Positions 1-63,666 of a stretch of 63,666 nt of DNA are shown piece by piece. Under the pieces are notes generated by a model, which did no database searches, had not been told where the DNA came from, and saw nothing but the letters and a program-made list of their open reading frames with translations. Origin of the DNA: Fulvivirga sp. (GTDB lineage Bacteria; Bacteroidota; Bacteroidia; Cytophagales; Cyclobacteriaceae); contig JANQLQ010000139.1 of the NCBI GenBank assembly GCA_028280565.1, forward strand, positions 1 to 63,666, in the 5' to 3' direction. Position numbers and translations under genes: made by a program. Numbering within the stretch: the stretch's first letter is position 1; each line of letters starts with the position of its first letter.

Positions 1-9
1 CCAACCCCT

Positions 10-110
10 ATGGCCTGCTTACCCACATGCCTCAAATGTGCCGCGCTGTTCCTGGATGTCTCCCCTCCACACGCCATTTGAATTTTCAATGGTGCCCTGC
101 TTATACCTAG
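10..110 (+). repeat. Dispersed repeat, copy 1 (partner near 51548-51645)
   Basis: About 90 bp at the window start, including the CTCAAATGTGCCGCGCTG core, recurs in the same orientation at about 51548-51645 with scattered substitutions. It has no convincing reading frame. The left boundary may lie outside the window. Its nature (intergenic repeat or remnant of a mobile element) is unknown. Confidence 0.7.
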
Positions 111-198
111 AGGCGTTGAAGAAGGTGTTCTTTGATGGAACAAGCGGATAGTTACAACCCCTGGCACAAGTAGAATAAACCGTTAAGGTTCATTACAT

Positions 199-804
199 TT
201 GAAGTCAATCTTTACCACCTTCACTATGAGGATCATCGTTTTGCTCTTATGTCTCTTCCCTACAGTAGTCAAAGCCCAATTCCAAGACCTTTCTTATGGC
301 CCTGTAGCCGGTCTCAACATCTCTAACATTGCGGGAGATTTTTTTGACGATGCTGACAATCGCTACAATCTTTATTTCGGAGGGTTCGCTGAAATGCCTA
401 TTATTGGTCCATGGGGAGTACGGTCAGAAATGCTGTATTCTGCCCAAGGCGCTATAACGGAGGTACTAACTGCCGAGGTAATATGGAAGCTAGTATACAT
501 GAATATACCCATTATGGTCAAATACCAGGCGTATAAAGGTTTAAACCTCATGACCGGGATGCAGTTGGGAGTTTTACTTTCTGCCAAGACAGAATTAGAA
601 TCCAGTGTCTCGAACTTAGAAACTAACGTGGAGGATGAATTCAAAGGAGCAGGCTTTTCATGGGTAATAGGCGCAGAATACCGGCTGGAGATGGGGTTAG
701 GGCTAGGCATCAGGTATAATCTGGGCCTTTCAAACATTGACGATACCGATTTTGCAGAAGCCGAGAACCGGGTTTTTCAAATTGGCGCTAGTTTTGCCTT
801 TTAA
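199..804 (+). CDS. PorT-family outer membrane beta-barrel protein
   Basis: A 201-residue protein with an N-terminal signal peptide ending at about VVKA/QF, followed by alternating hydrophobic and polar strands typical of small Bacteroidota outer-membrane barrels (PorT / outer membrane protein beta-barrel family). The motif YGPVAGLNISNI near the mature N-terminus and the final strand ending in aromatic F (GASFAF) fit this family. The track start is TTG at 199. An ATG at 229 also gives a complete signal peptide and may be the real start. It stands alone, 231 bp before the aldehyde dehydrogenase. Function beyond an outer-membrane barrel is not known. Confidence 0.8.
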   Translation: MKSIFTTFTMRIIVLLLCLFPTVVKAQFQDLSYGPVAGLNISNIAGDFFDDADNRYNLYFGGFAEMPIIGPWGVRSEMLYSAQGAITEVLTAEVIWKLVYMNIPIMVKYQAYKGLNLMTGMQLGVLLSAKTELESSVSNLETNVEDEFKGAGFSWVIGAEYRLEMGLGLGIRYNLGLSNIDDTDFAEAENRVFQIGASFAF

Positions 805-1035
805 ACTCCGTAGTTCTCTGTGGTCTCCTCGGCTTGCTCCGCGGTGGAACAACGGACCACATGGCTACCGGTAAAAACCCATGATTTCAGCCTTTACCAT
901 ATCAATAATAAGCCCATCTTTGCAATTACATCTTAAGCAATAACTTTCAGCCGGGCCAAGTGACGGATTTAGGCAAATCCAAGGTTTAGATTTCACCCGG
1001 CAAGAACCATATTTTAATGCACAAACCCCATCACC

Positions 1036-2394
1036 ATGATATTCCAAAGCATCAATCCCAATGACCAATCCCTGGTGGCCGAGCACGAGGTAATGACCGA
1101 CAAGCAGGTACAACAGGCATTAGATAAAGCAGAACACGCCTTTACCTCGTGGAAAACAACAAGCTTCACCCATCGTGCCGACCTCATGCATAAGGTGGCG
1201 GCCGTGCTGCGTGAAAAAAAGGAGTATTACGCCCGGCTGATCACCTCTGAGATGGGCAAGGTGCTGAAGGAATCATTGGGCGAAGTAGAAAAATCAGCTG
1301 GGAATTGTGACTACTACGCTGAGAATGCAGAACGATTCCTAGGTGAGGAACCCATAGCCAGCGAGGCCCACCGTTCTTCGATCGTATTTGATCCTATGGG
1401 TTGTGTTTTTGCCATAATGCCCTGGAATTTTCCTTTTTGGCAAGTGCTCCGGTATTCAGCTAAAGCGCTTATGGCAGGAAATGTAACCCTTCTCAAGCAT
1501 GCTCCCAATGTGTGCGGTTGCTCCAAGGCCATTGCCGAAGCCTTTGAAGAAGCTGGTTTTCCCGAAGGGGTATTCCAATCCGTTATCGTGGACGTACCGC
1601 AGGTAGAAGGTATCATTGCAGCAAACATTGTCCAGGGAATAACCTTCACAGGGAGCGAAAAAGCAGGAGCAGCAGTGGGCGCACTGGCAGGAAAGCATAT
1701 CAAAAAATCCGTACTAGAGCTCGGCGGATCGGACGCTTTCATTGTCTTGGAAGATGCGGACGTCACGAAAGCCGCGGAAGTAGCCGTGCGTTCACGTATG
1801 CTGAACGCCGGCCAGGCTTGTAACGTAGCCAAAAGGTTTATTGCCGTTAAGCCCGTCGCCAATGATTTCCTCCATGAAATAGAGCAAAAGATCAAAGGGC
1901 TGGTACAAGGCGACCCGCTGGAAGGAGCCACCGACCTAGGCCCGCTGGCCCGCATCGACTTGGCAGAGAACCTCGGGCAGCAGTTGGACCGGTCCATTAC
2001 CAGCGGAGCCCAGGCGTTGATCCATGGCTCACAGCATGATTGTCATGTTTCACCTTCCTTGCTTACAGGTGTAAAACCAGGGCAGCCCGCCTTCGACGAA
2101 GAAACCTTCGGCCCGTTAGCGGCCGTTATCGAAGTGGATAATGAGGCTGAAGCCATTAAGATGGCCAATCACCATCGCTACGGCCTGGATGCTACCCTTT
2201 GGACCAAAGACCTGGACAAGGCCGCCCACATTGCCCGCCGGTTAGAAGCCGGGGGTGTTTTTGTGAATACTATGGTACGATCGGATTCCCGCTTTCCTTT
2301 CGGTGGGGTCAAAAAATCAGGGTACGGCAGGGAATTGTCTGCCTACGGGCTGAAGGAATTCGTGAATATCAAAGCCCTGGTCATAGACGAATAG
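1036..2394 (+). CDS. NAD(P)-dependent aldehyde dehydrogenase (succinate-semialdehyde dehydrogenase-like)
   Basis: A full-length 452-residue cytosolic aldehyde dehydrogenase oxidising an aldehyde to the acid with NAD(P). Visible catalytic residues are the oxyanion Asn131 in MPWNFPFW, the general base Glu228 in LELGGSD, and the nucleophile Cys262 in NAGQACN. The length and the early MGKVLKES segment match the short succinate-semialdehyde dehydrogenase-type group. The substrate cannot be fixed from sequence. Its position just before the sigma/FecR/SusCD genes suggests a role in oxidising aldehydes from sugar breakdown, but a hairpin at 2413-2446 separates it from them, so co-regulation is not certain. 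No signal peptide. Confidence 0.9.
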   Translation: MIFQSINPNDQSLVAEHEVMTDKQVQQALDKAEHAFTSWKTTSFTHRADLMHKVAAVLREKKEYYARLITSEMGKVLKESLGEVEKSAGNCDYYAENAERFLGEEPIASEAHRSSIVFDPMGCVFAIMPWNFPFWQVLRYSAKALMAGNVTLLKHAPNVCGCSKAIAEAFEEAGFPEGVFQSVIVDVPQVEGIIAANIVQGITFTGSEKAGAAVGALAGKHIKKSVLELGGSDAFIVLEDADVTKAAEVAVRSRMLNAGQACNVAKRFIAVKPVANDFLHEIEQKIKGLVQGDPLEGATDLGPLARIDLAENLGQQLDRSITSGAQALIHGSQHDCHVSPSLLTGVKPGQPAFDEETFGPLAAVIEVDNEAEAIKMANHHRYGLDATLWTKDLDKAAHIARRLEAGGVFVNTMVRSDSRFPFGGVKKSGYGRELSAYGLKEFVNIKALVIDE

Positions 2395-2412
2395 AGTAGT
2401 CTTTAGTACAGG

Positions 2413-2446
2413 GTCTTGAGTCTTGAGTAGGCTCAAGACTCAAGAC
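2413..2446. terminator. Perfect 15-bp hairpin after the aldehyde dehydrogenase
   Basis: Left arm 2413-2427 and right arm 2432-2446 are perfectly complementary around a TAGG loop. The arms contain two direct copies of TCTTGAG. It lies 18 bp past the stop codon and could work as a transcription terminator or mRNA 3' stabiliser, but no T-run follows. Confidence 0.5.
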
Positions 2447-2470
2447 TAGTTACTCCCGACTAAATTACCG

Positions 2471-2480
2471 CAAACGTTTG
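2471..2480. promoter_or_regulatory. Palindrome CAAACGTTTG upstream of the sigma factor gene
   Basis: A perfect 10-bp palindrome in an AT-rich stretch about 95 bp before the predicted sigma factor start. It may be an operator. There is no other support, and a palindrome this short can occur by chance. Confidence 0.2.
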
Positions 2481-2574
2481 TTAAGGTTTGAAAATTGATT
2501 TTTTTTAGTTAACATGGCGAATCTAAAGATTTTTGTAGACCGGTACGTGGGGCAAGGGATAAGACCATGTAGTA

Positions 2575-3207
2575 TTGAAGATCACTAAAAAGAATACGAA
2601 AACAAAGGAATTGCCCATTGCGCAAGACAGGCAAAAAGCGGTTCAGCAAGCCTTTGAGAAGTATTTTGATCGGCTTTATGCGTATGCATTTGTGATCACC
2701 CATTCCGAAAGCCGCGCAAAAGATGCGGTTTCCGAAGTCTTTTTTAATTTGTGGAACTCCGGGCGTGCGATAGAAGACATTACCCACCTGGAAGGGTACC
2801 TCTTTGTCGCTGTAAAGAACCAAGCTATTCGTGAAGCCTCTTCTGACCTAGCCGGTTTTGAAAGCTTTGGCTATGACCAAGCCACCAGGCTCATTGAGCG
2901 GATCAATCCTGAAGACCTCCTGATCGGGCAGGAACTTGAAGCGTTCATTGCCAAAGTTGTAGATGAACTGCCACCTCAATGTCGCGCGGTCTTTCGAATG
3001 ATCCGTGAAGAAAATAAGAAGTATAAAGAGGTAGCTAAAGAGCTCGGATTGTCTCCAAGTACGGTCAAACACCACCTAATTACGGCCGTTCGGAAGATCC
3101 GCGAAGCTCTCGAGGAGCACTTCGATGAAGCCAGCATTTTACATATCTCCTCTTACACGGCAAGCTATACCGGGTTGGCAGTCTTGTTGTTACAATTATT
3201 TCAATGA
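2575..3207 (+). CDS. ECF-type RNA polymerase sigma-70 factor
   Basis: A 210-residue sigma factor with region 2 at about residues 24-90 (FEKYFDRLYAYAF ... VSEVFFNLW) and region 4 at about 130-185. The recognition helix is LGLSPSTVKHHLITAVRKIREAL. The start is TTG at 2575; no in-frame ATG lies close to the domain start. This is the usual Bacteroidota PUL arrangement: the sigma factor is held by the FecR anti-sigma encoded next (135 bp downstream) and released when the SusC transporter signals substrate. It probably drives the susC promoter and possibly its own. A hydrophobic tail (about 195-210) is present but no clear transmembrane role can be assigned. Confidence 0.9.
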   Translation: MKITKKNTKTKELPIAQDRQKAVQQAFEKYFDRLYAYAFVITHSESRAKDAVSEVFFNLWNSGRAIEDITHLEGYLFVAVKNQAIREASSDLAGFESFGYDQATRLIERINPEDLLIGQELEAFIAKVVDELPPQCRAVFRMIREENKKYKEVAKELGLSPSTVKHHLITAVRKIREALEEHFDEASILHISSYTASYTGLAVLLLQLFQ

Positions 3208-3342
3208 ATTAAGCATTTCTTTGTCTCTTGCCGGGTTTTTAGGATCTTTTAGTTAAAAGATCATAATTCTTGACCTGGGTACTAGACCATCTTTTATCCG
3301 TCCTGCTCTTTCTTTTACAAAACCAGTAAACCAGGTCCCGGA

Positions 3343-4338
3343 ATGGATGATATCCTAATTAAAAAGGCAACGAATCAACCCCTGACGTTGGAAGAGGAGC
3401 TCAAACTGGAGCAATGGCTCCGATCGGATAAGAATAATCACAAAATTCTGAATCAGGTAAAACTGGCCTTACACGCACCCCTTTCTGACCAGCGCCAGTC
3501 ACCAAAACAAGAGGTGTGGCAAGACATTGTGAACCGGGTAGAATCTAAAGACCATGCGGACAGTCCTGCTCACAGCCAGGATAGTTGGTGGGGTCAATTT
3601 TTGCGTGCGGCAGCGGTGCTGGTGATAGCGGCCCTGGTAGGTGTCGTGATTTACCAATACAAAGAAGTGCGGCCGGGACAAGCCGTTGTGGAGGTAAAAT
3701 GGATTGAAAAAGAGAGCTTAAAAGGTCAAAAACTGGCTTTTACTCTGCCCGACGGCACCAAGGTGAGGCTTAATGCAGGGAGTAAAATATTAACCCCCGA
3801 AAGTTTTACAGGTGCCAAGCGCCAAGTGAGCTTGGTAGGAGAAGCTTTTTTCGAGGTGACCGAAGACCCTAGCAAACCCTTTTACATTAATACAGAGGAG
3901 GTTACTGTAAAAGTGCTGGGTACTTCGTTCAACGTTAAGGCATACCCGTTGGAAAATGATATTCGAGTAGCTGTGGCCACGGGAAAAGTATCCGTTAAGG
4001 GCAAGGACACCAAGGAAAATGCCATACAACTCAAACCCGGACTTATGACCGCCTTTTCTAAAACTACGAGGACATTTTCCACGGAAGAATTCGACTGGGA
4101 AAGTGAATTGGGTTGGAAAGATAATAGCCTTGTATTCAAAGAGGCCCGTATCTCTAGGGTGATTTACGAACTCTCCAAGTGGTACGGGGTAGAATTCATA
4201 CTGGAAAAAGAACTTGACAATAACAAAGATTTTACCGCTCACTACAAGAACCCGACATTGATGGCTGTATTGGATGGGCTGTCTTTTGTATATGATTTCG
4301 ATTATGAGATCCAGGGAGATGAAGTGATCATTAAATAG
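3343..4338 (+). CDS. FecR-family anti-sigma factor (DUF4974)
   Basis: A 331-residue inner-membrane protein: a cytoplasmic N-terminal part, one transmembrane segment at about residues 86-105 (AAAVLVIAALVGVVIYQY), a periplasmic FecR domain at about 115-215 (LPDGTKVRLNAGS, VSLVGEAFFEV), and a C-terminal DUF4974 domain at about 260-331. It receives the signal from the N-terminal STN domain of SusC and controls the sigma factor just upstream. It ends 156 bp before susC. Typical length and gene order make the call secure. Confidence 0.95.
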   Translation: MDDILIKKATNQPLTLEEELKLEQWLRSDKNNHKILNQVKLALHAPLSDQRQSPKQEVWQDIVNRVESKDHADSPAHSQDSWWGQFLRAAAVLVIAALVGVVIYQYKEVRPGQAVVEVKWIEKESLKGQKLAFTLPDGTKVRLNAGSKILTPESFTGAKRQVSLVGEAFFEVTEDPSKPFYINTEEVTVKVLGTSFNVKAYPLENDIRVAVATGKVSVKGKDTKENAIQLKPGLMTAFSKTTRTFSTEEFDWESELGWKDNSLVFKEARISRVIYELSKWYGVEFILEKELDNNKDFTAHYKNPTLMAVLDGLSFVYDFDYEIQGDEVIIK

Positions 4339-4400
4339 TACCCATAACCTAATCTAAAATAGGATGAAAAGAAATACTGAGAATACCAGCTAAAGGAAAA

Positions 4401-4451
4401 AGCCCAGCTACTGGAAACCATCGCCAAATGCTTAGCCGGTAAAACTGGGCT
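4401..4451 (+). promoter_or_regulatory. Hairpin-forming leader upstream of susC
   Basis: AGCCCAG at 4401-4407 pairs with CTGGGCT at 4445-4451, with partly complementary inner sequence (TACTGG / CCGGTA). It lies in the 156-bp fecR-susC gap, so it would be in the susC 5' leader. It could be an attenuator or RNA-binding site. Only the inverted repeat is seen. Confidence 0.3.
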
Positions 4452-4494
4452 CAAGATCGGATTTAATAAACGTATTTACCAAACCCTAATTAGT

Positions 4495-7400
4495 ATGCAT
4501 GTAAAACTACAAAAAAAACTGCTGAGGATGACCCGGTATACCCTATATAGCTTTATCCTCCAAGGCTGTTTTTATTCCTTTGCACTCTCTGCAACTACGG
4601 AAGCTCAAACCAAAAAGCTGAACGAAATATACTTGCAGATAGAGTTACGAGAAGCTACGCTCATCGAGGCCTTTTCCAATATCGAGAAAAAAACGGACTT
4701 CACTTTCGCCTACCGGTCAGGAGACTTGCCCTCCGTGCCGGTATCGATCGCCAGTAACGAGATCACCCTTTATGATCTGCTGATGGATATCTCGTTCCAA
4801 TCCAAAGTAGCTTTTAGACGCGTAAACGGGACCATCCACGTGAAAATGATGGATACCAAAGAAGCAGTTACGGATGATCTTCCACTGCCGGCGATCGAAT
4901 TCACCGTTTCAGGGCGTATCATTGATGAAGAAGGCGAGCCGCTTCCCGGGGCTACCGTGGTTGAAAAAGGTACGGCCAATGGGACCGTATCGGATTTTGA
5001 AGGTCAGTTTACACTCACAGTAGCGGATGCCAACGCCATATTGGTTATATCCTATGTAGGCTACCTTAGCGAAGAGTACGCCGTCAATGGTCAAAGCTCC
5101 GTGGAGGTGAACCTAACCCTGGATGTGCTAGGGCTGCAAGAGATCATCGTAGTCGGGTACGGTACCCAGCGGAAAAGAGATGTGACCGGTGCGGTGTCTT
5201 CCATCAAAACAGAAGACATACAAAGAGCTGTGACTACCACCGCCGATGAATTCCTGCAAGGGCGCGTAGCGGGCGTGGTGGTAAACCAATCGTCTAACGC
5301 CCCGGGTGGAGGCATAGACATCCGGATCCGGGGAACGAACAGCTTTGGTACCGGCAATGAGCCCCTTTTTATCGTAGACGGTATCCCCATTAACAACTCC
5401 GGGCTACGGGGCGACCTGGAATCACCCACCTTTTTCACCGGGGGTACCCGCCAAAACCCTTCACTCAACCCCTTGAGTACCATCAATCCACAGGATATCG
5501 AGTCCATCGAGGTGCTCAAAGATGCTTCTGCCACAGCCATCTATGGATCCCGTGCAGCAAATGGCGTGGTGCTGATCACTACCAAAAGAGGGTTTAGTGG
5601 GCAATCCGTACTGGAGTTTTCGGCGTCGGTAGGGGTGCAGGAGGCTACATTACTCCCGGACCTCCTTGATGCCCGCCAATGGATGCAGTTGAATAACGAT
5701 GCCCGGGTAAACAGTGGCCTGGATCCCGTATACACCACGGACGACCTAAACAACCCCGCAAACGATACCGATTGGCAGGATGAACTCTACCGGTCCGCCA
5801 TTGTCCAAAACTACCAAATACTGTCACGAGGCGGCAACGATAAAACGCAATATGCCTTTTCTGGAGGGTATTTTAACCAGCAAGGCGTTATTGAAGGAAT
5901 GGACCTAGAGCGCTTTTCCGCCCGCTTGAACCTGGACCAGCAGTCGACCAGCTGGCTGAAAGTGGGGTCTAATGTTACCATGTCCCGTACCATCCAGGAT
6001 GTCGTCATCACCGAGGGAGGGGATGTTTCGGTGACCCGGAATGTTAACGAGATGGTACCCCTTCAACCCGTTACGTTCGGGGGATTGCACCTGAACAACC
6101 AGGATTTCTTCCCGCCGGACGGTGGCCCGGCCCTAGACCTGGGCCTCAGCGCGGCAGGTGTTTCCAATAAGCCCAACCCGATGTTCTACGCCAACCGGGT
6201 GAAAAACGAGATCGTAACGGATCGTGTTTTAGCCGGTGTTTTCGGCGAGCTTCAGTTCACCAAGGACCTAAAATTCCGTACCACGTTAGGAGCGGACGTG
6301 ATCAACCAGAAAACGCTCTATTTCGCCCCGTCCGAAGAGCTTCGAGGGGTTCAATTCCGGCAGTCTAGCGCGGTGAATTCCTATAGGACGGTAAGTAACC
6401 TGAGTATCCAAAACCAACTGTCCTATGCCAAGCAGTTTGGCGATCACAATGTGTCGGCTACTGTCGTTCATGAAGCACAAACCTATCGTGTGGAAGGGTT
6501 GGTCACCCTGGCGCAGTCGATTAGCAACTTTACCACCAATTTCAACTATGCGGGCGATGATTTTGGGGATTTGGACAAGCGACCTAGTACGAATAAATGG
6601 GCGCTGGACTCTTACCTGGGTAGGATCAATTACAGCTTTAAAGACCGGTACCTATTCACACTATCAGGCAGAAACGATGGGTCGTCACGCTTTGGCCCTG
6701 GCAACCGGCGGGAGTTTTTCCCCTCGTTTTCTGCGGGATGGATCCTTTCGGATGAAAGCTTTTTCGACGTCCGGCAGATCAGCAATTTAAAACTTAGGTT
6801 CGGCTGGGGGCGAGTAGGGAATTCCGAAATAGGGACCTTCGAATTTGTCTCTACTTCCCGAAATGCTACTGCACTATTTGGTGTGGACGGCATCACCCAA
6901 CGAAGAGATGGGCTCACCCCAAGGGAATTGCCCAACGAAGCTTTGCAATGGGAGCCCACCCGGCAAGTGAATATCGGGGTAGACGTAGGGTTCTTACAAG
7001 AGCGATTTACCCTTAGTGCGAACTACTACGACAAATTGACGACCGACCTGCTCTTCCGTGCCGACCTGCCCCGGTCGAGCGGTTTCCAGGATATCCGCGT
7101 GAACGTCGGGGAAGTCAGCAATACGGGGTGGGAACTTGAACTCGGGGGATTTGTCGTGAATAGTACAAACCTTACCTGGCATTCTTCTTTTAATTATTCC
7201 CGTAACAAAAACGAGGTACTGAGGATCGATGGGCTACAAGATACCGTTTTTTTGAGCAACGGCGACCGTGCGCTGATCGTGGGTGAACCCCTTAACACGT
7301 TAAGAGGCTACCGTGTAGATGGACTTTTCCAAGTGGGCGATGACATTGAAAACAGCGCCCAGCCCGGCGCTCAACCCGGCGAGAGAAGATATGTGGATGT

Positions 7401-7932
7401 AGACGGAGATCGTAACATCGACGATGATGACCGCGTGCTATTGGGTTCCACACTTCCTGTTAGCTCCTGGGGCTTTACCAATACCTTTTCCTACAAGGGA
7501 TTAGAGCTTTCCATCTTCTTGCAAGGGCTAGGAGGTATGGAAAAATTCAACGAGCTTTTCGAAACCACGGAAAAACTTAACGGCCGGGAGAATGCTTCCC
7601 AACGCGTGGAGGATCGCTGGACCCCGGAAAATCCCAATACTGATGTAGAACGTGCGGTTTTTTCAGGGAAAGTAAATCCCGCACGACAGGCAAGGAACGA
7701 TCGTTTCATCGAAGATGCCAGCTTTTGGAGGCTTAAAAATGTGTCGCTGTCCTACAACTTCCCGAAAGCCATGATCTCCCGCATGGGAGTTAATGCCTTG
7801 AGGCTTTCCCTAAGTGGACAGAACCTGGCCACCTTTACCGATTTTACGGATACAGACCCCGAGGCTGGGGCGAGCCAGAGAGCCCATCCTTTGGTGAGAA
7901 CATACACCCTAGGATTAAACGTGACATTTTAA
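4495..7932 (+). CDS. SusC/RagA-type TonB-dependent outer-membrane transporter with STN signalling domain
   Basis: A 1145-residue outer-membrane transporter for oligosaccharides. Order of parts: signal peptide; STN (secretin/TonB N-terminal) domain at about 45-115, which contacts FecR; carboxypeptidase-D-like domain at about 130-215 (GRIIDEEGEPLPGATV); TonB-box-like VVGYGTQRKRDVTG; plug domain at about 225-345 (VDGIPINN, SIEVLKDASATAIYGSRAANGVV); then a 22-strand-type barrel ending in aromatic VTF. The STN domain makes it a transducing SusC, matching the sigma/FecR genes upstream. susD follows after 21 bp. SusC is thought to form the import pore with SusD as lid. Confidence 0.97.
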   Translation: MHVKLQKKLLRMTRYTLYSFILQGCFYSFALSATTEAQTKKLNEIYLQIELREATLIEAFSNIEKKTDFTFAYRSGDLPSVPVSIASNEITLYDLLMDISFQSKVAFRRVNGTIHVKMMDTKEAVTDDLPLPAIEFTVSGRIIDEEGEPLPGATVVEKGTANGTVSDFEGQFTLTVADANAILVISYVGYLSEEYAVNGQSSVEVNLTLDVLGLQEIIVVGYGTQRKRDVTGAVSSIKTEDIQRAVTTTADEFLQGRVAGVVVNQSSNAPGGGIDIRIRGTNSFGTGNEPLFIVDGIPINNSGLRGDLESPTFFTGGTRQNPSLNPLSTINPQDIESIEVLKDASATAIYGSRAANGVVLITTKRGFSGQSVLEFSASVGVQEATLLPDLLDARQWMQLNNDARVNSGLDPVYTTDDLNNPANDTDWQDELYRSAIVQNYQILSRGGNDKTQYAFSGGYFNQQGVIEGMDLERFSARLNLDQQSTSWLKVGSNVTMSRTIQDVVITEGGDVSVTRNVNEMVPLQPVTFGGLHLNNQDFFPPDGGPALDLGLSAAGVSNKPNPMFYANRVKNEIVTDRVLAGVFGELQFTKDLKFRTTLGADVINQKTLYFAPSEELRGVQFRQSSAVNSYRTVSNLSIQNQLSYAKQFGDHNVSATVVHEAQTYRVEGLVTLAQSISNFTTNFNYAGDDFGDLDKRPSTNKWALDSYLGRINYSFKDRYLFTLSGRNDGSSRFGPGNRREFFPSFSAGWILSDESFFDVRQISNLKLRFGWGRVGNSEIGTFEFVSTSRNATALFGVDGITQRRDGLTPRELPNEALQWEPTRQVNIGVDVGFLQERFTLSANYYDKLTTDLLFRADLPRSSGFQDIRVNVGEVSNTGWELELGGFVVNSTNLTWHSSFNYSRNKNEVLRIDGLQDTVFLSNGDRALIVGEPLNTLRGYRVDGLFQVGDDIENSAQPGAQPGERRYVDVDGDRNIDDDDRVLLGSTLPVSSWGFTNTFSYKGLELSIFLQGLGGMEKFNELFETTEKLNGRENASQRVEDRWTPENPNTDVERAVFSGKVNPARQARNDRFIEDASFWRLKNVSLSYNFPKAMISRMGVNALRLSLSGQNLATFTDFTDTDPEAGASQRAHPLVRTYTLGLNVTF

Positions 7933-7953
7933 AATAGTTAGAAGCATTTTATT

Positions 7954-9531
7954 ATGAAAATATATAAGCCACTTATACCCGTCATCACCTTGCTGGGCCT
8001 TTTTATCGCGCCAGGCTGCAATAACTTGCTTGACGAGGAACCTGAAGACAGGATCATCCTGGAACAATTGTACAACACGGATGAAGATTTGACCAATGCC
8101 GCATATGGTATCTATAACCCTTTTTTAGAAGACAACAACTACCGCAGGGGACGTATCATGTACCTGCTGGGGATGAGAACCGACGAGGTAAAACTGAGCG
8201 ATGACCGTATTGGCGAAGCAAGTGTTTTAGACCTTGCTACCTTCAATATGAATACGGACAACCGTTTCATACGTGACGCTTGGAGACTTTATTACAACGT
8301 AATCAACCGTGCCAATATCATGATAGAAAGGGCACCCGACGCCGAATCCGCGTCACAAGGGGTGAAAAGCCGGGTAATCGCCGAAGCCTACCTGGTACGA
8401 GCCTTTTGCTACTTTAACCTGGTGCGGCTATGGGGTGATGTGCCGTTGCAGCTGTCCTTTACGGCGTCTATCGAGGGAGCCCGGCTGCCCCGGACCAGCG
8501 CCGAAACCGTTTATGCCCAAATCATCGAGGACCTTCGGCATGCGGCGGGCGAAATTGATACTGATGTGATCCTGCCCACCGTATCCGGTAATATTGACCA
8601 GGGCAGGGTAACTTTAAGTTCGGCACATACTTTACTAGCTGATGTATACCTCACCCTGGGAAATTTTGCACAGGCAGAGGAATATGCACGCCGGGTAATG
8701 GACAGCGGCCTGCATGGCCTTTGGCCGAATTACGGAGATGTGTTTTCCATTGCATCGCAATACGACGAACTGCCCGGCGCGCCGAATGCCGAATCCATTT
8801 TCCAATTGTCCTTTGACCCCGACCGCGGCATAGGCAGCCGGTTTGCCACCCAAACCTTTCCCCGTGACCAAATACTTCCCTTCGCAGCCCAGGCCAGCAG
8901 GGTAGGAGAAGGGTTCTTCGATGTAGACGAAAGCTCATTTAACGCCTTCGACCCGGCAGATTTGAGGCGCAATTATATTTTTCCTGATTCCCTGGTCACC
9001 GGCAGCGGGTCAGACAGCCCCTTACCCGCAAGGGATACACTGGTCACATTTTCCGGGCAAACGGTGGTCTTCAATGAAGAAGAGCCCTATTTCATTCTTA
9101 AATACAGGGCCGATGACCCTACCAACCGGTTCCAGTGGGGCTCCAACCCGTGGCCGTTGTATCGCTATGCCGAGATACTTTTGATCTATGCGGAAGCCAT
9201 CGTGGAGCAAAGAACCCCTTCACAAGCAGAACTCGACGAATCCGTCAACAGGTTACGAGCGCGCGCCGGTTTACCTGCTATCATCACAGCGAGTGGACAA
9301 GAGGGCATACGACAGGCCATTCGCGATGAACGATATGCTGAGCTATACTTTGAAGGCAAGCGGTTTTTCGACCTTGTGCGGTGGGGGGAATTGGTAAACA
9401 CCATTAACAACCGGGACTTTGGTTACCCTATCGGGAATACCATTGACGAACGGTACGAGTTGCTCCCCATACCATTAGAAGAGATTTCGACAAATCCCGA
9501 TATAGGGGAAAACAATCCGCCTTGGAATTAA
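7954..9531 (+). CDS. SusD/RagB-family nutrient-binding outer-membrane lipoprotein
   Basis: A 525-residue surface lipoprotein. The lipobox cysteine is in IAPGCNNLLDEEP, so the mature protein would be lipid-anchored. The N-terminal helical TPR-like part includes AEAYLVRAFCYFNLVRLWGD, the SusD signature. The C-terminal RagB/SusD domain includes RYAEILLIYAEAI and RAGLPAI and the final ERYELLPIP segment. It forms the lid of the SusC pore and binds the glycan. It is 21 bp after susC and followed by a strong hairpin (9541-9577), so the transporter pair may be a separate transcript from the enzyme operon. Confidence 0.97.
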   Translation: MKIYKPLIPVITLLGLFIAPGCNNLLDEEPEDRIILEQLYNTDEDLTNAAYGIYNPFLEDNNYRRGRIMYLLGMRTDEVKLSDDRIGEASVLDLATFNMNTDNRFIRDAWRLYYNVINRANIMIERAPDAESASQGVKSRVIAEAYLVRAFCYFNLVRLWGDVPLQLSFTASIEGARLPRTSAETVYAQIIEDLRHAAGEIDTDVILPTVSGNIDQGRVTLSSAHTLLADVYLTLGNFAQAEEYARRVMDSGLHGLWPNYGDVFSIASQYDELPGAPNAESIFQLSFDPDRGIGSRFATQTFPRDQILPFAAQASRVGEGFFDVDESSFNAFDPADLRRNYIFPDSLVTGSGSDSPLPARDTLVTFSGQTVVFNEEEPYFILKYRADDPTNRFQWGSNPWPLYRYAEILLIYAEAIVEQRTPSQAELDESVNRLRARAGLPAIITASGQEGIRQAIRDERYAELYFEGKRFFDLVRWGELVNTINNRDFGYPIGNTIDERYELLPIPLEEISTNPDIGENNPPWN

Positions 9532-9540
9532 ACCAGGCAA

Positions 9541-9577
9541 AGGCTTTGAGATCGGCGATAAGCCGGTTTCAAAGCCT
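9541..9577 (+). terminator. Hairpin after susD
   Basis: Arms 9541-9556 and 9562-9577 form a 16-bp stem (two G-U wobbles) around a GATAA loop, starting 9 bp after the susD stop. It could terminate, or partly terminate, the susCD transcript and so set a lower level for the downstream enzymes. There is no strong T-run. Confidence 0.55.
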
Positions 9578-9633
9578 AACCGTCCAAACATTATCATTAC
9601 AAATACCGATACATGATCCTAGTTTAATGTCGT

Positions 9634-9745
9634 TTAAGTTAAGCATACCCATCGCACCCCTAACCCCTGGAGGGGCAATCCACTGTGAGGTTGGTTCCCC
9701 TTTAGGGAGATTTAGGGGTGAGCGTTGGCCTTATCTAAACGGCGT
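9634..9745 (+). repeat. Dispersed repeat, inverted relative to 31995-32105
   Basis: About 105 bp between susD and the enzyme operon matches the reverse complement of about 31995-32105. Shared blocks include CCCATCGCACC, GGTTCCCCTTTAGG and GAGCG.TGGCCTTA. The two copies in opposite orientation enclose the 22-kb enzyme block. No coding frame. Confidence 0.75.
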
Positions 9746-9785
9746 CAGATCCGCGTTTAACTACCTGTAAACTTGCACCCATACT

Positions 9786-10646
9786 ATGATCTTATTTCTA
9801 GCCCTCCTTTTACCGCCGGATACCATCCATTTTGGAGCCTATACGGCAGTAATTGACCCTATGAAGTCGGCCAGGGTGATCTCTTTTAGCTATCAAGACA
9901 AAGAGTTACTTACCCAGGAAGAGGTACATTCCTTTAACTATGGATCTACGCTTTGGTCATCTCCCCACGGGGAGTGGGGCTGGCCACCGCCGCCTCATTT
10001 GGATGGGCAGCCGTTCGAGGTAGCCTTGGAAGAGCATGAAAAAGTGTATAGGGGCCAACGGGATACCGTCACTGGGCTCCGGTTTATCAAACGCTTTGGC
10101 TTCGATCCTTCAGACACGAGTTTCGTGGCACACTATACCGTAGAAAACCTCAACGACACACCAAGGTATGTAGCCCTATGGGAGGTTACGCGTACACCCG
10201 GTGGGCTGAGCTACTTCCCTGTAGGCAAAGAAAAAGCCGCCATTCCATCTTTTTCACGGCTCAGATCAGTATCTCAAACCGGTGATATCATGTGGTACCA
10301 ATACAATCGCGACAGCGTCCACCGTTCCCAGAAGCTGTATGAGAATGGAGCAGAAGGATGGCTGGCGCATGTTCATAACGGGATGCTGTTCGTCAAAGTA
10401 TTCGAGGACATCTCAAGAGAAGCTATGCCGCCTACCCATGGCGAAGTCGAGATCTATGTACATACGGATGGTTCCTATATCGAATTGGAAAATCACTCCA
10501 GGTACTTAGCGTTGCCCCCCGGCGGCAATTTTCATTACCGGGTGCGTTGGTACTACAGGCCCGTTCCCAGTCATATAAATAGCGACCCAGGGAGCCAAGA
10601 ATTGACCACCTGGACGCGTAAGATCATTAAAAAACCGGCGAGATGA
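9786..10646 (+). CDS. DUF4380-like protein of unknown function
   Basis: A 286-residue protein resembling the DUF4380 group seen in Bacteroidota sugar loci. Visible features are a beta-rich, galactose-mutarotase-like pattern, with the WSSPHGEWGWPPPPHLDG segment at about 57-75 and WYYRP near the C-terminus. The N-terminus is hydrophobic but short, so export is unclear. It begins the packed enzyme operon. Its ATGA end overlaps the next start by 4 bp, so translation is probably coupled. No catalytic residues can be assigned. A carbohydrate-binding or epimerase-like role is only inferred from fold impression and context. Confidence 0.7.
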   Translation: MILFLALLLPPDTIHFGAYTAVIDPMKSARVISFSYQDKELLTQEEVHSFNYGSTLWSSPHGEWGWPPPPHLDGQPFEVALEEHEKVYRGQRDTVTGLRFIKRFGFDPSDTSFVAHYTVENLNDTPRYVALWEVTRTPGGLSYFPVGKEKAAIPSFSRLRSVSQTGDIMWYQYNRDSVHRSQKLYENGAEGWLAHVHNGMLFVKVFEDISREAMPPTHGEVEIYVHTDGSYIELENHSRYLALPPGGNFHYRVRWYYRPVPSHINSDPGSQELTTWTRKIIKKPAR

Positions 10647-12934
10647 AGAAAATGATCCTATGCATGGCCCTATGGATAGCGGCAATCCCAGTCCGCTCTC
10701 AAAACCAGTTGCCAAGTGATGAGGATTACGTCACCATTCAAAATGGACATCTCTTCCATCGTGGGGAACGCATGCGTTTTTGGGGTGCCGTGGGGAACTT
10801 CCCGGGAAAAACCCACGCGGCAAATGAAAAAGTAGTACAGCGGTTAAAGGACCTTGGTTTCAACCTGGTCCGCTTCTGGCGAGAGCCTGCCGGTGACGGA
10901 ACGTACCAAAAAGGGGATGGCTCGCGTAACGACCTGGTAGACCATTTTCTATGGACTTGCCAGCAAAACGGCATCAAAATATGGTATGCAGCCCTCAACA
11001 ACATTGAGAAAGCCCTCCCCAGGGATGTAACTGTAATCGATGATCCATCTACGGCTGAAAAATGGTCCGATGCCATAGGCGCAAAAGGAAAGAACGTCCG
11101 GAACCACCTGGCGCGAATATGGGACCCGCGGCTGGAAAAGTTAGGAGTGGAACGGATGAAAAACATAGCCGGGCATACCAGCCTTTACACGGGCTTACGG
11201 TATGCCGATGATCCGAACATCATCATTTGGGAGCTTTCGAATGAAGAGTGGTGGTTTTGGAGAGTTAAAAGCCGGCTGGCGGAGGTGCCCCCCTTTTTCC
11301 TGCAAGAACTTACCCGGGATTGGAACGCATTTCTTCATGAAAAATATCCCACCCGTTTGGCCATAGAGCGTGCTTGGCTGGGACTTTTGCCCTTCGAGTC
11401 ATACGAAAAGAAAGATCTCCGTTTGCTGCCTTTACGCAATACGCAAGTCGATTGGCAAGGGAAGGTGCTTGGGGTCAACATCCAGCAAGGCGTAAAGCAG
11501 CAATACGGTGTAAATGATTTCAACCGGCAACGGGGAGCCGATGTGATCGAATTTTTATTACAAAAATGGCTGGGACATAAGCAGCGAGAGGCCGAGGCCT
11601 TAAAAGCCTTTGGCAAAAGCATCCGGCTGGGTACCTTGCTGTGGGATACCGGTATCGGTAGCGAGATCCAGGCCCAGTTTCTCCACCAGCAAGCCGATGC
11701 CGTGGCCCACTGCACCTACCTCAACGGCTTTCATCATGATCCCGGGCATAAGCGCTATCCTTGGTACAGTGGGTTGGAAGAGCTGCCCCGTATGGCTTGG
11801 GACCAGCCTTGGCTGGAACAGAACAAGATCGAAGGAAAACCTTTTTTCGTATACGAGACGCAAATACACAACCCTGCTAAATACCGCGCTGAATACCCTA
11901 TGCGAGTAGCAGCACTTGGCGCTGTCCAAGACTGGGATGTGGTAGTGTGGCACTACTTTGGGCAAGTGCCTGAAGATACCCTTCGCACCCCCTACCTCCA
12001 TGCCATGGACTATACCGTGGCCGGCAAAAACCACCCCCAGGGCTTACACTTTCAATACGATGAAGTGCAACAGTCCGCCATGGTGGCGGCGGGTGCCATA
12101 TTCAGGCAGGGGCTCTTGCAGCCAGCGACTACGCCTACTAGGTTCGTTTTCGGTAAAAATGACCTGCTTGACCCTCAAACGCTTGAAAATGGCGGGTATT
12201 ATCACCAAGTGATGGACCGTTTTTCACCCACTACCTTCCGCTATGGGTCACGTATCCACATCGATACGGCACGGGCAAGCGGTGAGATCCTGGGGCCTTC
12301 TTATAGGGGTCGGGTTTACGAGGTCAATCCCATTACCCCAACTCCACAGGTCACTTACGATTGGCAGAAGGGGCACCTTACATTCGACGCCCCGGGAGTA
12401 GCCATGTATACCGGCTTTCTTGGTCAGTATGGGCAGGAGCGGGTAGGATTTAAAAACGGGGTGGTGTTTGATAATGTGGAAATACATAATCCGCCAGGTA
12501 TGCCGTACCCGGTATCCGCCGATGAAAAGTATGTCTCCATAAGTTGTACGAGCACTGATGGAACTCGGCTGGAAGACGCGCAAGAGATCTTACTGTCGGC
12601 GGTGAGTACCAGCTTTAATAGCGGCTTTAAACTGGATCCTTCCAAGCTAAAAAGGGAGTTTGCCTGGACCTTTAAAGAAAATACCGGTGCCACATTGGAT
12701 GCCGGGAAGCTACCTGTGAAGGTTACCCGCGTGGGGGTGACTGTTGAAGTGCCCTCCTGGACAGGGTACTACTATGAAATGCTGGACTTTCATCTTCGGC
12801 CATTGGCACAAGGAAAAATCCAAGGAAAACAATTACACATCCCGGGAGATCAAGAGATTTTTTTGGTGCGGGTGGTAAAGAACCCCGCCCTTTTGAAAAA
12901 AGACTTTACAAAAAGAGTGAAAAATGATGAGTAA
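10643..12934 (+). CDS. GH5-like (clan GH-A) glycoside hydrolase
   Basis: A 763-residue exported protein with a signal peptide (ends near VRSQ). The first 470 residues look like a clan GH-A (beta/alpha)8 barrel. FNLVRFWREP lies on an early strand. The likely acid/base is the Glu in IIWELSNEEWW (about residue 200) and the likely nucleophile is the Glu in FFVYETQIHNP (about 403). The rest is beta-rich and may be a C-terminal sandwich domain. No characterised subfamily is recognised, so the linkage is unknown. It overlaps both neighbours (4 bp and 11 bp), which places it firmly in the operon. It could belong to an unclassified GH-A family rather than GH5. Confidence 0.7.
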   Translation: MKKMILCMALWIAAIPVRSQNQLPSDEDYVTIQNGHLFHRGERMRFWGAVGNFPGKTHAANEKVVQRLKDLGFNLVRFWREPAGDGTYQKGDGSRNDLVDHFLWTCQQNGIKIWYAALNNIEKALPRDVTVIDDPSTAEKWSDAIGAKGKNVRNHLARIWDPRLEKLGVERMKNIAGHTSLYTGLRYADDPNIIIWELSNEEWWFWRVKSRLAEVPPFFLQELTRDWNAFLHEKYPTRLAIERAWLGLLPFESYEKKDLRLLPLRNTQVDWQGKVLGVNIQQGVKQQYGVNDFNRQRGADVIEFLLQKWLGHKQREAEALKAFGKSIRLGTLLWDTGIGSEIQAQFLHQQADAVAHCTYLNGFHHDPGHKRYPWYSGLEELPRMAWDQPWLEQNKIEGKPFFVYETQIHNPAKYRAEYPMRVAALGAVQDWDVVVWHYFGQVPEDTLRTPYLHAMDYTVAGKNHPQGLHFQYDEVQQSAMVAAGAIFRQGLLQPATTPTRFVFGKNDLLDPQTLENGGYYHQVMDRFSPTTFRYGSRIHIDTARASGEILGPSYRGRVYEVNPITPTPQVTYDWQKGHLTFDAPGVAMYTGFLGQYGQERVGFKNGVVFDNVEIHNPPGMPYPVSADEKYVSISCTSTDGTRLEDAQEILLSAVSTSFNSGFKLDPSKLKREFAWTFKENTGATLDAGKLPVKVTRVGVTVEVPSWTGYYYEMLDFHLRPLAQGKIQGKQLHIPGDQEIFLVRVVKNPALLKKDFTKRVKNDE

Positions 12935-14036
12935 AACGAAAATAGCCATGGCCCAGTTGCTGCTGGTGGTCGCGCACCTTACCTTACCCATGACAAGTTA
13001 CGGGCAAAAAAAGTCTTTTGACTCCCTCGAGGTGGTGAACATCATGCAAAAAACGGCTGACTGGCAATTGAAGCATGAACGCGAGCACCCAAAGACCGAT
13101 TGGCACTATGGCGCTTTTTACACGGGGATATGGGCATTGTATGAAACCACCGGGCAGGAGAAATACCTGCAACACCTATTAGGGCTCGGTGAAGAGCACC
13201 GTTGGCGCCTGCTCGATGACATCTTCCATGCAGACCGGCTGACCATAGCCCAGGTCTTTTTGGACCTTTCTATCGAGCAAAAAGAAGAACGGATACGCGT
13301 TCCTACCTTGTGGGTGTTAGATGCTCACGTAGGCCGCAAAACTTCACCGGACGTTACTTTCAAAGATAACCCATATCGGTTTGAATGGTGGACCTGGTGT
13401 GATGCCCTTTACATGGCCCCACCTGCCTTTGCCCGGGCGTATGCCGCCACTGGGGATGTCAAATACCTGGATTACATGAATACCTACTGGTGGGTGGTGT
13501 CAGCTCATATGTACGATGCCACGGAATCCCTCTATTACCGGGATGACCGGTTTTTTGATCGCAAAACCAAGAATGGTAAGAAAGTTTTCTGGTCGCGGGG
13601 GAATGGCTGGGTCATGGGTGGGCTTGTGCGCGTACTACAGCATTTACCTGCAAACTACCCTCACCGTGACAAATTCTTACAACAGTATCGTGAAATGGCC
13701 GAAAAAATAGTGTCAATACAGGGTAAAGACGGCCTTTGGCGGTCTAGCCTGCTCGATGCCGAAGAATTTCCCATAGGCGAATCCAGTGGTTCAGCCTTTT
13801 TCTGCTATGCATTGGCCTGGGGGATGAACCAGGGGATATTGACCGGTAACAAATACCAAAAAGCTGTACGCAAGGCCTGGCAAGCGCTGGTCAAAAATGT
13901 GAACGACGAAGGAAGACTAGGTTATGTGCAACAGGTAGGGGATTCTCCCAAAGCCATTTCAGAAGACGATTGGCAAGTGTACGGCACCGGGGCATTTCTA
14001 TTGGCCGGGAGCGAGATCATAAAATTGAAAAAATAA
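12924..14036 (+). CDS. GH105 unsaturated uronyl hydrolase
   Basis: A 370-residue exported enzyme with a signal peptide (ends near TSYGQ). The (alpha/alpha)6 barrel shows the GH105/GH88 signatures: YGAFYTGIWALYE, the catalytic Asp in WCDALYMAPPAFARAY, and FWSRGNGWVMGGL. Family members remove the 4,5-unsaturated uronic acid that polysaccharide lyases leave at the non-reducing end. This fits the heparinase-type lyase encoded at 21145-23019. An 11-bp overlap with the upstream gene (ATGATGAGTAA) indicates coupling; a second ATG follows at 12927. Substrate may be ulvan-type or rhamnogalacturonan-type oligosaccharides. Confidence 0.92.
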   Translation: MMSKTKIAMAQLLLVVAHLTLPMTSYGQKKSFDSLEVVNIMQKTADWQLKHEREHPKTDWHYGAFYTGIWALYETTGQEKYLQHLLGLGEEHRWRLLDDIFHADRLTIAQVFLDLSIEQKEERIRVPTLWVLDAHVGRKTSPDVTFKDNPYRFEWWTWCDALYMAPPAFARAYAATGDVKYLDYMNTYWWVVSAHMYDATESLYYRDDRFFDRKTKNGKKVFWSRGNGWVMGGLVRVLQHLPANYPHRDKFLQQYREMAEKIVSIQGKDGLWRSSLLDAEEFPIGESSGSAFFCYALAWGMNQGILTGNKYQKAVRKAWQALVKNVNDEGRLGYVQQVGDSPKAISEDDWQVYGTGAFLLAGSEIIKLKK

Positions 14037-14047
14037 ACCCGGGAAAC

Positions 14048-15655
14048 ATGATGAACAGGAGACATTGGATCAAGACCTCGGGGAGTATGGCAGGAGCCAT
14101 GATGTTAGGCCCCCAACTGTCATGGGCACAGGACAAACCTCAAGATAACGACATACACCTTCAGCCACAATGGGACCAGGGAACGGCCATACGCCATACG
14201 TGGGCCGGGCTGGGCAACGTGGACCAGTTACGGTGGATCACCCGGCGCGATATGCAGGACCAATTGGCCCTGTGTCATAAAGAGCTAGGTTTGAAGCATG
14301 TACGGGCCGTAGGTGCCTTTGATGATGATCTTTGGGTGCTTTCCCGCGATCCTGCCCAGTATTTTAATAAAGACAGGAGTATCAAAGAGGGCACCCGTAT
14401 CAATTGGCGTACCCCGCTCTACATTTATGACTCACTGGTCAGCTTAGGGCTAAGTCCCGTCGTTACCCCCTGTTTTACCCCTACCGAAATGGCCAGTGGT
14501 GAAAAAACAGTCTTCCGGACCCGGAACAATGTAACGCCTCCTGCCGACTGGAAGGCCTGGGAGCGGGTTGTTTCCGACTTCATCCGGGCGCTGGTCGATC
14601 GCTATGGCATCGAGACGTTAAAGACCTGGTACTTCGAGGCCTGGAACGAACCCAACCTTGATGGGTTTTGGACAGGAGGTAAAGAAGGCTACTGGCAACT
14701 CTACCGGGTATTGCATGACGTCATAAAAAGTATTGACCCCGGCTTACGGATCGGCGGCCCTTCCACGGCACGGGGAGAATGGATACAAGACATGCTGGAG
14801 TTTGGGCAGAAAAATGACTGCACCCCCGACTACATGATAGGCCATTGCTACAATAATGACAGCGCCGCGGCACCTTTATCGCCGTTTGACGGTCCGCAGA
14901 AAGATAAGGAGAACAGATCCCCCAATTTTACAGCAGGCGTAGTACGCGGCATTACGAAGATCCTAAGAGATAACGACTTCCGGGGAGAGTTTCATATGAA
15001 CGAGTGGGGACTTTCGTGGTATCCCTACAATCCCGTACGTGAAACCGCCAATGAAGCGGCTTTCATCATCAAAACCATGAACGAAGTGTCCCAGCAGGCA
15101 GATTACTTCGCCTACTGGTGCCTTAGCGACATCTACAACCAGGTCGGTTACGGCCGGGAAGCCTTCCATGGGAATTACGGTATGCTGAGTATGGACGGCC
15201 TGCGAAAACCCAACTATTTTGCTCACCAGTTGCTCAATCGCCTGGGCCAGGAGAAAGTACCGGTAGCAGGGAAGGGGACAAGCGACCTGGTCAACGCTTT
15301 CGCTACGAAATCAAGCGACGGTTACCAGGTCATGGTGTATGCCTTTGACATAAATTACCAGGCAGGGAATGCTCCCGGAAAATGTGCGGTAACACTGGAC
15401 TTGCCCGGCGGGATAGACCCTGCCACAGCCAGGATATACCGCCTGGATGACGACCACAATAACATTTTAAAGAGTTGGAACGAAATGGGAAACCCGGCCA
15501 TTCCTACGGCCCGACAATTGGATCGTTTGAGGCAAGAAAATGAGCTGGGGAGTGAAAAGGCAGGTAATCTTATCAAAACATTCAAAAAAGGATACCAGGC
15601 CGTATTGGACATGCCCAACCCGGGGGTGGTCCTTTTGGAAGTGGACAAACGATAG
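14048..15655 (+). CDS. GH39 glycoside hydrolase (beta-xylosidase / alpha-L-iduronidase family)
   Basis: A 535-residue retaining enzyme. The ATG at 14048, not an upstream frame extension, gives a twin-arginine-like export signal (NRRHWIKTSG then a hydrophobic stretch ending near SWAQ). The (beta/alpha)8 barrel shows the acid/base Glu in FEAWNEPNLDGFW (about 199) and the nucleophile Glu in FHMNEWGLSWYP (about 318). A C-terminal beta domain follows. GH39 contains beta-xylosidases and alpha-L-iduronidases. Ulvan loci of marine Bacteroidota often encode a GH39, which suits the sulfatase and GH105 here. It starts 11 bp after GH105 and ends 2 bp before the next gene. Confidence 0.9.
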   Translation: MMNRRHWIKTSGSMAGAMMLGPQLSWAQDKPQDNDIHLQPQWDQGTAIRHTWAGLGNVDQLRWITRRDMQDQLALCHKELGLKHVRAVGAFDDDLWVLSRDPAQYFNKDRSIKEGTRINWRTPLYIYDSLVSLGLSPVVTPCFTPTEMASGEKTVFRTRNNVTPPADWKAWERVVSDFIRALVDRYGIETLKTWYFEAWNEPNLDGFWTGGKEGYWQLYRVLHDVIKSIDPGLRIGGPSTARGEWIQDMLEFGQKNDCTPDYMIGHCYNNDSAAAPLSPFDGPQKDKENRSPNFTAGVVRGITKILRDNDFRGEFHMNEWGLSWYPYNPVRETANEAAFIIKTMNEVSQQADYFAYWCLSDIYNQVGYGREAFHGNYGMLSMDGLRKPNYFAHQLLNRLGQEKVPVAGKGTSDLVNAFATKSSDGYQVMVYAFDINYQAGNAPGKCAVTLDLPGGIDPATARIYRLDDDHNNILKSWNEMGNPAIPTARQLDRLRQENELGSEKAGNLIKTFKKGYQAVLDMPNPGVVLLEVDKR

Positions 15656-15657
15656 TT

Positions 15658-17565
15658 ATGGCAATAAATTGCATTAAAGAGCACGGATGTAACGCATGGA
15701 TGCTAAGCGGCCCTTTGCGATTAAAACTGGCCTGTTGCTCCCTGTGGATAATGGCCTTTGTCTCCTGCAAGCCGGCACTGCAGGATAGCATCTACATGGC
15801 TATGGACGGACAAGATACGAACGAAGGCCTTGAACATGATCCTGTTCGGACCTTTGAGGGTGCCTTTGAGCGATTCCGCGAATTGCAGGAAATCAATGGA
15901 CCGGGTGTCAAAACCTATCGTTTGGTACTGTCGGATGAACGTTATGTGATAGATGGGACGATCTTAATGGACCCTATCTCGCTCAAAAAGGACACTTCCG
16001 TACAATTGATCATCGAGCCAAAAGGAGAAAAGGCGATCATCAGCGGGGCGGAGCGAATTACCGGTTGGCAACAAGTCGAAGAGCAAGTTTGGAAAGTGCA
16101 GGTGGGTGCCAAACGCAATATCAATCAATTGTTCGCACAAGGCCGCAGGCTACCCCGGGCTCGCACACCCAATGAAGGATTTCTTTACACCAAGGGGCCA
16201 TTATCACCGTACTGGGAGACCTGTAGCCAATGGGGCACCGCACCCAACGAGGTTCGTTTCCCCGCCAAGGCCAAGCTGGCCCGTGAGCACTACGATGCGT
16301 TTTGTGGGTTCCAATTCCAGGCAGGTGATCTACAGGAAGAGCCCGGCTGGGAAAATGCGGAAGTGTTGGTTTACCATAGCTGGGAAGCTTCGTGGCACAG
16401 TGTGGGCAAACTAGACCCTGCCACCAACGACCTGTGGTTCCACACCCCCAGCCGCTATCCCATTGGTTTTTTCGGGAACAGGACCCGTTATGTAGTCGAA
16501 AATTTACGTTCAGCCATGGACCGGCCCGGTGAGTGGTATTATGACTACCACCAAGGGGACCTGTTTTACCGGGCTAGGGAGGGAGAAGAGGTGCATGCCA
16601 TGGACTTTTTTATCCCCCGGATGATCACGTTACTTGAGATCCTTGGTACAGCCAGGGAAAAAGTGACCCATCTTACGTTCAGAAACATTCATTTTCAGCA
16701 TACCCAGGGTGTTCGTGGTTTTTATGGCGTACAGGATGTGAATTGGAAAGAGAAGCATCAAAAACTCTTCCCGGGTTTTGAGCAGGACTTTCGCCCGGGC
16801 TACATGGATGCCCAAGCTGCGCCCAATGCCGGGAGTGCAATTAAGGTTTCTTTTGCTCGTGATGTGGCATTTGATTCCTGTTCGTTCCAACATTTGGGAG
16901 CTTATGGGATGTCCATAGGAAGGGGCGCGGAGCGTATTACCCTTGTACATAACTTATTCTCCGATATGGGCGCTGGGGGAGTCTTGATCGGGTTGGATAT
17001 TCGCGAACCGATAGGTGCCGGAGTGTTGACCTATGAGGAAGCCCCTCAATACATCACATTTAGGAATAATACAATCCGGGAGGGGGGTGTTTTCTACAAA
17101 TCGGCCGTAGGGATTTGGCTTGCCCAAGCGCATCACAACCACATTACGGGTAATGTGATCTACAACCTGCCCTACACGGGCATCAGCTGTGGATGGACGT
17201 GGAATCCTGTGCCTAACTACACCCGTCATAACGTCATTACCCGGAATGTGATCCATGACGTACTCAAAGAGCTGGCCGACGGTGGAGGCATCTACACATT
17301 GGGACAGCAAGAGGGCACCATCATCCGGGAAAACATTATTTACAACATCCGCCGAGACCCCGGGGCCATCGGGTCACACAATAACGGTATGTTCTTCGAT
17401 GAATCTTCCAGTCGATTCACAGTAGAACAAAATCATATGTTCAACATTCAAGATGAGCCGGTCCGGTTTAATAGATCCCACCCCGATTCTCTCCGGATGG
17501 CCGGTAATATTGAAAATGACGGGCAGCTTCCTGCCTGGTTCAAAAAAATTGATGTCCATGATTAA
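15658..17565 (+). CDS. Right-handed parallel beta-helix protein (GH141/GH120-like)
   Basis: A 635-residue probable lipoprotein (lipobox-like FVSCKPA). Early residues SGAERITGWQ and INQLFAQGRRLPRART look like those of beta-helix glycosidases of the GH141/GH120 type. The second half has beta-helix coils rich in Asn and Gly (NNTIREGGVFY, ADGGGIYTLGQQEGTIIREN). Acidic catalytic residues probably lie on these coils, but which ones cannot be told. GH141 contains an alpha-L-fucosidase and a xylanase; GH120 contains beta-xylosidases. It sits mid-operon, 2 bp after GH39, and its end overlaps the sulfatase start. Confidence 0.65.
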   Translation: MAINCIKEHGCNAWMLSGPLRLKLACCSLWIMAFVSCKPALQDSIYMAMDGQDTNEGLEHDPVRTFEGAFERFRELQEINGPGVKTYRLVLSDERYVIDGTILMDPISLKKDTSVQLIIEPKGEKAIISGAERITGWQQVEEQVWKVQVGAKRNINQLFAQGRRLPRARTPNEGFLYTKGPLSPYWETCSQWGTAPNEVRFPAKAKLAREHYDAFCGFQFQAGDLQEEPGWENAEVLVYHSWEASWHSVGKLDPATNDLWFHTPSRYPIGFFGNRTRYVVENLRSAMDRPGEWYYDYHQGDLFYRAREGEEVHAMDFFIPRMITLLEILGTAREKVTHLTFRNIHFQHTQGVRGFYGVQDVNWKEKHQKLFPGFEQDFRPGYMDAQAAPNAGSAIKVSFARDVAFDSCSFQHLGAYGMSIGRGAERITLVHNLFSDMGAGGVLIGLDIREPIGAGVLTYEEAPQYITFRNNTIREGGVFYKSAVGIWLAQAHHNHITGNVIYNLPYTGISCGWTWNPVPNYTRHNVITRNVIHDVLKELADGGGIYTLGQQEGTIIRENIIYNIRRDPGAIGSHNNGMFFDESSSRFTVEQNHMFNIQDEPVRFNRSHPDSLRMAGNIENDGQLPAWFKKIDVHD

Positions 17566-19021
17566 AAGTCATTATACATACTTGTTTATCATTTTCTTGT
17601 TGCTCCCAGCAGCATGCACAAATAGTGAGAAAGCATCTGCCCCGAAAATGAATGTGCTTTTCATCGCGGTGGACGACCTGCGCCCCGAATTAAGCGTCTA
17701 TGGCGCGCCACGCATGGTCACTCCCAATTTTGACCGCTTGGCCGGGCAGGGGTTGGTATTTGACCGGGCCTATTGCCAGCAGGCAGTTTGCGCTCCTTCG
17801 CGCAATAGCCTGCTCACCGGGCTGCGCCCTGATGCTTTAAACATTTATGACCTGGGCACCTTTTTTCGCAAAACTGTACCCGGCGTAGCCACTCTCCCGC
17901 AACATTTTAAGGCCAACGGCTATCACACCGAGTCGATCGGTAAGATCTACCACGTTTACCATGGCAATAGTGATGACTCCCTTTCGTGGAGCGTGCCCTC
18001 CTGGGACTACCGGCCCTACCGTGACCAATTCAGGAAGATCACGCGCAACGATACTTCGGGCATAGAAGGTCCCGAGCCAGCGGTCGGTTCGAAACGTATC
18101 CCCTGGTATGCTTCGGAATACCCGGACGAGCACCAATTGGATCACGGCGTGGCCAGCCGGGCCATAGAACGATTGAGTGCATTAAAAGATCACCCTTTTT
18201 TCCTGGCAGTGGGATTTTTTAAACCCCACCTCCCTTTTGTGGCTCCAAAAAAATATTGGGACCTGTATCCAAAAGACGAGGTGGATCTTCCTACTACCGA
18301 TCCACCTAAAGGAGCGCCAGGCTATGCTTTGACCAGCTTTAGGGAGCTTCGAAAGTACCACGGTATACCCTCGGAAGGTCCCTTACCGAACGACCAGGCA
18401 GTACAAATGATCCGCGGCTACCGGGCAAGTGTGTCTTTTATTGACGTGCAATTGGGCCGCCTTATGGATGCCTTGGAGCACTTAGACCTGGCCCGTAACA
18501 CGATCATTGTCCTATGGGGCGACCACGGCTGGAAACTGGGCGAGTATGGCTTATGGTGTAAGCATACCAACTTCGAATGGGATACCCGTTCCGTACTCAT
18601 GGTAAGCGCACCCGGTATGCGAGCAAAGGGCCAAAAGACCCGCTCCCTTACCGAGTTTATCGATATCTACCCCACGCTCTGTGAGCTGGCAGGACTGACA
18701 TTGCCGGGCCATGTACAAGGGCAAAGCTTTGTCCCCTTGCTAGACGATCCGTCGCAGTCGTTAAAAAATGCTGCCTTAAGCCAATATCCAAAGAACCATG
18801 AACAGCTTATGGGGTACGGCCTTAGGACGGACCGCTACCGTCTCGTCAGCTGGCGGGACTTTTCCAGCCGTACCGTAGTGTGTGAAAATGAACTTTATGA
18901 TCATCAATCAGATCCCGGTGAAACAATGAACCTGGCCCGTGACCCACAATATGACTCGGTGGTCCAAGCCTTAAATACCATGCTCGACCAGGATTACCTC
19001 CGGCCAGGCCCTAACCTTTAA
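17552..19021 (+). CDS. Type I (S1) formylglycine-dependent sulfatase, iduronate-2-sulfatase-like
   Basis: About 489 residues. The ATG at 17552 (or 17558) starts directly before a lipoprotein signal (LLLPAACTNS) and overlaps the upstream gene by up to 14 bp. The longer frame to 17453 has no signal peptide and is rejected. The motif AVCAPSRNSLLTG (Cys about 80) is the C-x-P-S-R site that is oxidised to formylglycine. Metal-binding AVDDLRPELSVYG at the start and LWGDHGWKLGEYG later are typical of iduronate-2-sulfatase-like (S1_7-type) enzymes. It would desulfate oligosaccharides. The activating enzyme is not encoded in this window. Confidence 0.92.
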   Translation: MSMIKSHYTYLFIIFLLLPAACTNSEKASAPKMNVLFIAVDDLRPELSVYGAPRMVTPNFDRLAGQGLVFDRAYCQQAVCAPSRNSLLTGLRPDALNIYDLGTFFRKTVPGVATLPQHFKANGYHTESIGKIYHVYHGNSDDSLSWSVPSWDYRPYRDQFRKITRNDTSGIEGPEPAVGSKRIPWYASEYPDEHQLDHGVASRAIERLSALKDHPFFLAVGFFKPHLPFVAPKKYWDLYPKDEVDLPTTDPPKGAPGYALTSFRELRKYHGIPSEGPLPNDQAVQMIRGYRASVSFIDVQLGRLMDALEHLDLARNTIIVLWGDHGWKLGEYGLWCKHTNFEWDTRSVLMVSAPGMRAKGQKTRSLTEFIDIYPTLCELAGLTLPGHVQGQSFVPLLDDPSQSLKNAALSQYPKNHEQLMGYGLRTDRYRLVSWRDFSSRTVVCENELYDHQSDPGETMNLARDPQYDSVVQALNTMLDQDYLRPGPNL

Positions 19022-19027
19022 CCTCGA

Positions 19028-21148
19028 ATGAAAGATCTCAAAAACATACTTCTTTTTAGCGTTTGCCTTGCAGTGCTTGTCTCGTGTAGCGAAGGCACGG
19101 GTTCAGAGGTTACCCTCCCGGCCCCTAGCCCGGATTTCAAGCCTTTTATCTCTCTTCCGGCTGCAACACGGAGGGCTGATTCTTTGGTTCGTCTTATGAC
19201 ATTGGCAGAAAAGATCCGTTATGTCAAAGGCTATAAAGAATTCTTCATACGCCCGGTCCCGAGGTTGAATATTCCCTTAATCTACCTTAGTGATGCCACC
19301 CAGGGTGTGCACATTCGTCATGAGCTGGACTCTAGCATTTTCCAACAAATGGAGCACGCCACGGCCTTTCCTTCCGCCCTGTCGCTGGCCGCCAGCTGGA
19401 ACCTGCCCTTAGTGGATGACTACGCCAGGGCAGTAGGAGAAGAGTGCCGCGCCGGTGGGATACACATCTTGCTAGGACCGGGGCTAAGTTTTTACCGAAG
19501 TTCTCAATATGGGAGAAGCTATGAATACCTAGGGGAAGATCCCTACCTGGTCTCAAGCGTGATCGAACGGTACGTGGTCAGCCTCCAAAACACCGGGGTG
19601 ATGGCTACCTTAAAAGCCTTCGTAGCCAATAACTCTGATTTTTACAGGAGAAGGAGCAATTCGGTAGTCAGCGAGCGAGCGCTGCATGAGATCTATACCA
19701 AGGGATTTAAAGCAGGCATCGATGCCGGTGCTTTGGCAGTGATGACCTCCTATAATTTAGTGAACGGGGAATGGGCCGGGCAAAGCGATTATGTAATCAA
19801 CGATCTGCTTAGAGAACAGCTCGGCTTCCGTCACCTGGTGATGACGGACTGGTGGTCCGTGTGGGACACAGAAAAGATCGTACATTCCGGCCTAGATCTC
19901 ATTATGCCCCGGGGCGAGTTCTTTACCGGGGTAGAGGAATTGATCGAAGCAGGTAAGATCCGGGAAACACAACTCGATCGTATGGTCGGTAGTATCATCC
20001 GTTCCTGTATCATGATGGGGTTCTATGATCGCCCCCAGCAAGACAGCACGTACCTGGAAACCTTCCCAAGTCATGTGGAAATAGCCCTGAATACGGCCCG
20101 TGAAGGCATCGTTTTGCTTAAAAATGATCGTTCACTCCTGCCGATCACCGGGTCGAAGGATATCCTGCTTACCGGTAAATTCGTGGATACCCTGGCCATT
20201 CCCAGCGGCTCGGCAGACGTGGACGGCTATGATTGGCTGGACCTGCCTACGGCGATCCAAAATGAGTTTGGCGACCGCATCATGATCAAAAGTGAACCTA
20301 CCGATGAGGACATCCGCGCAGCAAGCCTGGTGATCCTTTCCACCGGTAATTTGGGACTGGAAGGGGCCGATATCCCATATAAAATCCTTCCCGGTGACGA
20401 TGCCTTTGCTGAGCGTGTGTGTAGTCTTAATCCTAACACCATCGTGGTGGTGAACGCCAGCGCCGGTATCAATATGATGCGATGGGCTGATAAGGCCGGC
20501 GCTCTCGTGTACGCCTGGTATCCCGGGCAGATCGGCAATCGTGCGGTGGCAGAGGTCCTTTCCGGTAAGGTCAACCCCTCTGGAAAGCTCCCGATCACCA
20601 TCGAAAAAACCTTCCAGGATTCGCCGGCCTATGGCTATCTCCCGGCAGGTGAAACCCCCAGGCATGGTAAATTAAAATGGGATCTCGAGCGTCCTATCCA
20701 CGATGTGGTGTATAAAGAAGGCGTTTTCGTAGGGTATCGCTGGTATGAAAAGGAAGGAATAGAGCCACTTTTTCCCTTCGGCCACGGCTTGTCTTATACG
20801 CAGTTCGACTATGGTAATTTAAAAATATCGCCTGATGGACAGGACTTGCGCATAAACTTTCGGCTTGAGAACCTGGGAGACCGGGCCGGGGCTGAGATCG
20901 TACAGGTATATGCCAGGGACGTTGAATGTTCAGTGCCCAGGCCTATTAAAGAGCTAAAAGGGTTCAAAAAAATATCCTTGACGGAAGGAGAAATCGCTGA
21001 CGTAGCGTTTACCCTATCCACCGAAGACCTCTCCTTTTGGCATCCCGGGCATCGACGCTGGTATTTTGAGCCGGGGGAATTTGAGATACTCATAGGAGCC
21101 TCATCGCAAGACATTCGTTTATCCCAAAAAATCACCCTAAACCCATGA
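19028..21148 (+). CDS. GH3 glycoside hydrolase (beta-glucosidase/beta-xylosidase type)
   Basis: A 706-residue probable lipoprotein (lipobox VLVSCSEG). It has the three-part GH3 layout: N-terminal barrel with KAFVANNSDFYRRRSN and the nucleophile Asp in VMTDWWSVWD (about 272); alpha/beta sandwich with GIVLLKNDRSLLPI; and a C-terminal fibronectin-III-like domain with YPLF-type PLFPFGHGLSYTQF. It removes single beta-linked sugars such as glucose or xylose. Xylosidase activity would suit the GH39 and a xylose-containing polymer such as ulvan. Spacing is 6 bp from the sulfatase, and it overlaps the next gene by 4 bp. Confidence 0.95.
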   Translation: MKDLKNILLFSVCLAVLVSCSEGTGSEVTLPAPSPDFKPFISLPAATRRADSLVRLMTLAEKIRYVKGYKEFFIRPVPRLNIPLIYLSDATQGVHIRHELDSSIFQQMEHATAFPSALSLAASWNLPLVDDYARAVGEECRAGGIHILLGPGLSFYRSSQYGRSYEYLGEDPYLVSSVIERYVVSLQNTGVMATLKAFVANNSDFYRRRSNSVVSERALHEIYTKGFKAGIDAGALAVMTSYNLVNGEWAGQSDYVINDLLREQLGFRHLVMTDWWSVWDTEKIVHSGLDLIMPRGEFFTGVEELIEAGKIRETQLDRMVGSIIRSCIMMGFYDRPQQDSTYLETFPSHVEIALNTAREGIVLLKNDRSLLPITGSKDILLTGKFVDTLAIPSGSADVDGYDWLDLPTAIQNEFGDRIMIKSEPTDEDIRAASLVILSTGNLGLEGADIPYKILPGDDAFAERVCSLNPNTIVVVNASAGINMMRWADKAGALVYAWYPGQIGNRAVAEVLSGKVNPSGKLPITIEKTFQDSPAYGYLPAGETPRHGKLKWDLERPIHDVVYKEGVFVGYRWYEKEGIEPLFPFGHGLSYTQFDYGNLKISPDGQDLRINFRLENLGDRAGAEIVQVYARDVECSVPRPIKELKGFKKISLTEGEIADVAFTLSTEDLSFWHPGHRRWYFEPGEFEILIGASSQDIRLSQKITLNP

Positions 21149-23019
21149 TACGCTTAAAACATAAGGTCAAATTTCTCAATGCAGTTTGTGGTGCCCTCTT
21201 GGTCGTTACCTTGGGGGCCATACTTCCAGGTTGTTTGGGCCATTCCACTGATCAAGGGCAACTTCCCCCACATCCACGGCTCATCCTTACCCCAAGTCAC
21301 GTGGACCAGGTCAAAGCCCGGCTCTCCTCCAGCGAATTGATGCAGGAATTACACGCTTTCCAATTGGCCATGGCCGATACCCTCGAAGCCGCACCTTTGA
21401 TCACTTACCGAAAAACAGGTCGCCGGCTATTGGGCACTTCCCGCCACTACCTCAAGCGTATGCTGTACCTGGGCTATGCGTACCAGTTGACAGGAGCTAA
21501 AAAATACGCGATAAAGGCAGAAAAGGAAATGGTGACCGCGGCAGGTTTTGAGAGCTGGAACCCTTCCCATTTCCTGGACGTGGCAGAAATGACCACGGCC
21601 TTATCCATCGGCTATGACTGGTGCTACCCGGCACTGTCTGATGCAGCCAAAGCCAAGATCCGAACGGCGATTTTTGAAAAGGGGATACGGCCCTCTTTTA
21701 TCGAGCCCAAGCATTGGTGGCACACCACAGACAACAACTGGGGGCAAGTGTGTCACACCGGTATGGCTTTTGGCGCATGGGCCATTTATGAGCATTGGCC
21801 CGATACGGCCCAGCTCGTCATCGACCGAAGCCGCGCGGGTATCCGGGTACCGGCCAGCGCTTATGCTCCATCCGGCGCCTACCCGGAGGGTCCCATGTAC
21901 TGGGAGTATGGCACGAGCTACCATGCGCTATTCATCGACGCCCATGAAACATTGTATGGCGATACTCATCCCTTGGAAGTGAGCGAAGCCTTCGAGAGCA
22001 CCGCTGATTTTTTCCTGCACGTTCACGGTCCGGCGGCGGCGTTCAATTGGGGTGATGGTGGGCCCAGGCATTACTTTTCAGCTACCCAGTTTTGGTTTGC
22101 GCAAAGGCAGCGGGATACGGCCTTGCTGTACCTTCAAATGCCCTTGTTACGGGATATATTGGATGGCAAAAGAACCTTAAAAGCCCTTTCCCATGGCCAG
22201 CGGCTCTTTCCTATGACCATCACCTGGTTGTCGCGCCTGCAAGGCGATGGGGTAGAGGTGCCTTCGCAAAGATCATGGTTTGCCGGTGGGAAATGCCCTG
22301 TGGCCTTTCATCGTACTTCGTGGGCCCCTGGTGGGATGTTCTTAGCCGTAAAGGGAGGAAGCGCCAATGTAAGCCACGCTCATATGGATGCGGGCCAGTT
22401 TGTGCTGGATGCTCATGGCATTCGCTGGGCCTATGACCTGGGCGGGCATAACTACGAAGCGTTGGAGAAAGAGGGACTGGACATTTGGGGGAAACACCAG
22501 CAAAGTGATCGCTGGAAGATCTTCCGCTATAATAACAAGTCGCATAATACCCTGGTGGTGAACGGCCAGCTACAGCGAGTAGAAGGAAAATGCGAGATCA
22601 TAGAAAATATTGTTTCCCCGGGCTACAGGGCCTCGAAAGTGGACATGACCCCGGCCTTCCGTCACCAACTGGACAGCGTGGTAAGAACCGTGGCCATCGT
22701 CGGGGAAGATCACTTTCTCATCAAAGACTATTTGCAAAACCTTGATACGGCCGCCAGCAACGTGCGCTGGGCCTTCTTGACGTACGATTCCATCAAGTTT
22801 TTGAGCAGCCGTATGGCTACGATCCATAAAGAGGATCATCTCATGCAGGTAGAGATCAAACAACCTGTGGGTTCGCGGCTTCAGACCTATTCCGCCCAAC
22901 CCGATCTGCTGCCGTACGAACCTCCCAATGAAGGCTTTGTCATGCTTGGCTTCGAGCTTGAATTGGAACCCGGCGCATCCGAGACCCTTGAAATACATTT
23001 GACACCGGCGAAAAAATAG
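21145..23019 (+). CDS. Heparinase II/III-like polysaccharide lyase
   Basis: A 624-residue probable lipoprotein (lipobox LPGCLGHS). The N-terminal (alpha/alpha) toroid spans about residues 35-360 (HPRLILTP, TTDNNWGQVCHTGMAFGAWA). The C-terminal anti-parallel beta-sheet domain begins near HRTSWAPGGMFLAVKGG and includes SHAHMDAGQFVLDAHG and HNTLVVNGQ, the heparinase II/III signatures. Conserved Asn, His and Tyr are likely catalytic. The exact PL family is not certain; a PL40-like ulvan lyase is one option, PL12/PL17-type others. It is the only clear lyase in the operon, and its unsaturated products would be the GH105 substrate. It is the last gene of the overlapping run. Confidence 0.85.
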   Translation: MIRLKHKVKFLNAVCGALLVVTLGAILPGCLGHSTDQGQLPPHPRLILTPSHVDQVKARLSSSELMQELHAFQLAMADTLEAAPLITYRKTGRRLLGTSRHYLKRMLYLGYAYQLTGAKKYAIKAEKEMVTAAGFESWNPSHFLDVAEMTTALSIGYDWCYPALSDAAKAKIRTAIFEKGIRPSFIEPKHWWHTTDNNWGQVCHTGMAFGAWAIYEHWPDTAQLVIDRSRAGIRVPASAYAPSGAYPEGPMYWEYGTSYHALFIDAHETLYGDTHPLEVSEAFESTADFFLHVHGPAAAFNWGDGGPRHYFSATQFWFAQRQRDTALLYLQMPLLRDILDGKRTLKALSHGQRLFPMTITWLSRLQGDGVEVPSQRSWFAGGKCPVAFHRTSWAPGGMFLAVKGGSANVSHAHMDAGQFVLDAHGIRWAYDLGGHNYEALEKEGLDIWGKHQQSDRWKIFRYNNKSHNTLVVNGQLQRVEGKCEIIENIVSPGYRASKVDMTPAFRHQLDSVVRTVAIVGEDHFLIKDYLQNLDTAASNVRWAFLTYDSIKFLSSRMATIHKEDHLMQVEIKQPVGSRLQTYSAQPDLLPYEPPNEGFVMLGFELELEPGASETLEIHLTPAKK

Positions 23020-23167
23020 GAGGTACTATGGCATAGATCAATACTGGCAAAGAATTCATTTAGGAAGAGTGCTCTTTCAAAGAGGCAGAACGTATCCTGT
23101 GGCTGATCCTACTTCGGCTATACCTGGCAATATCACACAACCTAAAACATACCCAAAAAATAATATA

Positions 23168-26100
23168 ATGAACAATCCACTTCAAACCTTCCTGCAGCCC
23201 ATGGCCGGGCTGCAAATGGCACTGGTGTGCGCCTTTTTTTGGACGGCGCAACCCTCCAGCGCTCAAGATAACTTCATTTTGCCGCCCGATGCTAACGTTT
23301 ACGTGGTGACCCAAGCCCCCTTCAACGCGGATAACACGGGCGCTACGGACGCCACCGCCGCGATACAAGCGGCATTAGATTCGGCCGGCACGATAAGCAA
23401 TAGCGACCGGTTTAACCTTATCTATTTCCCTAACGGTACGTACCTGGTCTCTGGTGAACTCCAGTGGCGGGGCGCTCGTACCCGCGATGTATTCCAGGGA
23501 GAAAGCCGGGATGGGGTGATCCTTAAATTGACCAATAATAACCCGGGCTTTCAAGACAAGTCACAAAGCAAAGGGATGATCTTTACCGGTGACTTTGGTC
23601 CTCCCAATCCCGGGGCGAATCGCTTTCGCAACTCCATTTACAACATGACGTTGAACACCGGTATTGGCAACCCGGGAGCCACAGGCGCGCGTTTTTACGC
23701 GAACAATCAAGGAGGAATGTTCAACGTGCTGATCAAGTCCGAAGACGGGGAAGGGAACATAGGCTTGGATATGGGCTTTGACCAGGATAACGGCCCGTTG
23801 CTCATAGAGGATGTCACGGTGGAAGGCTTCGATACCGGTATCCGCACCGCGGGTGTGGTGAATAGTATCACGTTAAGAGATGTTACCCTCCAAGACCAAA
23901 AGGTACAGGGGTTTTTGAACGAAAACCAAGTGGTGAGTGTAGAAAACCTACAGGTGACCGGGCAAGTTCCCGGGGTGATCACACAAGGCATTGCCATGTT
24001 CACCATCATCAATTCCACCTTCACCGGGAGCGGAGCGGCGGCCACGGTACCCGCCATCACCAATAGCAATGGCCTGTTTGCACGAAACATCACTACCACC
24101 GGATATTTGCAGGCTATTGACAACAGCGGGGCCGGCACCGGCATTCTCACTACAGCCAATGACATTGTAGAATTCTCTTCCCATGAGGTCCAAGGCCTGT
24201 TTTCCAGCCCAAAACAATCGCTTAACTTGCCCATAAAAGTAGCGCCGGTCATTCCCCTGGCCGATACTTCCGATTGGGTTAATGTTACTGACTTCATGCC
24301 CGTAGATACCCTAATTGGGAGTAACACGATCCAAAACTGGGTGCCTGCTCTACAGCAAGCCATTGACGCCGGGAAGTCCACCGTCTATTTCCCGGGAGGG
24401 GCGCGTTACAAACTGGTCGGTGAAGTCATTGTCCGTGGCAACGTAGAGCGCATCATCGGGCTGGAGTCCAAAGTGGAGCGGGAAGGTAGCGCCAGCCCCA
24501 CTTTCATCGTGGAGAGTGGTACGGCCCCTGCCGTGGTCATTGAACGATTCACAGCTATCGGCACCCGGATCAAAGTCGTTCACCGCGCGAATCGCACCTT
24601 GATCCTGCGCAACATGGAGGCCAACCTCGTAGAGGTGGAAACCGGTGCCGGTGATGTGTTTTTGGAAGATATGGTATTCGGTAGCCTGCGTGTGGATCCC
24701 GGCAACCATGTTTGGGCACGACAGCTGGATTTGGAAAGCAGCACAGCGCCCAAGATAGAAAATCGCGGCGCCGACGTATGGGTGCTGGGCATTAAAACAG
24801 AACAAGACGCAGACATTTGCATTACCACACAAAATGGACGTACAGAGGTGTTAGGAGGGCTGATATTCGCTAATGCCGCCAACAATCCCGACAAGATCAT
24901 GTTCGATATCGAAGAAGGGAGCTCGGTTTCCTTCTCGATCGGAGAATTTGTGCTTCGCCGTCAACCCTTCAATACGGTAAGAGAAACCCGTGATGGTTTT
25001 ACCCGCGTACTAAAAGCTACCGATACACCCGGGCGTGGCGGTGGAGCGCTGGTGCCGCTTTACACCGGGTATAGGCCAGGTGCCACCACCCTTCCTGTCG
25101 CGCCCTCAAACCTTGCCGGGCAGGTGTTGCGCTACAATCAAATTGTACTCGATTGGCAGGATAACTCGGATAACGAGGACGGGTTTGTCCTCCAGCGAAA
25201 GGAAGGGACCGGCGATTTTATCAACTTAGATATCGCTTTTGCCGGGGATACCCTCTATAACGACTCTACACTCAACCCAAGCACGCAATACACCTACAGG
25301 ATCGCCGCGACCAATGTGGTGGGGCAATCAGCCTTTTCCAATGAATTTACCGCCACTACGCTGCAAGCGCCACCACCCCCGGCAGTGCCAACCGGCTTTT
25401 CAGCACAACTGGTCAACGGTATTTATCAATTCACCTGGAATGATAACGCTACCACGGAGACCGGCTACCGTGTAGAACGCAAAGCACTGCAGGACGACAG
25501 CGTATTCCAAGCTCGTGCAGTACTTCCCACCAATGCCACCAGCTTTTCAGATTCTTTATACCTGGGCTCAACGGATTACGAGTATCGTGTGATCGCCTTT
25601 TTGGAGATATCCGATTCTCCTCCCTCTAACATCGCCACATTTACTACAGGCCAGGCGGTCGACGCCACTATCCGGTGGTCTTACGAAGAAACGGCGGGTA
25701 CAATCGCGCAGGACGGGGGGTTCTTGGATAGGGATGGAACACTGCTCAATGGCCTTACCTTTGAAAATGCCAGCGTGAACGGGGTTTTTGGGAAAGGCAT
25801 TGTGTTAGATGGGGATGAACACCTGGTCCGGTATAATTTGGGCAATATTATCGATGATATTGAAGACTACCCATTTACGCTTTCTACCTGGGTGAAAACC
25901 AATTCCAATAGGAATCAAACAGCCACGTATTTCGGGGGTTCTACACTCTTTGACCTGTATTATACCATCGGTACCAACGGTGGCCGGTCCCGCCTGGTGG
26001 TAAGAAGGATTGGCAACGCTACGGATATCGTGCAGGGTCCCGAAGTAGCCGATGGAAAATGGCACCAACTCGTCTCAGTTTTTAAAGCTGCCAACCGTTT

Positions 26101-29100
26101 TGAACTTTACCAGGACGGGCAGTTTATCGGCGCCAGTGATTCCACGCGTGTCCGTACGTTTGTGACGCAGGGATATAACTTCTCCGCCGGGGCGTTGGAT
26201 CGCTTTAGGGGAAGTAACAACGACCCAGACGCCAACCCCACCGACCCTTTCGATGGGGCGTTGGACGAAACCCAGCTCTACTATCGTGTACTGAAGCCGC
26301 GCGAGATCCTGGCGGAATACCAAAGAGCCTTGAACCAACCTGCCCCGTCCGCTCCCACGGGCTTGGTACTATCCAATGCAGCTCCCAGCGAAATTTTGAT
26401 CCAGTGGACGGACAACAGCAACGGGGAGGCCGATTTTATACTCCAGCGAAAAAGATCCACGGATTCAGTTTTTATCAACATTGCAGATTTACAAGCCGGC
26501 ACCACCAAGTTTACCGATATCGGGTTGAACGGGTTCACTACCTACGATTACCAGGTGCAAGCCGTAAGAGGATTGCAGGAATCAGCCTTTACCCCGGTAG
26601 CTACGCTTACTACCGGTGAAGGTACTCCCCCCATTGTGAAATGGGCTTTTGAATCACTCAATGGCCAGGTGGCGATAGACTCTTCCGGCGCTGGCAATAA
26701 CGGTACTTTGATCAATGATTTCACCTTTGAAGGCGGCGCAGGCGGTGGTGTCTTTGGGAATGGTCTTTCTTTCGATGGCGTGAACGATGCCGTACGGTTA
26801 AACAACCCGGGCATCAGCGGTTTCCCGTTCAGTATGTCAGTATGGGTCAATACCACCGCTTCCGGCAAGAGAAATGTACTATACCTAGGCGATAAGGACA
26901 ATAACAACCGCTACTTCACCATTTTCTTAGACAATGGCCGGCCTACCCTGGAGGTAAGGAACGATGGCAGCCCTCAAAACGCGCGGATTTCCACCACGAT
27001 CAACGATGGCCAATGGCACTTGGTCACAGGTGTGTTCTCCGGGGTAGGGAAGTATGACTTGTACGTCGACGGAGAGCTTCAACTGACCAATACGGCCAAT
27101 GTATCTTTTAACAGTGGGATTGACCGTTTTTCAGTAGGGGCCTTGGATCGGCCGTCCATCACGCAATTTTACCTCGGTGCGTTAGATGAGCCTGTCCTTT
27201 ACGATCGTGAATTAGGGGGCCAGGAGGTGCTCGGGCTATATTTGCAAGCCATCACTGGTCCCCCGAATGCGCCCAGCGGCTTGGAGCTAGGACTTGGGGA
27301 TCCCAACGAAGTTTTGCTACAATGGAACGACAACGCCACCGACGAGTCAGGTTTCGTAGTCCAGCGCAGGGAAGAGGGAGACACCCTTTTTATCGATGTG
27401 GCGCAACTGCCCAAAAATACCACCAGCTATGCCGATGCTAATTTGAAAGGATTTACACGGTACTTTTACCGCATCACCGCTACGCGAGGCCTGCAGGCTT
27501 CCGCTCCTTCGAACGAAGCGACCATCGTAACCGGTGAAAATACGGGCGGGTTGCTGGTGCGATGGGATTTTAACGACTCCAGCGGCACCGTAGCTTCGGA
27601 CCTTAGCGGCAATAATCTCGCGGGCACCTTGAACGATATGGACTTCATCACCAATGGCGTGCCCGGTATTTTAGGAGGGGCGCTGGACTTCCTGGGAGGC
27701 GAAGACCGCGTTTTTGTCCAAGATGAAAGCGTTTTTGGCCCGGTCGGTTATCCCTTTACGCTATCGGCCTGGGTCAACACGACCAACAGTGGCGTGGTCT
27801 TATTCCTGGGCGATAAAAGTGATAGCGACACCTATTTTAACCTGAGGGTAAGCGGACCCGGCCAGGCAAGGCTGGAAGCCCGCAGGAACAGTGGTACGGT
27901 AACCCGCGTGACTGGCGGCACCGTAGGCGACGGACAGTGGCACTTGGTAACGGCCGTCTTTGAAAACGATGAATACACGCTCTACGTAGACGGTACGTTG
28001 ATAGGTTCCACCCCGGCTAGCGTGTCTTATGCTTCCAGCATCGACCGTTTTTCCGCGGGAGCGCTGGACCGCAGCAGTGTAGCCGATCGCTATACCGGTA
28101 AGATCGACGATGCCAGGCTCTATGCCAGGGCACTGGGCGCTACGGAGATCGCGAATTTGTTCAACCGGCCCTTCGTGCCGTTGGCGCCCTCTTCGTTGCA
28201 AGCCACCGCGCCGATGGACAGCACCATACAGCTGAATTGGACGGATAATGCCACTGACGAGCTTGGATTCATTATCGAAAGAAGGGAGATCGGCGGGTTT
28301 TTTGCCGTGATCGACACACTGGCTACAGATTCTACGCTGTATACTGATCCGGGGCTAAAGCCTTCCAGGCAATATTATTACCGGGTAGCGGCGTATAACG
28401 CGTTTGGCAATTCGGACTATTCTAACATAGACTCTGCACGAACACCGGACACCGTAATTCCACCGGCCATCACGGCAAAATATCGCTTTGGGGTGGATTC
28501 TCTTTCTTCATCGGACGGCGATGTGAATTCTGCCGCTAGCAATTTCGGGGATGGTCCCGGGCTGCAAGGAGGGACGTTTTATTTATTGGGACTCCGTGGT
28601 GTCAACCAGCAGGTGCTGACCAAGGAGCTACAAGATGCCATAACCGGCGAAGACTATTTCGAGTTTACCCTCACACCGGGTCAAGGGTTAAAAACGAACC
28701 TTTCGGAGCTCAACTTCTTCGCGAAGCGTACGTTTGGCGGGCCGAAAAAGGTGGCTATCCTGGCCAGTGTGGACAGCTTTACCAACATGCATATAGAAAA
28801 ACTGCGCTACTGGTGGCGTTATGTCCAGGTGGATTTTTCGGATTCGCTGTACCAGGCAGTGGAAGGTCCTGTCACTTTTCGCCTATACCCTTATGGTAAG
28901 AAAACGGTCAACAACAAATGGCTGGTATTAAAGAACGTATTGGTCGATAACGTTACACTGGAGGCCGGTTTTACCACGGGCCCCGGGGGGCAAGGTGCCG
29001 GTGGGGCAGGCCAAAGGGTGGCTGCCGTACAGGTAGAGGCTGATGACGATGAAAGCCCCACAACCTACTTTATGAGGGCTTACCCGAACCCGGCCCAAGA

Positions 29101-29308
29101 CGTTCTGCACTTGCAGTTTGGCAAGTCGCTGTCCCATGAAATGCGAGTACTGGTCTTTAACTTACACGGACGACTCATTATGGAGCATACGATCCCCGGC
29201 GAAAGCCAGGACTACACGCTCCCATTCCATGGTATGGACCAAGGGCTCTACGTGATCAAGCTCCGGGGCGTTGATCAAACCCGTGAATTTAGGATCATTA
29301 AGCAATAA
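23168..29308 (+). CDS. Giant secreted beta-helix / FN3 / LamG protein with type IX sorting domain
   Basis: About 2046 residues from the ATG at 23168, which leads straight into a signal peptide (ends near SSAQD); an upstream GTG extension is unlikely. Residues about 35-640 are two pectate-lyase-3-type beta-helix blocks (GATDATAAIQAALD and WVPALQQAIDAGKSTVYFPGG), a tandem layout like GH55. Five fibronectin-III domains start near 641, 737, 1057, 1364 and 1669. Three concanavalin-like LamG domains lie near 831-1054, 1154-1362 and 1459-1667. A type IX sorting tail closes it (AYPNPAQDVLHLQF ... FRIIKQ). It is probably a surface or released protein that binds or cleaves the polymer. No catalytic residue is assigned. 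Confidence 0.9.
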   Translation: MNNPLQTFLQPMAGLQMALVCAFFWTAQPSSAQDNFILPPDANVYVVTQAPFNADNTGATDATAAIQAALDSAGTISNSDRFNLIYFPNGTYLVSGELQWRGARTRDVFQGESRDGVILKLTNNNPGFQDKSQSKGMIFTGDFGPPNPGANRFRNSIYNMTLNTGIGNPGATGARFYANNQGGMFNVLIKSEDGEGNIGLDMGFDQDNGPLLIEDVTVEGFDTGIRTAGVVNSITLRDVTLQDQKVQGFLNENQVVSVENLQVTGQVPGVITQGIAMFTIINSTFTGSGAAATVPAITNSNGLFARNITTTGYLQAIDNSGAGTGILTTANDIVEFSSHEVQGLFSSPKQSLNLPIKVAPVIPLADTSDWVNVTDFMPVDTLIGSNTIQNWVPALQQAIDAGKSTVYFPGGARYKLVGEVIVRGNVERIIGLESKVEREGSASPTFIVESGTAPAVVIERFTAIGTRIKVVHRANRTLILRNMEANLVEVETGAGDVFLEDMVFGSLRVDPGNHVWARQLDLESSTAPKIENRGADVWVLGIKTEQDADICITTQNGRTEVLGGLIFANAANNPDKIMFDIEEGSSVSFSIGEFVLRRQPFNTVRETRDGFTRVLKATDTPGRGGGALVPLYTGYRPGATTLPVAPSNLAGQVLRYNQIVLDWQDNSDNEDGFVLQRKEGTGDFINLDIAFAGDTLYNDSTLNPSTQYTYRIAATNVVGQSAFSNEFTATTLQAPPPPAVPTGFSAQLVNGIYQFTWNDNATTETGYRVERKALQDDSVFQARAVLPTNATSFSDSLYLGSTDYEYRVIAFLEISDSPPSNIATFTTGQAVDATIRWSYEETAGTIAQDGGFLDRDGTLLNGLTFENASVNGVFGKGIVLDGDEHLVRYNLGNIIDDIEDYPFTLSTWVKTNSNRNQTATYFGGSTLFDLYYTIGTNGGRSRLVVRRIGNATDIVQGPEVADGKWHQLVSVFKAANRFELYQDGQFIGASDSTRVRTFVTQGYNFSAGALDRFRGSNNDPDANPTDPFDGALDETQLYYRVLKPREILAEYQRALNQPAPSAPTGLVLSNAAPSEILIQWTDNSNGEADFILQRKRSTDSVFINIADLQAGTTKFTDIGLNGFTTYDYQVQAVRGLQESAFTPVATLTTGEGTPPIVKWAFESLNGQVAIDSSGAGNNGTLINDFTFEGGAGGGVFGNGLSFDGVNDAVRLNNPGISGFPFSMSVWVNTTASGKRNVLYLGDKDNNNRYFTIFLDNGRPTLEVRNDGSPQNARISTTINDGQWHLVTGVFSGVGKYDLYVDGELQLTNTANVSFNSGIDRFSVGALDRPSITQFYLGALDEPVLYDRELGGQEVLGLYLQAITGPPNAPSGLELGLGDPNEVLLQWNDNATDESGFVVQRREEGDTLFIDVAQLPKNTTSYADANLKGFTRYFYRITATRGLQASAPSNEATIVTGENTGGLLVRWDFNDSSGTVASDLSGNNLAGTLNDMDFITNGVPGILGGALDFLGGEDRVFVQDESVFGPVGYPFTLSAWVNTTNSGVVLFLGDKSDSDTYFNLRVSGPGQARLEARRNSGTVTRVTGGTVGDGQWHLVTAVFENDEYTLYVDGTLIGSTPASVSYASSIDRFSAGALDRSSVADRYTGKIDDARLYARALGATEIANLFNRPFVPLAPSSLQATAPMDSTIQLNWTDNATDELGFIIERREIGGFFAVIDTLATDSTLYTDPGLKPSRQYYYRVAAYNAFGNSDYSNIDSARTPDTVIPPAITAKYRFGVDSLSSSDGDVNSAASNFGDGPGLQGGTFYLLGLRGVNQQVLTKELQDAITGEDYFEFTLTPGQGLKTNLSELNFFAKRTFGGPKKVAILASVDSFTNMHIEKLRYWWRYVQVDFSDSLYQAVEGPVTFRLYPYGKKTVNNKWLVLKNVLVDNVTLEAGFTTGPGGQGAGGAGQRVAAVQVEADDDESPTTYFMRAYPNPAQDVLHLQFGKSLSHEMRVLVFNLHGRLIMEHTIPGESQDYTLPFHGMDQGLYVIKLRGVDQTREFRIIKQ

Positions 29309-29418
29309 GGCTGTGCCTTGTAGCGGGATCCCATCATGTTTTAGGTGGGGTCCCGATCCTCCATAGATCAAACATTCATGTTTTTCAAATTTATCCATTC
29401 ACCTAATCTCTAATCCCT

Positions 29419-31962
29419 ATGAAATGTAAGCTAGTTCTAATCACTGTCTTTATTGGCTACGGGCTGGTTTTAATACCCCCCAGTCTTGCCCAGGATGTGA
29501 ATATCCGGTTCCCTAACGGTTCCGGGGTGATCGACGTGACCCAATCCCCTTATAATGCCGATAATACGGGGACCAATGATGCGACTGCCGCGATACAGCA
29601 GGCTATTGATGATTTTCCCAACCGCAATAAGATCATTTACCTTCCCAATGGCACCTATAAAGTATCCAATACAATCTACTGGGCGCCCAGTAATGACCTC
29701 AACGCGAATAATCACAAGCGCACGATCTTGCAGGGCCAAAGCAAGACCGGTACTACCCTTCGCCTTAAGGACAATTGTGCAGGGTTTACAGACCCGGCTA
29801 ACCCTAAAAAAGTGATCTGGACCGGGAAAGCTCCTGCCCAGAATTTCAGGAATGCCATCCGCAATTTGACCATAAACACCGGTGTAGGTAATAGTGGTGC
29901 CGTGGGTGTTGAATTCTATGCTAATAACCAAGGCAGCATGCGTCACGTACGGATCATTTCAGCCGATGGCCAAGGACATGTAGGGTTAGACCTCAACAAA
30001 GGCGAGTTGGGGCCGGAGTACATTTTTGATGTATTGATCGATGGTTTTGATACCGGTATTGACATTAACGCCCTGAATTCAGTGACCCTGGAAAAGATCG
30101 AGATCCGGAATCAAAACGTGTTGGGAATCAAGAACAAAAGCTACCTCGCCAGCTTTTACGACGTTCAGAGTGTGAATTCGGTGCGCGCCTTTGAGAACGA
30201 GGGAACGGCCGTACTGGTGAAAGCAGGTTTTACCGGGGGTAGCAGTTCCGTTTCTGCCATTCAAAATACGGCCAGCCTTTTTGCCCGTGACGTCACCACA
30301 GCCGGGTATAAACGAGCCATTTGGAACACCGCCGGAACACAGCAGAACGTAGAAGGTGCCAATGTAAGCGAGTTTAGCTCCCACACGCCCAAAGAGCTTT
30401 TTTCTACCTCCCAGGCTTCGTTACGACTGCCGGTAGAGCAAGTGCCGGGGGTACCCTGGGACGACCCCTCCACCTGGGGAAATCCCCGCGACTTTGGTGC
30501 GAAATACAATGGCGTGGACGATGACGGGCCGGCGATCCAGGCCTGTATCGACGCCGGGTTCACTACCGTGTACCTGGAGAATACCCAATTTGAAAAATGG
30601 ACGCTGAACTCCCCCGTATACCTCCGCAATAACCTGCGCCGGCTCATAGGGTGCGAGGCTGCCATCAGGAACCAAACCGGGAAATTCGTACTGAAAGACG
30701 GCACCTCTGACGTGGTTTGGATGGAGCGCCTGGACGGCCTGCAAGCCGAGATCAAGATCGAACATCAAAGCAACCGCACCTTGGTGGTGAGCTCTGTCAG
30801 TGATATGGATTTTCAGATGACAGGATCGGGAAAGATGTTCCTGGTGGACGTAGTGGCCGGGGACCTGGTCATCGATAACTCCAGCGCGCGGGTCTGGGCC
30901 CGGCAGCTCAACCTCGAGGCCAAGGACCTTACCATTGATGTAAGGCAAGGCACGCTTTGGGCGTTGGGCTTTAAAACAGAAAATGCCCAGCAATTAGCCA
31001 GTGGAGATTCCCAACGCAGGATCGTATGCCAGCAGGGCACCAAAACCGAGATACTCGGCGGGTCTATTTACAACGTCTCGCGGAACTCGATCAGTGAACC
31101 TGTCATTGATATCAACAACTGCGACGCCTCGTTCATGGGCTTTAAGCATATTCATTTTCTTACCAGTCCCTACCCCCAATGGGTAAGGGAGCGCCAGGGC
31201 GGGACCACACGTACATTAAATATCAGTGGTGATCTGCAACTCTATGTGGCTGAAGCAGGGGGACTGACCTATCCGCGTATCCATAGCTTTAGCACCCAGC
31301 AGGCCGGGAATGAAGCCGCAAAGCTGTTGGACGGCAATTCGGATGACAACTCCCGCTGGTCAGCAGAAGGTTTTCCACAATGGGTGATCATTGATTACGG
31401 GTCAGACCAGGCCATCTCGAGTACCCAGCTCTGGACGTTCCAGGACCGGGCATACCGGTATAAGATCGAACTGTCCACCGATCTGAACTTTTCGGGAGAC
31501 CTGGTCGTCGACCGGTTGTCCAATACCAGCACATCACAGCCCATTTCCAATAGTTTTTCCACGGTCAATGCGCGTTATGCCAGGATCACCGTAGAAAGTG
31601 CTTCGGTGTACACGGGCAATTGGGTAAGCTTGACAGAGTTTGATATCAACGGCGGCGGCCCGGGCTCCGGCGCCCGGCTGGCAAGTATTGACATGAGCAC
31701 TGCAAAAGAGGAAGGCATGCTCATGGCCTATCCTAACCCGGTCCAAGATCAGCTAAAGATACAATTCGATCCTTCAAGCCAACAAGAGGGCCGGCGCCTG
31801 GTAGAGCTGTACACGCCGGGAGGACAACGGGTATTGTCGCAGGAAATCCCCTTGCAGCAGACGGAACACACCCTGGATCTGCATTTGCTGAAACCGGGTA
31901 TCTTTTTTCTGAAGGTTTTTGAAGGGGCCGAAGTGAGAGAGTTTAAAATAATAAAACAATAA
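29419..31962 (+). CDS. Secreted beta-helix protein with F5/8-type C (discoidin) and type IX sorting domains
   Basis: An 847-residue paralogue of the N-terminal part of the preceding protein. It has a signal peptide (ends near PSLAQD), pectate-lyase-3-type helix blocks (NTGTNDATAAIQQAID; YNGVDDDGPAIQACIDAG), a discoidin-like carbohydrate-binding domain at about 614-750 (RWSAEGFPQWVIIDYGS), and a type IX sorting tail at about 770-847 (AYPNPVQDQLKIQF ... FKIIKQ). Many short blocks are shared with the 23168 gene, including NTGIGN/NTGVGN and EFYANNQG-type segments, so the pair arose by duplication followed by exchange of C-terminal modules. It ends region 1. Catalytic activity is not shown. Confidence 0.9.
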   Translation: MKCKLVLITVFIGYGLVLIPPSLAQDVNIRFPNGSGVIDVTQSPYNADNTGTNDATAAIQQAIDDFPNRNKIIYLPNGTYKVSNTIYWAPSNDLNANNHKRTILQGQSKTGTTLRLKDNCAGFTDPANPKKVIWTGKAPAQNFRNAIRNLTINTGVGNSGAVGVEFYANNQGSMRHVRIISADGQGHVGLDLNKGELGPEYIFDVLIDGFDTGIDINALNSVTLEKIEIRNQNVLGIKNKSYLASFYDVQSVNSVRAFENEGTAVLVKAGFTGGSSSVSAIQNTASLFARDVTTAGYKRAIWNTAGTQQNVEGANVSEFSSHTPKELFSTSQASLRLPVEQVPGVPWDDPSTWGNPRDFGAKYNGVDDDGPAIQACIDAGFTTVYLENTQFEKWTLNSPVYLRNNLRRLIGCEAAIRNQTGKFVLKDGTSDVVWMERLDGLQAEIKIEHQSNRTLVVSSVSDMDFQMTGSGKMFLVDVVAGDLVIDNSSARVWARQLNLEAKDLTIDVRQGTLWALGFKTENAQQLASGDSQRRIVCQQGTKTEILGGSIYNVSRNSISEPVIDINNCDASFMGFKHIHFLTSPYPQWVRERQGGTTRTLNISGDLQLYVAEAGGLTYPRIHSFSTQQAGNEAAKLLDGNSDDNSRWSAEGFPQWVIIDYGSDQAISSTQLWTFQDRAYRYKIELSTDLNFSGDLVVDRLSNTSTSQPISNSFSTVNARYARITVESASVYTGNWVSLTEFDINGGGPGSGARLASIDMSTAKEEGMLMAYPNPVQDQLKIQFDPSSQQEGRRLVELYTPGGQRVLSQEIPLQQTEHTLDLHLLKPGIFFLKVFEGAEVREFKIIKQ

Positions 31963-31967
31963 CCCGT

Positions 31968-32121
31968 AGGGGCGATTTATGAATCCATGCTGTTAAGTTA
32001 AGGCCAGCGCTCATCCCTAAACCCCTAAAGGGGAACCCACCGCGCAGTGGATTGCGCCTTTAGACGTAAGAGGTGCGATGGGTACGCTTAACCAAACGGC
32101 ATGGATTTATGAATCGCCCTT
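31968..32121. mobile_element. MITE-like element with 23-bp imperfect terminal inverted repeats
   Basis: The left arm 31968-31990 (AGGGGCGATTTATGAATC...) and right arm 32099-32121 match as inverted repeats at 20 of 23 positions. The 154-bp element has no reading frame. Its interior (31995-32105) is the inverted partner of the repeat at 9634-9745, but that copy lacks these termini. It lies directly after the last PUL gene. Confidence 0.6.
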
Positions 32122-32139
32122 ACATCCCCCTGGGTCGTA

Positions 32140-32706
32140 AGACCGATTAGGGGATAAGGCAAACGTACCCAAGATTTCACCACGAAATCTCTCCATTTAA
32201 ACCAAAACTATCCCCCCCAACGTCATTCCGGACCATGCGTTGGCCCTGCGGCTGGTGGAGCCGGAATCTGCGAAGTCGCGAAACGAGAAAGAGCCAGTTT
32301 CGAGGGTTGTGCCTGGCGAGGAAGCAGATTCCTTGTCACGCATGATCCCAACGCACTTGCCGCAAGGAATGACGATGTTAGAAAATAAGGAATGACGGTG
32401 CTTTTATATCCCGTTCTAAGATTTTTTCCACCTGGTCGGAGGTTAAGCGCAGCGGTCCTCCGACCCAAAACTACCGAGAGCGTCCCGCTCGGGCTATCAC
32501 GCCATGCACCAGCTCCATACCAGGAGATTCATGTGAATGACACCTTCTGAAAACTCATAAATAGGGAGATAGAGACCAAGGTTGGCACCATAATGGACAT
32601 CATTGGGCGTATGGACGTACGGTGTTTCATCCCAGTACGAGCGGACGCTCTCTTCAATTTTAGGTCTTAGGACCATTTCATTTAACCTAAGACCAGTACC
32701 GAGGCA
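32140..32706. repeat. Gene-free stretch of composite hairpin repeats, copy A
   Basis: No gene is seen between the element at 31968-32121 and the PIN gene. It holds a shared leader (CCAAGATTTCACC... 32168-32220), a CGTCATTCCGG...CCGGAATC palindromic unit from 32221, a strong hairpin (GGTCGGAGG 32434 with CCTCCGACC 32457), and a hairpin GGTCTTAGG...CCTAAGACC near 32664-32692. The same modules recur near 33655-34040, 34043-34455 and in part at 48590-48690. Confidence 0.8.
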
Positions 32707-33150
32707 TTACTTTTTTGATCTTACCATTTCATACAGATCCTCTAAGAATACGAATTTATCCCAGCCCTTGCAGACAAGCCCTCGTCTCAATTCTTTGTCT
32801 CCACTCCAAAATTTTCCTTTGATGTGTTCCGTCAATGCTACAAATTCAGTATCGTCAACATCTACATCCTCCGTTAGTGAAAGAGCTTTAATGTAAACTT
32901 GTTTAGGGATCAAATGTATATTGATAAACCTGATCTTACGGGTAAAGAGGTTGTAAACTTTTTTGTATTCTGACTCCGAATATCCTGAAATGTCTTTTAG
33001 CTTACCTGGGTGCTCTTCCAATTCGGATAAAAGCTTTTCCGTAGAATAGAAATTAAATCCCGTCGCTGGTTGAAGTATAATTCTTGCAATTCGACTGTCT
33101 GTATTAAGCATTGCACTAAATACGACATTAGTATCTACCACTATCCTCAT
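32707..33150 (-). CDS. PIN-domain ribonuclease toxin
   Basis: A 147-residue PIN-domain protein of the COG1569-type toxin group. Acidic metal-binding residues are visible: Asp in RIVVDTNVVFSA, Glu in LLSELEEHP, the DVDDTEFVALTEH segment and Asp in WSGDKEL. PIN toxins cut RNA using Mg/Mn. It overlaps the upstream 67-aa gene by 4 bp (ATGA), the usual antitoxin-toxin order. Its C-terminus reaches right up to repeat copy A. The target RNA is unknown. Confidence 0.9.
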   Translation of the reverse strand: MRIVVDTNVVFSAMLNTDSRIARIILQPATGFNFYSTEKLLSELEEHPGKLKDISGYSESEYKKVYNLFTRKIRFINIHLIPKQVYIKALSLTEDVDVDDTEFVALTEHIKGKFWSGDKELRRGLVCKGWDKFVFLEDLYEMVRSKK

Positions 33151-33350
33151 AGACCCAGTTCATCCCTGGTCTTTTTCCAGCGCCCTTTTTTTACGTTTTT
33201 TACGAGTTTGTCAACGTCCTTTTGGGAGGCCTTTGATTTCCTGGAGATCTCTTTGAATTCAAAAAGATCTGCCATATCCTGCAGATCATCTACGTCTATG
33301 TCGCCTGTCAATCTAAAGATAACCTCATTTTTCTTCCTCTCTATAATCAA
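33147..33350 (-). CDS. Small antitoxin partner of the PIN toxin
   Basis: A 67-residue protein encoded directly upstream of the PIN gene with a 4-bp overlap. It begins MIIERKKNEVIFRL, a beta-hairpin-like start, and ends in a Lys-rich helix (KLVKNVKKGRWKKTRDELGL) likely to bind the toxin. No standard DNA-binding fold is plain, so autoregulation is only inferred. The call rests on size, order and coupling. Confidence 0.75.
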   Translation of the reverse strand: MIIERKKNEVIFRLTGDIDVDDLQDMADLFEFKEISRKSKASQKDVDKLVKNVKKGRWKKTRDELGL

Positions 33351-33453
33351 GACTTTTTTACCAAATATACAGATTCTACATGTGAAGTTTGAGAGTATTT
33401 GTTCAAAGTCATAGGCTTTTTAGCGGTCGGATTCTTAATTATGAATAGGCTGG

Positions 33454-33525
33454 TCAGAGGACCGCTTTAGGTTCACTACCGGAACAAGCGATAGCAAAGA
33501 TCAATGAGATTGTGAGTTTTTTCAT
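33454..33525 (-). pseudogene. Truncated lipoprotein gene remnant
   Basis: A 23-codon frame starts MKKLTISLIFAIACSGSE, a clear lipoprotein signal peptide with lipobox cysteine, then stops (TGA at 33454-33456) where sequence resembling the hairpin repeats (AGCGGTCCTCTGACC) begins. This looks like the 5' end of a lipoprotein gene whose body was lost when repeats invaded or recombined. Confidence 0.55.
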
Positions 33526-33542
33526 TATGTCTTAGAAGGTGG

Positions 33543-34580
33543 GCTTTTACTCTCGTGGAGAAATATACGATCTTAATTTCGAAGTCACAGACTTCTTAGT
33601 GATCGATTATTAATTATTGATAGGCTCAAGACATAGTCTTAAGCCAGTTAGGAGTAGCGGTCCTCCGACCTAAAACTACTGAGAGCGTCCCGCTCGGGCT
33701 ATCACGCCATGCACCAGCTCCATACCATGAGATTCATGTGAATGACACCTTCTAAAAACTCATAAATGGGGAGATAGAGATCAAGGTTGGCACCATAACG
33801 GGTATCATTGGTCGCATGGTGTTTCATTCCAGTACGAGCGGGCGCTCTCTTCAATTTTAGGTCTTAGGACCATTTCATTTAACCTAAGACCAGTACCGAG
33901 GCAAACGTACCCAAGATTTCACCGCGAAATCTCTCCATTTAAACCAAAACTATCCTCCCAACGTCATTCCGGACCATGCGCTGGCCCTGCGGCCGGTGGA
34001 GCCGGAATCTGCGAAGTCGCGAAACGAGAACTCGCTAGTTTCCCACCTGGTCGGAGGTTAAGCGTAGCGGCCCTCCGACCTAAAACTACCGAGAGCGTCC
34101 CGCTCGGGCTATCACGCCATGCACCAGCTTCATACCAGGAGATTCATGTGAATGACACCTTCTAAAAACTCATAAATAGGTAGATAGAGATCAAGATGGG
34201 CACCATAACGGGTATCATTGGTCGCATGGTGTTTCATCCCAGTACGAGCGGACGCTCTCTTCAATTTTAGGTCTTAGGACCATTTCATTTAACCTAAGAC
34301 CAGTACCGAGGCAAACGTACCCAAGATTTCACCGCGAAATCCCTCCATTTAAACCAAAACTCTCCCCCCAACGTCATTCCGGACCATGCGCTGCCCCTGC
34401 GGCTGGTGGAGCCGGAATCTGCGAAGTCGCGAAACGAGAACTCGCTAGTTTCGAGGGTTGCGCCTGGCATGGACGCAGATTCTCCCAAAGGGATCCCAGT
34501 GGCACTTGTCACGCCTAGCCCAACGCACAGGCTGCAAATGACGATGTTAGAAGGTAAAGATGGTGGTACTTTTATATCCA
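33543..34580. repeat. Gene-free composite hairpin repeats, copies B and C
   Basis: 33543-33655 matches parts of 47128-47370 and 48690-48905 (hairpins GAAGTC-ACA-GACTTC and CAAGAC...GTCTTA). Copy B (about 33655-34040) and copy C (about 34043-34455) repeat the modules of copy A, with CGTCATTCCGG units at 33962 and 34372, 410 bp apart. Short frames here are not preserved between copies, so these are taken as non-coding. Confidence 0.8.
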
Positions 34581-34910
34581 GTTCTAGGATTATACCCAGT
34601 TCGCGGAACTGATCACGTCTTCCTCGGGGTATTCAAGATCATTCGCGGGCATTTTTTTCACTTCCGCAGGGACTTAATGAACTTCCTATCCAAATAATAT
34701 TCTGTCATCGGGTAAAAAAACTTCTTCTCGCAAAATAAAATTTTTTCCGCGGGTTTGATTACATTTTCCTCGGATTGTCATGACTCATCCTCGGGGTAAT
34801 AAGGTTTATCCTTGGGGCTTAGCGCTAATTTATCGGGTGATATTGCCCTGTCCGCGGGGCCTGGTGTGGCTTCCGCGGGCAGGGAGGTGGTGTTCGTAGT
34901 GCCGCGGAGG
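34581..34910. repeat. Degenerate 21-bp-period array downstream of the 232-aa gene
   Basis: Cores of the type C-G-C-G-G or C-T-C-G-G recur at 34602, 34623, 34644, 34665, 34686 (weak), 34707, 34728 (weak), 34748, 34769, 34790, 34811, 34832, 34853, 34874 and 34895 (weak). Every step is 21 bp except one of 20. Each unit has a TTC-CGCGG-G-like core of about 8-9 bp and about 12 variable bases. Read on the - strand it gives heptads of the type Pro-(Ala/Asp/Glu)-(Glu/Asp/Lys) but with several stop codons. It starts right after the stop of the - strand gene 34911-35609. Confidence 0.8.
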
Positions 34911-35609
34911 CTAGCGCTTGTACTGGCTGCCGTACGCCTTCACCCGGTCTTTATCCTTGCGGAATACATACCGGCCCGTGACACGTACTTCGTCCACCGC
35001 GGCTTTCAGGTGGGTGTAGGCGCGGTCGCGTATGAGCTTGGCCTCCGAGTCGTCGGCCCTTTCGCCGTTGGCGCGGGCCAGCAGGGTGGCCATCTCATTG
35101 GCCAGTTCGGCAGCCTGGGTAAGCCGACCCGCATCGAAGTGGATGGCGTTGAGCTCTGCGGCGCCGGCTGTGCCTAACGCCGCCAGGTCGCTTAGGTCCT
35201 GGATCATATCATGATGGCCGGAGCCGTCCGCTACCTCCCTCACACGGCCCAGCAGGTCGGGGCGGTTGCGAAAGGCAAACCGGAAGGTGGCCATCAGGTC
35301 GTCACGCTCCTCGTAGGCCCCGGGGGATCGTTCATTCCATTCTTTCTGGGCTTCTTCCTGCGTATAGCGGTTTTTTACCCACAGCGACTGTGCATGGCGC
35401 AGCGCCCCGGCTCTTACAGGCAGGTCCTCGCCATACACTTTCCAGTCGAGGCCGGAGGCAACAAGCGCGTTTTTGTCTTCCTCGGCGATCACGCCCAGGT
35501 TTTCCGCTTCCTGCAAATAGACGTCTACGGGCAGGTCAGGGATACGGATCTCATCGGAAGGCACAGCCTCCAGTATAGGTAGTTTGGTCTCGAAATTCTC
35601 TTTTGACAT
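34911..35609 (-). CDS. Uncharacterised 232-aa Bacteroidota protein
   Basis: A soluble, acidic, largely helical 232-residue protein with no signal peptide or membrane segment. Visible segments: LPVRAGALRHAQSLWVKNRYTQEEAQKEWNE at about 62-92 in the middle, HHDMIQDLSDLAALG at about 140-155, and a C-terminal YVFRKDKDRVKAYGSQYKR. No known catalytic motif is seen. It is richer in G and C than the AT-rich flanks. Downstream lies the 21-bp-period array, and repeats flank both sides, so it may be a mobile cassette. Function is unknown. Confidence 0.7.
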   Translation of the reverse strand: MSKENFETKLPILEAVPSDEIRIPDLPVDVYLQEAENLGVIAEEDKNALVASGLDWKVYGEDLPVRAGALRHAQSLWVKNRYTQEEAQKEWNERSPGAYEERDDLMATFRFAFRNRPDLLGRVREVADGSGHHDMIQDLSDLAALGTAGAAELNAIHFDAGRLTQAAELANEMATLLARANGERADDSEAKLIRDRAYTHLKAAVDEVRVTGRYVFRKDKDRVKAYGSQYKR

Positions 35610-35904
35610 AAATTTGGTTGGTTAAGTGAGAAAATTGGTTTCGGGTCACTTCCACGGCAGGGGACATATAAGAACGCCCGGGAACCGGTGATAACCTTAC
35701 GGCTACCGGGGGTCGGCCTCCTAGGGTAAGTAACTTAACGCCGGGAATATACGCGGGGAATTTGGTTTTGCAAAATTTTTAGGAAGAGAAGGATATATTT
35801 GGAATTATTGGTTCATAGGTTGAGTGATTTTAAGGAAAATATACCCAGGATTTCACAGTGAACCGCTCTCTATTTCAACCAAAACCACCACACTACAAAA
35901 GGAT
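35610..35904. other. Upstream region of the 232-aa gene
   Basis: No gene is supported. The region is AT-rich next to the - strand start, with a GC-rich block around 35680-35760 that contains CTACCGG and CCGGGAA-type short inverted repeats. A promoter for the 232-aa gene should lie here, but no clear element is seen. Confidence 0.4.
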
Positions 35905-36400
35905 CGTCATTCCGGCCAGCTATTGCCGCTGGCCTGCGCGCGAGCCGGAATCTGCGAAGTCGTTTAACGAAACTTTTGCTGGTGAAGGTAAATACACCTA
36001 AGATTATAAATGAATAAATCTCCATTTCAACCAAACCACCTCTCAAACGTCATTCCGGACCACGCGTTGGCTTTGCGAGTTGGTGGAGCCGGAATCTGTG
36101 AAGTCGTTTAACGAAACCTTTGCGGGTGAAGGTAAATACACCTAAGATCACAAATGAATAAATCTCCATTTAAACCAAAACTATCCCCCCAACGTCATTC
36201 CGGACCACGCGTTAGCTTTGCGAGTTGGTGGAGCCGGAATCTGTGAAGTCGTTTAACGAAACCTTTGCTGGTGAAGGTAAATACACCTAAGATCACAAAT
36301 GAATAAATCTCCATTTCAATCAAAACCACCTCTCAAACGTCATTCCGGACCACGTGTTGGCTTTGCGAGTTGGTGGAGCCGGAATCTATGAAGTCGTTTA
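35905..36400. repeat. Four tandem repeats of 143-145 bp leading into the XRE gene
   Basis: Units begin CGTCATTCCGG at 35905, 36048, 36193 and 36338 (steps 143, 145, 145). Each has a palindromic first third (ATTCCGG...CCGGAAT) then a tail with GTTTAACGAAAC and ATGAATAAATCTCCATTT. The last unit is cut short and runs into the XRE gene. Related palindromic units also occur at 32221, 33962 and 34372. Confidence 0.9.
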
Positions 36401-36693
36401 ACCAGGTTCTGCCAGTACAGGTCCCTTTATTCCAAGAAGAACATAAGAATTATTTATCGAAATTCGGTATAGTGAACACGAAAGGAGAAAAACATTTTCA
36501 AAAACTAGGGGCTAAGATCAAGCAATTGAGAGAAGAAAAAGGAATGGACCAAAAGTCTTTTGCTTTTGATGCCGGGATTGGAAGAACTCAATTGCATAGG
36601 ATTGAAAGTGGAAAAACGAATCCACGTTTACTCACTTTGATGAAAATTGCGGGTGGGTTGGAGGTTTCGGTTCCGGAGTTGTTGGCTTTTTGA
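36388..36693 (+). CDS. XRE-family helix-turn-helix regulator
   Basis: A roughly 101-residue protein with a C-terminal XRE helix-turn-helix at about 38-95 (LGAKIKQLREEKGMDQKSFAFDAGIGRTQLHRIESG). The ATG at 36388 lies inside the last tandem repeat, where the other copies have GTG. Its first codons are therefore repeat-derived. A GTG at 36472 would give a 74-residue protein holding the whole domain and may be the real start. It lies 234 bp before hsdR and probably controls the restriction operon, like known control proteins. Confidence 0.85.
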   Translation: MKSFNQVLPVQVPLFQEEHKNYLSKFGIVNTKGEKHFQKLGAKIKQLREEKGMDQKSFAFDAGIGRTQLHRIESGKTNPRLLTLMKIAGGLEVSVPELLAF

Positions 36694-36927
36694 CATCCGA
36701 ATGGGGAATAGGGGCAGAAGATGCAGTGTTTTACAGCATATTACCTGTGAATTAGTAGTAGGTTTCTTTTTTGTTATCTTAGATTCGAATTTTATCAAGG
36801 TAGAATTGATAAAAGAGACTGAAAACCCTGGAATTCGAGGAAAACAACAAACCCGGTCAGACTGAAAAAGAATTGCAGATATCCTCAATCCAGGTGCAAA
36901 AGATTTTAACGAATTAGCAACCGTCAA

Positions 36928-39900
36928 GTGAAATTCAACGAAGACTCCCGCGTAAAGATCCCCACAATACTTCACCTTATAAAGTTGGGATATGAGTACT
37001 TATCACTCAAAGGCGCCGTATGGGATGAAGAAACAAATATCTTCACAGCTATCTTTAGTGATAGCATCCGGCGAATTAATCCCGATCTCAACGACCATGA
37101 TATTGAAAGGCTTTATGCAGAGATTTCCCTCTGCTTGGAAAACGAAGACCTCGGAAAGGCTTTTTATGGTAAGCTGGTGGATCAGTCCGGTGTGCGTTTA
37201 CTCGATCTCGAAAACTTCGATAACAACACTTTTCATGTCGTTACGGAGTTAACTTATAAGAAAGACGATGACGAATTCCGGCCCGACATTATCTTGCTCA
37301 TTAACGGGATGCCACTGGTCTTCATCGAGGTGAAAAGGCCAAACAACCCTGACGGGATCATTGCTGAGCGTAAGCGGATCTTCATCCGTTTCCAAAATAG
37401 GAAATTCCGAAAGTTTATTAACCTGACACAGCTCATGGTCTTTTCCAACAATATGGAGTATGACGACGAGGACCCCGAACCGCTGCAAGGAGCTTACTAT
37501 GCCACTACTTCCTATAAGGAACCGGTGTTTAATTACTTTCGTGAAGAGGAAGAGCTGGACCTGGCCAATTTACTAGGGAAAGTTTCTGAGGAACAGGAAA
37601 ACTTCGTCCTGCAAGATACCAATTATGTTGGGATCAAAAATTCGCCAGAATTCGTCACCAATAAAGATCCCAATAGGCCCACCAACAGGATCTGTACTTC
37701 ACTTTTTAGGAAGGAACGGCTCAAATTCATTTTGCAGTATGCTTTTGCTTTTATGAAGGAGTTCCACGGACTGGAAAGGCATGTGATGCGGTATCCTCAG
37801 CTATTTGCCACCAAAGCTATTGCAGCAAAACTGGATCAGGGGGTGAGAAAAGGTATTATTTGGCACACCCAGGGGAGTGGTAAGACAGCCTTGGCTTATT
37901 ATAATGTGCGATACCTCATCGACTACTTCCAACAGCAATCCGTTATTCCCAAGTTTTACTTTATCGTGGATCGCTTAGACCTGCTGGTCCAGGCAGGCCG
38001 TGAATTCAAAGGCCGTGGACTGGTTGTTCACCAGGTCAATTCCAAAGAAGAATTTGCCCGGGATATTCGGTCTACCAGTGCTATACACAACACCTCCGGG
38101 GCGCCTGAAATTACGGTGGTCAATATCCAAAAGTTCCAGGAAGATGCCAATGTCGTGCAAAACTCGGATTACAATATCAATATTCAGCGGGTGTACTTCT
38201 TGGATGAAGTGCACCGTAGCTACAACCCCAAGGGAAGCTTCCTGTCCAACCTGAACGAATCCGATCCCCAGGCGATCAAGATCGGGCTTACGGGCACGCC
38301 CTTATTAGGCCAGAATTACAATTCCCGCTCATTGTTTGGCGGCTACATTCACAAATATTATTACAATGCCTCCATTATTGACGGCTACACATTGCGGCTG
38401 ATCCGTGAGGAGATCGAGACCAGCTATAAGATCAAAATGATCAAAGCGCTGGAGGAGATCGATATCCTGAAAGGCAATGGGGACCGCAAACTGGTCTACG
38501 CACATCATAAATTCGTAGAACCTATGCTGGATTACGTAGTATCGGATTTTGAGAAGAACAGGCTGACCTCAAATGATGCCAGCATAGGGGGTATGGTGGT
38601 GTGCGACTCCTCAGACCAGGCCAAAAACATGTACGAGATCTTTCAGCAAAAGTATGCCGATGAGGAAGCATTACCGATTGCTGCCGAACCGGAATTAAGC
38701 TACCAAGTACATCAACAAGATGAACGAAAGGTAACGACTGCTGCTCTCATTTTACATGATGTCGGCACAAAAGATGAACGCAAAGAACGGGTAGAAGATT
38801 TCAAAGATGGGAAGATCGACCTGCTGTTCGTTTACAATATGCTGCTCACTGGTTTTGATGCGAAACGACTCAAGAAACTCTACCTCGGGCGGGTGATCAA
38901 ATCGCACAACCTTCTACAGGCGTTGACGCGGGTCAACCGGCCGTACGGGAATTTTCGATATGGCTTCGTAGTAGATTTTGCGGACATCCAAAGTGAGTTT
39001 GATAAAACCAACAAGGCCTATTTTGAAGAGCTTCAGTCGGAGTTAGGTGATGAAATGGAGCACTACTCCAATCTTTTCAAAACACAGGAAGAGATAGAAC
39101 AGGAGATCGCCGAGATCAAAGAGGCATTATTTCATTTTGATACGATGAATGCCGAAAACTTTTCGGACCAAATCTCTCAAATCAAGGACCGCACCCAGGT
39201 GCTGGCCATTACGAAGGCGCTCAACAACGCCAAGAGCCTGTATAATCTCATTAGGCTATCAGGACACCATGAGTTGCTTGATAAGCTTGATTTCCGAAAG
39301 TTAACTACCCTGTCAAGGGAAGCCAATAACCACCTGGCACTACTCAATCAAAAACTGGCCCTTGAATCCGGTGCTGATACTTCCAATCTACTTAATGTGG
39401 CGCTGGAAGATGTCCTCTTCAAGTTCACCAAGATATCCGAAGAAGAGATGATACTGGCCGATCAGCTAAAGACGACCCTGAAGAGAACACGCGAGAAGCT
39501 TGGGGGCAACTTCGACCAGGCCGACCCGGAATTTATCTCCCTGAAAGAAGAGCTGGAGCGACTTTTTAAAAAGAAAAACCTTTCTGAAATTTCACAGGAG
39601 GAGATGACGCAAAATATCGAAGAGCTGGAGGTGGTCTATGACAAAGCTAGGGAGCTGGAGCGTGTGAACCAACTGCTTAAGGCGAGGTACGACAATGACG
39701 AGAAGTATGCGCGGCTGCACAAACGGCTGATGGAGAAAGATCCGCTTACGGACAGTGAAAGTAAGCTGTTTGAAGCCCTCTCCGGGTTGAAGAAAGAAGT
39801 GGATGGGCAACTCCTCAAGAACGCCAACCTGATGGAAAATGAGAGCTTCGTGCAGCGAATGACCATGCGGCTGGTCATTGACCAGTTCCAGAACAAAAAC

Positions 39901-39993
39901 CAAATACCACTGGACCCGGACAAGACCCATAGGATCAATACGATGGTGGTGAAAGAGTATTTGAACGAGTACCGTCATGGGCGAGTGGCGTAA
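36928..39993 (+). CDS. hsdR: Type I restriction enzyme R subunit (HsdR)
   Basis: A 1021-residue motor and nuclease subunit. The N-terminal PD-(D/E)xK nuclease shows Asp120 and FIEVK (Glu134, Lys136). The superfamily 2 helicase shows Walker A HTQGSGKT (about 313-320), DEVH at 426-429 and TGTPLL after it, then motif VI-like ALTRVNRPYG. A coiled-coil-rich C-terminus (from about 700) should bind the methylase complex. The start is GTG at 36928, with an in-frame stop just upstream. It is complete, with no frameshift seen. It cuts unmethylated DNA after ATP-driven translocation, together with HsdM and HsdS. Confidence 0.95.
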   Translation: MKFNEDSRVKIPTILHLIKLGYEYLSLKGAVWDEETNIFTAIFSDSIRRINPDLNDHDIERLYAEISLCLENEDLGKAFYGKLVDQSGVRLLDLENFDNNTFHVVTELTYKKDDDEFRPDIILLINGMPLVFIEVKRPNNPDGIIAERKRIFIRFQNRKFRKFINLTQLMVFSNNMEYDDEDPEPLQGAYYATTSYKEPVFNYFREEEELDLANLLGKVSEEQENFVLQDTNYVGIKNSPEFVTNKDPNRPTNRICTSLFRKERLKFILQYAFAFMKEFHGLERHVMRYPQLFATKAIAAKLDQGVRKGIIWHTQGSGKTALAYYNVRYLIDYFQQQSVIPKFYFIVDRLDLLVQAGREFKGRGLVVHQVNSKEEFARDIRSTSAIHNTSGAPEITVVNIQKFQEDANVVQNSDYNINIQRVYFLDEVHRSYNPKGSFLSNLNESDPQAIKIGLTGTPLLGQNYNSRSLFGGYIHKYYYNASIIDGYTLRLIREEIETSYKIKMIKALEEIDILKGNGDRKLVYAHHKFVEPMLDYVVSDFEKNRLTSNDASIGGMVVCDSSDQAKNMYEIFQQKYADEEALPIAAEPELSYQVHQQDERKVTTAALILHDVGTKDERKERVEDFKDGKIDLLFVYNMLLTGFDAKRLKKLYLGRVIKSHNLLQALTRVNRPYGNFRYGFVVDFADIQSEFDKTNKAYFEELQSELGDEMEHYSNLFKTQEEIEQEIAEIKEALFHFDTMNAENFSDQISQIKDRTQVLAITKALNNAKSLYNLIRLSGHHELLDKLDFRKLTTLSREANNHLALLNQKLALESGADTSNLLNVALEDVLFKFTKISEEEMILADQLKTTLKRTREKLGGNFDQADPEFISLKEELERLFKKKNLSEISQEEMTQNIEELEVVYDKARELERVNQLLKARYDNDEKYARLHKRLMEKDPLTDSESKLFEALSGLKKEVDGQLLKNANLMENESFVQRMTMRLVIDQFQNKNQIPLDPDKTHRINTMVVKEYLNEYRHGRVA

Positions 39994-40064
39994 ATTGTCA
40001 GTATTGGGATTGGTTGGATTAGGAGATTATTGGATTTTATATCGACTTGAACAAAAAACTAGGA

Positions 40065-40490
40065 ATGAAAGAAGAGATCCAGGATGACCTCACGTATAAG
40101 ATCATTGGCTGTGCCATGAAAGTGCATTCCTTCCTGGGGAATGGCTTCCAGGAAGTAATTTACCAGCGGGCTTTGGCCATCGAACTGGAAAAAGCGAAAT
40201 TAAGTTTTGAAAGAGAGCAGGAACAGACTATTTATTACGAGGGGATGGACATAGGCACCCGAAGAGCTGACTTTTTAGTTGAAAATGAAGTGTTGGTAGA
40301 GCTAAAGGCCGTTATAAAAATGGAAGACGTACACCTGGCGCAAGGGTTAAACTACCTGGTAGCATATCGGTTGGATAAAGGATTACTGATCAACTTTGGA
40401 GCCCAAAGTTTACAGGTAAAACGGCTCCGCCATCCTAAAAACCGAACCAACCCGGCAATCAAAAAACCTGGTAATGTAGAGGCAAAATGA
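40065..40490 (+). CDS. GxxExxY-family protein
   Basis: A roughly 141-residue protein (ATG at 40065; a TTG at 40047 is possible). The family name motif is seen as GNGFQEVIYQRAL, and the C-terminal part has VELKAV, HLAQGLNYLVAYRLDKGLLINFG. The fold is PD-(D/E)xK nuclease-like: ADFLVENEVLVELKAV supplies Asp and Glu-x-Lys-like residues. Its role is unknown; such genes are common in Bacteroidota and often stand near mobile or defence genes. It is inserted between hsdR and hsdM. Confidence 0.85.
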   Translation: MKEEIQDDLTYKIIGCAMKVHSFLGNGFQEVIYQRALAIELEKAKLSFEREQEQTIYYEGMDIGTRRADFLVENEVLVELKAVIKMEDVHLAQGLNYLVAYRLDKGLLINFGAQSLQVKRLRHPKNRTNPAIKKPGNVEAK

Positions 40491-40600
40491 AGATATTCAT
40501 CTTGCCCCAGGTCCAAATTATTTAGTAGCTTATGATACATAAAGGATCACATTCATCAATTTAGAAACTAAAAATATAGAGGCGAAGGCTAACTATGATC
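40489..40600 (+). pseudogene. Fragment of a second GxxExxY gene
   Basis: Translation from 40489 gives EDIHLAPGPNYLVAYDT, a stop, then RITFINLETKNIEAKA. This lines up with EDVHLAQGLNYLVAYRLDKGLLINFG...NVEAK of the intact gene, about 166 bp upstream. It is a decayed partial tandem duplication and carries an in-frame stop. Confidence 0.6.
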
Positions 40601-40661
40601 GAGTAAGCCAAGAATCCCAAAATCCAATAATCCTACAAATCCAAATACAGACAAAAAGAAA

Positions 40662-42287
40662 ATGACCAAAACACTAGAATTTGAACGGCAAACCAAGGCC
40701 ATGATCGACGGCCTGAAAAGCGTGTGTGCAAATTATGGGTTGGGAAACGACGGGAACGAATTTAAGATCATCACACAGGTGTTCCTGTACAAATTCCTTA
40801 ATGACAAGTTTGTATATGAAGTAAAAAGAATAGACCCGAAAATAGCGGGTGCCGAAAATTGGGAAGGGGCGCTTAAGGCATACCCGTCGAAACAGTACGA
40901 GATGCTGATGATGCAGCTTAGCGAAAGCACGGCCCGCATTAGCCCGGATCATTTCATCTCCTCGCTGTTTGAAAAGCAGAACCAGCCCAACTTTGCCGAG
41001 ATCTTTGACAATACCCTGCTGGACATAGCCCGGGAAAACAGCGATATCTTTTCCGTAGTGACTAACAGTGGTGAGAAGATCGTGCTATTTGAGAACATCA
41101 GTAAGTATGTGACGGACGATAGGGACGAGTTTTGCAAGGCCATTATCAACAAGCTCATTCACTTCAGCTTTGAGCATATTTTCGGCGAGAAGTTTGACTT
41201 CTACGCCACCATTTTTGAGTACCTCATCAAAGACTATAATACCAACAGTGGCGGTAAATATGCCGAGTACTTCACGCCACACGCCGTAGCCAAGATCATG
41301 GCGAGGTGCCTGGTGCAGGGGGAGCCGAAGAACGTTACCTGCTTTGACCCCAGCGCCGGGTCAGGCTCGCTACTGATGAACCTGGCCCACGAGATAGGGG
41401 AAGACCGCTGCACCATTTATTCGCAAGACATCTCCCAGAAGTCATCCAACTTGCTGCGGCTCAATCTTATCTTGAATAACCTGGTACACTCCATCCCCAA
41501 CATCGTAAAGGGCAATACCATCCTTGATCCCTACCACCGCGATGCCAGTGAGGCGCTGCAGCAGTTTGACTACATCGTGTCTAATCCACCCTTTAAGCTG
41601 GACTTTTCTGACTTTAGCGCCGACCTGGACACCAAAGCCAACAACGAGCGGTTTTTTGCAGGTATCCCTAAGGTACCGGCCAAAAAGAAAGAGTCCATGG
41701 CCATTTACCTGATGTTTATCCAGCACATCATGCACGTGCTGAAAAACACTGGCAAGGCCGCTGTTGTAGTGCCTACCGGATTCATTACCGCTCAAAGCGG
41801 GATCGACAAAAGGATCCGTCAAAAGCTGGTGGAAGAAAAAATGCTGGCCGGGGTGGTGAGCATGCCCAGTAATATCTTTGCTTCTACTGGTACGAATGTG
41901 TCCATCCTGTTTATTGATAAGGAAAATAAGGAGCATGTGGTGCTGTTGGATGCCTCTGGTCTAGGTACGAAAGAAAAGGTAGATGACAAAAACCAAAAGA
42001 CTGTACTATCTCGTGAAGAAGAAAACCGGATCATTGACACCTTCAATAATAAAGAAGCTGTGGATGACTTCTCAGTAGTGGTGAGTTATGAGGAAATAGA
42101 AGCGAAAAATTACTCGCTGAGTGCGGGGCAGTATTTTGAGGTGAAGATTGAGTATGTGGATATTACAGAGGACGAATTCAAATCTCAATTGCTAATACAT
42201 GAAGAAAATCTCAACAAATTATTTGAACGATCAAAGGAGTTAGAAGGTGAGATAAAACTTGGCATTGGAAGCCTCCGCTATGAATAA
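40662..42287 (+). CDS. hsdM: Type I DNA adenine methyltransferase (HsdM)
   Basis: A 541-residue N6-adenine methyltransferase. An HsdM N-terminal helical domain (about 5-150) is followed by the SAM-binding motif FDPSAGSGSLL (about 228) and the catalytic NPPF (308-311). It protects host DNA and forms the M2S core with HsdS. The last 8 bp overlap the hsdS start (ATGAATAA), so translation is coupled. Length and motifs are intact. Confidence 0.97.
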   Translation: MTKTLEFERQTKAMIDGLKSVCANYGLGNDGNEFKIITQVFLYKFLNDKFVYEVKRIDPKIAGAENWEGALKAYPSKQYEMLMMQLSESTARISPDHFISSLFEKQNQPNFAEIFDNTLLDIARENSDIFSVVTNSGEKIVLFENISKYVTDDRDEFCKAIINKLIHFSFEHIFGEKFDFYATIFEYLIKDYNTNSGGKYAEYFTPHAVAKIMARCLVQGEPKNVTCFDPSAGSGSLLMNLAHEIGEDRCTIYSQDISQKSSNLLRLNLILNNLVHSIPNIVKGNTILDPYHRDASEALQQFDYIVSNPPFKLDFSDFSADLDTKANNERFFAGIPKVPAKKKESMAIYLMFIQHIMHVLKNTGKAAVVVPTGFITAQSGIDKRIRQKLVEEKMLAGVVSMPSNIFASTGTNVSILFIDKENKEHVVLLDASGLGTKEKVDDKNQKTVLSREEENRIIDTFNNKEAVDDFSVVVSYEEIEAKNYSLSAGQYFEVKIEYVDITEDEFKSQLLIHEENLNKLFERSKELEGEIKLGIGSLRYE

Positions 42288-43590
42288 GCTGAAAACATAT
42301 AAATTCGGTGACCTGTATAAAATGAGTTCAGGCATTTCTTCAACACCTGATCAGGCCGGTCATGGAACACCATTTCTGTCTTTTGGTACTGTTTTCAATA
42401 ATTATTTTCTTCCAACATATCTGCCCGACCTAATGAATATTTCTGAAAAGGAGATGGAAATATACTCCATTAAAGAAGGTGATATTTTCTTAACTAGAAC
42501 AAGCGAAACATTGGATGAGTTGGGCATGAGTAGTGTTGCCATCCAGGATTATCCCGGGGCTTCTTACAGCGGTTTTTTAAAACGTCTTAGGCCTACTCAG
42601 AACCATATCACTTATCCAAAATTTATGGCTTTCTATCTCAGGAGTAAACTCTTTAGAAAGACCATGAATAATAATGCGATCATGACCTTGCGGGCAAGTC
42701 TTAATGAGCAAATCTTTTCTTATTTGGATTTGCTTTTGCCGGGATATGATGAGCAAAAAAAGATTGGTGATCTTCTATTTCAAATGAATCAAAAAATCGA
42801 ACTAAACAACAAAATCAATGCAGAGCTAGAGGCCATGGCCAAGCTCATTTATGACTATTGGTTTGTGCAGTTTGATTTCCCGGATGAAAACAGCCGGCCT
42901 TACAAATCCTCTGGCGGTAAAATGGTTTACAATGAGGAGTTGAAAAGGGAGATTCCTGAGGGGTGGGAGGTGAATGCTGTCAAAGAAGAATTGGGTGTGC
43001 AATATGGATTTCCGTTTAGTACCGATGCCTTCAATGAGGAAGGTAATGGGCTGCCAGTTGTTAGAATTAGGGATATTCTAACCAATACTATCTCTCTCTA
43101 TTCCACCGAGGAGGTTGAGGAAAAATATAAACTGTTGCGGGGTGATTTATTGATTGGTATGGATGGTAACTTCCATATGAATTTTTGGGATAAAAATGAT
43201 TGCTATTTGAATCAAAGATGTGTGCGAATCAGAAAGAAAAATGATTCAAGAGTGTCACTGTTTCAGACTTTATTTAGTTGTCAACCTTACATAATAGCTA
43301 GAGAAAAAAATGTTTCACGTACTACTGTGGGTCATTTAAGTGCGCGTGATATAAACGAATTAAAGGTACTTGTTCCAAATGATCAAAATTTGATTGAAAG
43401 GACTAAATTGTTTGATGACGCACTTAATAAAATAGTGGCCAAAAGAAATGAAAACCAAAAACTCGCCGAACTCCGCGACTGGCTCTTGCCCATGCTTATG
43501 AATGGCCAGGTGACGGTGGGAGAGGTGAAGGAATATGTGCAGGATCAGGGGGCAAGCATGGCTGCTGAGAAAGGGGGTGTGTATGACTAA
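42280..43590 (+). CDS. hsdS: Type I specificity subunit (HsdS)
   Basis: About 436 residues with two target-recognition domains, each followed by a helical spacer. The first ends near NQKIELNNKINAELEAMAKLIYDYWFVQFDFP and the second near RNENQKLAELRDWLLPMLMNGQV, both typical HsdS sequences. The two recognition domains set a bipartite DNA target, which cannot be read from sequence. The ATG at 42280 overlaps hsdM by 8 bp, which excludes the frame extension to 42259. The gene ends in an 8-bp overlap (ATGACTAA) with the KAP NTPase gene. Confidence 0.95.
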   Translation: MNKLKTYKFGDLYKMSSGISSTPDQAGHGTPFLSFGTVFNNYFLPTYLPDLMNISEKEMEIYSIKEGDIFLTRTSETLDELGMSSVAIQDYPGASYSGFLKRLRPTQNHITYPKFMAFYLRSKLFRKTMNNNAIMTLRASLNEQIFSYLDLLLPGYDEQKKIGDLLFQMNQKIELNNKINAELEAMAKLIYDYWFVQFDFPDENSRPYKSSGGKMVYNEELKREIPEGWEVNAVKEELGVQYGFPFSTDAFNEEGNGLPVVRIRDILTNTISLYSTEEVEEKYKLLRGDLLIGMDGNFHMNFWDKNDCYLNQRCVRIRKKNDSRVSLFQTLFSCQPYIIAREKNVSRTTVGHLSARDINELKVLVPNDQNLIERTKLFDDALNKIVAKRNENQKLAELRDWLLPMLMNGQVTVGEVKEYVQDQGASMAAEKGGVYD

Positions 43591-45727
43591 AAAGAAACTG
43601 GGGCCAGATTCTTACCCAAAATCGGAATCCCCAGGAAAAAGCGATGACTCCCCGGAAGGACACCAAACCATACCGTATGACGAGGTTTTCCTTACGGAAG
43701 AGGTTACGCTGGAAGAAAATTATGAAACAGGAGAGCCTAGGGACGTAACCGATGCAGATGATCTCACTGGTGATTTTTATGAAATAGAGCAGTTCAATAA
43801 CAATGTAGGCATTTACCTCGCAGGGCACACCTATGGGCATGATGATCAATTGCCCAGGTTTATGGAAGAAGGTATCTGGGAAACCGGTTTTAATAGAAAA
43901 TATGCGGCTAAGATTAATGAAGTAAAAGCAGGAGCCCTATTACTTTCCAAAACCAAAAGCATACGAGGGAGTATACTGATTATTGATGGAATAGGCATAG
44001 TAGAGTCTAACGATAATAACGGTACGTCCCTTAAAGTACGATGGATAGAGGCACAGGAAGTTAGTACTGACAAGGAGATCAGGTTTCCAAAAATAGCTGG
44101 CACGTACCCCGGCACTTTTCATAAGCTGAAATCCAGTCATATTGTGCAGGTGGTCAGTACTATTGGGCTGGAGTTATTTCAACGCCTTATCCGCGATTTT
44201 GATGCTTCAATGCAATATGCCGGCCTCCGAATACGGGCAGACTCACCGGAAGTTTATCTTAACGCTGAAATCATAGCACGTGAATTTGCCAGCATTATCC
44301 ACAGAAGTAAGTCTGCCACGGATACCACAAAACCTTCCCAGGAAGATCGGTTTTATGGAATATTCGGGCAATGGGGCAGGGGAAAAACCCGGTTTTGGAA
44401 TCTTGTAAGAGAAAGTTTAAAGTCCAATGAGGGACAGTACAGGTTCATTGATTTTCATGCCTGGAAATACCAGGATACACCAGCGGTGTGGGCCTACCTG
44501 TATGAAAAGTTTGCTGATGAATATTATTTCAAAGCGCGAAATATTTTCTTCTATCCATTCCAGGTCATTATCAATGGCCTGCAGTCTTTTTGGTTATCCG
44601 TTTACCGGAGTCCGGGACATGTTTATGCCTTCCTGGGCAGTGTGATTCTTTTAGTGTTGGTTTTGACTATTGGTAAAACGAATATCATTCAGAACGGAAA
44701 AGTTGAAAGTTGGCCATCAGTTTTGATGTTGATAGGATCCGTTGGTTTGAGTATTTACACTTTCCTGCAGACATTTTCCAAGCCGATAGCCTCCAGCGCT
44801 AAGCAGTTTATCAAACTAGCCTCACGTAAAAGCTTCAAGGTTCATTTAGGAATACAGCATGAAGCCCAGGAAGAGTTAAAGATCCTACTCAAGGCATGGT
44901 ACAGGCTGTATTCAAAAAATAAAAAAAAGACATTGGTGCTGTTTATCGATGATATAGACCGGTGTGATGAGAAGAAGGTAGTGCAGATCGTCGATTCGAT
45001 CAGGGTCATGCTGAATGAGCCGGAAATCCAGCGCAGGCTGATTGTTCTGGCGGCCATTGATGAAAGAATCTTGTGCCAGGCGATCCGTAAAAAGTATGAA
45101 GGATTTGTAGACAATAAACATCAGACGCTGGATGTGGGAAGGCTTACCTCGGAGTACCTGGACAAGCTCTTTATTGCGGGTGTGAAACTAAGCGAGTTGA
45201 ATAACCAGAACAAGCAAGAGATACTGAAAGGATATGCCAAAGATATGATCGAGTGTATAAATAGGAAGAAGTTAATTTCGCAAACAGAAAAGCAAGAAAA
45301 AAGTCATGAAGATGAAGGCGATAAAGAAACTGAAATTGGAACAGCGCTATGGGTTAGACAGACTATAACAAAAGTCTTAACAAGGTCCGACACCGTTGGT
45401 GATGAGAAAGTCGAATTGTCCATTACAGAAGGTGATATGCTGGCTGTTGAAGTTCAGGGACTAAAATATGCCACGCCGAGATCGATCAGGGGTTTCCTGG
45501 TAAAATACAGGCTGGCCCGAAATCTGGCTGCTATTTTACTGGGTACCAAACCGGACCAGAGAACCTTTAAGGACATAGCTCAACGCATTGTCAGTGTCAT
45601 GAACTTCGAGCCACACCATGATCCGGCCGAACCGGCTGTGCTGGATGATTCCGATAGGTTAAAACTGGAAGCCATTATTGACATGGTAGATTATTATCAT
45701 GGAGATAACTCAGCACATACATCGTGA
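43583..45727 (+). CDS. KAP-family P-loop NTPase with McrB-like N-terminal domain
   Basis: About 714 residues from the ATG at 43583, which overlaps the hsdS stop by 8 bp; a longer frame from 43535 is less likely. Residues about 1-60 are acidic. Residues about 80-180 (YLAGHTYGHDDQLPRFMEEG, IWETGFNRKYAAKI, IDGIGIVES, GTSLKVRW) resemble the domain that precedes the AAA module in many McrB-like restriction proteins. The KAP NTPase follows: Walker A GQWGRGKT (262-269), two transmembrane helices (about 348-366 and 377-395) inserted in the domain, and Walker B LVLFIDDIDRCDE (about 451-463). KAP NTPases include the phage-exclusion protein PifA. The coupling suggests this is part of the restriction system. 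Confidence 0.85.
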   Translation: MTKKKLGPDSYPKSESPGKSDDSPEGHQTIPYDEVFLTEEVTLEENYETGEPRDVTDADDLTGDFYEIEQFNNNVGIYLAGHTYGHDDQLPRFMEEGIWETGFNRKYAAKINEVKAGALLLSKTKSIRGSILIIDGIGIVESNDNNGTSLKVRWIEAQEVSTDKEIRFPKIAGTYPGTFHKLKSSHIVQVVSTIGLELFQRLIRDFDASMQYAGLRIRADSPEVYLNAEIIAREFASIIHRSKSATDTTKPSQEDRFYGIFGQWGRGKTRFWNLVRESLKSNEGQYRFIDFHAWKYQDTPAVWAYLYEKFADEYYFKARNIFFYPFQVIINGLQSFWLSVYRSPGHVYAFLGSVILLVLVLTIGKTNIIQNGKVESWPSVLMLIGSVGLSIYTFLQTFSKPIASSAKQFIKLASRKSFKVHLGIQHEAQEELKILLKAWYRLYSKNKKKTLVLFIDDIDRCDEKKVVQIVDSIRVMLNEPEIQRRLIVLAAIDERILCQAIRKKYEGFVDNKHQTLDVGRLTSEYLDKLFIAGVKLSELNNQNKQEILKGYAKDMIECINRKKLISQTEKQEKSHEDEGDKETEIGTALWVRQTITKVLTRSDTVGDEKVELSITEGDMLAVEVQGLKYATPRSIRGFLVKYRLARNLAAILLGTKPDQRTFKDIAQRIVSVMNFEPHHDPAEPAVLDDSDRLKLEAIIDMVDYYHGDNSAHTS

Positions 45728-46031
45728 TAGCCCTTGTAGGGTGTTAAGCTAAGTAAAATTACCACTAAGCGTTACCCGATATGGAAATTTCCGATGCTGA
45801 TCAAGGCAGTTATTAGATATCCGCAGGATAAATGCTGGCGTTTGCACTTTTTTAGTCTAATGGTTCTCATTATAAACGAGAACCAGTTTAGGTCAAGACG
45901 AGTAAGAGTGGCTTTGTGATCATTTTGTTGGCTTGGCCCCAACAAAATGATACCACCCCACTAGCTTTGCCTTAATAGTTTGGAGGAATAATAGGGAAAT
46001 CAAACACCAACTTTGCTCATTATCACAACTC
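45728..46031. repeat. Gene-free stretch with two hairpins, one shared with 47050 and 48554
   Basis: No gene is supported. GGTTCTC at 45862-45868 pairs with GAGAACC at 45878-45884; the same design occurs at 47050 and 48554 with different but still paired stem bases. A second perfect 13-bp hairpin spans 45919-45951 (ATCATTTTGTTGG...CCAACAAAATGAT), about 190 bp after the KAP gene, and could end its transcript. Confidence 0.7.
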
Positions 46032-46322
46032 TCAACTTCCCTCTTTATCCCCATCCATACTATTAAAATAAGGCCTCAACGAATCAAGCTGGTCAAACAA
46101 CTCCCCTAATCGAGCATACATATAAATAAGGTCACTCACTTTTTCTGGGGTCATTTTACAGGCCGTTCCCGGGTTAGGACGCACCGCTAAAACTAATAAT
46201 TCCCATAGCTGTTTTTTCAGCGCAGGGGCATCGATCCAAGACAGTTGGTTATCCACCAGGTCTTGCAAGAATTTAAGCTTATCTATCGGCAATAATTCCG
46301 TGTTGTTTTTATGCCGTGTCAT
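46032..46322 (-). CDS. Uncharacterised 96-aa protein
   Basis: A small, mainly helical, soluble protein, not recognised. Segments LPIDKLKFLQDLVDNQLSW and PEKVSDLIYMYARLGELFDQLDSL look like helices that pack in a bundle. The start ATG lies inside the end of the upstream - strand frame (14-bp overlap), so it was coupled to that now broken gene. It may be a partner protein whose system has decayed. Confidence 0.5.
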   Translation of the reverse strand: MTRHKNNTELLPIDKLKFLQDLVDNQLSWIDAPALKKQLWELLVLAVRPNPGTACKMTPEKVSDLIYMYARLGELFDQLDSLRPYFNSMDGDKEGS

Positions 46323-46620
46323 TCTTCATAAGATTAAGGACCAAATTTTTTAGAAAGTGATTCATCATTTGTATGATCACCGTTAGCCCCGGTTCTTTAC
46401 CTTGTATGGCTAACGTAGCGTTGTTGGCTTCCATCAATAGCTGGGTGAGGTCACGGATATTGGCCGGCATGTTGTTGCTGTCTTCTGACTGGAAAAACAG
46501 TCGATGGCAATGCGCCTAACATGGCGCTCGAAGTGGGAGCGATTAAAGGAGGTGAATTTCGGGTTCTGTTCATAGAATACGGCGTTATTCTTGATTAATA
46601 ATATATTGTTATTGTATGCT
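46309..46620 (-). pseudogene. Frameshifted small gene upstream of the 96-aa gene
   Basis: On the - strand an upstream frame reads NNAVFYEQNPKFTSFNRSHF and ERHVRRIAIDC; a second frame then continues FFQSEDSNNMPANIRDL and ends LNLMKNDTA, stopping at 46309-46311. Restoring one T in the T5 run (plus-strand A5 at 46493-46497) joins them. No usable start codon is seen upstream before an in-frame stop. The intact ATG at 46470 gives a 53-residue remnant. Confidence 0.5.
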
Positions 46621-46700
46621 AATATATATAATAACTATGCTATTAGCAAATTAGAGATATAGTTATTTTATGTCTAGGCATATGCTGGCTATATTTAGGT

Positions 46701-46913
46701 ATGCCTGAACACAAGGAGAAGTACAATCGGATAAAGTTGGTGATGGTTGAAAAGGAGGTGGGAGTGGAAGAATTATCCCGGGCCATCGGTAAGCATCCTC
46801 AATCCGTCATTGCCTATCGCAATAATACTATGCAACCCACTTTAAAAACCTTATTCGCTATAGCCAAAGCGCTGCAAGTCTCACCTTGTGAGCTACTGGC
46901 TATTCCAAGCTAA
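46701..46913 (+). CDS. Small XRE-family HTH protein
   Basis: A 70-residue single-domain XRE/Cro-type regulator. The helix-turn-helix is VEKEVGVEELSRAIGKHPQSVIAYRNN and the C-terminus ALQVSPCELLAIPS is typical of such minimal repressors. It is divergent from the decayed - strand gene pair, sharing a very AT-rich 80-bp gap, and may have repressed that pair. It could also regulate neighbouring defence genes. Confidence 0.85.
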   Translation: MPEHKEKYNRIKLVMVEKEVGVEELSRAIGKHPQSVIAYRNNTMQPTLKTLFAIAKALQVSPCELLAIPS

Positions 46914-47322
46914 ACCTAATTAGGAACTCGGGAGCGCTGGCTTTCCCCTTCAGGGGTCAGGGGTAGCGCTGGCTTTTCCCAAGCTTATCCAAGCCGTCAT
47001 CAGGACCCGCATTGCAAATGCTGGCGTCAGTGCCCAACTAGGGTCAATAGGCCCTCGTTACAAACAAGGGCCAGTTTTAGATTAGTTTTTGGTTAGTTAT
47101 AACCAATTTAAGGTACAAACTCAGGGTAAGAGACATTCTTCGCGTGTTGGGTTTCCCCTTTCGCCGTAGGCATTCCTTCGGAAAGGGGTATAGGGGTAGC
47201 GTAGGCTTTTCGCACCAGGATCTCGTGCGGAGAGCCCTTATGCTTAGACGGATCGACTTTTACTGCTTTAAGCGAAATACGGGGCTTAATTTCGAAGTCA
47301 CAGACTTCTTAGTGAGCGATTA
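46914..47322. repeat. Left direct-repeat block beside the nucleotidyltransferase-HEPN gene
   Basis: 46936-47080 matches 48448-48580 and 47128-47365 matches 48690-48905, in the same orientation. It includes the GGCCCT...AGGGCC hairpin (47050-47072), GCATTGCAAATGC, and the GAAGTC-ACA-GACTTC hairpin near 47296. No gene is seen. Confidence 0.8.
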
Positions 47323-47430
47323 TTAATTATCGGTAGGCTCAAGACACAGTCTTAAGCCAGTTAGAGGGTAGCCAGCGATAAAAGCTCCAATCAAAACAAC
47401 TCCTCCAATTATTAGCAGTATTCGTTTCAC
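47323..47430 (-). pseudogene. Truncated small membrane-protein gene remnant
   Basis: A 35-codon frame starts with GTG at 47430 and reads KRILLIIGGVVLIGAFIAGY, one transmembrane or signal segment, then runs into the shared repeat and stops at 47323-47325. It looks like the 5' end of a membrane-protein gene cut by repeat insertion or recombination, as at 33454-33525. It could also be expressed as a short membrane peptide. Confidence 0.45.
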
Positions 47431-47468
47431 TTCACTATTTATCCAAATGATGTTATTTGCTTTCAGCC

Positions 47469-48347
47469 TTACACTCCCGGACTCATCCCAATCCCCTCAA
47501 TCTTCTCCCCACAAAGCCTTTCCGTCACCTCCTTCAGCTGCTCCACCTTCTCCGCCAGGTAATCCAGCTCCTCTTTGGAAATATTGTATTCCTCCATATT
47601 ATACCGTGCATCCACATACGCCCGGCGTAGCAACTCAAACCGCCTTTTTTCCTCATCCGTATCCTGCGGAAATACCGCAAAGCGTGGATCACAATTCTTC
47701 ACCCGTAGATTCAGCCGGGCCAAGTCATGCTCCTTGGGCCGGTAGTCCGTGTATACAAGTAAAATCGTGGTATAGTAGCGTTCGGTGGCCTGGTGGAGTT
47801 CAAAAGCTGCTTTGTGCAGGCTGTTTCTCCCAAGGGCATGATTGAAGTCAATCAAAAACTCATTCGCACTCCTAAACCACTGGTCAAAATACTCCTGCGC
47901 CTTCTGCTGAGCCTCTTCTGCCGTCAGCTTTTTAGGCTCTTGCAGCCGTACATTACCCGTGTCATGCAGTACGATACCTTCTTTTTTAATGTCTTGAAAA
48001 AAGTAGTTGCCACGCTGTAAGGCTTGGTTCAGGTGCTTGCCGGAGTGGAAGATAAGGCTGATGGGCGTTTTCACCAGGCCGGTGTCCCGTAGCGTTTCGT
48101 TTACCTTGGTTTCTATTTTGAAGTTGGCCTGCAAGTCGTCGTGGCGGGTCACTACTAACAGGTCGTAGTCGCTTTTGTATTCGTACAGGATGCCGTTTTC
48201 CACGTAGGAGTCTTCCACGTACTTGCCGCGGGCGTAGCTGCCAAAGAGGATCACCATCTCTACGTCTTTGCTATTGCCCAGCAGTTGGGCCAGGTGCTGT
48301 AATTCTTCCTGTTTGGTAAGGGGGAGTTGTTGTAAAGCTTCGTTCAC
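47469..48347 (-). CDS. Nucleotidyltransferase (MNT)-HEPN fusion protein
   Basis: A 292-residue protein. The N-terminal nucleotidyltransferase domain has FGSYARGKYVEDSYV then KSDYDLLVV (the G-S-x-A-R...D-x-D signature), at about residues 35-75. The C-terminal HEPN domain is at about 145-280 (AAFELHQATERYYTTILLVYT, YRPKEHDLARL). In two-gene HEPN/MNT toxin-antitoxin systems the MNT AMPylates and silences the HEPN RNase; here both are in one chain. The canonical HEPN R-x4-6-H motif is not clear (RPKEH has a shorter gap), so RNase activity is uncertain. Direct repeats flank the gene. Confidence 0.85.
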   Translation of the reverse strand: MNEALQQLPLTKQEELQHLAQLLGNSKDVEMVILFGSYARGKYVEDSYVENGILYEYKSDYDLLVVTRHDDLQANFKIETKVNETLRDTGLVKTPISLIFHSGKHLNQALQRGNYFFQDIKKEGIVLHDTGNVRLQEPKKLTAEEAQQKAQEYFDQWFRSANEFLIDFNHALGRNSLHKAAFELHQATERYYTTILLVYTDYRPKEHDLARLNLRVKNCDPRFAVFPQDTDEEKRRFELLRRAYVDARYNMEEYNISKEELDYLAEKVEQLKEVTERLCGEKIEGIGMSPGV

Positions 48348-49172
48348 AGTGTAAAATAGGGGATTATTTTTGTAGGACTAAATATAAGGTAATAATTCGT
48401 TTTATGCTTTTTTTTAAACAGTAGTGGCAATCTAATGTGCGGTAGAGTTCCCCTTTAGGGGCTAGGGGTAGCGCTGGCTTTTCCCAGCTTATCCAAGCCG
48501 TCATCAGGACCCGCATTGCAAATGCTGGCGTCAGTGCCCAGCTATGGACAATAGGCCCTCGTTACAAACAAGGGCCAGTTTTTGATTCAATAATGGGTGT
48601 CGTTGGGCGCATGGTGTTTCATTCCGGATTGAGCGGACGCTCTTGGTCATCGGTAGGTCTTAGGAACGCTTCGCTAAACCTAAGACCAGTAGGGACATTC
48701 TTCGCGCGTTGGCTTTCCCCTTTAGGGGCTAGGGGTAGCGGAGGCTTTTCACACCGGTACCTCGTGCGAAGAACCCTTATGCTTAGACGGATCGACTTTT
48801 ACGGCTTTAAGCGAAATACGGGGGCTTAATTTCGAAGTCACAGACTTCTTAGTGTGCGATTATTAATTATCGATAGGCTCAAGACACAGTCTTAAGCCAG
48901 TTATAGGAAATGCAAGGAGTTGCAAACATTAATGGCAAATGCTCGCATCGAAAGTCACCATTGGAAAAGTGCCTTGAATATAAAAATTGGTGATGAGTAC
49001 TCCTTTTTAACCATTTTTAAACACTATCCTGTCTACTTACACCGTTAACGCCAGGTGTTTATTGCACCTTTAGCGTCTTAATTTACCAAGAGCAGGCAAG
49101 TAATAGTTCTGCAATACATTTTTAACCAGTTCAACTATCAATCTCATACATTCACAAATCTCCCTGGTAGAT
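48348..49172. repeat. Right direct-repeat block and GH2 upstream region
   Basis: 48448-48580 and 48690-48905 repeat the left block at 46936-47365; 48590-48690 is a part copy of the 32.4-34.3 kb hairpin repeat (GGTCTTAGG...CCTAAGACC). The last 250 bp (48910-49172) are AT-rich and should hold the GH2 promoter, but no clear element is picked out. No gene is seen. Confidence 0.75.
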
Positions 49173-51209
49173 ATGTTAGCAAAGACCTTAACCATAGTGC
49201 TATGCATTGTTACTTCCGCTCTTTCAGCACAAACGAGACTCAGCCTTATGGAAGACTGGCAATTTGTGCGAGGCTATCAATACAATATGCAAAAACAACC
49301 CCCATGGGAACAGGTAGACCTGCCCCATACCTGGAATGCCCAAGACGTGGCCGATGGCAAGCTGGACTACTACAGGGGGTTGGGGGTTTATAAAAAGAAG
49401 ATAGCCATTGAAGCAGGGCACCTGGAAAAGCGCTTCTTTTTGCACTTTGAGGGCAGCACACTGGTCACCGATGTGTACGTTAATGGAAGGCATGCAGGGC
49501 ACCACAAAGGAGGCTATACTGGCTTTACCTTGGAGATCACCGATTTTGTGCAGGTAGGAGAGGATAATGAGCTTATGGTCATGGTCAATAATGCTTTCCA
49601 TTCCGAAGTGATGCCGCTTGTCGGGGATTTCAATGTTTACGGTGGGCTTCACCGGCCCGTTTACCTGCTTTTACGGGAAAAGGCGTGTATCGATGTGTTG
49701 GATCACGGCTCTCCCGGGGTCTTTATCACACAGGAAAACGTTAGCCCAGGGAAAGCCGATGTTTCCGTGAGTGGAAAGATCTCCAACGGCGCAGGACAAG
49801 AAAAAACATTGGGAGTATCCGTAGAGATCAAAGATCACCAGGGGTTGGTAGTGGCCGTAGCGAAAGCCAATATTGACGTGGGCCCAAAGGAGACCAAAGG
49901 CTGGAGTGTCGATCTATCCTTAGAAGAACCGCGTTTGTGGCAGGGGCGAAAAGATCCGTACCTGTACCAGTTGGTCACTACCGTCACCGAGGAAGAGAAA
50001 ATGATCGACCGGCTTGAGCAACCCCTGGGGCTGCGGTATTTTTCCCTGGATTCGGCGAAGGGTTTTTTCCTAAACGGGGAGTACACCGATCTTCGGGGAG
50101 TATGTTACCATGAAGCTAAAGCCGGGAAGGGCAGTGCACTTACGCCAAGTGACTATGATCAAGACTTTGAGATTATGCTGGAGATGGGTGTCAACGCCAT
50201 ACGGACGGCCCACTATCCGCATTCGGAGTACTTTTACCGGGTGTGCGATTCACTCGGCATCCTGGTATACACCGAGATCCCGATGGTCGGTCCCGGGGGC
50301 TACCTGGGCCGGGGTTTTATGAACTCAGCAGGCTTTAAAGCCAACGGGAAAGAACAGCTCAAAGCGCTGATCCGCCAAAATTATAACCACCCTTCCATCT
50401 TTTTTTGGGGGCTGTACAACGAGGTAAAGATCAACGGGGACGATCCTTATGAATATATCCAGGAGCTAAATGAAATTGCCAAAAAAGAAGACCCCTACCG
50501 GTTGACCATGGCGGCTACTTTTCAGGATAACCACAACAATGACATCACCGATGCCATTGGGTGGAACCGCTATTTTGGCTGGTATGGAGGTGACCCCTCT
50601 TACATAGGACAATGGGCAGATGAGATGCACGCCCGTTTCCCGGGGAGGCCCATTTCCGTGAGCGAATATGGCGCTGGGGCCAGCATCCATCATCATTCCG
50701 ATTCGCTGGTAGCCCCGAAGCCGGCAGGTCGCTGGCACCCGGAAGAATGGCAAGCCCACTACCATGAGCAAAACTGGCAGGAGCTGGGAAAAAGGCCTTT
50801 CATTTGGGGGAAATTCATCTGGCTTATGTTTGATTTCGGGGCAGTACATCGCGCCGAAGGTGATCGGAAAGGAGTGAATGACAAAGGCTTGGTCACGGCA
50901 GATCGTTTAGTGAAAAAGGACGCCTACTATTTTTACAAAGCTCATTGGCACCCAAGGCCAATGTTGTATTTGGCCTCTAAAAGGTATACTGAACGCACCC
51001 GGGATAAAACAACGATCAAAGTTTACACGAACCTGGGAAAAGTGGACTTTTACCTTAGAGGTAAACGTGTAGGCTCGGCAAAGCCGGTAAATGGTATTGC
51101 CATATCCCCGGTGGTCACCCTTGTGCCGGGCGAAAACAAAATTATAGTCAAAGGCAAAAGCAAAGGCATTACACTGGAAGACCAGTGCAGTTGGACATTG
51201 ACGCCCTGA
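49173..51209 (+). CDS. GH2 glycoside hydrolase (beta-galactosidase/beta-glucuronidase type)
   Basis: A 678-residue exported enzyme (signal peptide ends near ALSAQ). It has the GH2 sugar-binding jelly-roll domain (LPHTWNAQD, KRFFLHFEGS), an immunoglobulin-like domain (about 185-285), and a barrel beginning LRGVCYHEAKAGKGSA. The acid/base Glu is in FWGLYNEVKI (about 415) and the nucleophile Glu in ISVSEYGAG (about 496). It lies alone between the defence island and the fucose locus on the opposite strand, so which polysaccharide locus it serves is open. Ulvan loci often encode GH2, so it may once have belonged to region 1. Confidence 0.92.
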   Translation: MLAKTLTIVLCIVTSALSAQTRLSLMEDWQFVRGYQYNMQKQPPWEQVDLPHTWNAQDVADGKLDYYRGLGVYKKKIAIEAGHLEKRFFLHFEGSTLVTDVYVNGRHAGHHKGGYTGFTLEITDFVQVGEDNELMVMVNNAFHSEVMPLVGDFNVYGGLHRPVYLLLREKACIDVLDHGSPGVFITQENVSPGKADVSVSGKISNGAGQEKTLGVSVEIKDHQGLVVAVAKANIDVGPKETKGWSVDLSLEEPRLWQGRKDPYLYQLVTTVTEEEKMIDRLEQPLGLRYFSLDSAKGFFLNGEYTDLRGVCYHEAKAGKGSALTPSDYDQDFEIMLEMGVNAIRTAHYPHSEYFYRVCDSLGILVYTEIPMVGPGGYLGRGFMNSAGFKANGKEQLKALIRQNYNHPSIFFWGLYNEVKINGDDPYEYIQELNEIAKKEDPYRLTMAATFQDNHNNDITDAIGWNRYFGWYGGDPSYIGQWADEMHARFPGRPISVSEYGAGASIHHHSDSLVAPKPAGRWHPEEWQAHYHEQNWQELGKRPFIWGKFIWLMFDFGAVHRAEGDRKGVNDKGLVTADRLVKKDAYYFYKAHWHPRPMLYLASKRYTERTRDKTTIKVYTNLGKVDFYLRGKRVGSAKPVNGIAISPVVTLVPGENKIIVKGKSKGITLEDQCSWTLTP

Positions 51210-51733
51210 ATAGACACATGCTGATTTATGGCCTTTCATGCTTGGATAGTGGTTAGAAAAGAGGCCCAAGATGTTGGAAGTTATACGATAAGCCCGGGCT
51301 TATGGTCATATCATATGGTTAAGGTGTCCTTGAAAATTAGCTTTGATAGTGGAAGGCTTAATTTTGACAAGTTAAGCTATATTTTTCGGATGTTTCAAGT
51401 AATGGGAGCCTCGAAATGAGTAGTATACGCGGAATTATGAGGTTCTAAGTCCAGTTTTCATTTTCTTTTGCACGCCCAAAAGAAAACGAAACAAAAGAAA
51501 AGGGCGCCAGCAACAAAGCCCATTTTCCCCTCAAAACGCGCTATCCAGCCCCTACAGGCCGCTTACCCGCAGGCCTCAAATGTGCCGCGCTGTTCCTGGG
51601 TGTCCCCCCTCGAAACGCCACTTGGATTTTCAATGATACCCTGGTTAAGGATTCGCAATTCGTTCACTGGCAACATGTGTATGTGCGAACCCCTTAGAAA
51701 GGCGGCCATCTCATCCAGCATGGATAACGCAGT
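51210..51733. repeat. Gene-free stretch with dispersed repeat copy 2
   Basis: 51548-51645 repeats window positions about 10-110 in the same orientation. Before it, 51465-51520 is A-rich (CCCAAAAGAAAACGAAAC). No reading frame has support. Confidence 0.7.
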
Positions 51734-51908
51734 ATACTAGTGTCGTGTCAAGCCTCAAATGGCGGGTAAGGTGGTCGTAGATTTTGTGGGAGGTCAAGGC
51801 GCAAAAAACGCGCATAGCCATAGCTACGTAAGTCTTTTTGCAACGCAGAGATCCCGCAAAAGATACCCCGGATTGGCCGTTATTTGAGGCTTGACACGAC
51901 ACTAGTAT
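51734..51908. mobile_element. MITE-like element with 27-bp perfect terminal inverted repeats
   Basis: The arms 51734-51760 (ATACTAGTGTCGTGTCAAGC...) and 51882-51908 are exact reverse complements. The 175-bp element has no coding capacity. Its right arm contains the stop codon of the kinase gene (51902-51904). A related terminus starts at 63525. Confidence 0.8.
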
Positions 51909-53581
51909 CGATTGTTGGTTATTTCATTTCTCAGGTTAATCAGTGTTTTCATCACTTGATAGAGCTTTATCTCCCGGTCTTGTCCGAATGCATCATGAAG
52001 CTTATTATACAGGGAGAATAGTTGCTGATAGACGACATGCGCTTCGGGATTGGGTGTATAGGTTTTATCGGAAGCTACAGAGAGGTTTTCAACTACTTTA
52101 TCAAGATCAGTAAATCCCTCCATTCCTTTTTTTACGGCTACCGCCGCCATGATGGCCGCGCCAATAGCCACGGTTTGCGGATTTTGAACTCTTTTTACAG
52201 GGTATCCGATGATATCCGCGTATACCTGCATGAAGAGTTCATTTTTATGCCCGATCCCCCCGGTAGTGATAATTTCCCTGATCTCAATACCCTGGTTCTC
52301 CAGCAGCTTAATGATCTTTAAAGCCCCAAAGGCTGTAGCTTCGATCAAAGCCCTGTAGATCTCGTAATCGGCAGAGGCCAGCGTTTGCCCCAGGATCAGG
52401 CCACTGAGTTGCTGATCTCCAAGGATATTGCGGTTACCATTGTTCCAATCGAGCGCCAGCAGGCCGCTTTCACCGGCCTTGAGCTGGCTCGCTTTTTCAG
52501 TGAGTTCGATGTGGTATTCCGCACCTTTTTTGAGCACGTGCTGTACCCACCAGTTGAGCAGGTCCCCTACTGCGGCTTGCCCGGCTTCTATGCCAATGTG
52601 CCCGGGCAGTACCGACCCATCGACAATACCGGCTACCCCTGGAAAGTCCCCGGGGGCTTTACTTTTGGGAAAGGCCATGATATCACAGGTAGAGGTGCCA
52701 ATGATCTTTACAAATTTACCTTGTCCTACACCTGCGCCTACGGCGCCTACGTGAGCATCCAAGGCGCCCACGGCCACCGGTATCCCTCCTGGAATGCCCA
52801 GGCGGGCGGCCCATTCCGCAGACAATTCGCCTAGCGTTTCGTCAAAGCTATAAGCGGTATCGTAGAGCCTGTCCCGGAGGTCGGCCAATGCCGGATGCAG
52901 TGAAGCCAGGAATTCCTTACCGGGCAGACCTCCCCACGTTTCGGAGTACATCGCTTTATGACCTGCTGCACAAATATTTCGCTTCACCTGGCTTACATCT
53001 TCGATACCGGCGAGTGTCGCAGGGATAAAATCAGATTGTTCTATCCAACTATCCGCTGCTTCAAATACCTGCGGGTCGGTATTGAGACAGTGCCAGGCCT
53101 TAGACCAGAACCATTCAGAGGAGTATGTTCCCCCACATTTGTCCAGGTATTGAGGGTGAGTAGCAGCAGCTTTTTGGGTAATGGCCAGGGCTTCGTTGAC
53201 GGCTGTATGGTCTTTCCAAAGCCAGGCATAAGCATTGAGATTATCTTCGTAGGCAGGCAGGGCCTCTAACGGTTGCAGGTTCTGCTTTACCGGGATAGGT
53301 GTAGAGCCCGTGGCATCTACCCCGATACCGATGATATTTTTGACATCGAAGCCCTCCCGTTCAAAGTTTTCAACGGCTTTGCAGACGGCCTTTTCCAGGC
53401 TTCTCAAATACTCCATTGGGGACTGCCTGGCCAACAAGGGATTATGCGGATCCCTATATGTACCCTCCACGCCTCCGGTGAACGGACAAACAGCGGTGGC
53501 CATCATTTGCCCTGAGTAGATATCTAAAATACAAGCTCTTACCGAACCTGTACCAAAATCTAATCCTAACGTGTATTCCAT
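51902..53581 (-). CDS. AraB-type ribulokinase (FGGY family)
   Basis: A 559-residue carbohydrate kinase. AraB-like segments run throughout: LGLDFGTGSVRA at the start, GVDATGSTPIPV, AWLWKDHTAVNEA, GGTYSSEWFWSKAWH, AAGHKAMYSETWGGLPGKEF, GALDAHVGAVGAGVG and KIIGTSTCDIM. Ribulokinases of this type phosphorylate L-ribulose at O5 and are known to accept D-ribulose also. Here it is paired with a FucI-type isomerase, not AraA, which favours D-ribulose from D-arabinose or adaptation to L-fuculose. The stop codon lies inside the MITE arm, so the natural C-terminus may have been altered. It is last in the operon, 36 bp after the isomerase. Confidence 0.9.
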   Translation of the reverse strand: MEYTLGLDFGTGSVRACILDIYSGQMMATAVCPFTGGVEGTYRDPHNPLLARQSPMEYLRSLEKAVCKAVENFEREGFDVKNIIGIGVDATGSTPIPVKQNLQPLEALPAYEDNLNAYAWLWKDHTAVNEALAITQKAAATHPQYLDKCGGTYSSEWFWSKAWHCLNTDPQVFEAADSWIEQSDFIPATLAGIEDVSQVKRNICAAGHKAMYSETWGGLPGKEFLASLHPALADLRDRLYDTAYSFDETLGELSAEWAARLGIPGGIPVAVGALDAHVGAVGAGVGQGKFVKIIGTSTCDIMAFPKSKAPGDFPGVAGIVDGSVLPGHIGIEAGQAAVGDLLNWWVQHVLKKGAEYHIELTEKASQLKAGESGLLALDWNNGNRNILGDQQLSGLILGQTLASADYEIYRALIEATAFGALKIIKLLENQGIEIREIITTGGIGHKNELFMQVYADIIGYPVKRVQNPQTVAIGAAIMAAVAVKKGMEGFTDLDKVVENLSVASDKTYTPNPEAHVVYQQLFSLYNKLHDAFGQDREIKLYQVMKTLINLRNEITNNRY

Positions 53582-53617
53582 AGTTTTAAGCCTAATGGTT
53601 TGGTAATAACATCATTT

Positions 53618-55321
53618 TCACCGTTTTCTCATGAGCTTAGCCTGGTCTTCCCCGCCGTTAATGACATAAAGCAAAGGAAGAGGACGGTCTTCACCTTCAT
53701 CAAAAGCGGGCCTGGCCGCCCAAGGCGTTACGGAGAGTACGTTGGCCATATCCATCCAAAATTGTAACCGGGTCCTTTTGAGATGCCAGGTCATATGGAA
53801 ATGGTTGGCCGGGGCATAGTGCTTATATTCCGTCATCGTGGCATGTTTGGGCATCACAAAAGTATGCGGCCAGGTAGGATTAGCGGCCTGGCAAACGGCC
53901 TCTGCCAGTTCTTCGGGAAGTGACACGGTCTCTGCTTCGTCCCAAACCATTGAAAACATACCCGTTAGAGAGCTATAAGCCAGCCTGGCAGCTATCCCTT
54001 CTATTCCCCCGGGGGAGATAAAGTGGGTGGAATTGCCAAGGTAGGAAAAATAATCCACTGCTTTCGGGAAGGTAATTTTCCCCAATATTTCCTTAGGATC
54101 GGTGCCTGGCATCGCTGCCCAGTCAAAGGAGGCTGAACCGGAATTAACACCATCCACAAAACCTCTTTTTTCCCACTGGGTATCGCCGGCCAGGGCTACG
54201 CCACGGGCTTCAGCAAACGAACTGATCTCTGCGGGCTCCCACACTTTTCTAAAATCCATGAACAAGGGCGGGTCTCCACCGGAAAGCCAGGTCATGAACA
54301 ATTGAGTAAGGAGGGCTTGAACATCGGCTTCCGTGGCATAGGGGATGACTGCTTTAGGGCCATTGTGGTCGAAGGTGGAATTGAAGAGTGACTCCATAAT
54401 ATCGGCCACCGGCTGGGGAATACCCCTGGCATCCGATCCCCATTCGAGCTGGCTCATAAAGCCCCCGCCTACTGCATTGAGGTCTTTCATGAGATCGCGT
54501 ACGATCAAGTAAAGCGCCAAGCTTTTATCCAGGTTGTCACTGTCTGCCGCTTCGGGTAGCTCAATGCCCGCTGAACCTTCTTCCAGCCATGTCCTTAATC
54601 GCTTAAGTTCATTTTCATCATAGGATCTTTTAGCAAGGAGATCGGCGAGGAATTTCATGTCCATGCGGGTGATCTCCAGGCCGAATTGGTTACGCGTAGC
54701 GGCTATATGGGGCAAAGCGGTTTCCATCCCCATAGAGTCATGACCGAACACAAGCACCCGCTTGCCCTTCAACCCCTGGTAGGCCATTGCGGCATAGCAC
54801 CAATCGACCAGGGCTGCTTTGGTCTCTCCTGTCATTACAGGATCAAGCCCGGTATCTGCCCAACTGCCTACGTTGATATGTGTTAACCTGCCGGACTGTG
54901 CCAATGCACCATTGGTAGCATGGGTAAATACTACCCCTGGCCGAGGACCACTGTTGCCGGTAGTGAAATTGAAAGGGGTATCCGAGGGGAAATGTGCCAG
55001 CAGGGAGATAACCGTGAGCTGGGGAAAAGCCCAGGTGTCTGGCACACAGACAATGATATTAACACCTGCCGCCTTAAATTGGGCAGCCACGGCATCGGCC
55101 TGCTTTTCTCCGTCCACAAGGATGTCGGAATAGACTACCGGCACCTTTTGTTTACCCGGTGTGAACACTTCCCCGGAAACCTGGTCGGCCGCCATCTTCA
55201 CGATATTGGCCGCCCGTGCCCGGGAGTCGGGATCTATCCGTGGATCGCAGGTGGCAAACACACCTATTATTGGAATGTCCGGATGTTCAGAAGTATTTTT
55301 CCCTAGTTTTATTGCTGACAT
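53618..55321 (-). CDS. fucI: L-fucose / D-arabinose isomerase (FucI family)
   Basis: A 567-residue ketol-isomerase. The N-terminal domain begins PIIGVFATCDPRIDPDSRARA; YATEADVQALLTQLF holds the catalytic Glu; FMDFRKVWE holds the metal-binding Asp; NHFHMTWHLKRTRLQFWMD near the C-terminus holds the conserved His. FucI turns L-fucose into L-fuculose and also D-arabinose into D-ribulose. It starts 2 bp after the GH172 gene, so it is co-translated with it. Usual FucI length is about 590, so it is complete. Confidence 0.93.
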   Translation of the reverse strand: MSAIKLGKNTSEHPDIPIIGVFATCDPRIDPDSRARAANIVKMAADQVSGEVFTPGKQKVPVVYSDILVDGEKQADAVAAQFKAAGVNIIVCVPDTWAFPQLTVISLLAHFPSDTPFNFTTGNSGPRPGVVFTHATNGALAQSGRLTHINVGSWADTGLDPVMTGETKAALVDWCYAAMAYQGLKGKRVLVFGHDSMGMETALPHIAATRNQFGLEITRMDMKFLADLLAKRSYDENELKRLRTWLEEGSAGIELPEAADSDNLDKSLALYLIVRDLMKDLNAVGGGFMSQLEWGSDARGIPQPVADIMESLFNSTFDHNGPKAVIPYATEADVQALLTQLFMTWLSGGDPPLFMDFRKVWEPAEISSFAEARGVALAGDTQWEKRGFVDGVNSGSASFDWAAMPGTDPKEILGKITFPKAVDYFSYLGNSTHFISPGGIEGIAARLAYSSLTGMFSMVWDEAETVSLPEELAEAVCQAANPTWPHTFVMPKHATMTEYKHYAPANHFHMTWHLKRTRLQFWMDMANVLSVTPWAARPAFDEGEDRPLPLLYVINGGEDQAKLMRKR

Positions 55322-55323
55322 TT

Positions 55324-57333
55324 CTATTTTTTGTTTATTAACTCTTTTTTTAAATAGATCTTATGCAGTGAAAAGTCACATTTTCCTTTTTGCCCTTTTG
55401 CCCTGAATGTAAGGGCTGCCCTGCCGTTCTTAATTTCGATCACGCCCATCTTCTCCTTTTCAACAAATTGTATTTCCCCTGAAGAAATGTCGATCCATTC
55501 TCCTACCGGGGCTTGTCGTTGATACAGCCTCAATTGTGAGCTGCCAGGCGATTTAAAATAAGACAGGAAGAGGCTATATTTTCCGTCATCCACCGGTAGT
55601 TCCAAGCTAGTTTTGACATAAATCCAATCTTCGTCGCTGTGAAACAAAAACGCGTCTTTTTTAAGGATCTTCCTATAATTCACTGAAACGGGGTTTTGGG
55701 GAAAGCCTAAAGATTGTAGGTTGAAAAAATTGAGGGGAACCTCCAATTCGGTCAAGGGTATAAATTTTTTCGTCCGTTGCGGGGTGGGTTCGCAGCCATT
55801 TTGAGTGGGTTTATCCGCATAGAAAAAAGCTACCGAACCGTAATCCACGGCCCAATCATTATTTGTGGCTCCATGTTCTATAGTAAGGTTGTAACTGTGA
55901 TCGAAGTTTACTTTATCTGCCATGTAAAAGCGATAGGCAGCCGTTCTTCCAAGGGGGACCGAATAGTTAAGGCAGCCGTGCAAAGGAAGGCTAAAGCTAT
56001 CATCCCAACGATCGGGAACACCATACCATCCTCCATTAAAATAATCCTCAGAGCCCGTCCCGTGCATACGAACTTGCCCATCGATAATGGTTACATCATC
56101 TCCTTCAAAGAAACCTGTGGTAAACCACTTTTCTTCTTTTTCAATACTTTGGCAGTATAGTATAGTGCCTACATGGTGGCCATGGCCCTTATGATCCAGT
56201 ATCTCATAAGGTTTTCCAACGGCAGGTTCTTCCCTTCTCCAGGAGGTGTATAAGCGGCCTTCGTTTTCGGGGTCCCTTGGCTGTTTGGTATAGTGAATTA
56301 TGACTTTTAATTGCAATAGGGGTTGTTCACTGCTTTCTCCGGGCAGGTAGTAAAATTCCAAAAAAGCTTTTTTGTCGAATGGCATAGGTAAGCGACAATA
56401 ACCTACACGTCCGTCAAACCCCATGGGTATAGAATTCATTGTTTGTCCCCCAAAAGCATTTCCTAGTAAATAGGGCAAGGGCAGGTTAAACGCCCAACCT
56501 GGATCATCATCCCACCTGGCCCGAAAAATGAGATTGGCGTTTTCAGTATTTGCCGCGGTGTTATGGTCAAATGTAATCCCAACAATACGGCCACCTTCAC
56601 TTATCTCTGCGAGTTTTAGGGTTTCTCCTGGCTTGATATGAACATTTTTTTGGATAGTAAATACATCCTCATTTTGTATTTCCCCCCGTTCATGGTAGCC
56701 TGCCCATTGTCGTGCAGCTTTTTCCCAGGCAGCTTTCTCGGGCCCATCCCAGTTAAAGGAAAAGGTTTTCACCTTCCTTTTGTCCGTAAAGGTCCTGTAT
56801 TGTATTTGATGAAACTTTAATCCATCTCCTAGGTATACTATTTTACAACTCTTTTTGTACGGAATAGGAACATAATTGTAAAACCCTCCTACTTCATTAC
56901 CCACCAATGGAGCCTGGAATGGGAACTTCCCTGGAGAGGAAAACAAGTCTTCAAATGGCATTTTAATGCCGGGTGTTTTCTCACCGTCGAAATAAAACTC
57001 GATGGTATCAGAAGTGGGTACAGGAGTCCAGATTCGCTCAATTACACCAGGCCCCTTTAAATCTGCCATGACCAAGCGGTTTTCCCCTTCTTTTCTTATA
57101 TAAGAATACTTTCCCGAAAAACCATCGTCATTGCCTCCTGTCCTATCATAAGACGATAGCATAGCTACCTCAGAACCTTTTATATATGCCGGCAGAAGGT
57201 CTATATTTCCAAGGGCATGAAGCTCATCTATCAATACATCTCCCTTCCCAATTTGAGCATAAGAAAAAGAAGACAAAGCGATCAGCACCGAAATACCAAA
57301 AGTGACCCTTGCCAGGAAGGTTATGAAGACCAT
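55324..57333 (-). CDS. GH172 (DUF2961) glycoside hydrolase
   Basis: A 669-residue exported enzyme with a signal peptide (ends near FSYAQ). The DUF2961/GH172 double jelly-roll shows SSYDRTGGNDDGFSGKYSY near the mature start, VADLKGPG-like ADLKGPGVIERIWTP, and the catalytic-site segment HGTGSEDYFNGGWYGVPDRW (about 425-445). GH172 includes alpha-D-arabinofuranosidases and fructofuranose-acting enzymes. A C-terminal beta-sandwich (about 540-669) may bind sugar. It starts 3 bp after fucP and ends 2 bp before fucI, which ties it to the sugar taken up here. Confidence 0.92.
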   Translation of the reverse strand: MVFITFLARVTFGISVLIALSSFSYAQIGKGDVLIDELHALGNIDLLPAYIKGSEVAMLSSYDRTGGNDDGFSGKYSYIRKEGENRLVMADLKGPGVIERIWTPVPTSDTIEFYFDGEKTPGIKMPFEDLFSSPGKFPFQAPLVGNEVGGFYNYVPIPYKKSCKIVYLGDGLKFHQIQYRTFTDKRKVKTFSFNWDGPEKAAWEKAARQWAGYHERGEIQNEDVFTIQKNVHIKPGETLKLAEISEGGRIVGITFDHNTAANTENANLIFRARWDDDPGWAFNLPLPYLLGNAFGGQTMNSIPMGFDGRVGYCRLPMPFDKKAFLEFYYLPGESSEQPLLQLKVIIHYTKQPRDPENEGRLYTSWRREEPAVGKPYEILDHKGHGHHVGTILYCQSIEKEEKWFTTGFFEGDDVTIIDGQVRMHGTGSEDYFNGGWYGVPDRWDDSFSLPLHGCLNYSVPLGRTAAYRFYMADKVNFDHSYNLTIEHGATNNDWAVDYGSVAFFYADKPTQNGCEPTPQRTKKFIPLTELEVPLNFFNLQSLGFPQNPVSVNYRKILKKDAFLFHSDEDWIYVKTSLELPVDDGKYSLFLSYFKSPGSSQLRLYQRQAPVGEWIDISSGEIQFVEKEKMGVIEIKNGRAALTFRAKGQKGKCDFSLHKIYLKKELINKK

Positions 57334-57336
57334 GAT

Positions 57337-58692
57337 TTAATTTAATGGGTTCTTAGAACGGTTCATCGATCGCCAACTGTACACTGCCACAAAAACCAAG
57401 CAGGTCAGCGGTAAAATGAATGAAAAATTCACTTCAGGAATAAACCCGAACAGTTGCAGGTCATTAAGTCCTGTTCCTCCCATGTCAATGATACTACCCT
57501 GTAGCGGCGGCATCAAAGCGCCCCCGACAATGGCCAGGATCAACCCGGCAGAGCCAAGTTTGGCTTCGTCTCCCATGCCTGCCAGGGCTATGCCATAGAT
57601 CGTAGGGAACATGAGTGACATAGCAAATGATACACCTACCAGGCAGTAGAGCCCCACAATCCCGTTGATCAAAATTGCTCCTGCACACAGTGTTATCCCC
57701 AATATCGCAAAGATCAGCATCAGCTTGGCCGAGCTTATGTACCGGATCAAAAAGGTACATATCCACCTGGCGACCAGGAATGAAACGGTAGAGACCACCA
57801 CAAAAACCGTAGCATTCAGCTGTTCATCGGCGCCCCGGGTCGCGTTCAGGTTCGTCACGTATTGGTATATAAAAGTCCATACCATGATCTGGCAAGCCAC
57901 GTAGAAGAACTGGGCTATTACACCTTCGTAATAGTTTTTGTTGGAAAACAGCTTACTGTAGGTTTCTTTTAAAGTCAACCGTTCAGCTCTGTCCCTTCGC
58001 CCGTCAATTTTCATAAAAAGGAATACAAGCATTATGGCCAATACCACGAAGCCTAAAATGATGTAAGGGGTGCTCACCACGCCCAGGTCGTGTTCAATGA
58101 TCTGCTGCTTTTCATCGGGGGAGAGTGTCGCCGTAGCCGCTTCAGCATCAACGCCAATTTTTGTATGTAACCTTTCTACTACAAAGATCCTGGCCACTAC
58201 CTGCCCGGTAAGTGCTCCCATAGGGTTGAAAGCCTGGGAGAAGTTCAGGCGCTGCGTGGCGGTCTCCCTGTCGCCCAGCTCGAGGATCATGGGATTAGCG
58301 GTGGTCTCTAGAAAGGCCAACCCAAAGGTGAGCAGGTAAAAAGATACCAGGAAAAGTTCATAGTTCACCCACTGGGCCGAAGGATACATCATGAATGACC
58401 CCAGCATGAAAAGAAACAATCCCAGTACGATGCTTGACCTGTAGCTGTACTTCCTGATAAACAAGGCCGCTGGAATCGCCATAGTACCATAGCCACCGTA
58501 AAAAGCCAGTTGCACATAGGAGGCCTTTACATTAGAAATGTCTAACACATTCTTGAACACCTCTACCATGGGATTGGTCAGATCATTGGGGAATCCCCAG
58601 AGAAAGAACAGGCAGGTAACCGCAATGAAAGGCAATAGCATTTTAGGGTCTATTAACTTGGGACCAGGGGCTTTGACAACCTTGTGACTCAT
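57337..58692 (-). CDS. fucP: L-fucose:H+ symporter family MFS permease (FucP-like)
   Basis: A 451-residue inner-membrane protein with about 12 transmembrane helices. The signature CLFFLWGFPNDLTNPMVEVF lies in helix 1 and YGGYGTMAIPAALFIRK in helix 2; LETTANPMILELG and GALTGQ are in the central half. E. coli FucP carries L-fucose and also D-arabinose. A Gln-rich segment near 180-190 and a charged loop (KIDGRRDRAERL) split the halves. It lies 3 bp before the GH172 gene and 108 bp after the GH151-like gene. Confidence 0.92.
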   Translation of the reverse strand: MSHKVVKAPGPKLIDPKMLLPFIAVTCLFFLWGFPNDLTNPMVEVFKNVLDISNVKASYVQLAFYGGYGTMAIPAALFIRKYSYRSSIVLGLFLFMLGSFMMYPSAQWVNYELFLVSFYLLTFGLAFLETTANPMILELGDRETATQRLNFSQAFNPMGALTGQVVARIFVVERLHTKIGVDAEAATATLSPDEKQQIIEHDLGVVSTPYIILGFVVLAIMLVFLFMKIDGRRDRAERLTLKETYSKLFSNKNYYEGVIAQFFYVACQIMVWTFIYQYVTNLNATRGADEQLNATVFVVVSTVSFLVARWICTFLIRYISSAKLMLIFAILGITLCAGAILINGIVGLYCLVGVSFAMSLMFPTIYGIALAGMGDEAKLGSAGLILAIVGGALMPPLQGSIIDMGGTGLNDLQLFGFIPEVNFSFILPLTCLVFVAVYSWRSMNRSKNPLN

Positions 58693-58800
58693 ATTTGTTT
58701 GTTTTTGTTCCTCATTTTTGCCCTTCCGAGTATCTTAATTACATTTTCATAACCGGCAAAAAATCGATCCAAGCGCCTTCTTTAGCTCCAACCTATATTT

Positions 58801-60885
58801 TTACTGGTATTCTACAACTACTGCCGTATGCCCCGTAAACTCAGGGACTTTTAACTTGGTCTTTTCGCCTTCCTGTGTATAATCCAGTACATTCATGCCA
58901 GGTACCGAATAGATCTTTTTGACCTTTTTACCCAAATCCAGCTCTATGGGGGTATGGTATACAGGCACTAAGTCCTCGATCACCCGAACGCTTCCTCTCT
59001 GGATGGGCGCGGCGTATAACAGGTGCAGGACGTAGCGTTCCTGTTCCGGCTGGTGCAAAAGGTTAATGCGCCCCAGGCTGGGCAGGTCAACCTTAACCAT
59101 AGGCTCAATATCCAGTGCCCGGAAGGCTTCCATGAACAGCTCCCGGTGCACCCGGGCGCCATGCTCAAAATACATACGATCCAGCTCGTGCGCTATGTAA
59201 ACGGTGTTTCTTGTTTTGACTACTCCCGGGTGCTTGGCGTCCTTTGCCCGGTAAGGAGTATTGGCATGAGATGTAAAATGTTCCCATGTTCGGCTAAAAA
59301 AGGGCTCGCGAATGGCCGCTATAATATCCGCTTTAGGACCGGCCTCTACCCGGATACCGGGTTCGTAGTTTAGAAAGGGAGAAGCAACCAGGTCTTTGGA
59401 AGTGGGGCTGGCTACGTACAGGTAGTCTTTGTCGTAGCTGGCTTCTCCAAGGTATTTTACGCCTAAGTCTAATTGAAATTGCTGTTGGCCAGGGTCGAAG
59501 GCTCCTTTTCCCATGACGATGAGCTTGCCGCCTCGTGCCTGGAAGTTTTTCAATCTTCGAATTTCCGGGTCGGAAAGCCGCACACTACTGGGAATAATGA
59601 TGACTTGCAGCTTCGACCAATCCTTCCTGTTACTGGCCACCACGAAATTGACCTGGTTTTCTAAAAGCATCCTGGCGGTCCCTTCATCCCGTCGCTGGTC
59701 CTGGGTAAACCAAAGTCCTACCACAGCTTCATGCGCTGCTCCAACACCGTAGTCCTCGATTTTCTCTACATAATCAAAGGCGTGACCTATGTTTTCATAC
59801 GTGGCTTTTTCCAGCTGGCCGGAGGGGTGCAACTGATCGCCAAAGTTAGCAGCAGCGCCAAAAGCCACCATAGCGGCGGCCTCGTACCATAAAGCGTCGC
59901 GGTGTTTAAAGCCTCCGAATTCACCCCAGGCTTTATGGAATTTCCCGCTCATGGCCACTATGGGCATGCCTACATTGGCAAAGAATTTGGCCCGGTAAGG
60001 AAAGATATCATAACCTCCCCAGGCAGTAGGCAGGTCTTCCAGGTCCGCCTTGGTATTGTATCGATACAATTCATGGTCAAACGTATTGTCCCTGTTCAGG
60101 TGAGTGGTCCAGTTGTAAAAAACAGAGGCGTGTGGCCGGTGCTTCAAAATGACTTCCCGGGTTTTCTCCAGGAACGTTTTTGTCTTTGCTACATGACGGG
60201 CATTGGCAGCTTGATCATCTTTCCAGTCAATGCCATGGGCTTGCATGTCCTGTTTACTCCATTCATTATAATTAAGGCGGTTCAAGGGGATAATGTCGTA
60301 CCAGATCCCATCCAGGTCATAGTTCTTTACCAGCTCCTCGGTTTGCTTCACAATAAGGTCTAAATAAGGCCCTTCCGGGAAAAGTACCGGCCATCCCCAG
60401 GGCATTGGGTCCGAGGGTTTGGCCTTGGATCTCATTTCAGAATATTGATCCTTTCCATTTTTGTCCAGCATGATCCAACCGGGATGGTCTTCTGCGTCCT
60501 TCACTGACCAGCCAATGGTATAATAGGCCTGGACTCTTACGCCTATCTCATGACAGGCTTCAATTTGCCGGCCTAACAGATCGAAGTCCAGGTTTGGGTG
60601 CTGGTGCCCTACTTTCGTCGGATAATATGACCAGCCATGGTGACCTTTGGCGAAAATATTGATCGAATTGACATGGCCGGCTAGTAAAGCTTCTTGGAAT
60701 TGCTTTTTATCAAATTTACCTCCTATGTCCTTGAGGGCTTCCGAGGTATGAAAGTCGAGGTGGATCTGCCTCGAGCCCTCTACCTTTCGAAACCCAGGGA
60801 GTCCCTGGGTTTGAGCGTTAATGGTCATTAGTAATATGCCGATCGTAAAGACAATTCGATACAGGTTGCTGGTCGGTGTTCTCAT
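58801..60885 (-). CDS. GH151-like alpha-L-fucosidase (GHL6 family)
   Basis: A 694-residue exported enzyme with a signal peptide (ends near NAQTQG). The N-terminal barrel (about 40-390) has VNSINIFAKGHHGWSYYPT and LDGIWYDIIPLNRL, followed by a trimerisation-like alpha/beta domain (about 400-600: FQARGGKLIVMGKGAF) and a C-terminal beta domain. This layout matches the group called hypothetical glycosyl hydrolase 6, now partly GH151 alpha-L-fucosidases. An Asp in WYD is a candidate nucleophile. It sits 40 bp after the GH29 gene, giving two different fucosidase folds in one operon. Confidence 0.8.
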   Translation of the reverse strand: MRTPTSNLYRIVFTIGILLMTINAQTQGLPGFRKVEGSRQIHLDFHTSEALKDIGGKFDKKQFQEALLAGHVNSINIFAKGHHGWSYYPTKVGHQHPNLDFDLLGRQIEACHEIGVRVQAYYTIGWSVKDAEDHPGWIMLDKNGKDQYSEMRSKAKPSDPMPWGWPVLFPEGPYLDLIVKQTEELVKNYDLDGIWYDIIPLNRLNYNEWSKQDMQAHGIDWKDDQAANARHVAKTKTFLEKTREVILKHRPHASVFYNWTTHLNRDNTFDHELYRYNTKADLEDLPTAWGGYDIFPYRAKFFANVGMPIVAMSGKFHKAWGEFGGFKHRDALWYEAAAMVAFGAAANFGDQLHPSGQLEKATYENIGHAFDYVEKIEDYGVGAAHEAVVGLWFTQDQRRDEGTARMLLENQVNFVVASNRKDWSKLQVIIIPSSVRLSDPEIRRLKNFQARGGKLIVMGKGAFDPGQQQFQLDLGVKYLGEASYDKDYLYVASPTSKDLVASPFLNYEPGIRVEAGPKADIIAAIREPFFSRTWEHFTSHANTPYRAKDAKHPGVVKTRNTVYIAHELDRMYFEHGARVHRELFMEAFRALDIEPMVKVDLPSLGRINLLHQPEQERYVLHLLYAAPIQRGSVRVIEDLVPVYHTPIELDLGKKVKKIYSVPGMNVLDYTQEGEKTKLKVPEFTGHTAVVVEYQ

Positions 60886-60925
60886 TTGTGTTCTTTTTTA
60901 CAATCTATTATTTCTTGCGAAGGAT

Positions 60926-62374
60926 CTAGCCCGCATTTTCTTCCCGATCCGGGCTGTGCGAATCTAATCGAACGGGGCTGAGCTGACCTTCTTTTTCAAT
61001 GATGAGTATCGTATCTATATCGTCCAGGGGCACACTTGAAAGATCTATTTGCAGGTGATCATCCACAGTAAAAGGTACTTCATGACCACTAAATGACTTC
61101 ACCGAGGTTACTGTTCCTTTTACCGGCACATCCAACAGCGTGGTGCCGGGGTCATCCAGGATATGCAGGAAAGTTTTGCTATCGTCTTTAGCAGTGGTCA
61201 TCACACCCCACGTTTGTTCCACCATTGGCCCTCCACGGGTTTTAAATACAGCTTCTCCGTTCTGCCTGTTCCATTCACCTATTTCTTTAAGCCTCTCGAT
61301 CACTTCATCTTGGAATTTCCCTGTAGGAGGCGGGCCTACGTTCAATAAAAGATTACCATTGATACCCGCTGCTCTCACAAGGTAATGGACCAGTTGTTTG
61401 AGACTTTTAAAGGCCGAATCCTCTTCATTATACCCCCAGTGTTTGTTCATCGTATCGGCTGATTCGAGCGGATATCCAGAGACGATCTTGGTATTGGCGT
61501 CATAAGTATCATGACCGGGAAGGGACCGCTCAAAAACCTGGTAATCTTCTCCATACTGGGGGACGCTGAAACGGTTGTTACCGATCATAGAATGTGGAAG
61601 GTTTTTATGCACCAGGTCGTAGGTTTCTTTCAGCCTCCAGTCAACGCCCTCTTTGATATCCCAAACGCCATCGAACCACCAACTGGAAATAGGGCCGTAC
61701 TCACCACTGCTTAACTCGGCTACTTGGGCATTCATGTAGTCGATGTATTTATCGAAATCCCCACTTTCGGGCCGGCCAGTATGCTGGCCTGTTTCTCCCC
61801 TGGGGTAAAAATCAGGGTGGTGCCAATCGATATGCGAATGATACAACCCGAATGCAATACCTTGTTTTTGGCATTCTTCTGACAGCATCTTTATAATATC
61901 TTTTTTATAGGGAGTCCGGTCCATAATGTTCCAATCTCCCAGCTTTGTGTCCCACATGGCAAATCCATCATGGTGTTTGGACGTGATCACTATGTATTTC
62001 ATGCCGGCTTCTTTGGCGAGGCTTACCCATTCCTTCGGATCAAACTGAACCGGGTCAAAGCGATCGGCCAATTTTTCATAGTCCTCAATTTTCCATTGCC
62101 GGACCTCCATTTCCCATTCATGTTTTTTCTCTACGCTGTACACGCCCCAGTGAATGAACATGCCAAAGGTTGCATCACGGTACCATTCGTAAGCTGCTTT
62201 TGAGGCCCGGAGCGTGTCCCCATTAATTTGAGGAGCTGTTCCATAAGATTCATACCCTTTTAGATAATAAGGTACGTCTACTTTTTTAACTGGCGGAGCT
62301 TCCCGGGTACATGACACCCAAAGGAAAAAAGTGAAACCTATTGCACAGAATTGTGGGAATTTTAACTTCATCAT
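60926..62374 (-). CDS. GH29 alpha-L-fucosidase lipoprotein
   Basis: A 482-residue probable lipoprotein (lipobox LWVSCTREA). The (beta/alpha)8 barrel shows FGMFIHWGVYSV, ITSKHHDGFAMWD, GLYHSHIDWHHPDF and the nucleophile Asp in ISSWWFDGVWD (about 233). A C-terminal beta domain is at about 395-465. It releases alpha-L-fucose from oligosaccharides. It is the first gene of the - strand operon and is divergent from the AraC-type regulator (232-bp gap), where the operon promoter should lie. Confidence 0.95.
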   Translation of the reverse strand: MMKLKFPQFCAIGFTFFLWVSCTREAPPVKKVDVPYYLKGYESYGTAPQINGDTLRASKAAYEWYRDATFGMFIHWGVYSVEKKHEWEMEVRQWKIEDYEKLADRFDPVQFDPKEWVSLAKEAGMKYIVITSKHHDGFAMWDTKLGDWNIMDRTPYKKDIIKMLSEECQKQGIAFGLYHSHIDWHHPDFYPRGETGQHTGRPESGDFDKYIDYMNAQVAELSSGEYGPISSWWFDGVWDIKEGVDWRLKETYDLVHKNLPHSMIGNNRFSVPQYGEDYQVFERSLPGHDTYDANTKIVSGYPLESADTMNKHWGYNEEDSAFKSLKQLVHYLVRAAGINGNLLLNVGPPPTGKFQDEVIERLKEIGEWNRQNGEAVFKTRGGPMVEQTWGVMTTAKDDSKTFLHILDDPGTTLLDVPVKGTVTSVKSFSGHEVPFTVDDHLQIDLSSVPLDDIDTILIIEKEGQLSPVRLDSHSPDREENAG

Positions 62375-62570
62375 CTATTTTAAAAACCTATTAAATAATA
62401 CCAATAACCTTATGCTGTCACGGGTAAAGTGGGATACTATTTCTTTAGTATTTTCCCTAATGAGCCCTAGATAAATTCCGCTCGTTATCCCTACCCGGGG
62501 CTTTGTTCAAAACAGCTACAGATCCGAAATTTAAAATTATGGTCATTTTAAAAAGTAATAAATGTCCAAT

Positions 62571-62587
62571 TGCACCAAATTTGTGCA
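62571..62587. promoter_or_regulatory. Inverted repeat TGCAC...GTGCA before the AraC-type gene
   Basis: A 17-bp near-palindrome (TGCACCAAATTTGTGCA) ends 20 bp before the regulator start, in the shared divergent promoter region. It could be the binding site of the AraC-type protein. The site is inferred from symmetry and position only. Confidence 0.4.
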
Positions 62588-62606
62588 TATTTTAACACTT
62601 TGAATT

Positions 62607-63512
62607 ATGTTTATTGCCCGTGAGATTTCAAGAAGCGGAGATCCCTCCGACAATAGTCAGTCATTTAAAGATCTGAAAATCAATATTTTATGTTGCAGGT
62701 ATTGGTGGTTTTCCATCTGGAAATGTCAGAAAATGTCATTCCCGTTTTGGCGTCTCTACTGGAACGGCAGTCATGGAGCTTATGTACATTATGAACACAA
62801 AACCTATTTATTGCCGAATAAGCTATACCTGATCCCCCCGGGAACGGCTTATTCCGGTGACATTGAAAATAGTGCACTCCAGCTGGAATCACCCTATTAT
62901 TTTAAAGGAGGACGCATCCACTCTCACGCAGAGGAAAAACAACACTTGGCACAAGGGCATATGTTGCATTTTTTTATCCATTTCACACTAGGACTCCACT
63001 TTGACCATGTCGTGCCAGGGGTCTATGAAATTGAGCTTACCAGGGAAGTACAGGCTAACTTGGAGCATATTTTAAGGGTATTGGTCCATGAGGCCAAGGC
63101 ATTCCCTTCCAAAGAAAGCCTGGCGGTCTATCATTTGATCTTGTCAGCATTGAATAGGTTACCAAGATCCACCTGGCAGTCAAAAAAGCTGGAACCCAGG
63201 ATAACAAGTGTACTGGAATACATAGAAACGAATTTATCAGTGCCCATCACCACACAATCGCTCGCTTCCCGGCATCACCTGTCACCGGGAACTTTTACAA
63301 GGCTGTTCAAGAAAAATATGGGGATAAGCCCGGCAAAATACTTGGCACAAGCACGGATAGACAAGGCTTGCAGCCTGCTGAGTCATACAGGGACCAGCAT
63401 AGAGGATATTGCTTCAAAATGTGGTTTTTCAGATCGATACCACCTGACAAAAGTATTCAGTAAGCTAAAAAACACTTCGCCTGCCGCCTACCGGAAGGGA
63501 ACAGGGTTTTAA
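62607..63512 (+). CDS. AraC-family transcriptional regulator
   Basis: A 301-residue regulator. The N-terminal part (about 20-180) looks cupin-like and probably binds a sugar. The C-terminal AraC domain has two helix-turn-helices at about 200-300: TTQSLASRHHLSPGTFTRLFKK and SIEDIASKCGFSDRYHLTKVFSK. It is divergent from the GH29 operon and most likely activates it in response to L-fucose or D-arabinose. It ends 12 bp before a MITE-like terminus at 63525. Confidence 0.93.
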   Translation: MFIAREISRSGDPSDNSQSFKDLKINILCCRYWWFSIWKCQKMSFPFWRLYWNGSHGAYVHYEHKTYLLPNKLYLIPPGTAYSGDIENSALQLESPYYFKGGRIHSHAEEKQHLAQGHMLHFFIHFTLGLHFDHVVPGVYEIELTREVQANLEHILRVLVHEAKAFPSKESLAVYHLILSALNRLPRSTWQSKKLEPRITSVLEYIETNLSVPITTQSLASRHHLSPGTFTRLFKKNMGISPAKYLAQARIDKACSLLSHTGTSIEDIASKCGFSDRYHLTKVFSKLKNTSPAAYRKGTGF

Positions 63513-63524
63513 CCTGGATCATGC

Positions 63525-63666
63525 ACTAGTGTCGTGTCATACCTCAACTGACGTGTAGGATTAAACAATGAACTCTATTTGCCAAGTTGGGAAGTTCTCG
63601 ACAAGTTAGCAATAGGCAAAGTGCAGTAGGCAAAATAGAGGGTTGCCGACTGTCGACTTTGGGAAC
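63525..63666. mobile_element. Terminus of an element related to the 51734-51908 MITE
   Basis: From 63525 the sequence ACTAGTGTCGTGTCA, then ACCTCAA, matches the left arm of the 51734 element; the interior then differs. The other end is outside the window. It could be another MITE or an insertion sequence. No gene is seen in these last 150 bases. Confidence 0.55.

What the first reader, a model, noticed from the sequence alone, without database searches (positions are those of the whole stretch)
42280..45727. Type I restriction operon that continues by translation coupling into a membrane-anchored KAP NTPase with a McrB-like N-terminal domain
hsdM, hsdS and the KAP gene are joined by 8-bp stop/start overlaps (ATGAATAA and ATGACTAA), so the NTPase is built as part of the operon. 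The KAP protein has Walker A GQWGRGKT and Walker B FIDDIDR, two transmembrane helices inserted in the NTPase, and an N-terminal segment (RFMEEGIWETGF, GIGIVES, GTSLKVRW) that looks like the domain leading many McrB-like proteins. KAP NTPases include PifA, a phage exclusion protein. Inference: a membrane-located abortive or sensing arm attached to type I restriction, for example one reading modified DNA or HsdS-bound DNA.
Basis: partly seen in the sequence, partly recalled or inferred. Interest (0 to 1): 0.8.

Follow-up and report, generated by a model that had tools for sequence, protein, structure and literature searches.

The report
Modified-DNA reader fused to KAP NTPase
The last gene of a type I restriction operon makes a membrane-type NTPase carrying the kind of domain that McrB restriction enzymes use to read chemically marked DNA, so the operon may pair cutting of unmarked phage DNA with an alarm for marked phage DNA.

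Summary
hsdM, hsdS and a 714-aa KAP NTPase gene overlap by 8 bp each. Walker A and B are intact, with two hydrophobic segments between them. Residues 77-205 belong to a family, without a Pfam model, found otherwise mainly in McrB proteins beside mcrC. Its predicted fold is EVE/YTH (PUA-like), VcaM4I and MJECL36 on top. The protein is an EVE-KAP fusion: McrB's reader on another NTPase. The fusion recurs. The same reader family lies in front of KAP in a same-genus genome, two same-order genomes and plasmid pSD15, where the gene lies between hsdM-like and hsdS genes. A second KAP of the window's own genome carries another EVE-type reader and follows two GHKL ATPases and DruA. A related SF2-helicase-KAP sits in a McrBC/type I cluster. 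Best model: HsdRMS cuts unmodified invaders, while EVE-KAP senses modified DNA and acts at the membrane, in McrBC's place. Ligand and membrane action are inferred, not shown. KAP NTPases, EVE readers and type I-McrBC pairing are known; the EVE-KAP combination was not found in the papers searched.

The parts
36370..36693 (+). HTH (Cro/C1-type) protein upstream of hsdR, possible control protein
   Evidence: Pfam HTH_3 1.1e-14; PADLOC Control_protein 1.8e-11
36928..39993 (+). hsdR, type I restriction subunit, 1021 aa, with a nuclease motif (FRPD...FIEVK), GSGKT and DEVH
   Evidence: HSDR_N 1.5e-22, SWI2_SNF2 1.4e-36; TIGR00348 254.9 bits, under its cut-off of 284.55; motifs
40047..40490 (+). GxxExxY protein (PDDEXK_3), role unknown
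   Evidence: PF13366 6.4e-37; TIGR04256 over cut-off
40662..42287 (+). hsdM, N6-adenine methyltransferase, NPPF at residue 308
   Evidence: N6_Mtase 3.2e-66; PADLOC MTase_I 1.2e-267
42280..43590 (+). hsdS, specificity subunit, 436 aa, two Methylase_S stretches; 8-bp overlap with hsdM
43583..45727 (+). EVE-KAP: KAP NTPase with McrB-type reader domain, 714 aa; 8-bp overlap with hsdS
   Evidence: PF07693 6.5e-23
43811..44197 (+). reader domain, residues 77-205, McrB-associated family, EVE/YTH-like predicted fold
44366..44389 (+). Walker A GQWGRGKT
44615..44671 (+). hydrophobic segment 1, residues 345-363
44720..44776 (+). hydrophobic segment 2, residues 380-398
44942..44962 (+). Walker B FIDDIDR
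45919..45951 (.). perfect 13-bp inverted repeat, 7-nt loop, about 190 bp after the KAP stop; possible end of the transcript (not tested)

Best explanation
EVE-KAP is a modification sensor with a membrane NTPase effector, built as the last gene of a type I restriction operon. HsdRMS methylates the host and cuts DNA lacking its adenine methylation (known for the family). A phage that escapes by modifying its bases is met by EVE-KAP. The EVE/YTH-like domain flips and binds a modified base (inferred from fold and relatives). The KAP NTPase, probably as a ring, then changes state at the membrane and stops the infection or the cell (inferred from Tmn, QatA and, from recall, PifA). It fills the slot that McrBC fills in other type I loci, with McrC's nuclease replaced by a membrane action. 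Shown here: gene order, overlaps, intact motifs, reader homology, predicted fold, recurrence of the fusion, recurrence beside type I genes. Inferred: ligand, membrane insertion, oligomer, outcome, cooperation with HsdRMS.
Confidence: 0.5

Rival explanations
1. EVE-KAP is an independent single-gene defence system (Tmn-like) that travels in the operon for shared expression; its reader binds modified or unmodified nucleic acid, perhaps RNA, with no functional link to HsdRMS.
For: Most relatives lack type I genes: no HsdR, M or S homologue at E 1e-5 in L014-L018, L060, L061, L021, L088, L089, L100 (some are short contigs). N-terminal modules vary within the KAP subfamily: SF2 helicase, TIR, EVE-type, unnamed. 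YTH relatives read RNA (titles).
Confidence: 0.25
2. Guard model: the reader recognises the N6-methyladenine made by the operon's own HsdM, or its loss, and KAP fires when phage proteins inhibit or degrade the type I system.
For: HsdM is an N6-adenine methylase family member; YTH domains read m6A (structure titles); the YTH-type reader of T. gammatolerans McrB is reported to bind m6A in DNA (PMC7641849 passage).
Against: Bell et al. predict that the host mark is one EVE does not recognise.
Confidence: 0.13
3. EVE-KAP is an accessory subunit of the type I enzyme that tethers it to the membrane or tunes restriction.
For: Operon position and overlaps.
Against: The fusion and the KAP subfamily exist without type I genes in the DNA held; type I enzymes elsewhere need only HsdR, M and S (established knowledge).
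Confidence: 0.07
4. The N-terminal domain is a decayed reader kept only as a linker.
For: Shortened loop and changed residues against McrB relatives.
Against: W, G, F and K positions invariant in the alignments, the window row included, are kept, and the fusion recurs in other genomes.
Confidence: 0.05

Closest known systems
Tmn (KAP-family NTPase, anti-phage)
   Same: KAP NTPase with two transmembrane domains that inhibits phages (PMC11846954, passages)
   Different: No EVE-type reader named in the passages read; here the protein is the last gene of a type I operon
EVE-McrB / McrBC (type IV restriction), incl. pR997 McrB
   Same: Same reader family; same kind of position next to type I genes
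   Different: The motor is KAP, not the McrB AAA_5 GTPase; no McrC beside it (McrC queries also gave no window match)
QatA (KAP NTPase of qatABCD) and PifA
   Same: KAP NTPase; QatA binds DNA (PMC13279940, passages); PADLOC matches QatA 2.2e-15, PifA 4.7e-8, the latter over the Walker A region only
   Different: NCBIfam QatA score 55.3 against cut-off 600; none of the 8 operon and flanking proteins scanned showed a QatB, C or D model (lists for HsdS and HsdM are capped at 25)
VcaM4I (EVE-HNH endonuclease)
Type I restriction loci with EVE, ASCH or PIN-GNAT-EVE partners (Bell et al. 2020)
   Same: A modified-base reader accompanies HsdRMS (PMC7641849, passages)
   Different: The word KAP does not occur in that paper

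Membership tests
KAP P-loop NTPase | Pfam PF07693 over gathering score | tested here: met
   81.8 bits against 20
KAP P-loop NTPase | Walker A and B with hydrophobic segments inserted between them | tested here: met
   9 of 10 subfamily members have at least one such segment there, 5 of 10 two, L060 none (hydropathy above 1.6)
EVE domain (Pfam PF01878) | Score over Pfam gathering threshold | tested here: not met
   1 of 14 domain members matched, at E 0.11; the window row did not match it
EVE/YTH (PUA-like) fold | Predicted fold matches solved EVE/YTH domains | tested here: met
EVE/YTH (PUA-like) fold | Binds a flipped modified base in a hydrophobic pocket | not testable with these tools
   no ligand assay; pocket residues could not be superposed
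McrB-associated reader domain family | Sequence homology to a domain of McrB proteins adjacent to mcrC | tested here: met
McrB | AAA_5/McrB GTPase domain | tested here: not met
   only KAP_NTPase over cut-off in the protein
McrB | McrC gene next to it | tested here: not met
   none of 9 operon and flanking ORFs matched PF10117; three McrC queries gave no window match at E 1e-5
Type I restriction-modification | HsdR, HsdM and HsdS present and uninterrupted | tested here: met
QatA | NCBIfam NF041923 cut-off | tested here: not met
   55.3 bits against 600
Tmn | Sequence membership in the Tmn family | tested here: inconclusive
   no Tmn-named model appeared among PADLOC matches; whether the library holds one was not checked

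The most novel reading that the evidence does not exclude
EVE-KAP is a further type of modification-dependent defence: McrB-type readers have been placed more than once on KAP NTPases, giving a nuclease-free counterpart of type IV restriction that kills or arrests at the membrane, and it joins type I operons as a second layer against phages with modified DNA.
Probability: 0.4. Interest if true: 0.75.

Novelty: new variant of a known kind. Interest (0 to 1): 0.62.

Why it matters
The defence mechanism of Tmn, the best match in kind, is called unexplored in the paper read. A KAP with a reader whose ligand class is predicted by fold makes the sensing step directly testable, and would show that modified phage DNA can trigger a membrane response instead of cutting.

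Tried and rejected
The KAP profile matched no PDB chain up to E 1. Viral contigs gave no confirmed relative of the KAP profile or of the window domain as a single query; the wider profile found 13 loci. Phage records gave no match to the G387 McrB reader. A combined alignment of reader and KAP rows was misaligned and not used (A4). The KAP-core tree did not resolve whether the two EVE-bearing cores of this genome are sisters (support 28/25). Rfam: no match in 34000-50000. Paper searches (listings, then passages of some) showed no EVE-KAP fusion. The KAP hit of PMC11090510 is the word Kaposi in a reference; its preprint was seen as a listing only. PMC10853773 mentions a KAP NTPase in operons with Orc/Cdc6 proteins (passage). 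PMC10855626 only lists a KAP gene in an expression table. The library is open-access only; the 2004 KAP family paper and the T. gammatolerans McrB paper were not held. L019 was dropped from subfamily counts because its KAP is split over two ORFs.

Full report
What is there. The window holds a complete type I restriction operon: hsdR 36928-39993, a GxxExxY/PDDEXK_3 gene 40047-40490, hsdM 40662-42287 and hsdS 42280-43590, followed by a 714-codon KAP NTPase gene 43583-45727. hsdM/hsdS and hsdS/KAP overlap by 8 bases, ATGAATAA and ATGACTAA. Motifs expected of active enzymes are present: FRPD...FIEVK, GSGKT and DEVH in HsdR, NPPF in HsdM, GQWGRGKT and FIDDIDR in KAP (which residues count as catalytic is established family knowledge). 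Two hydrophobic segments, residues 345-363 and 380-398, lie between Walker A and B. A 13-bp perfect inverted repeat follows at 45919-45951.

The N-terminal domain. Pfam, PADLOC and NCBIfam give no match with its best stretch in residues 1-250; the domain alone gives a sub-threshold LpxD match at 0.075. A search of 395 genomes of the phylum with the whole protein (8 of 395 matched) found in G387 a protein matching residues 86-189. It is a 708-aa protein with AAA_5, followed by a gene with McrBC PF10117 at 2e-58, so it is McrB next to McrC; the pairwise match is 37% over 107 residues. The same domain lies in AAA ATPases annotated next to mcrC in Paracoccus, Proteus pR997 and Rhizobium plasmids. 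A profile (A1) found it in 7 of 395 genomes at E 0.001 or better: the window's KAP; McrB proteins with McrC in G387, G232 and G312 (in G312 the domain starts some 235 residues in); two short ORFs of 124 and 128 aa in G388 and G258; and one weak match at 7.3e-4 in G300. In 13 of 13 viral-contig loci a McrC homologue follows the ORF with the domain. In most of these the domain is N-terminal; in L039, L043, L046 and L047, as in Rhizobium L034, it begins about 140-260 residues into the ORF as called.

The KAP part. A genome-contig scan found 7 relatives of the KAP region; 6 are single ORFs and L019 is split and was dropped. With the window, the own-genome paralogue on contig 281 and two more from family searches the subfamily has 10 full members here. 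It is rare: 5 of 395 genomes at E 1e-15, 2 of 131 and 2 of 127 at 1e-40, each count including the genome it started from. Their N-termini differ: SF2 helicase in L013, L015 and L060, TIR in L016, EVE-type in the window and contig 281, a winged-helix match under its cut-off in L017, none named by Pfam over cut-off in L014, L018 and L061; L018 matches PADLOC PtuA at 6.1e-15. 9 of 10 have at least one hydrophobic segment between the Walker motifs, L060 none. So the KAP NTPase is a common engine that takes different front modules.

Recurrence of EVE-KAP. A search of 68 relatives with the whole protein found two other genomes besides the own. These KAPs are of a more distant lineage. The contig-281 KAP carries a different domain that aligns with the stretch of a Sinorhizobium McrB which Pfam calls EVE (1.5e-8, over cut-off), and that McrB is followed by McrC; Pfam does not call the contig-281 domain itself. 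Its gene follows two GHKL ATPases and a DruA homologue on the same strand. Six EVE-KAP proteins were thus found. None of the 14 other same-genus genomes searched has a match to the window's own KAP lineage; one, G660, has the other type.

Recurrence beside type I genes. Two cases besides the window. L013: a YobI-like ATPase, a McrB-like AAA_5 protein, McrC, SF2-KAP, hsdS, hsdM, Fic, hsdS and hsdR, these all on one strand with further ORFs between. L098: the EVE-KAP ORF lies between an HsdM-like ORF and HsdS; hsdM and hsdS are interrupted and the KAP ORF ends early, so this copy looks degraded. A tblastn with HsdR, M and S from four loci found no homologue at E 1e-5 in L014, L015, L016, L017, L018, L060, L061, L021, L088, L089 or L100. 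That makes 2 of 10 subfamily KAPs, and 2 of 6 EVE-KAPs, in type I neighbourhoods, the window counted in both; three of the other EVE-KAPs are on contigs of 7.8 to 11.2 kb. McrB with the same reader lies directly after hsdS-BstXI-hsdR in pR997 and in an hsdM-hsdS locus in L031.

How it most likely works. Bell et al. 2020 describe EVE-McrB in nearly 300 genera and EVE-type domains beside type I systems, and the word KAP does not occur there (PMC7641849: passages and section 9). Bell et al. 2024 state that the E. coli K-12 type McrBC branch is frequently linked to type I RM (PMC11090510, passages). What KAP does after sensing is inferred from Tmn, a KAP NTPase with two transmembrane domains, phage-inhibiting activity and unexplored mechanism (PMC11846954, passages), and from QatA, which binds DNA and forms hepta- or octamers but is not strictly needed for qat defence (PMC13279940, passages). 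EVE of VcaM4I flips 5mC or 5hmC (PMC7897488, abstract and passages).

Verdict. The system is a new variant of a known kind: KAP defence NTPases, EVE readers and type I partners are each known, and the EVE-KAP combination was not found in the papers searched (open-access library only).

Noticed in passing
G000 contig 281, L021:6749-14174: Second EVE-KAP of the same genome behind two GHKL ATPases (MzaB-like) and a DruA1 homologue (PADLOC 3.3e-180): a Druantia-like gene set with a KAP end gene.
   Followed up: partly
L013:546-21206: Marinilabiliaceae cluster combining YobI-like ATPase, McrBC, SF2 helicase-KAP, two hsdS, hsdM, Fic and hsdR in one direction.
   Followed up: partly
L088:109-3630 (-), residues about 318-420: The G660 EVE-KAP has a further stretch (FWWINAGEKW...GDLLIGF) between reader and KAP that looks like another PUA-type domain, and an extra N-terminal region of about 150 aa; both judged by eye.
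   Followed up: no
window 40047-40490: GxxExxY (PDDEXK_3) gene sits between hsdR and hsdM; its role in the operon is unknown.
   Followed up: no
window 47469-48347 (-): Single ORF joining a nucleotidyltransferase domain and a HEPN domain, from recall normally a two-gene MNT-HEPN toxin-antitoxin pair.
   Followed up: no
L018:8221-10701: KAP protein whose residues 106-314 match PADLOC PtuA (Septu) at 6.1e-15, another possible front-module swap.
   Followed up: no
L099:3690-8941: Rhizobium plasmid KAP NTPase gene followed with a 4-bp overlap by a SIR2-family gene: a possible KAP-SIR2 pair.
   Followed up: no
   Followed up: partly
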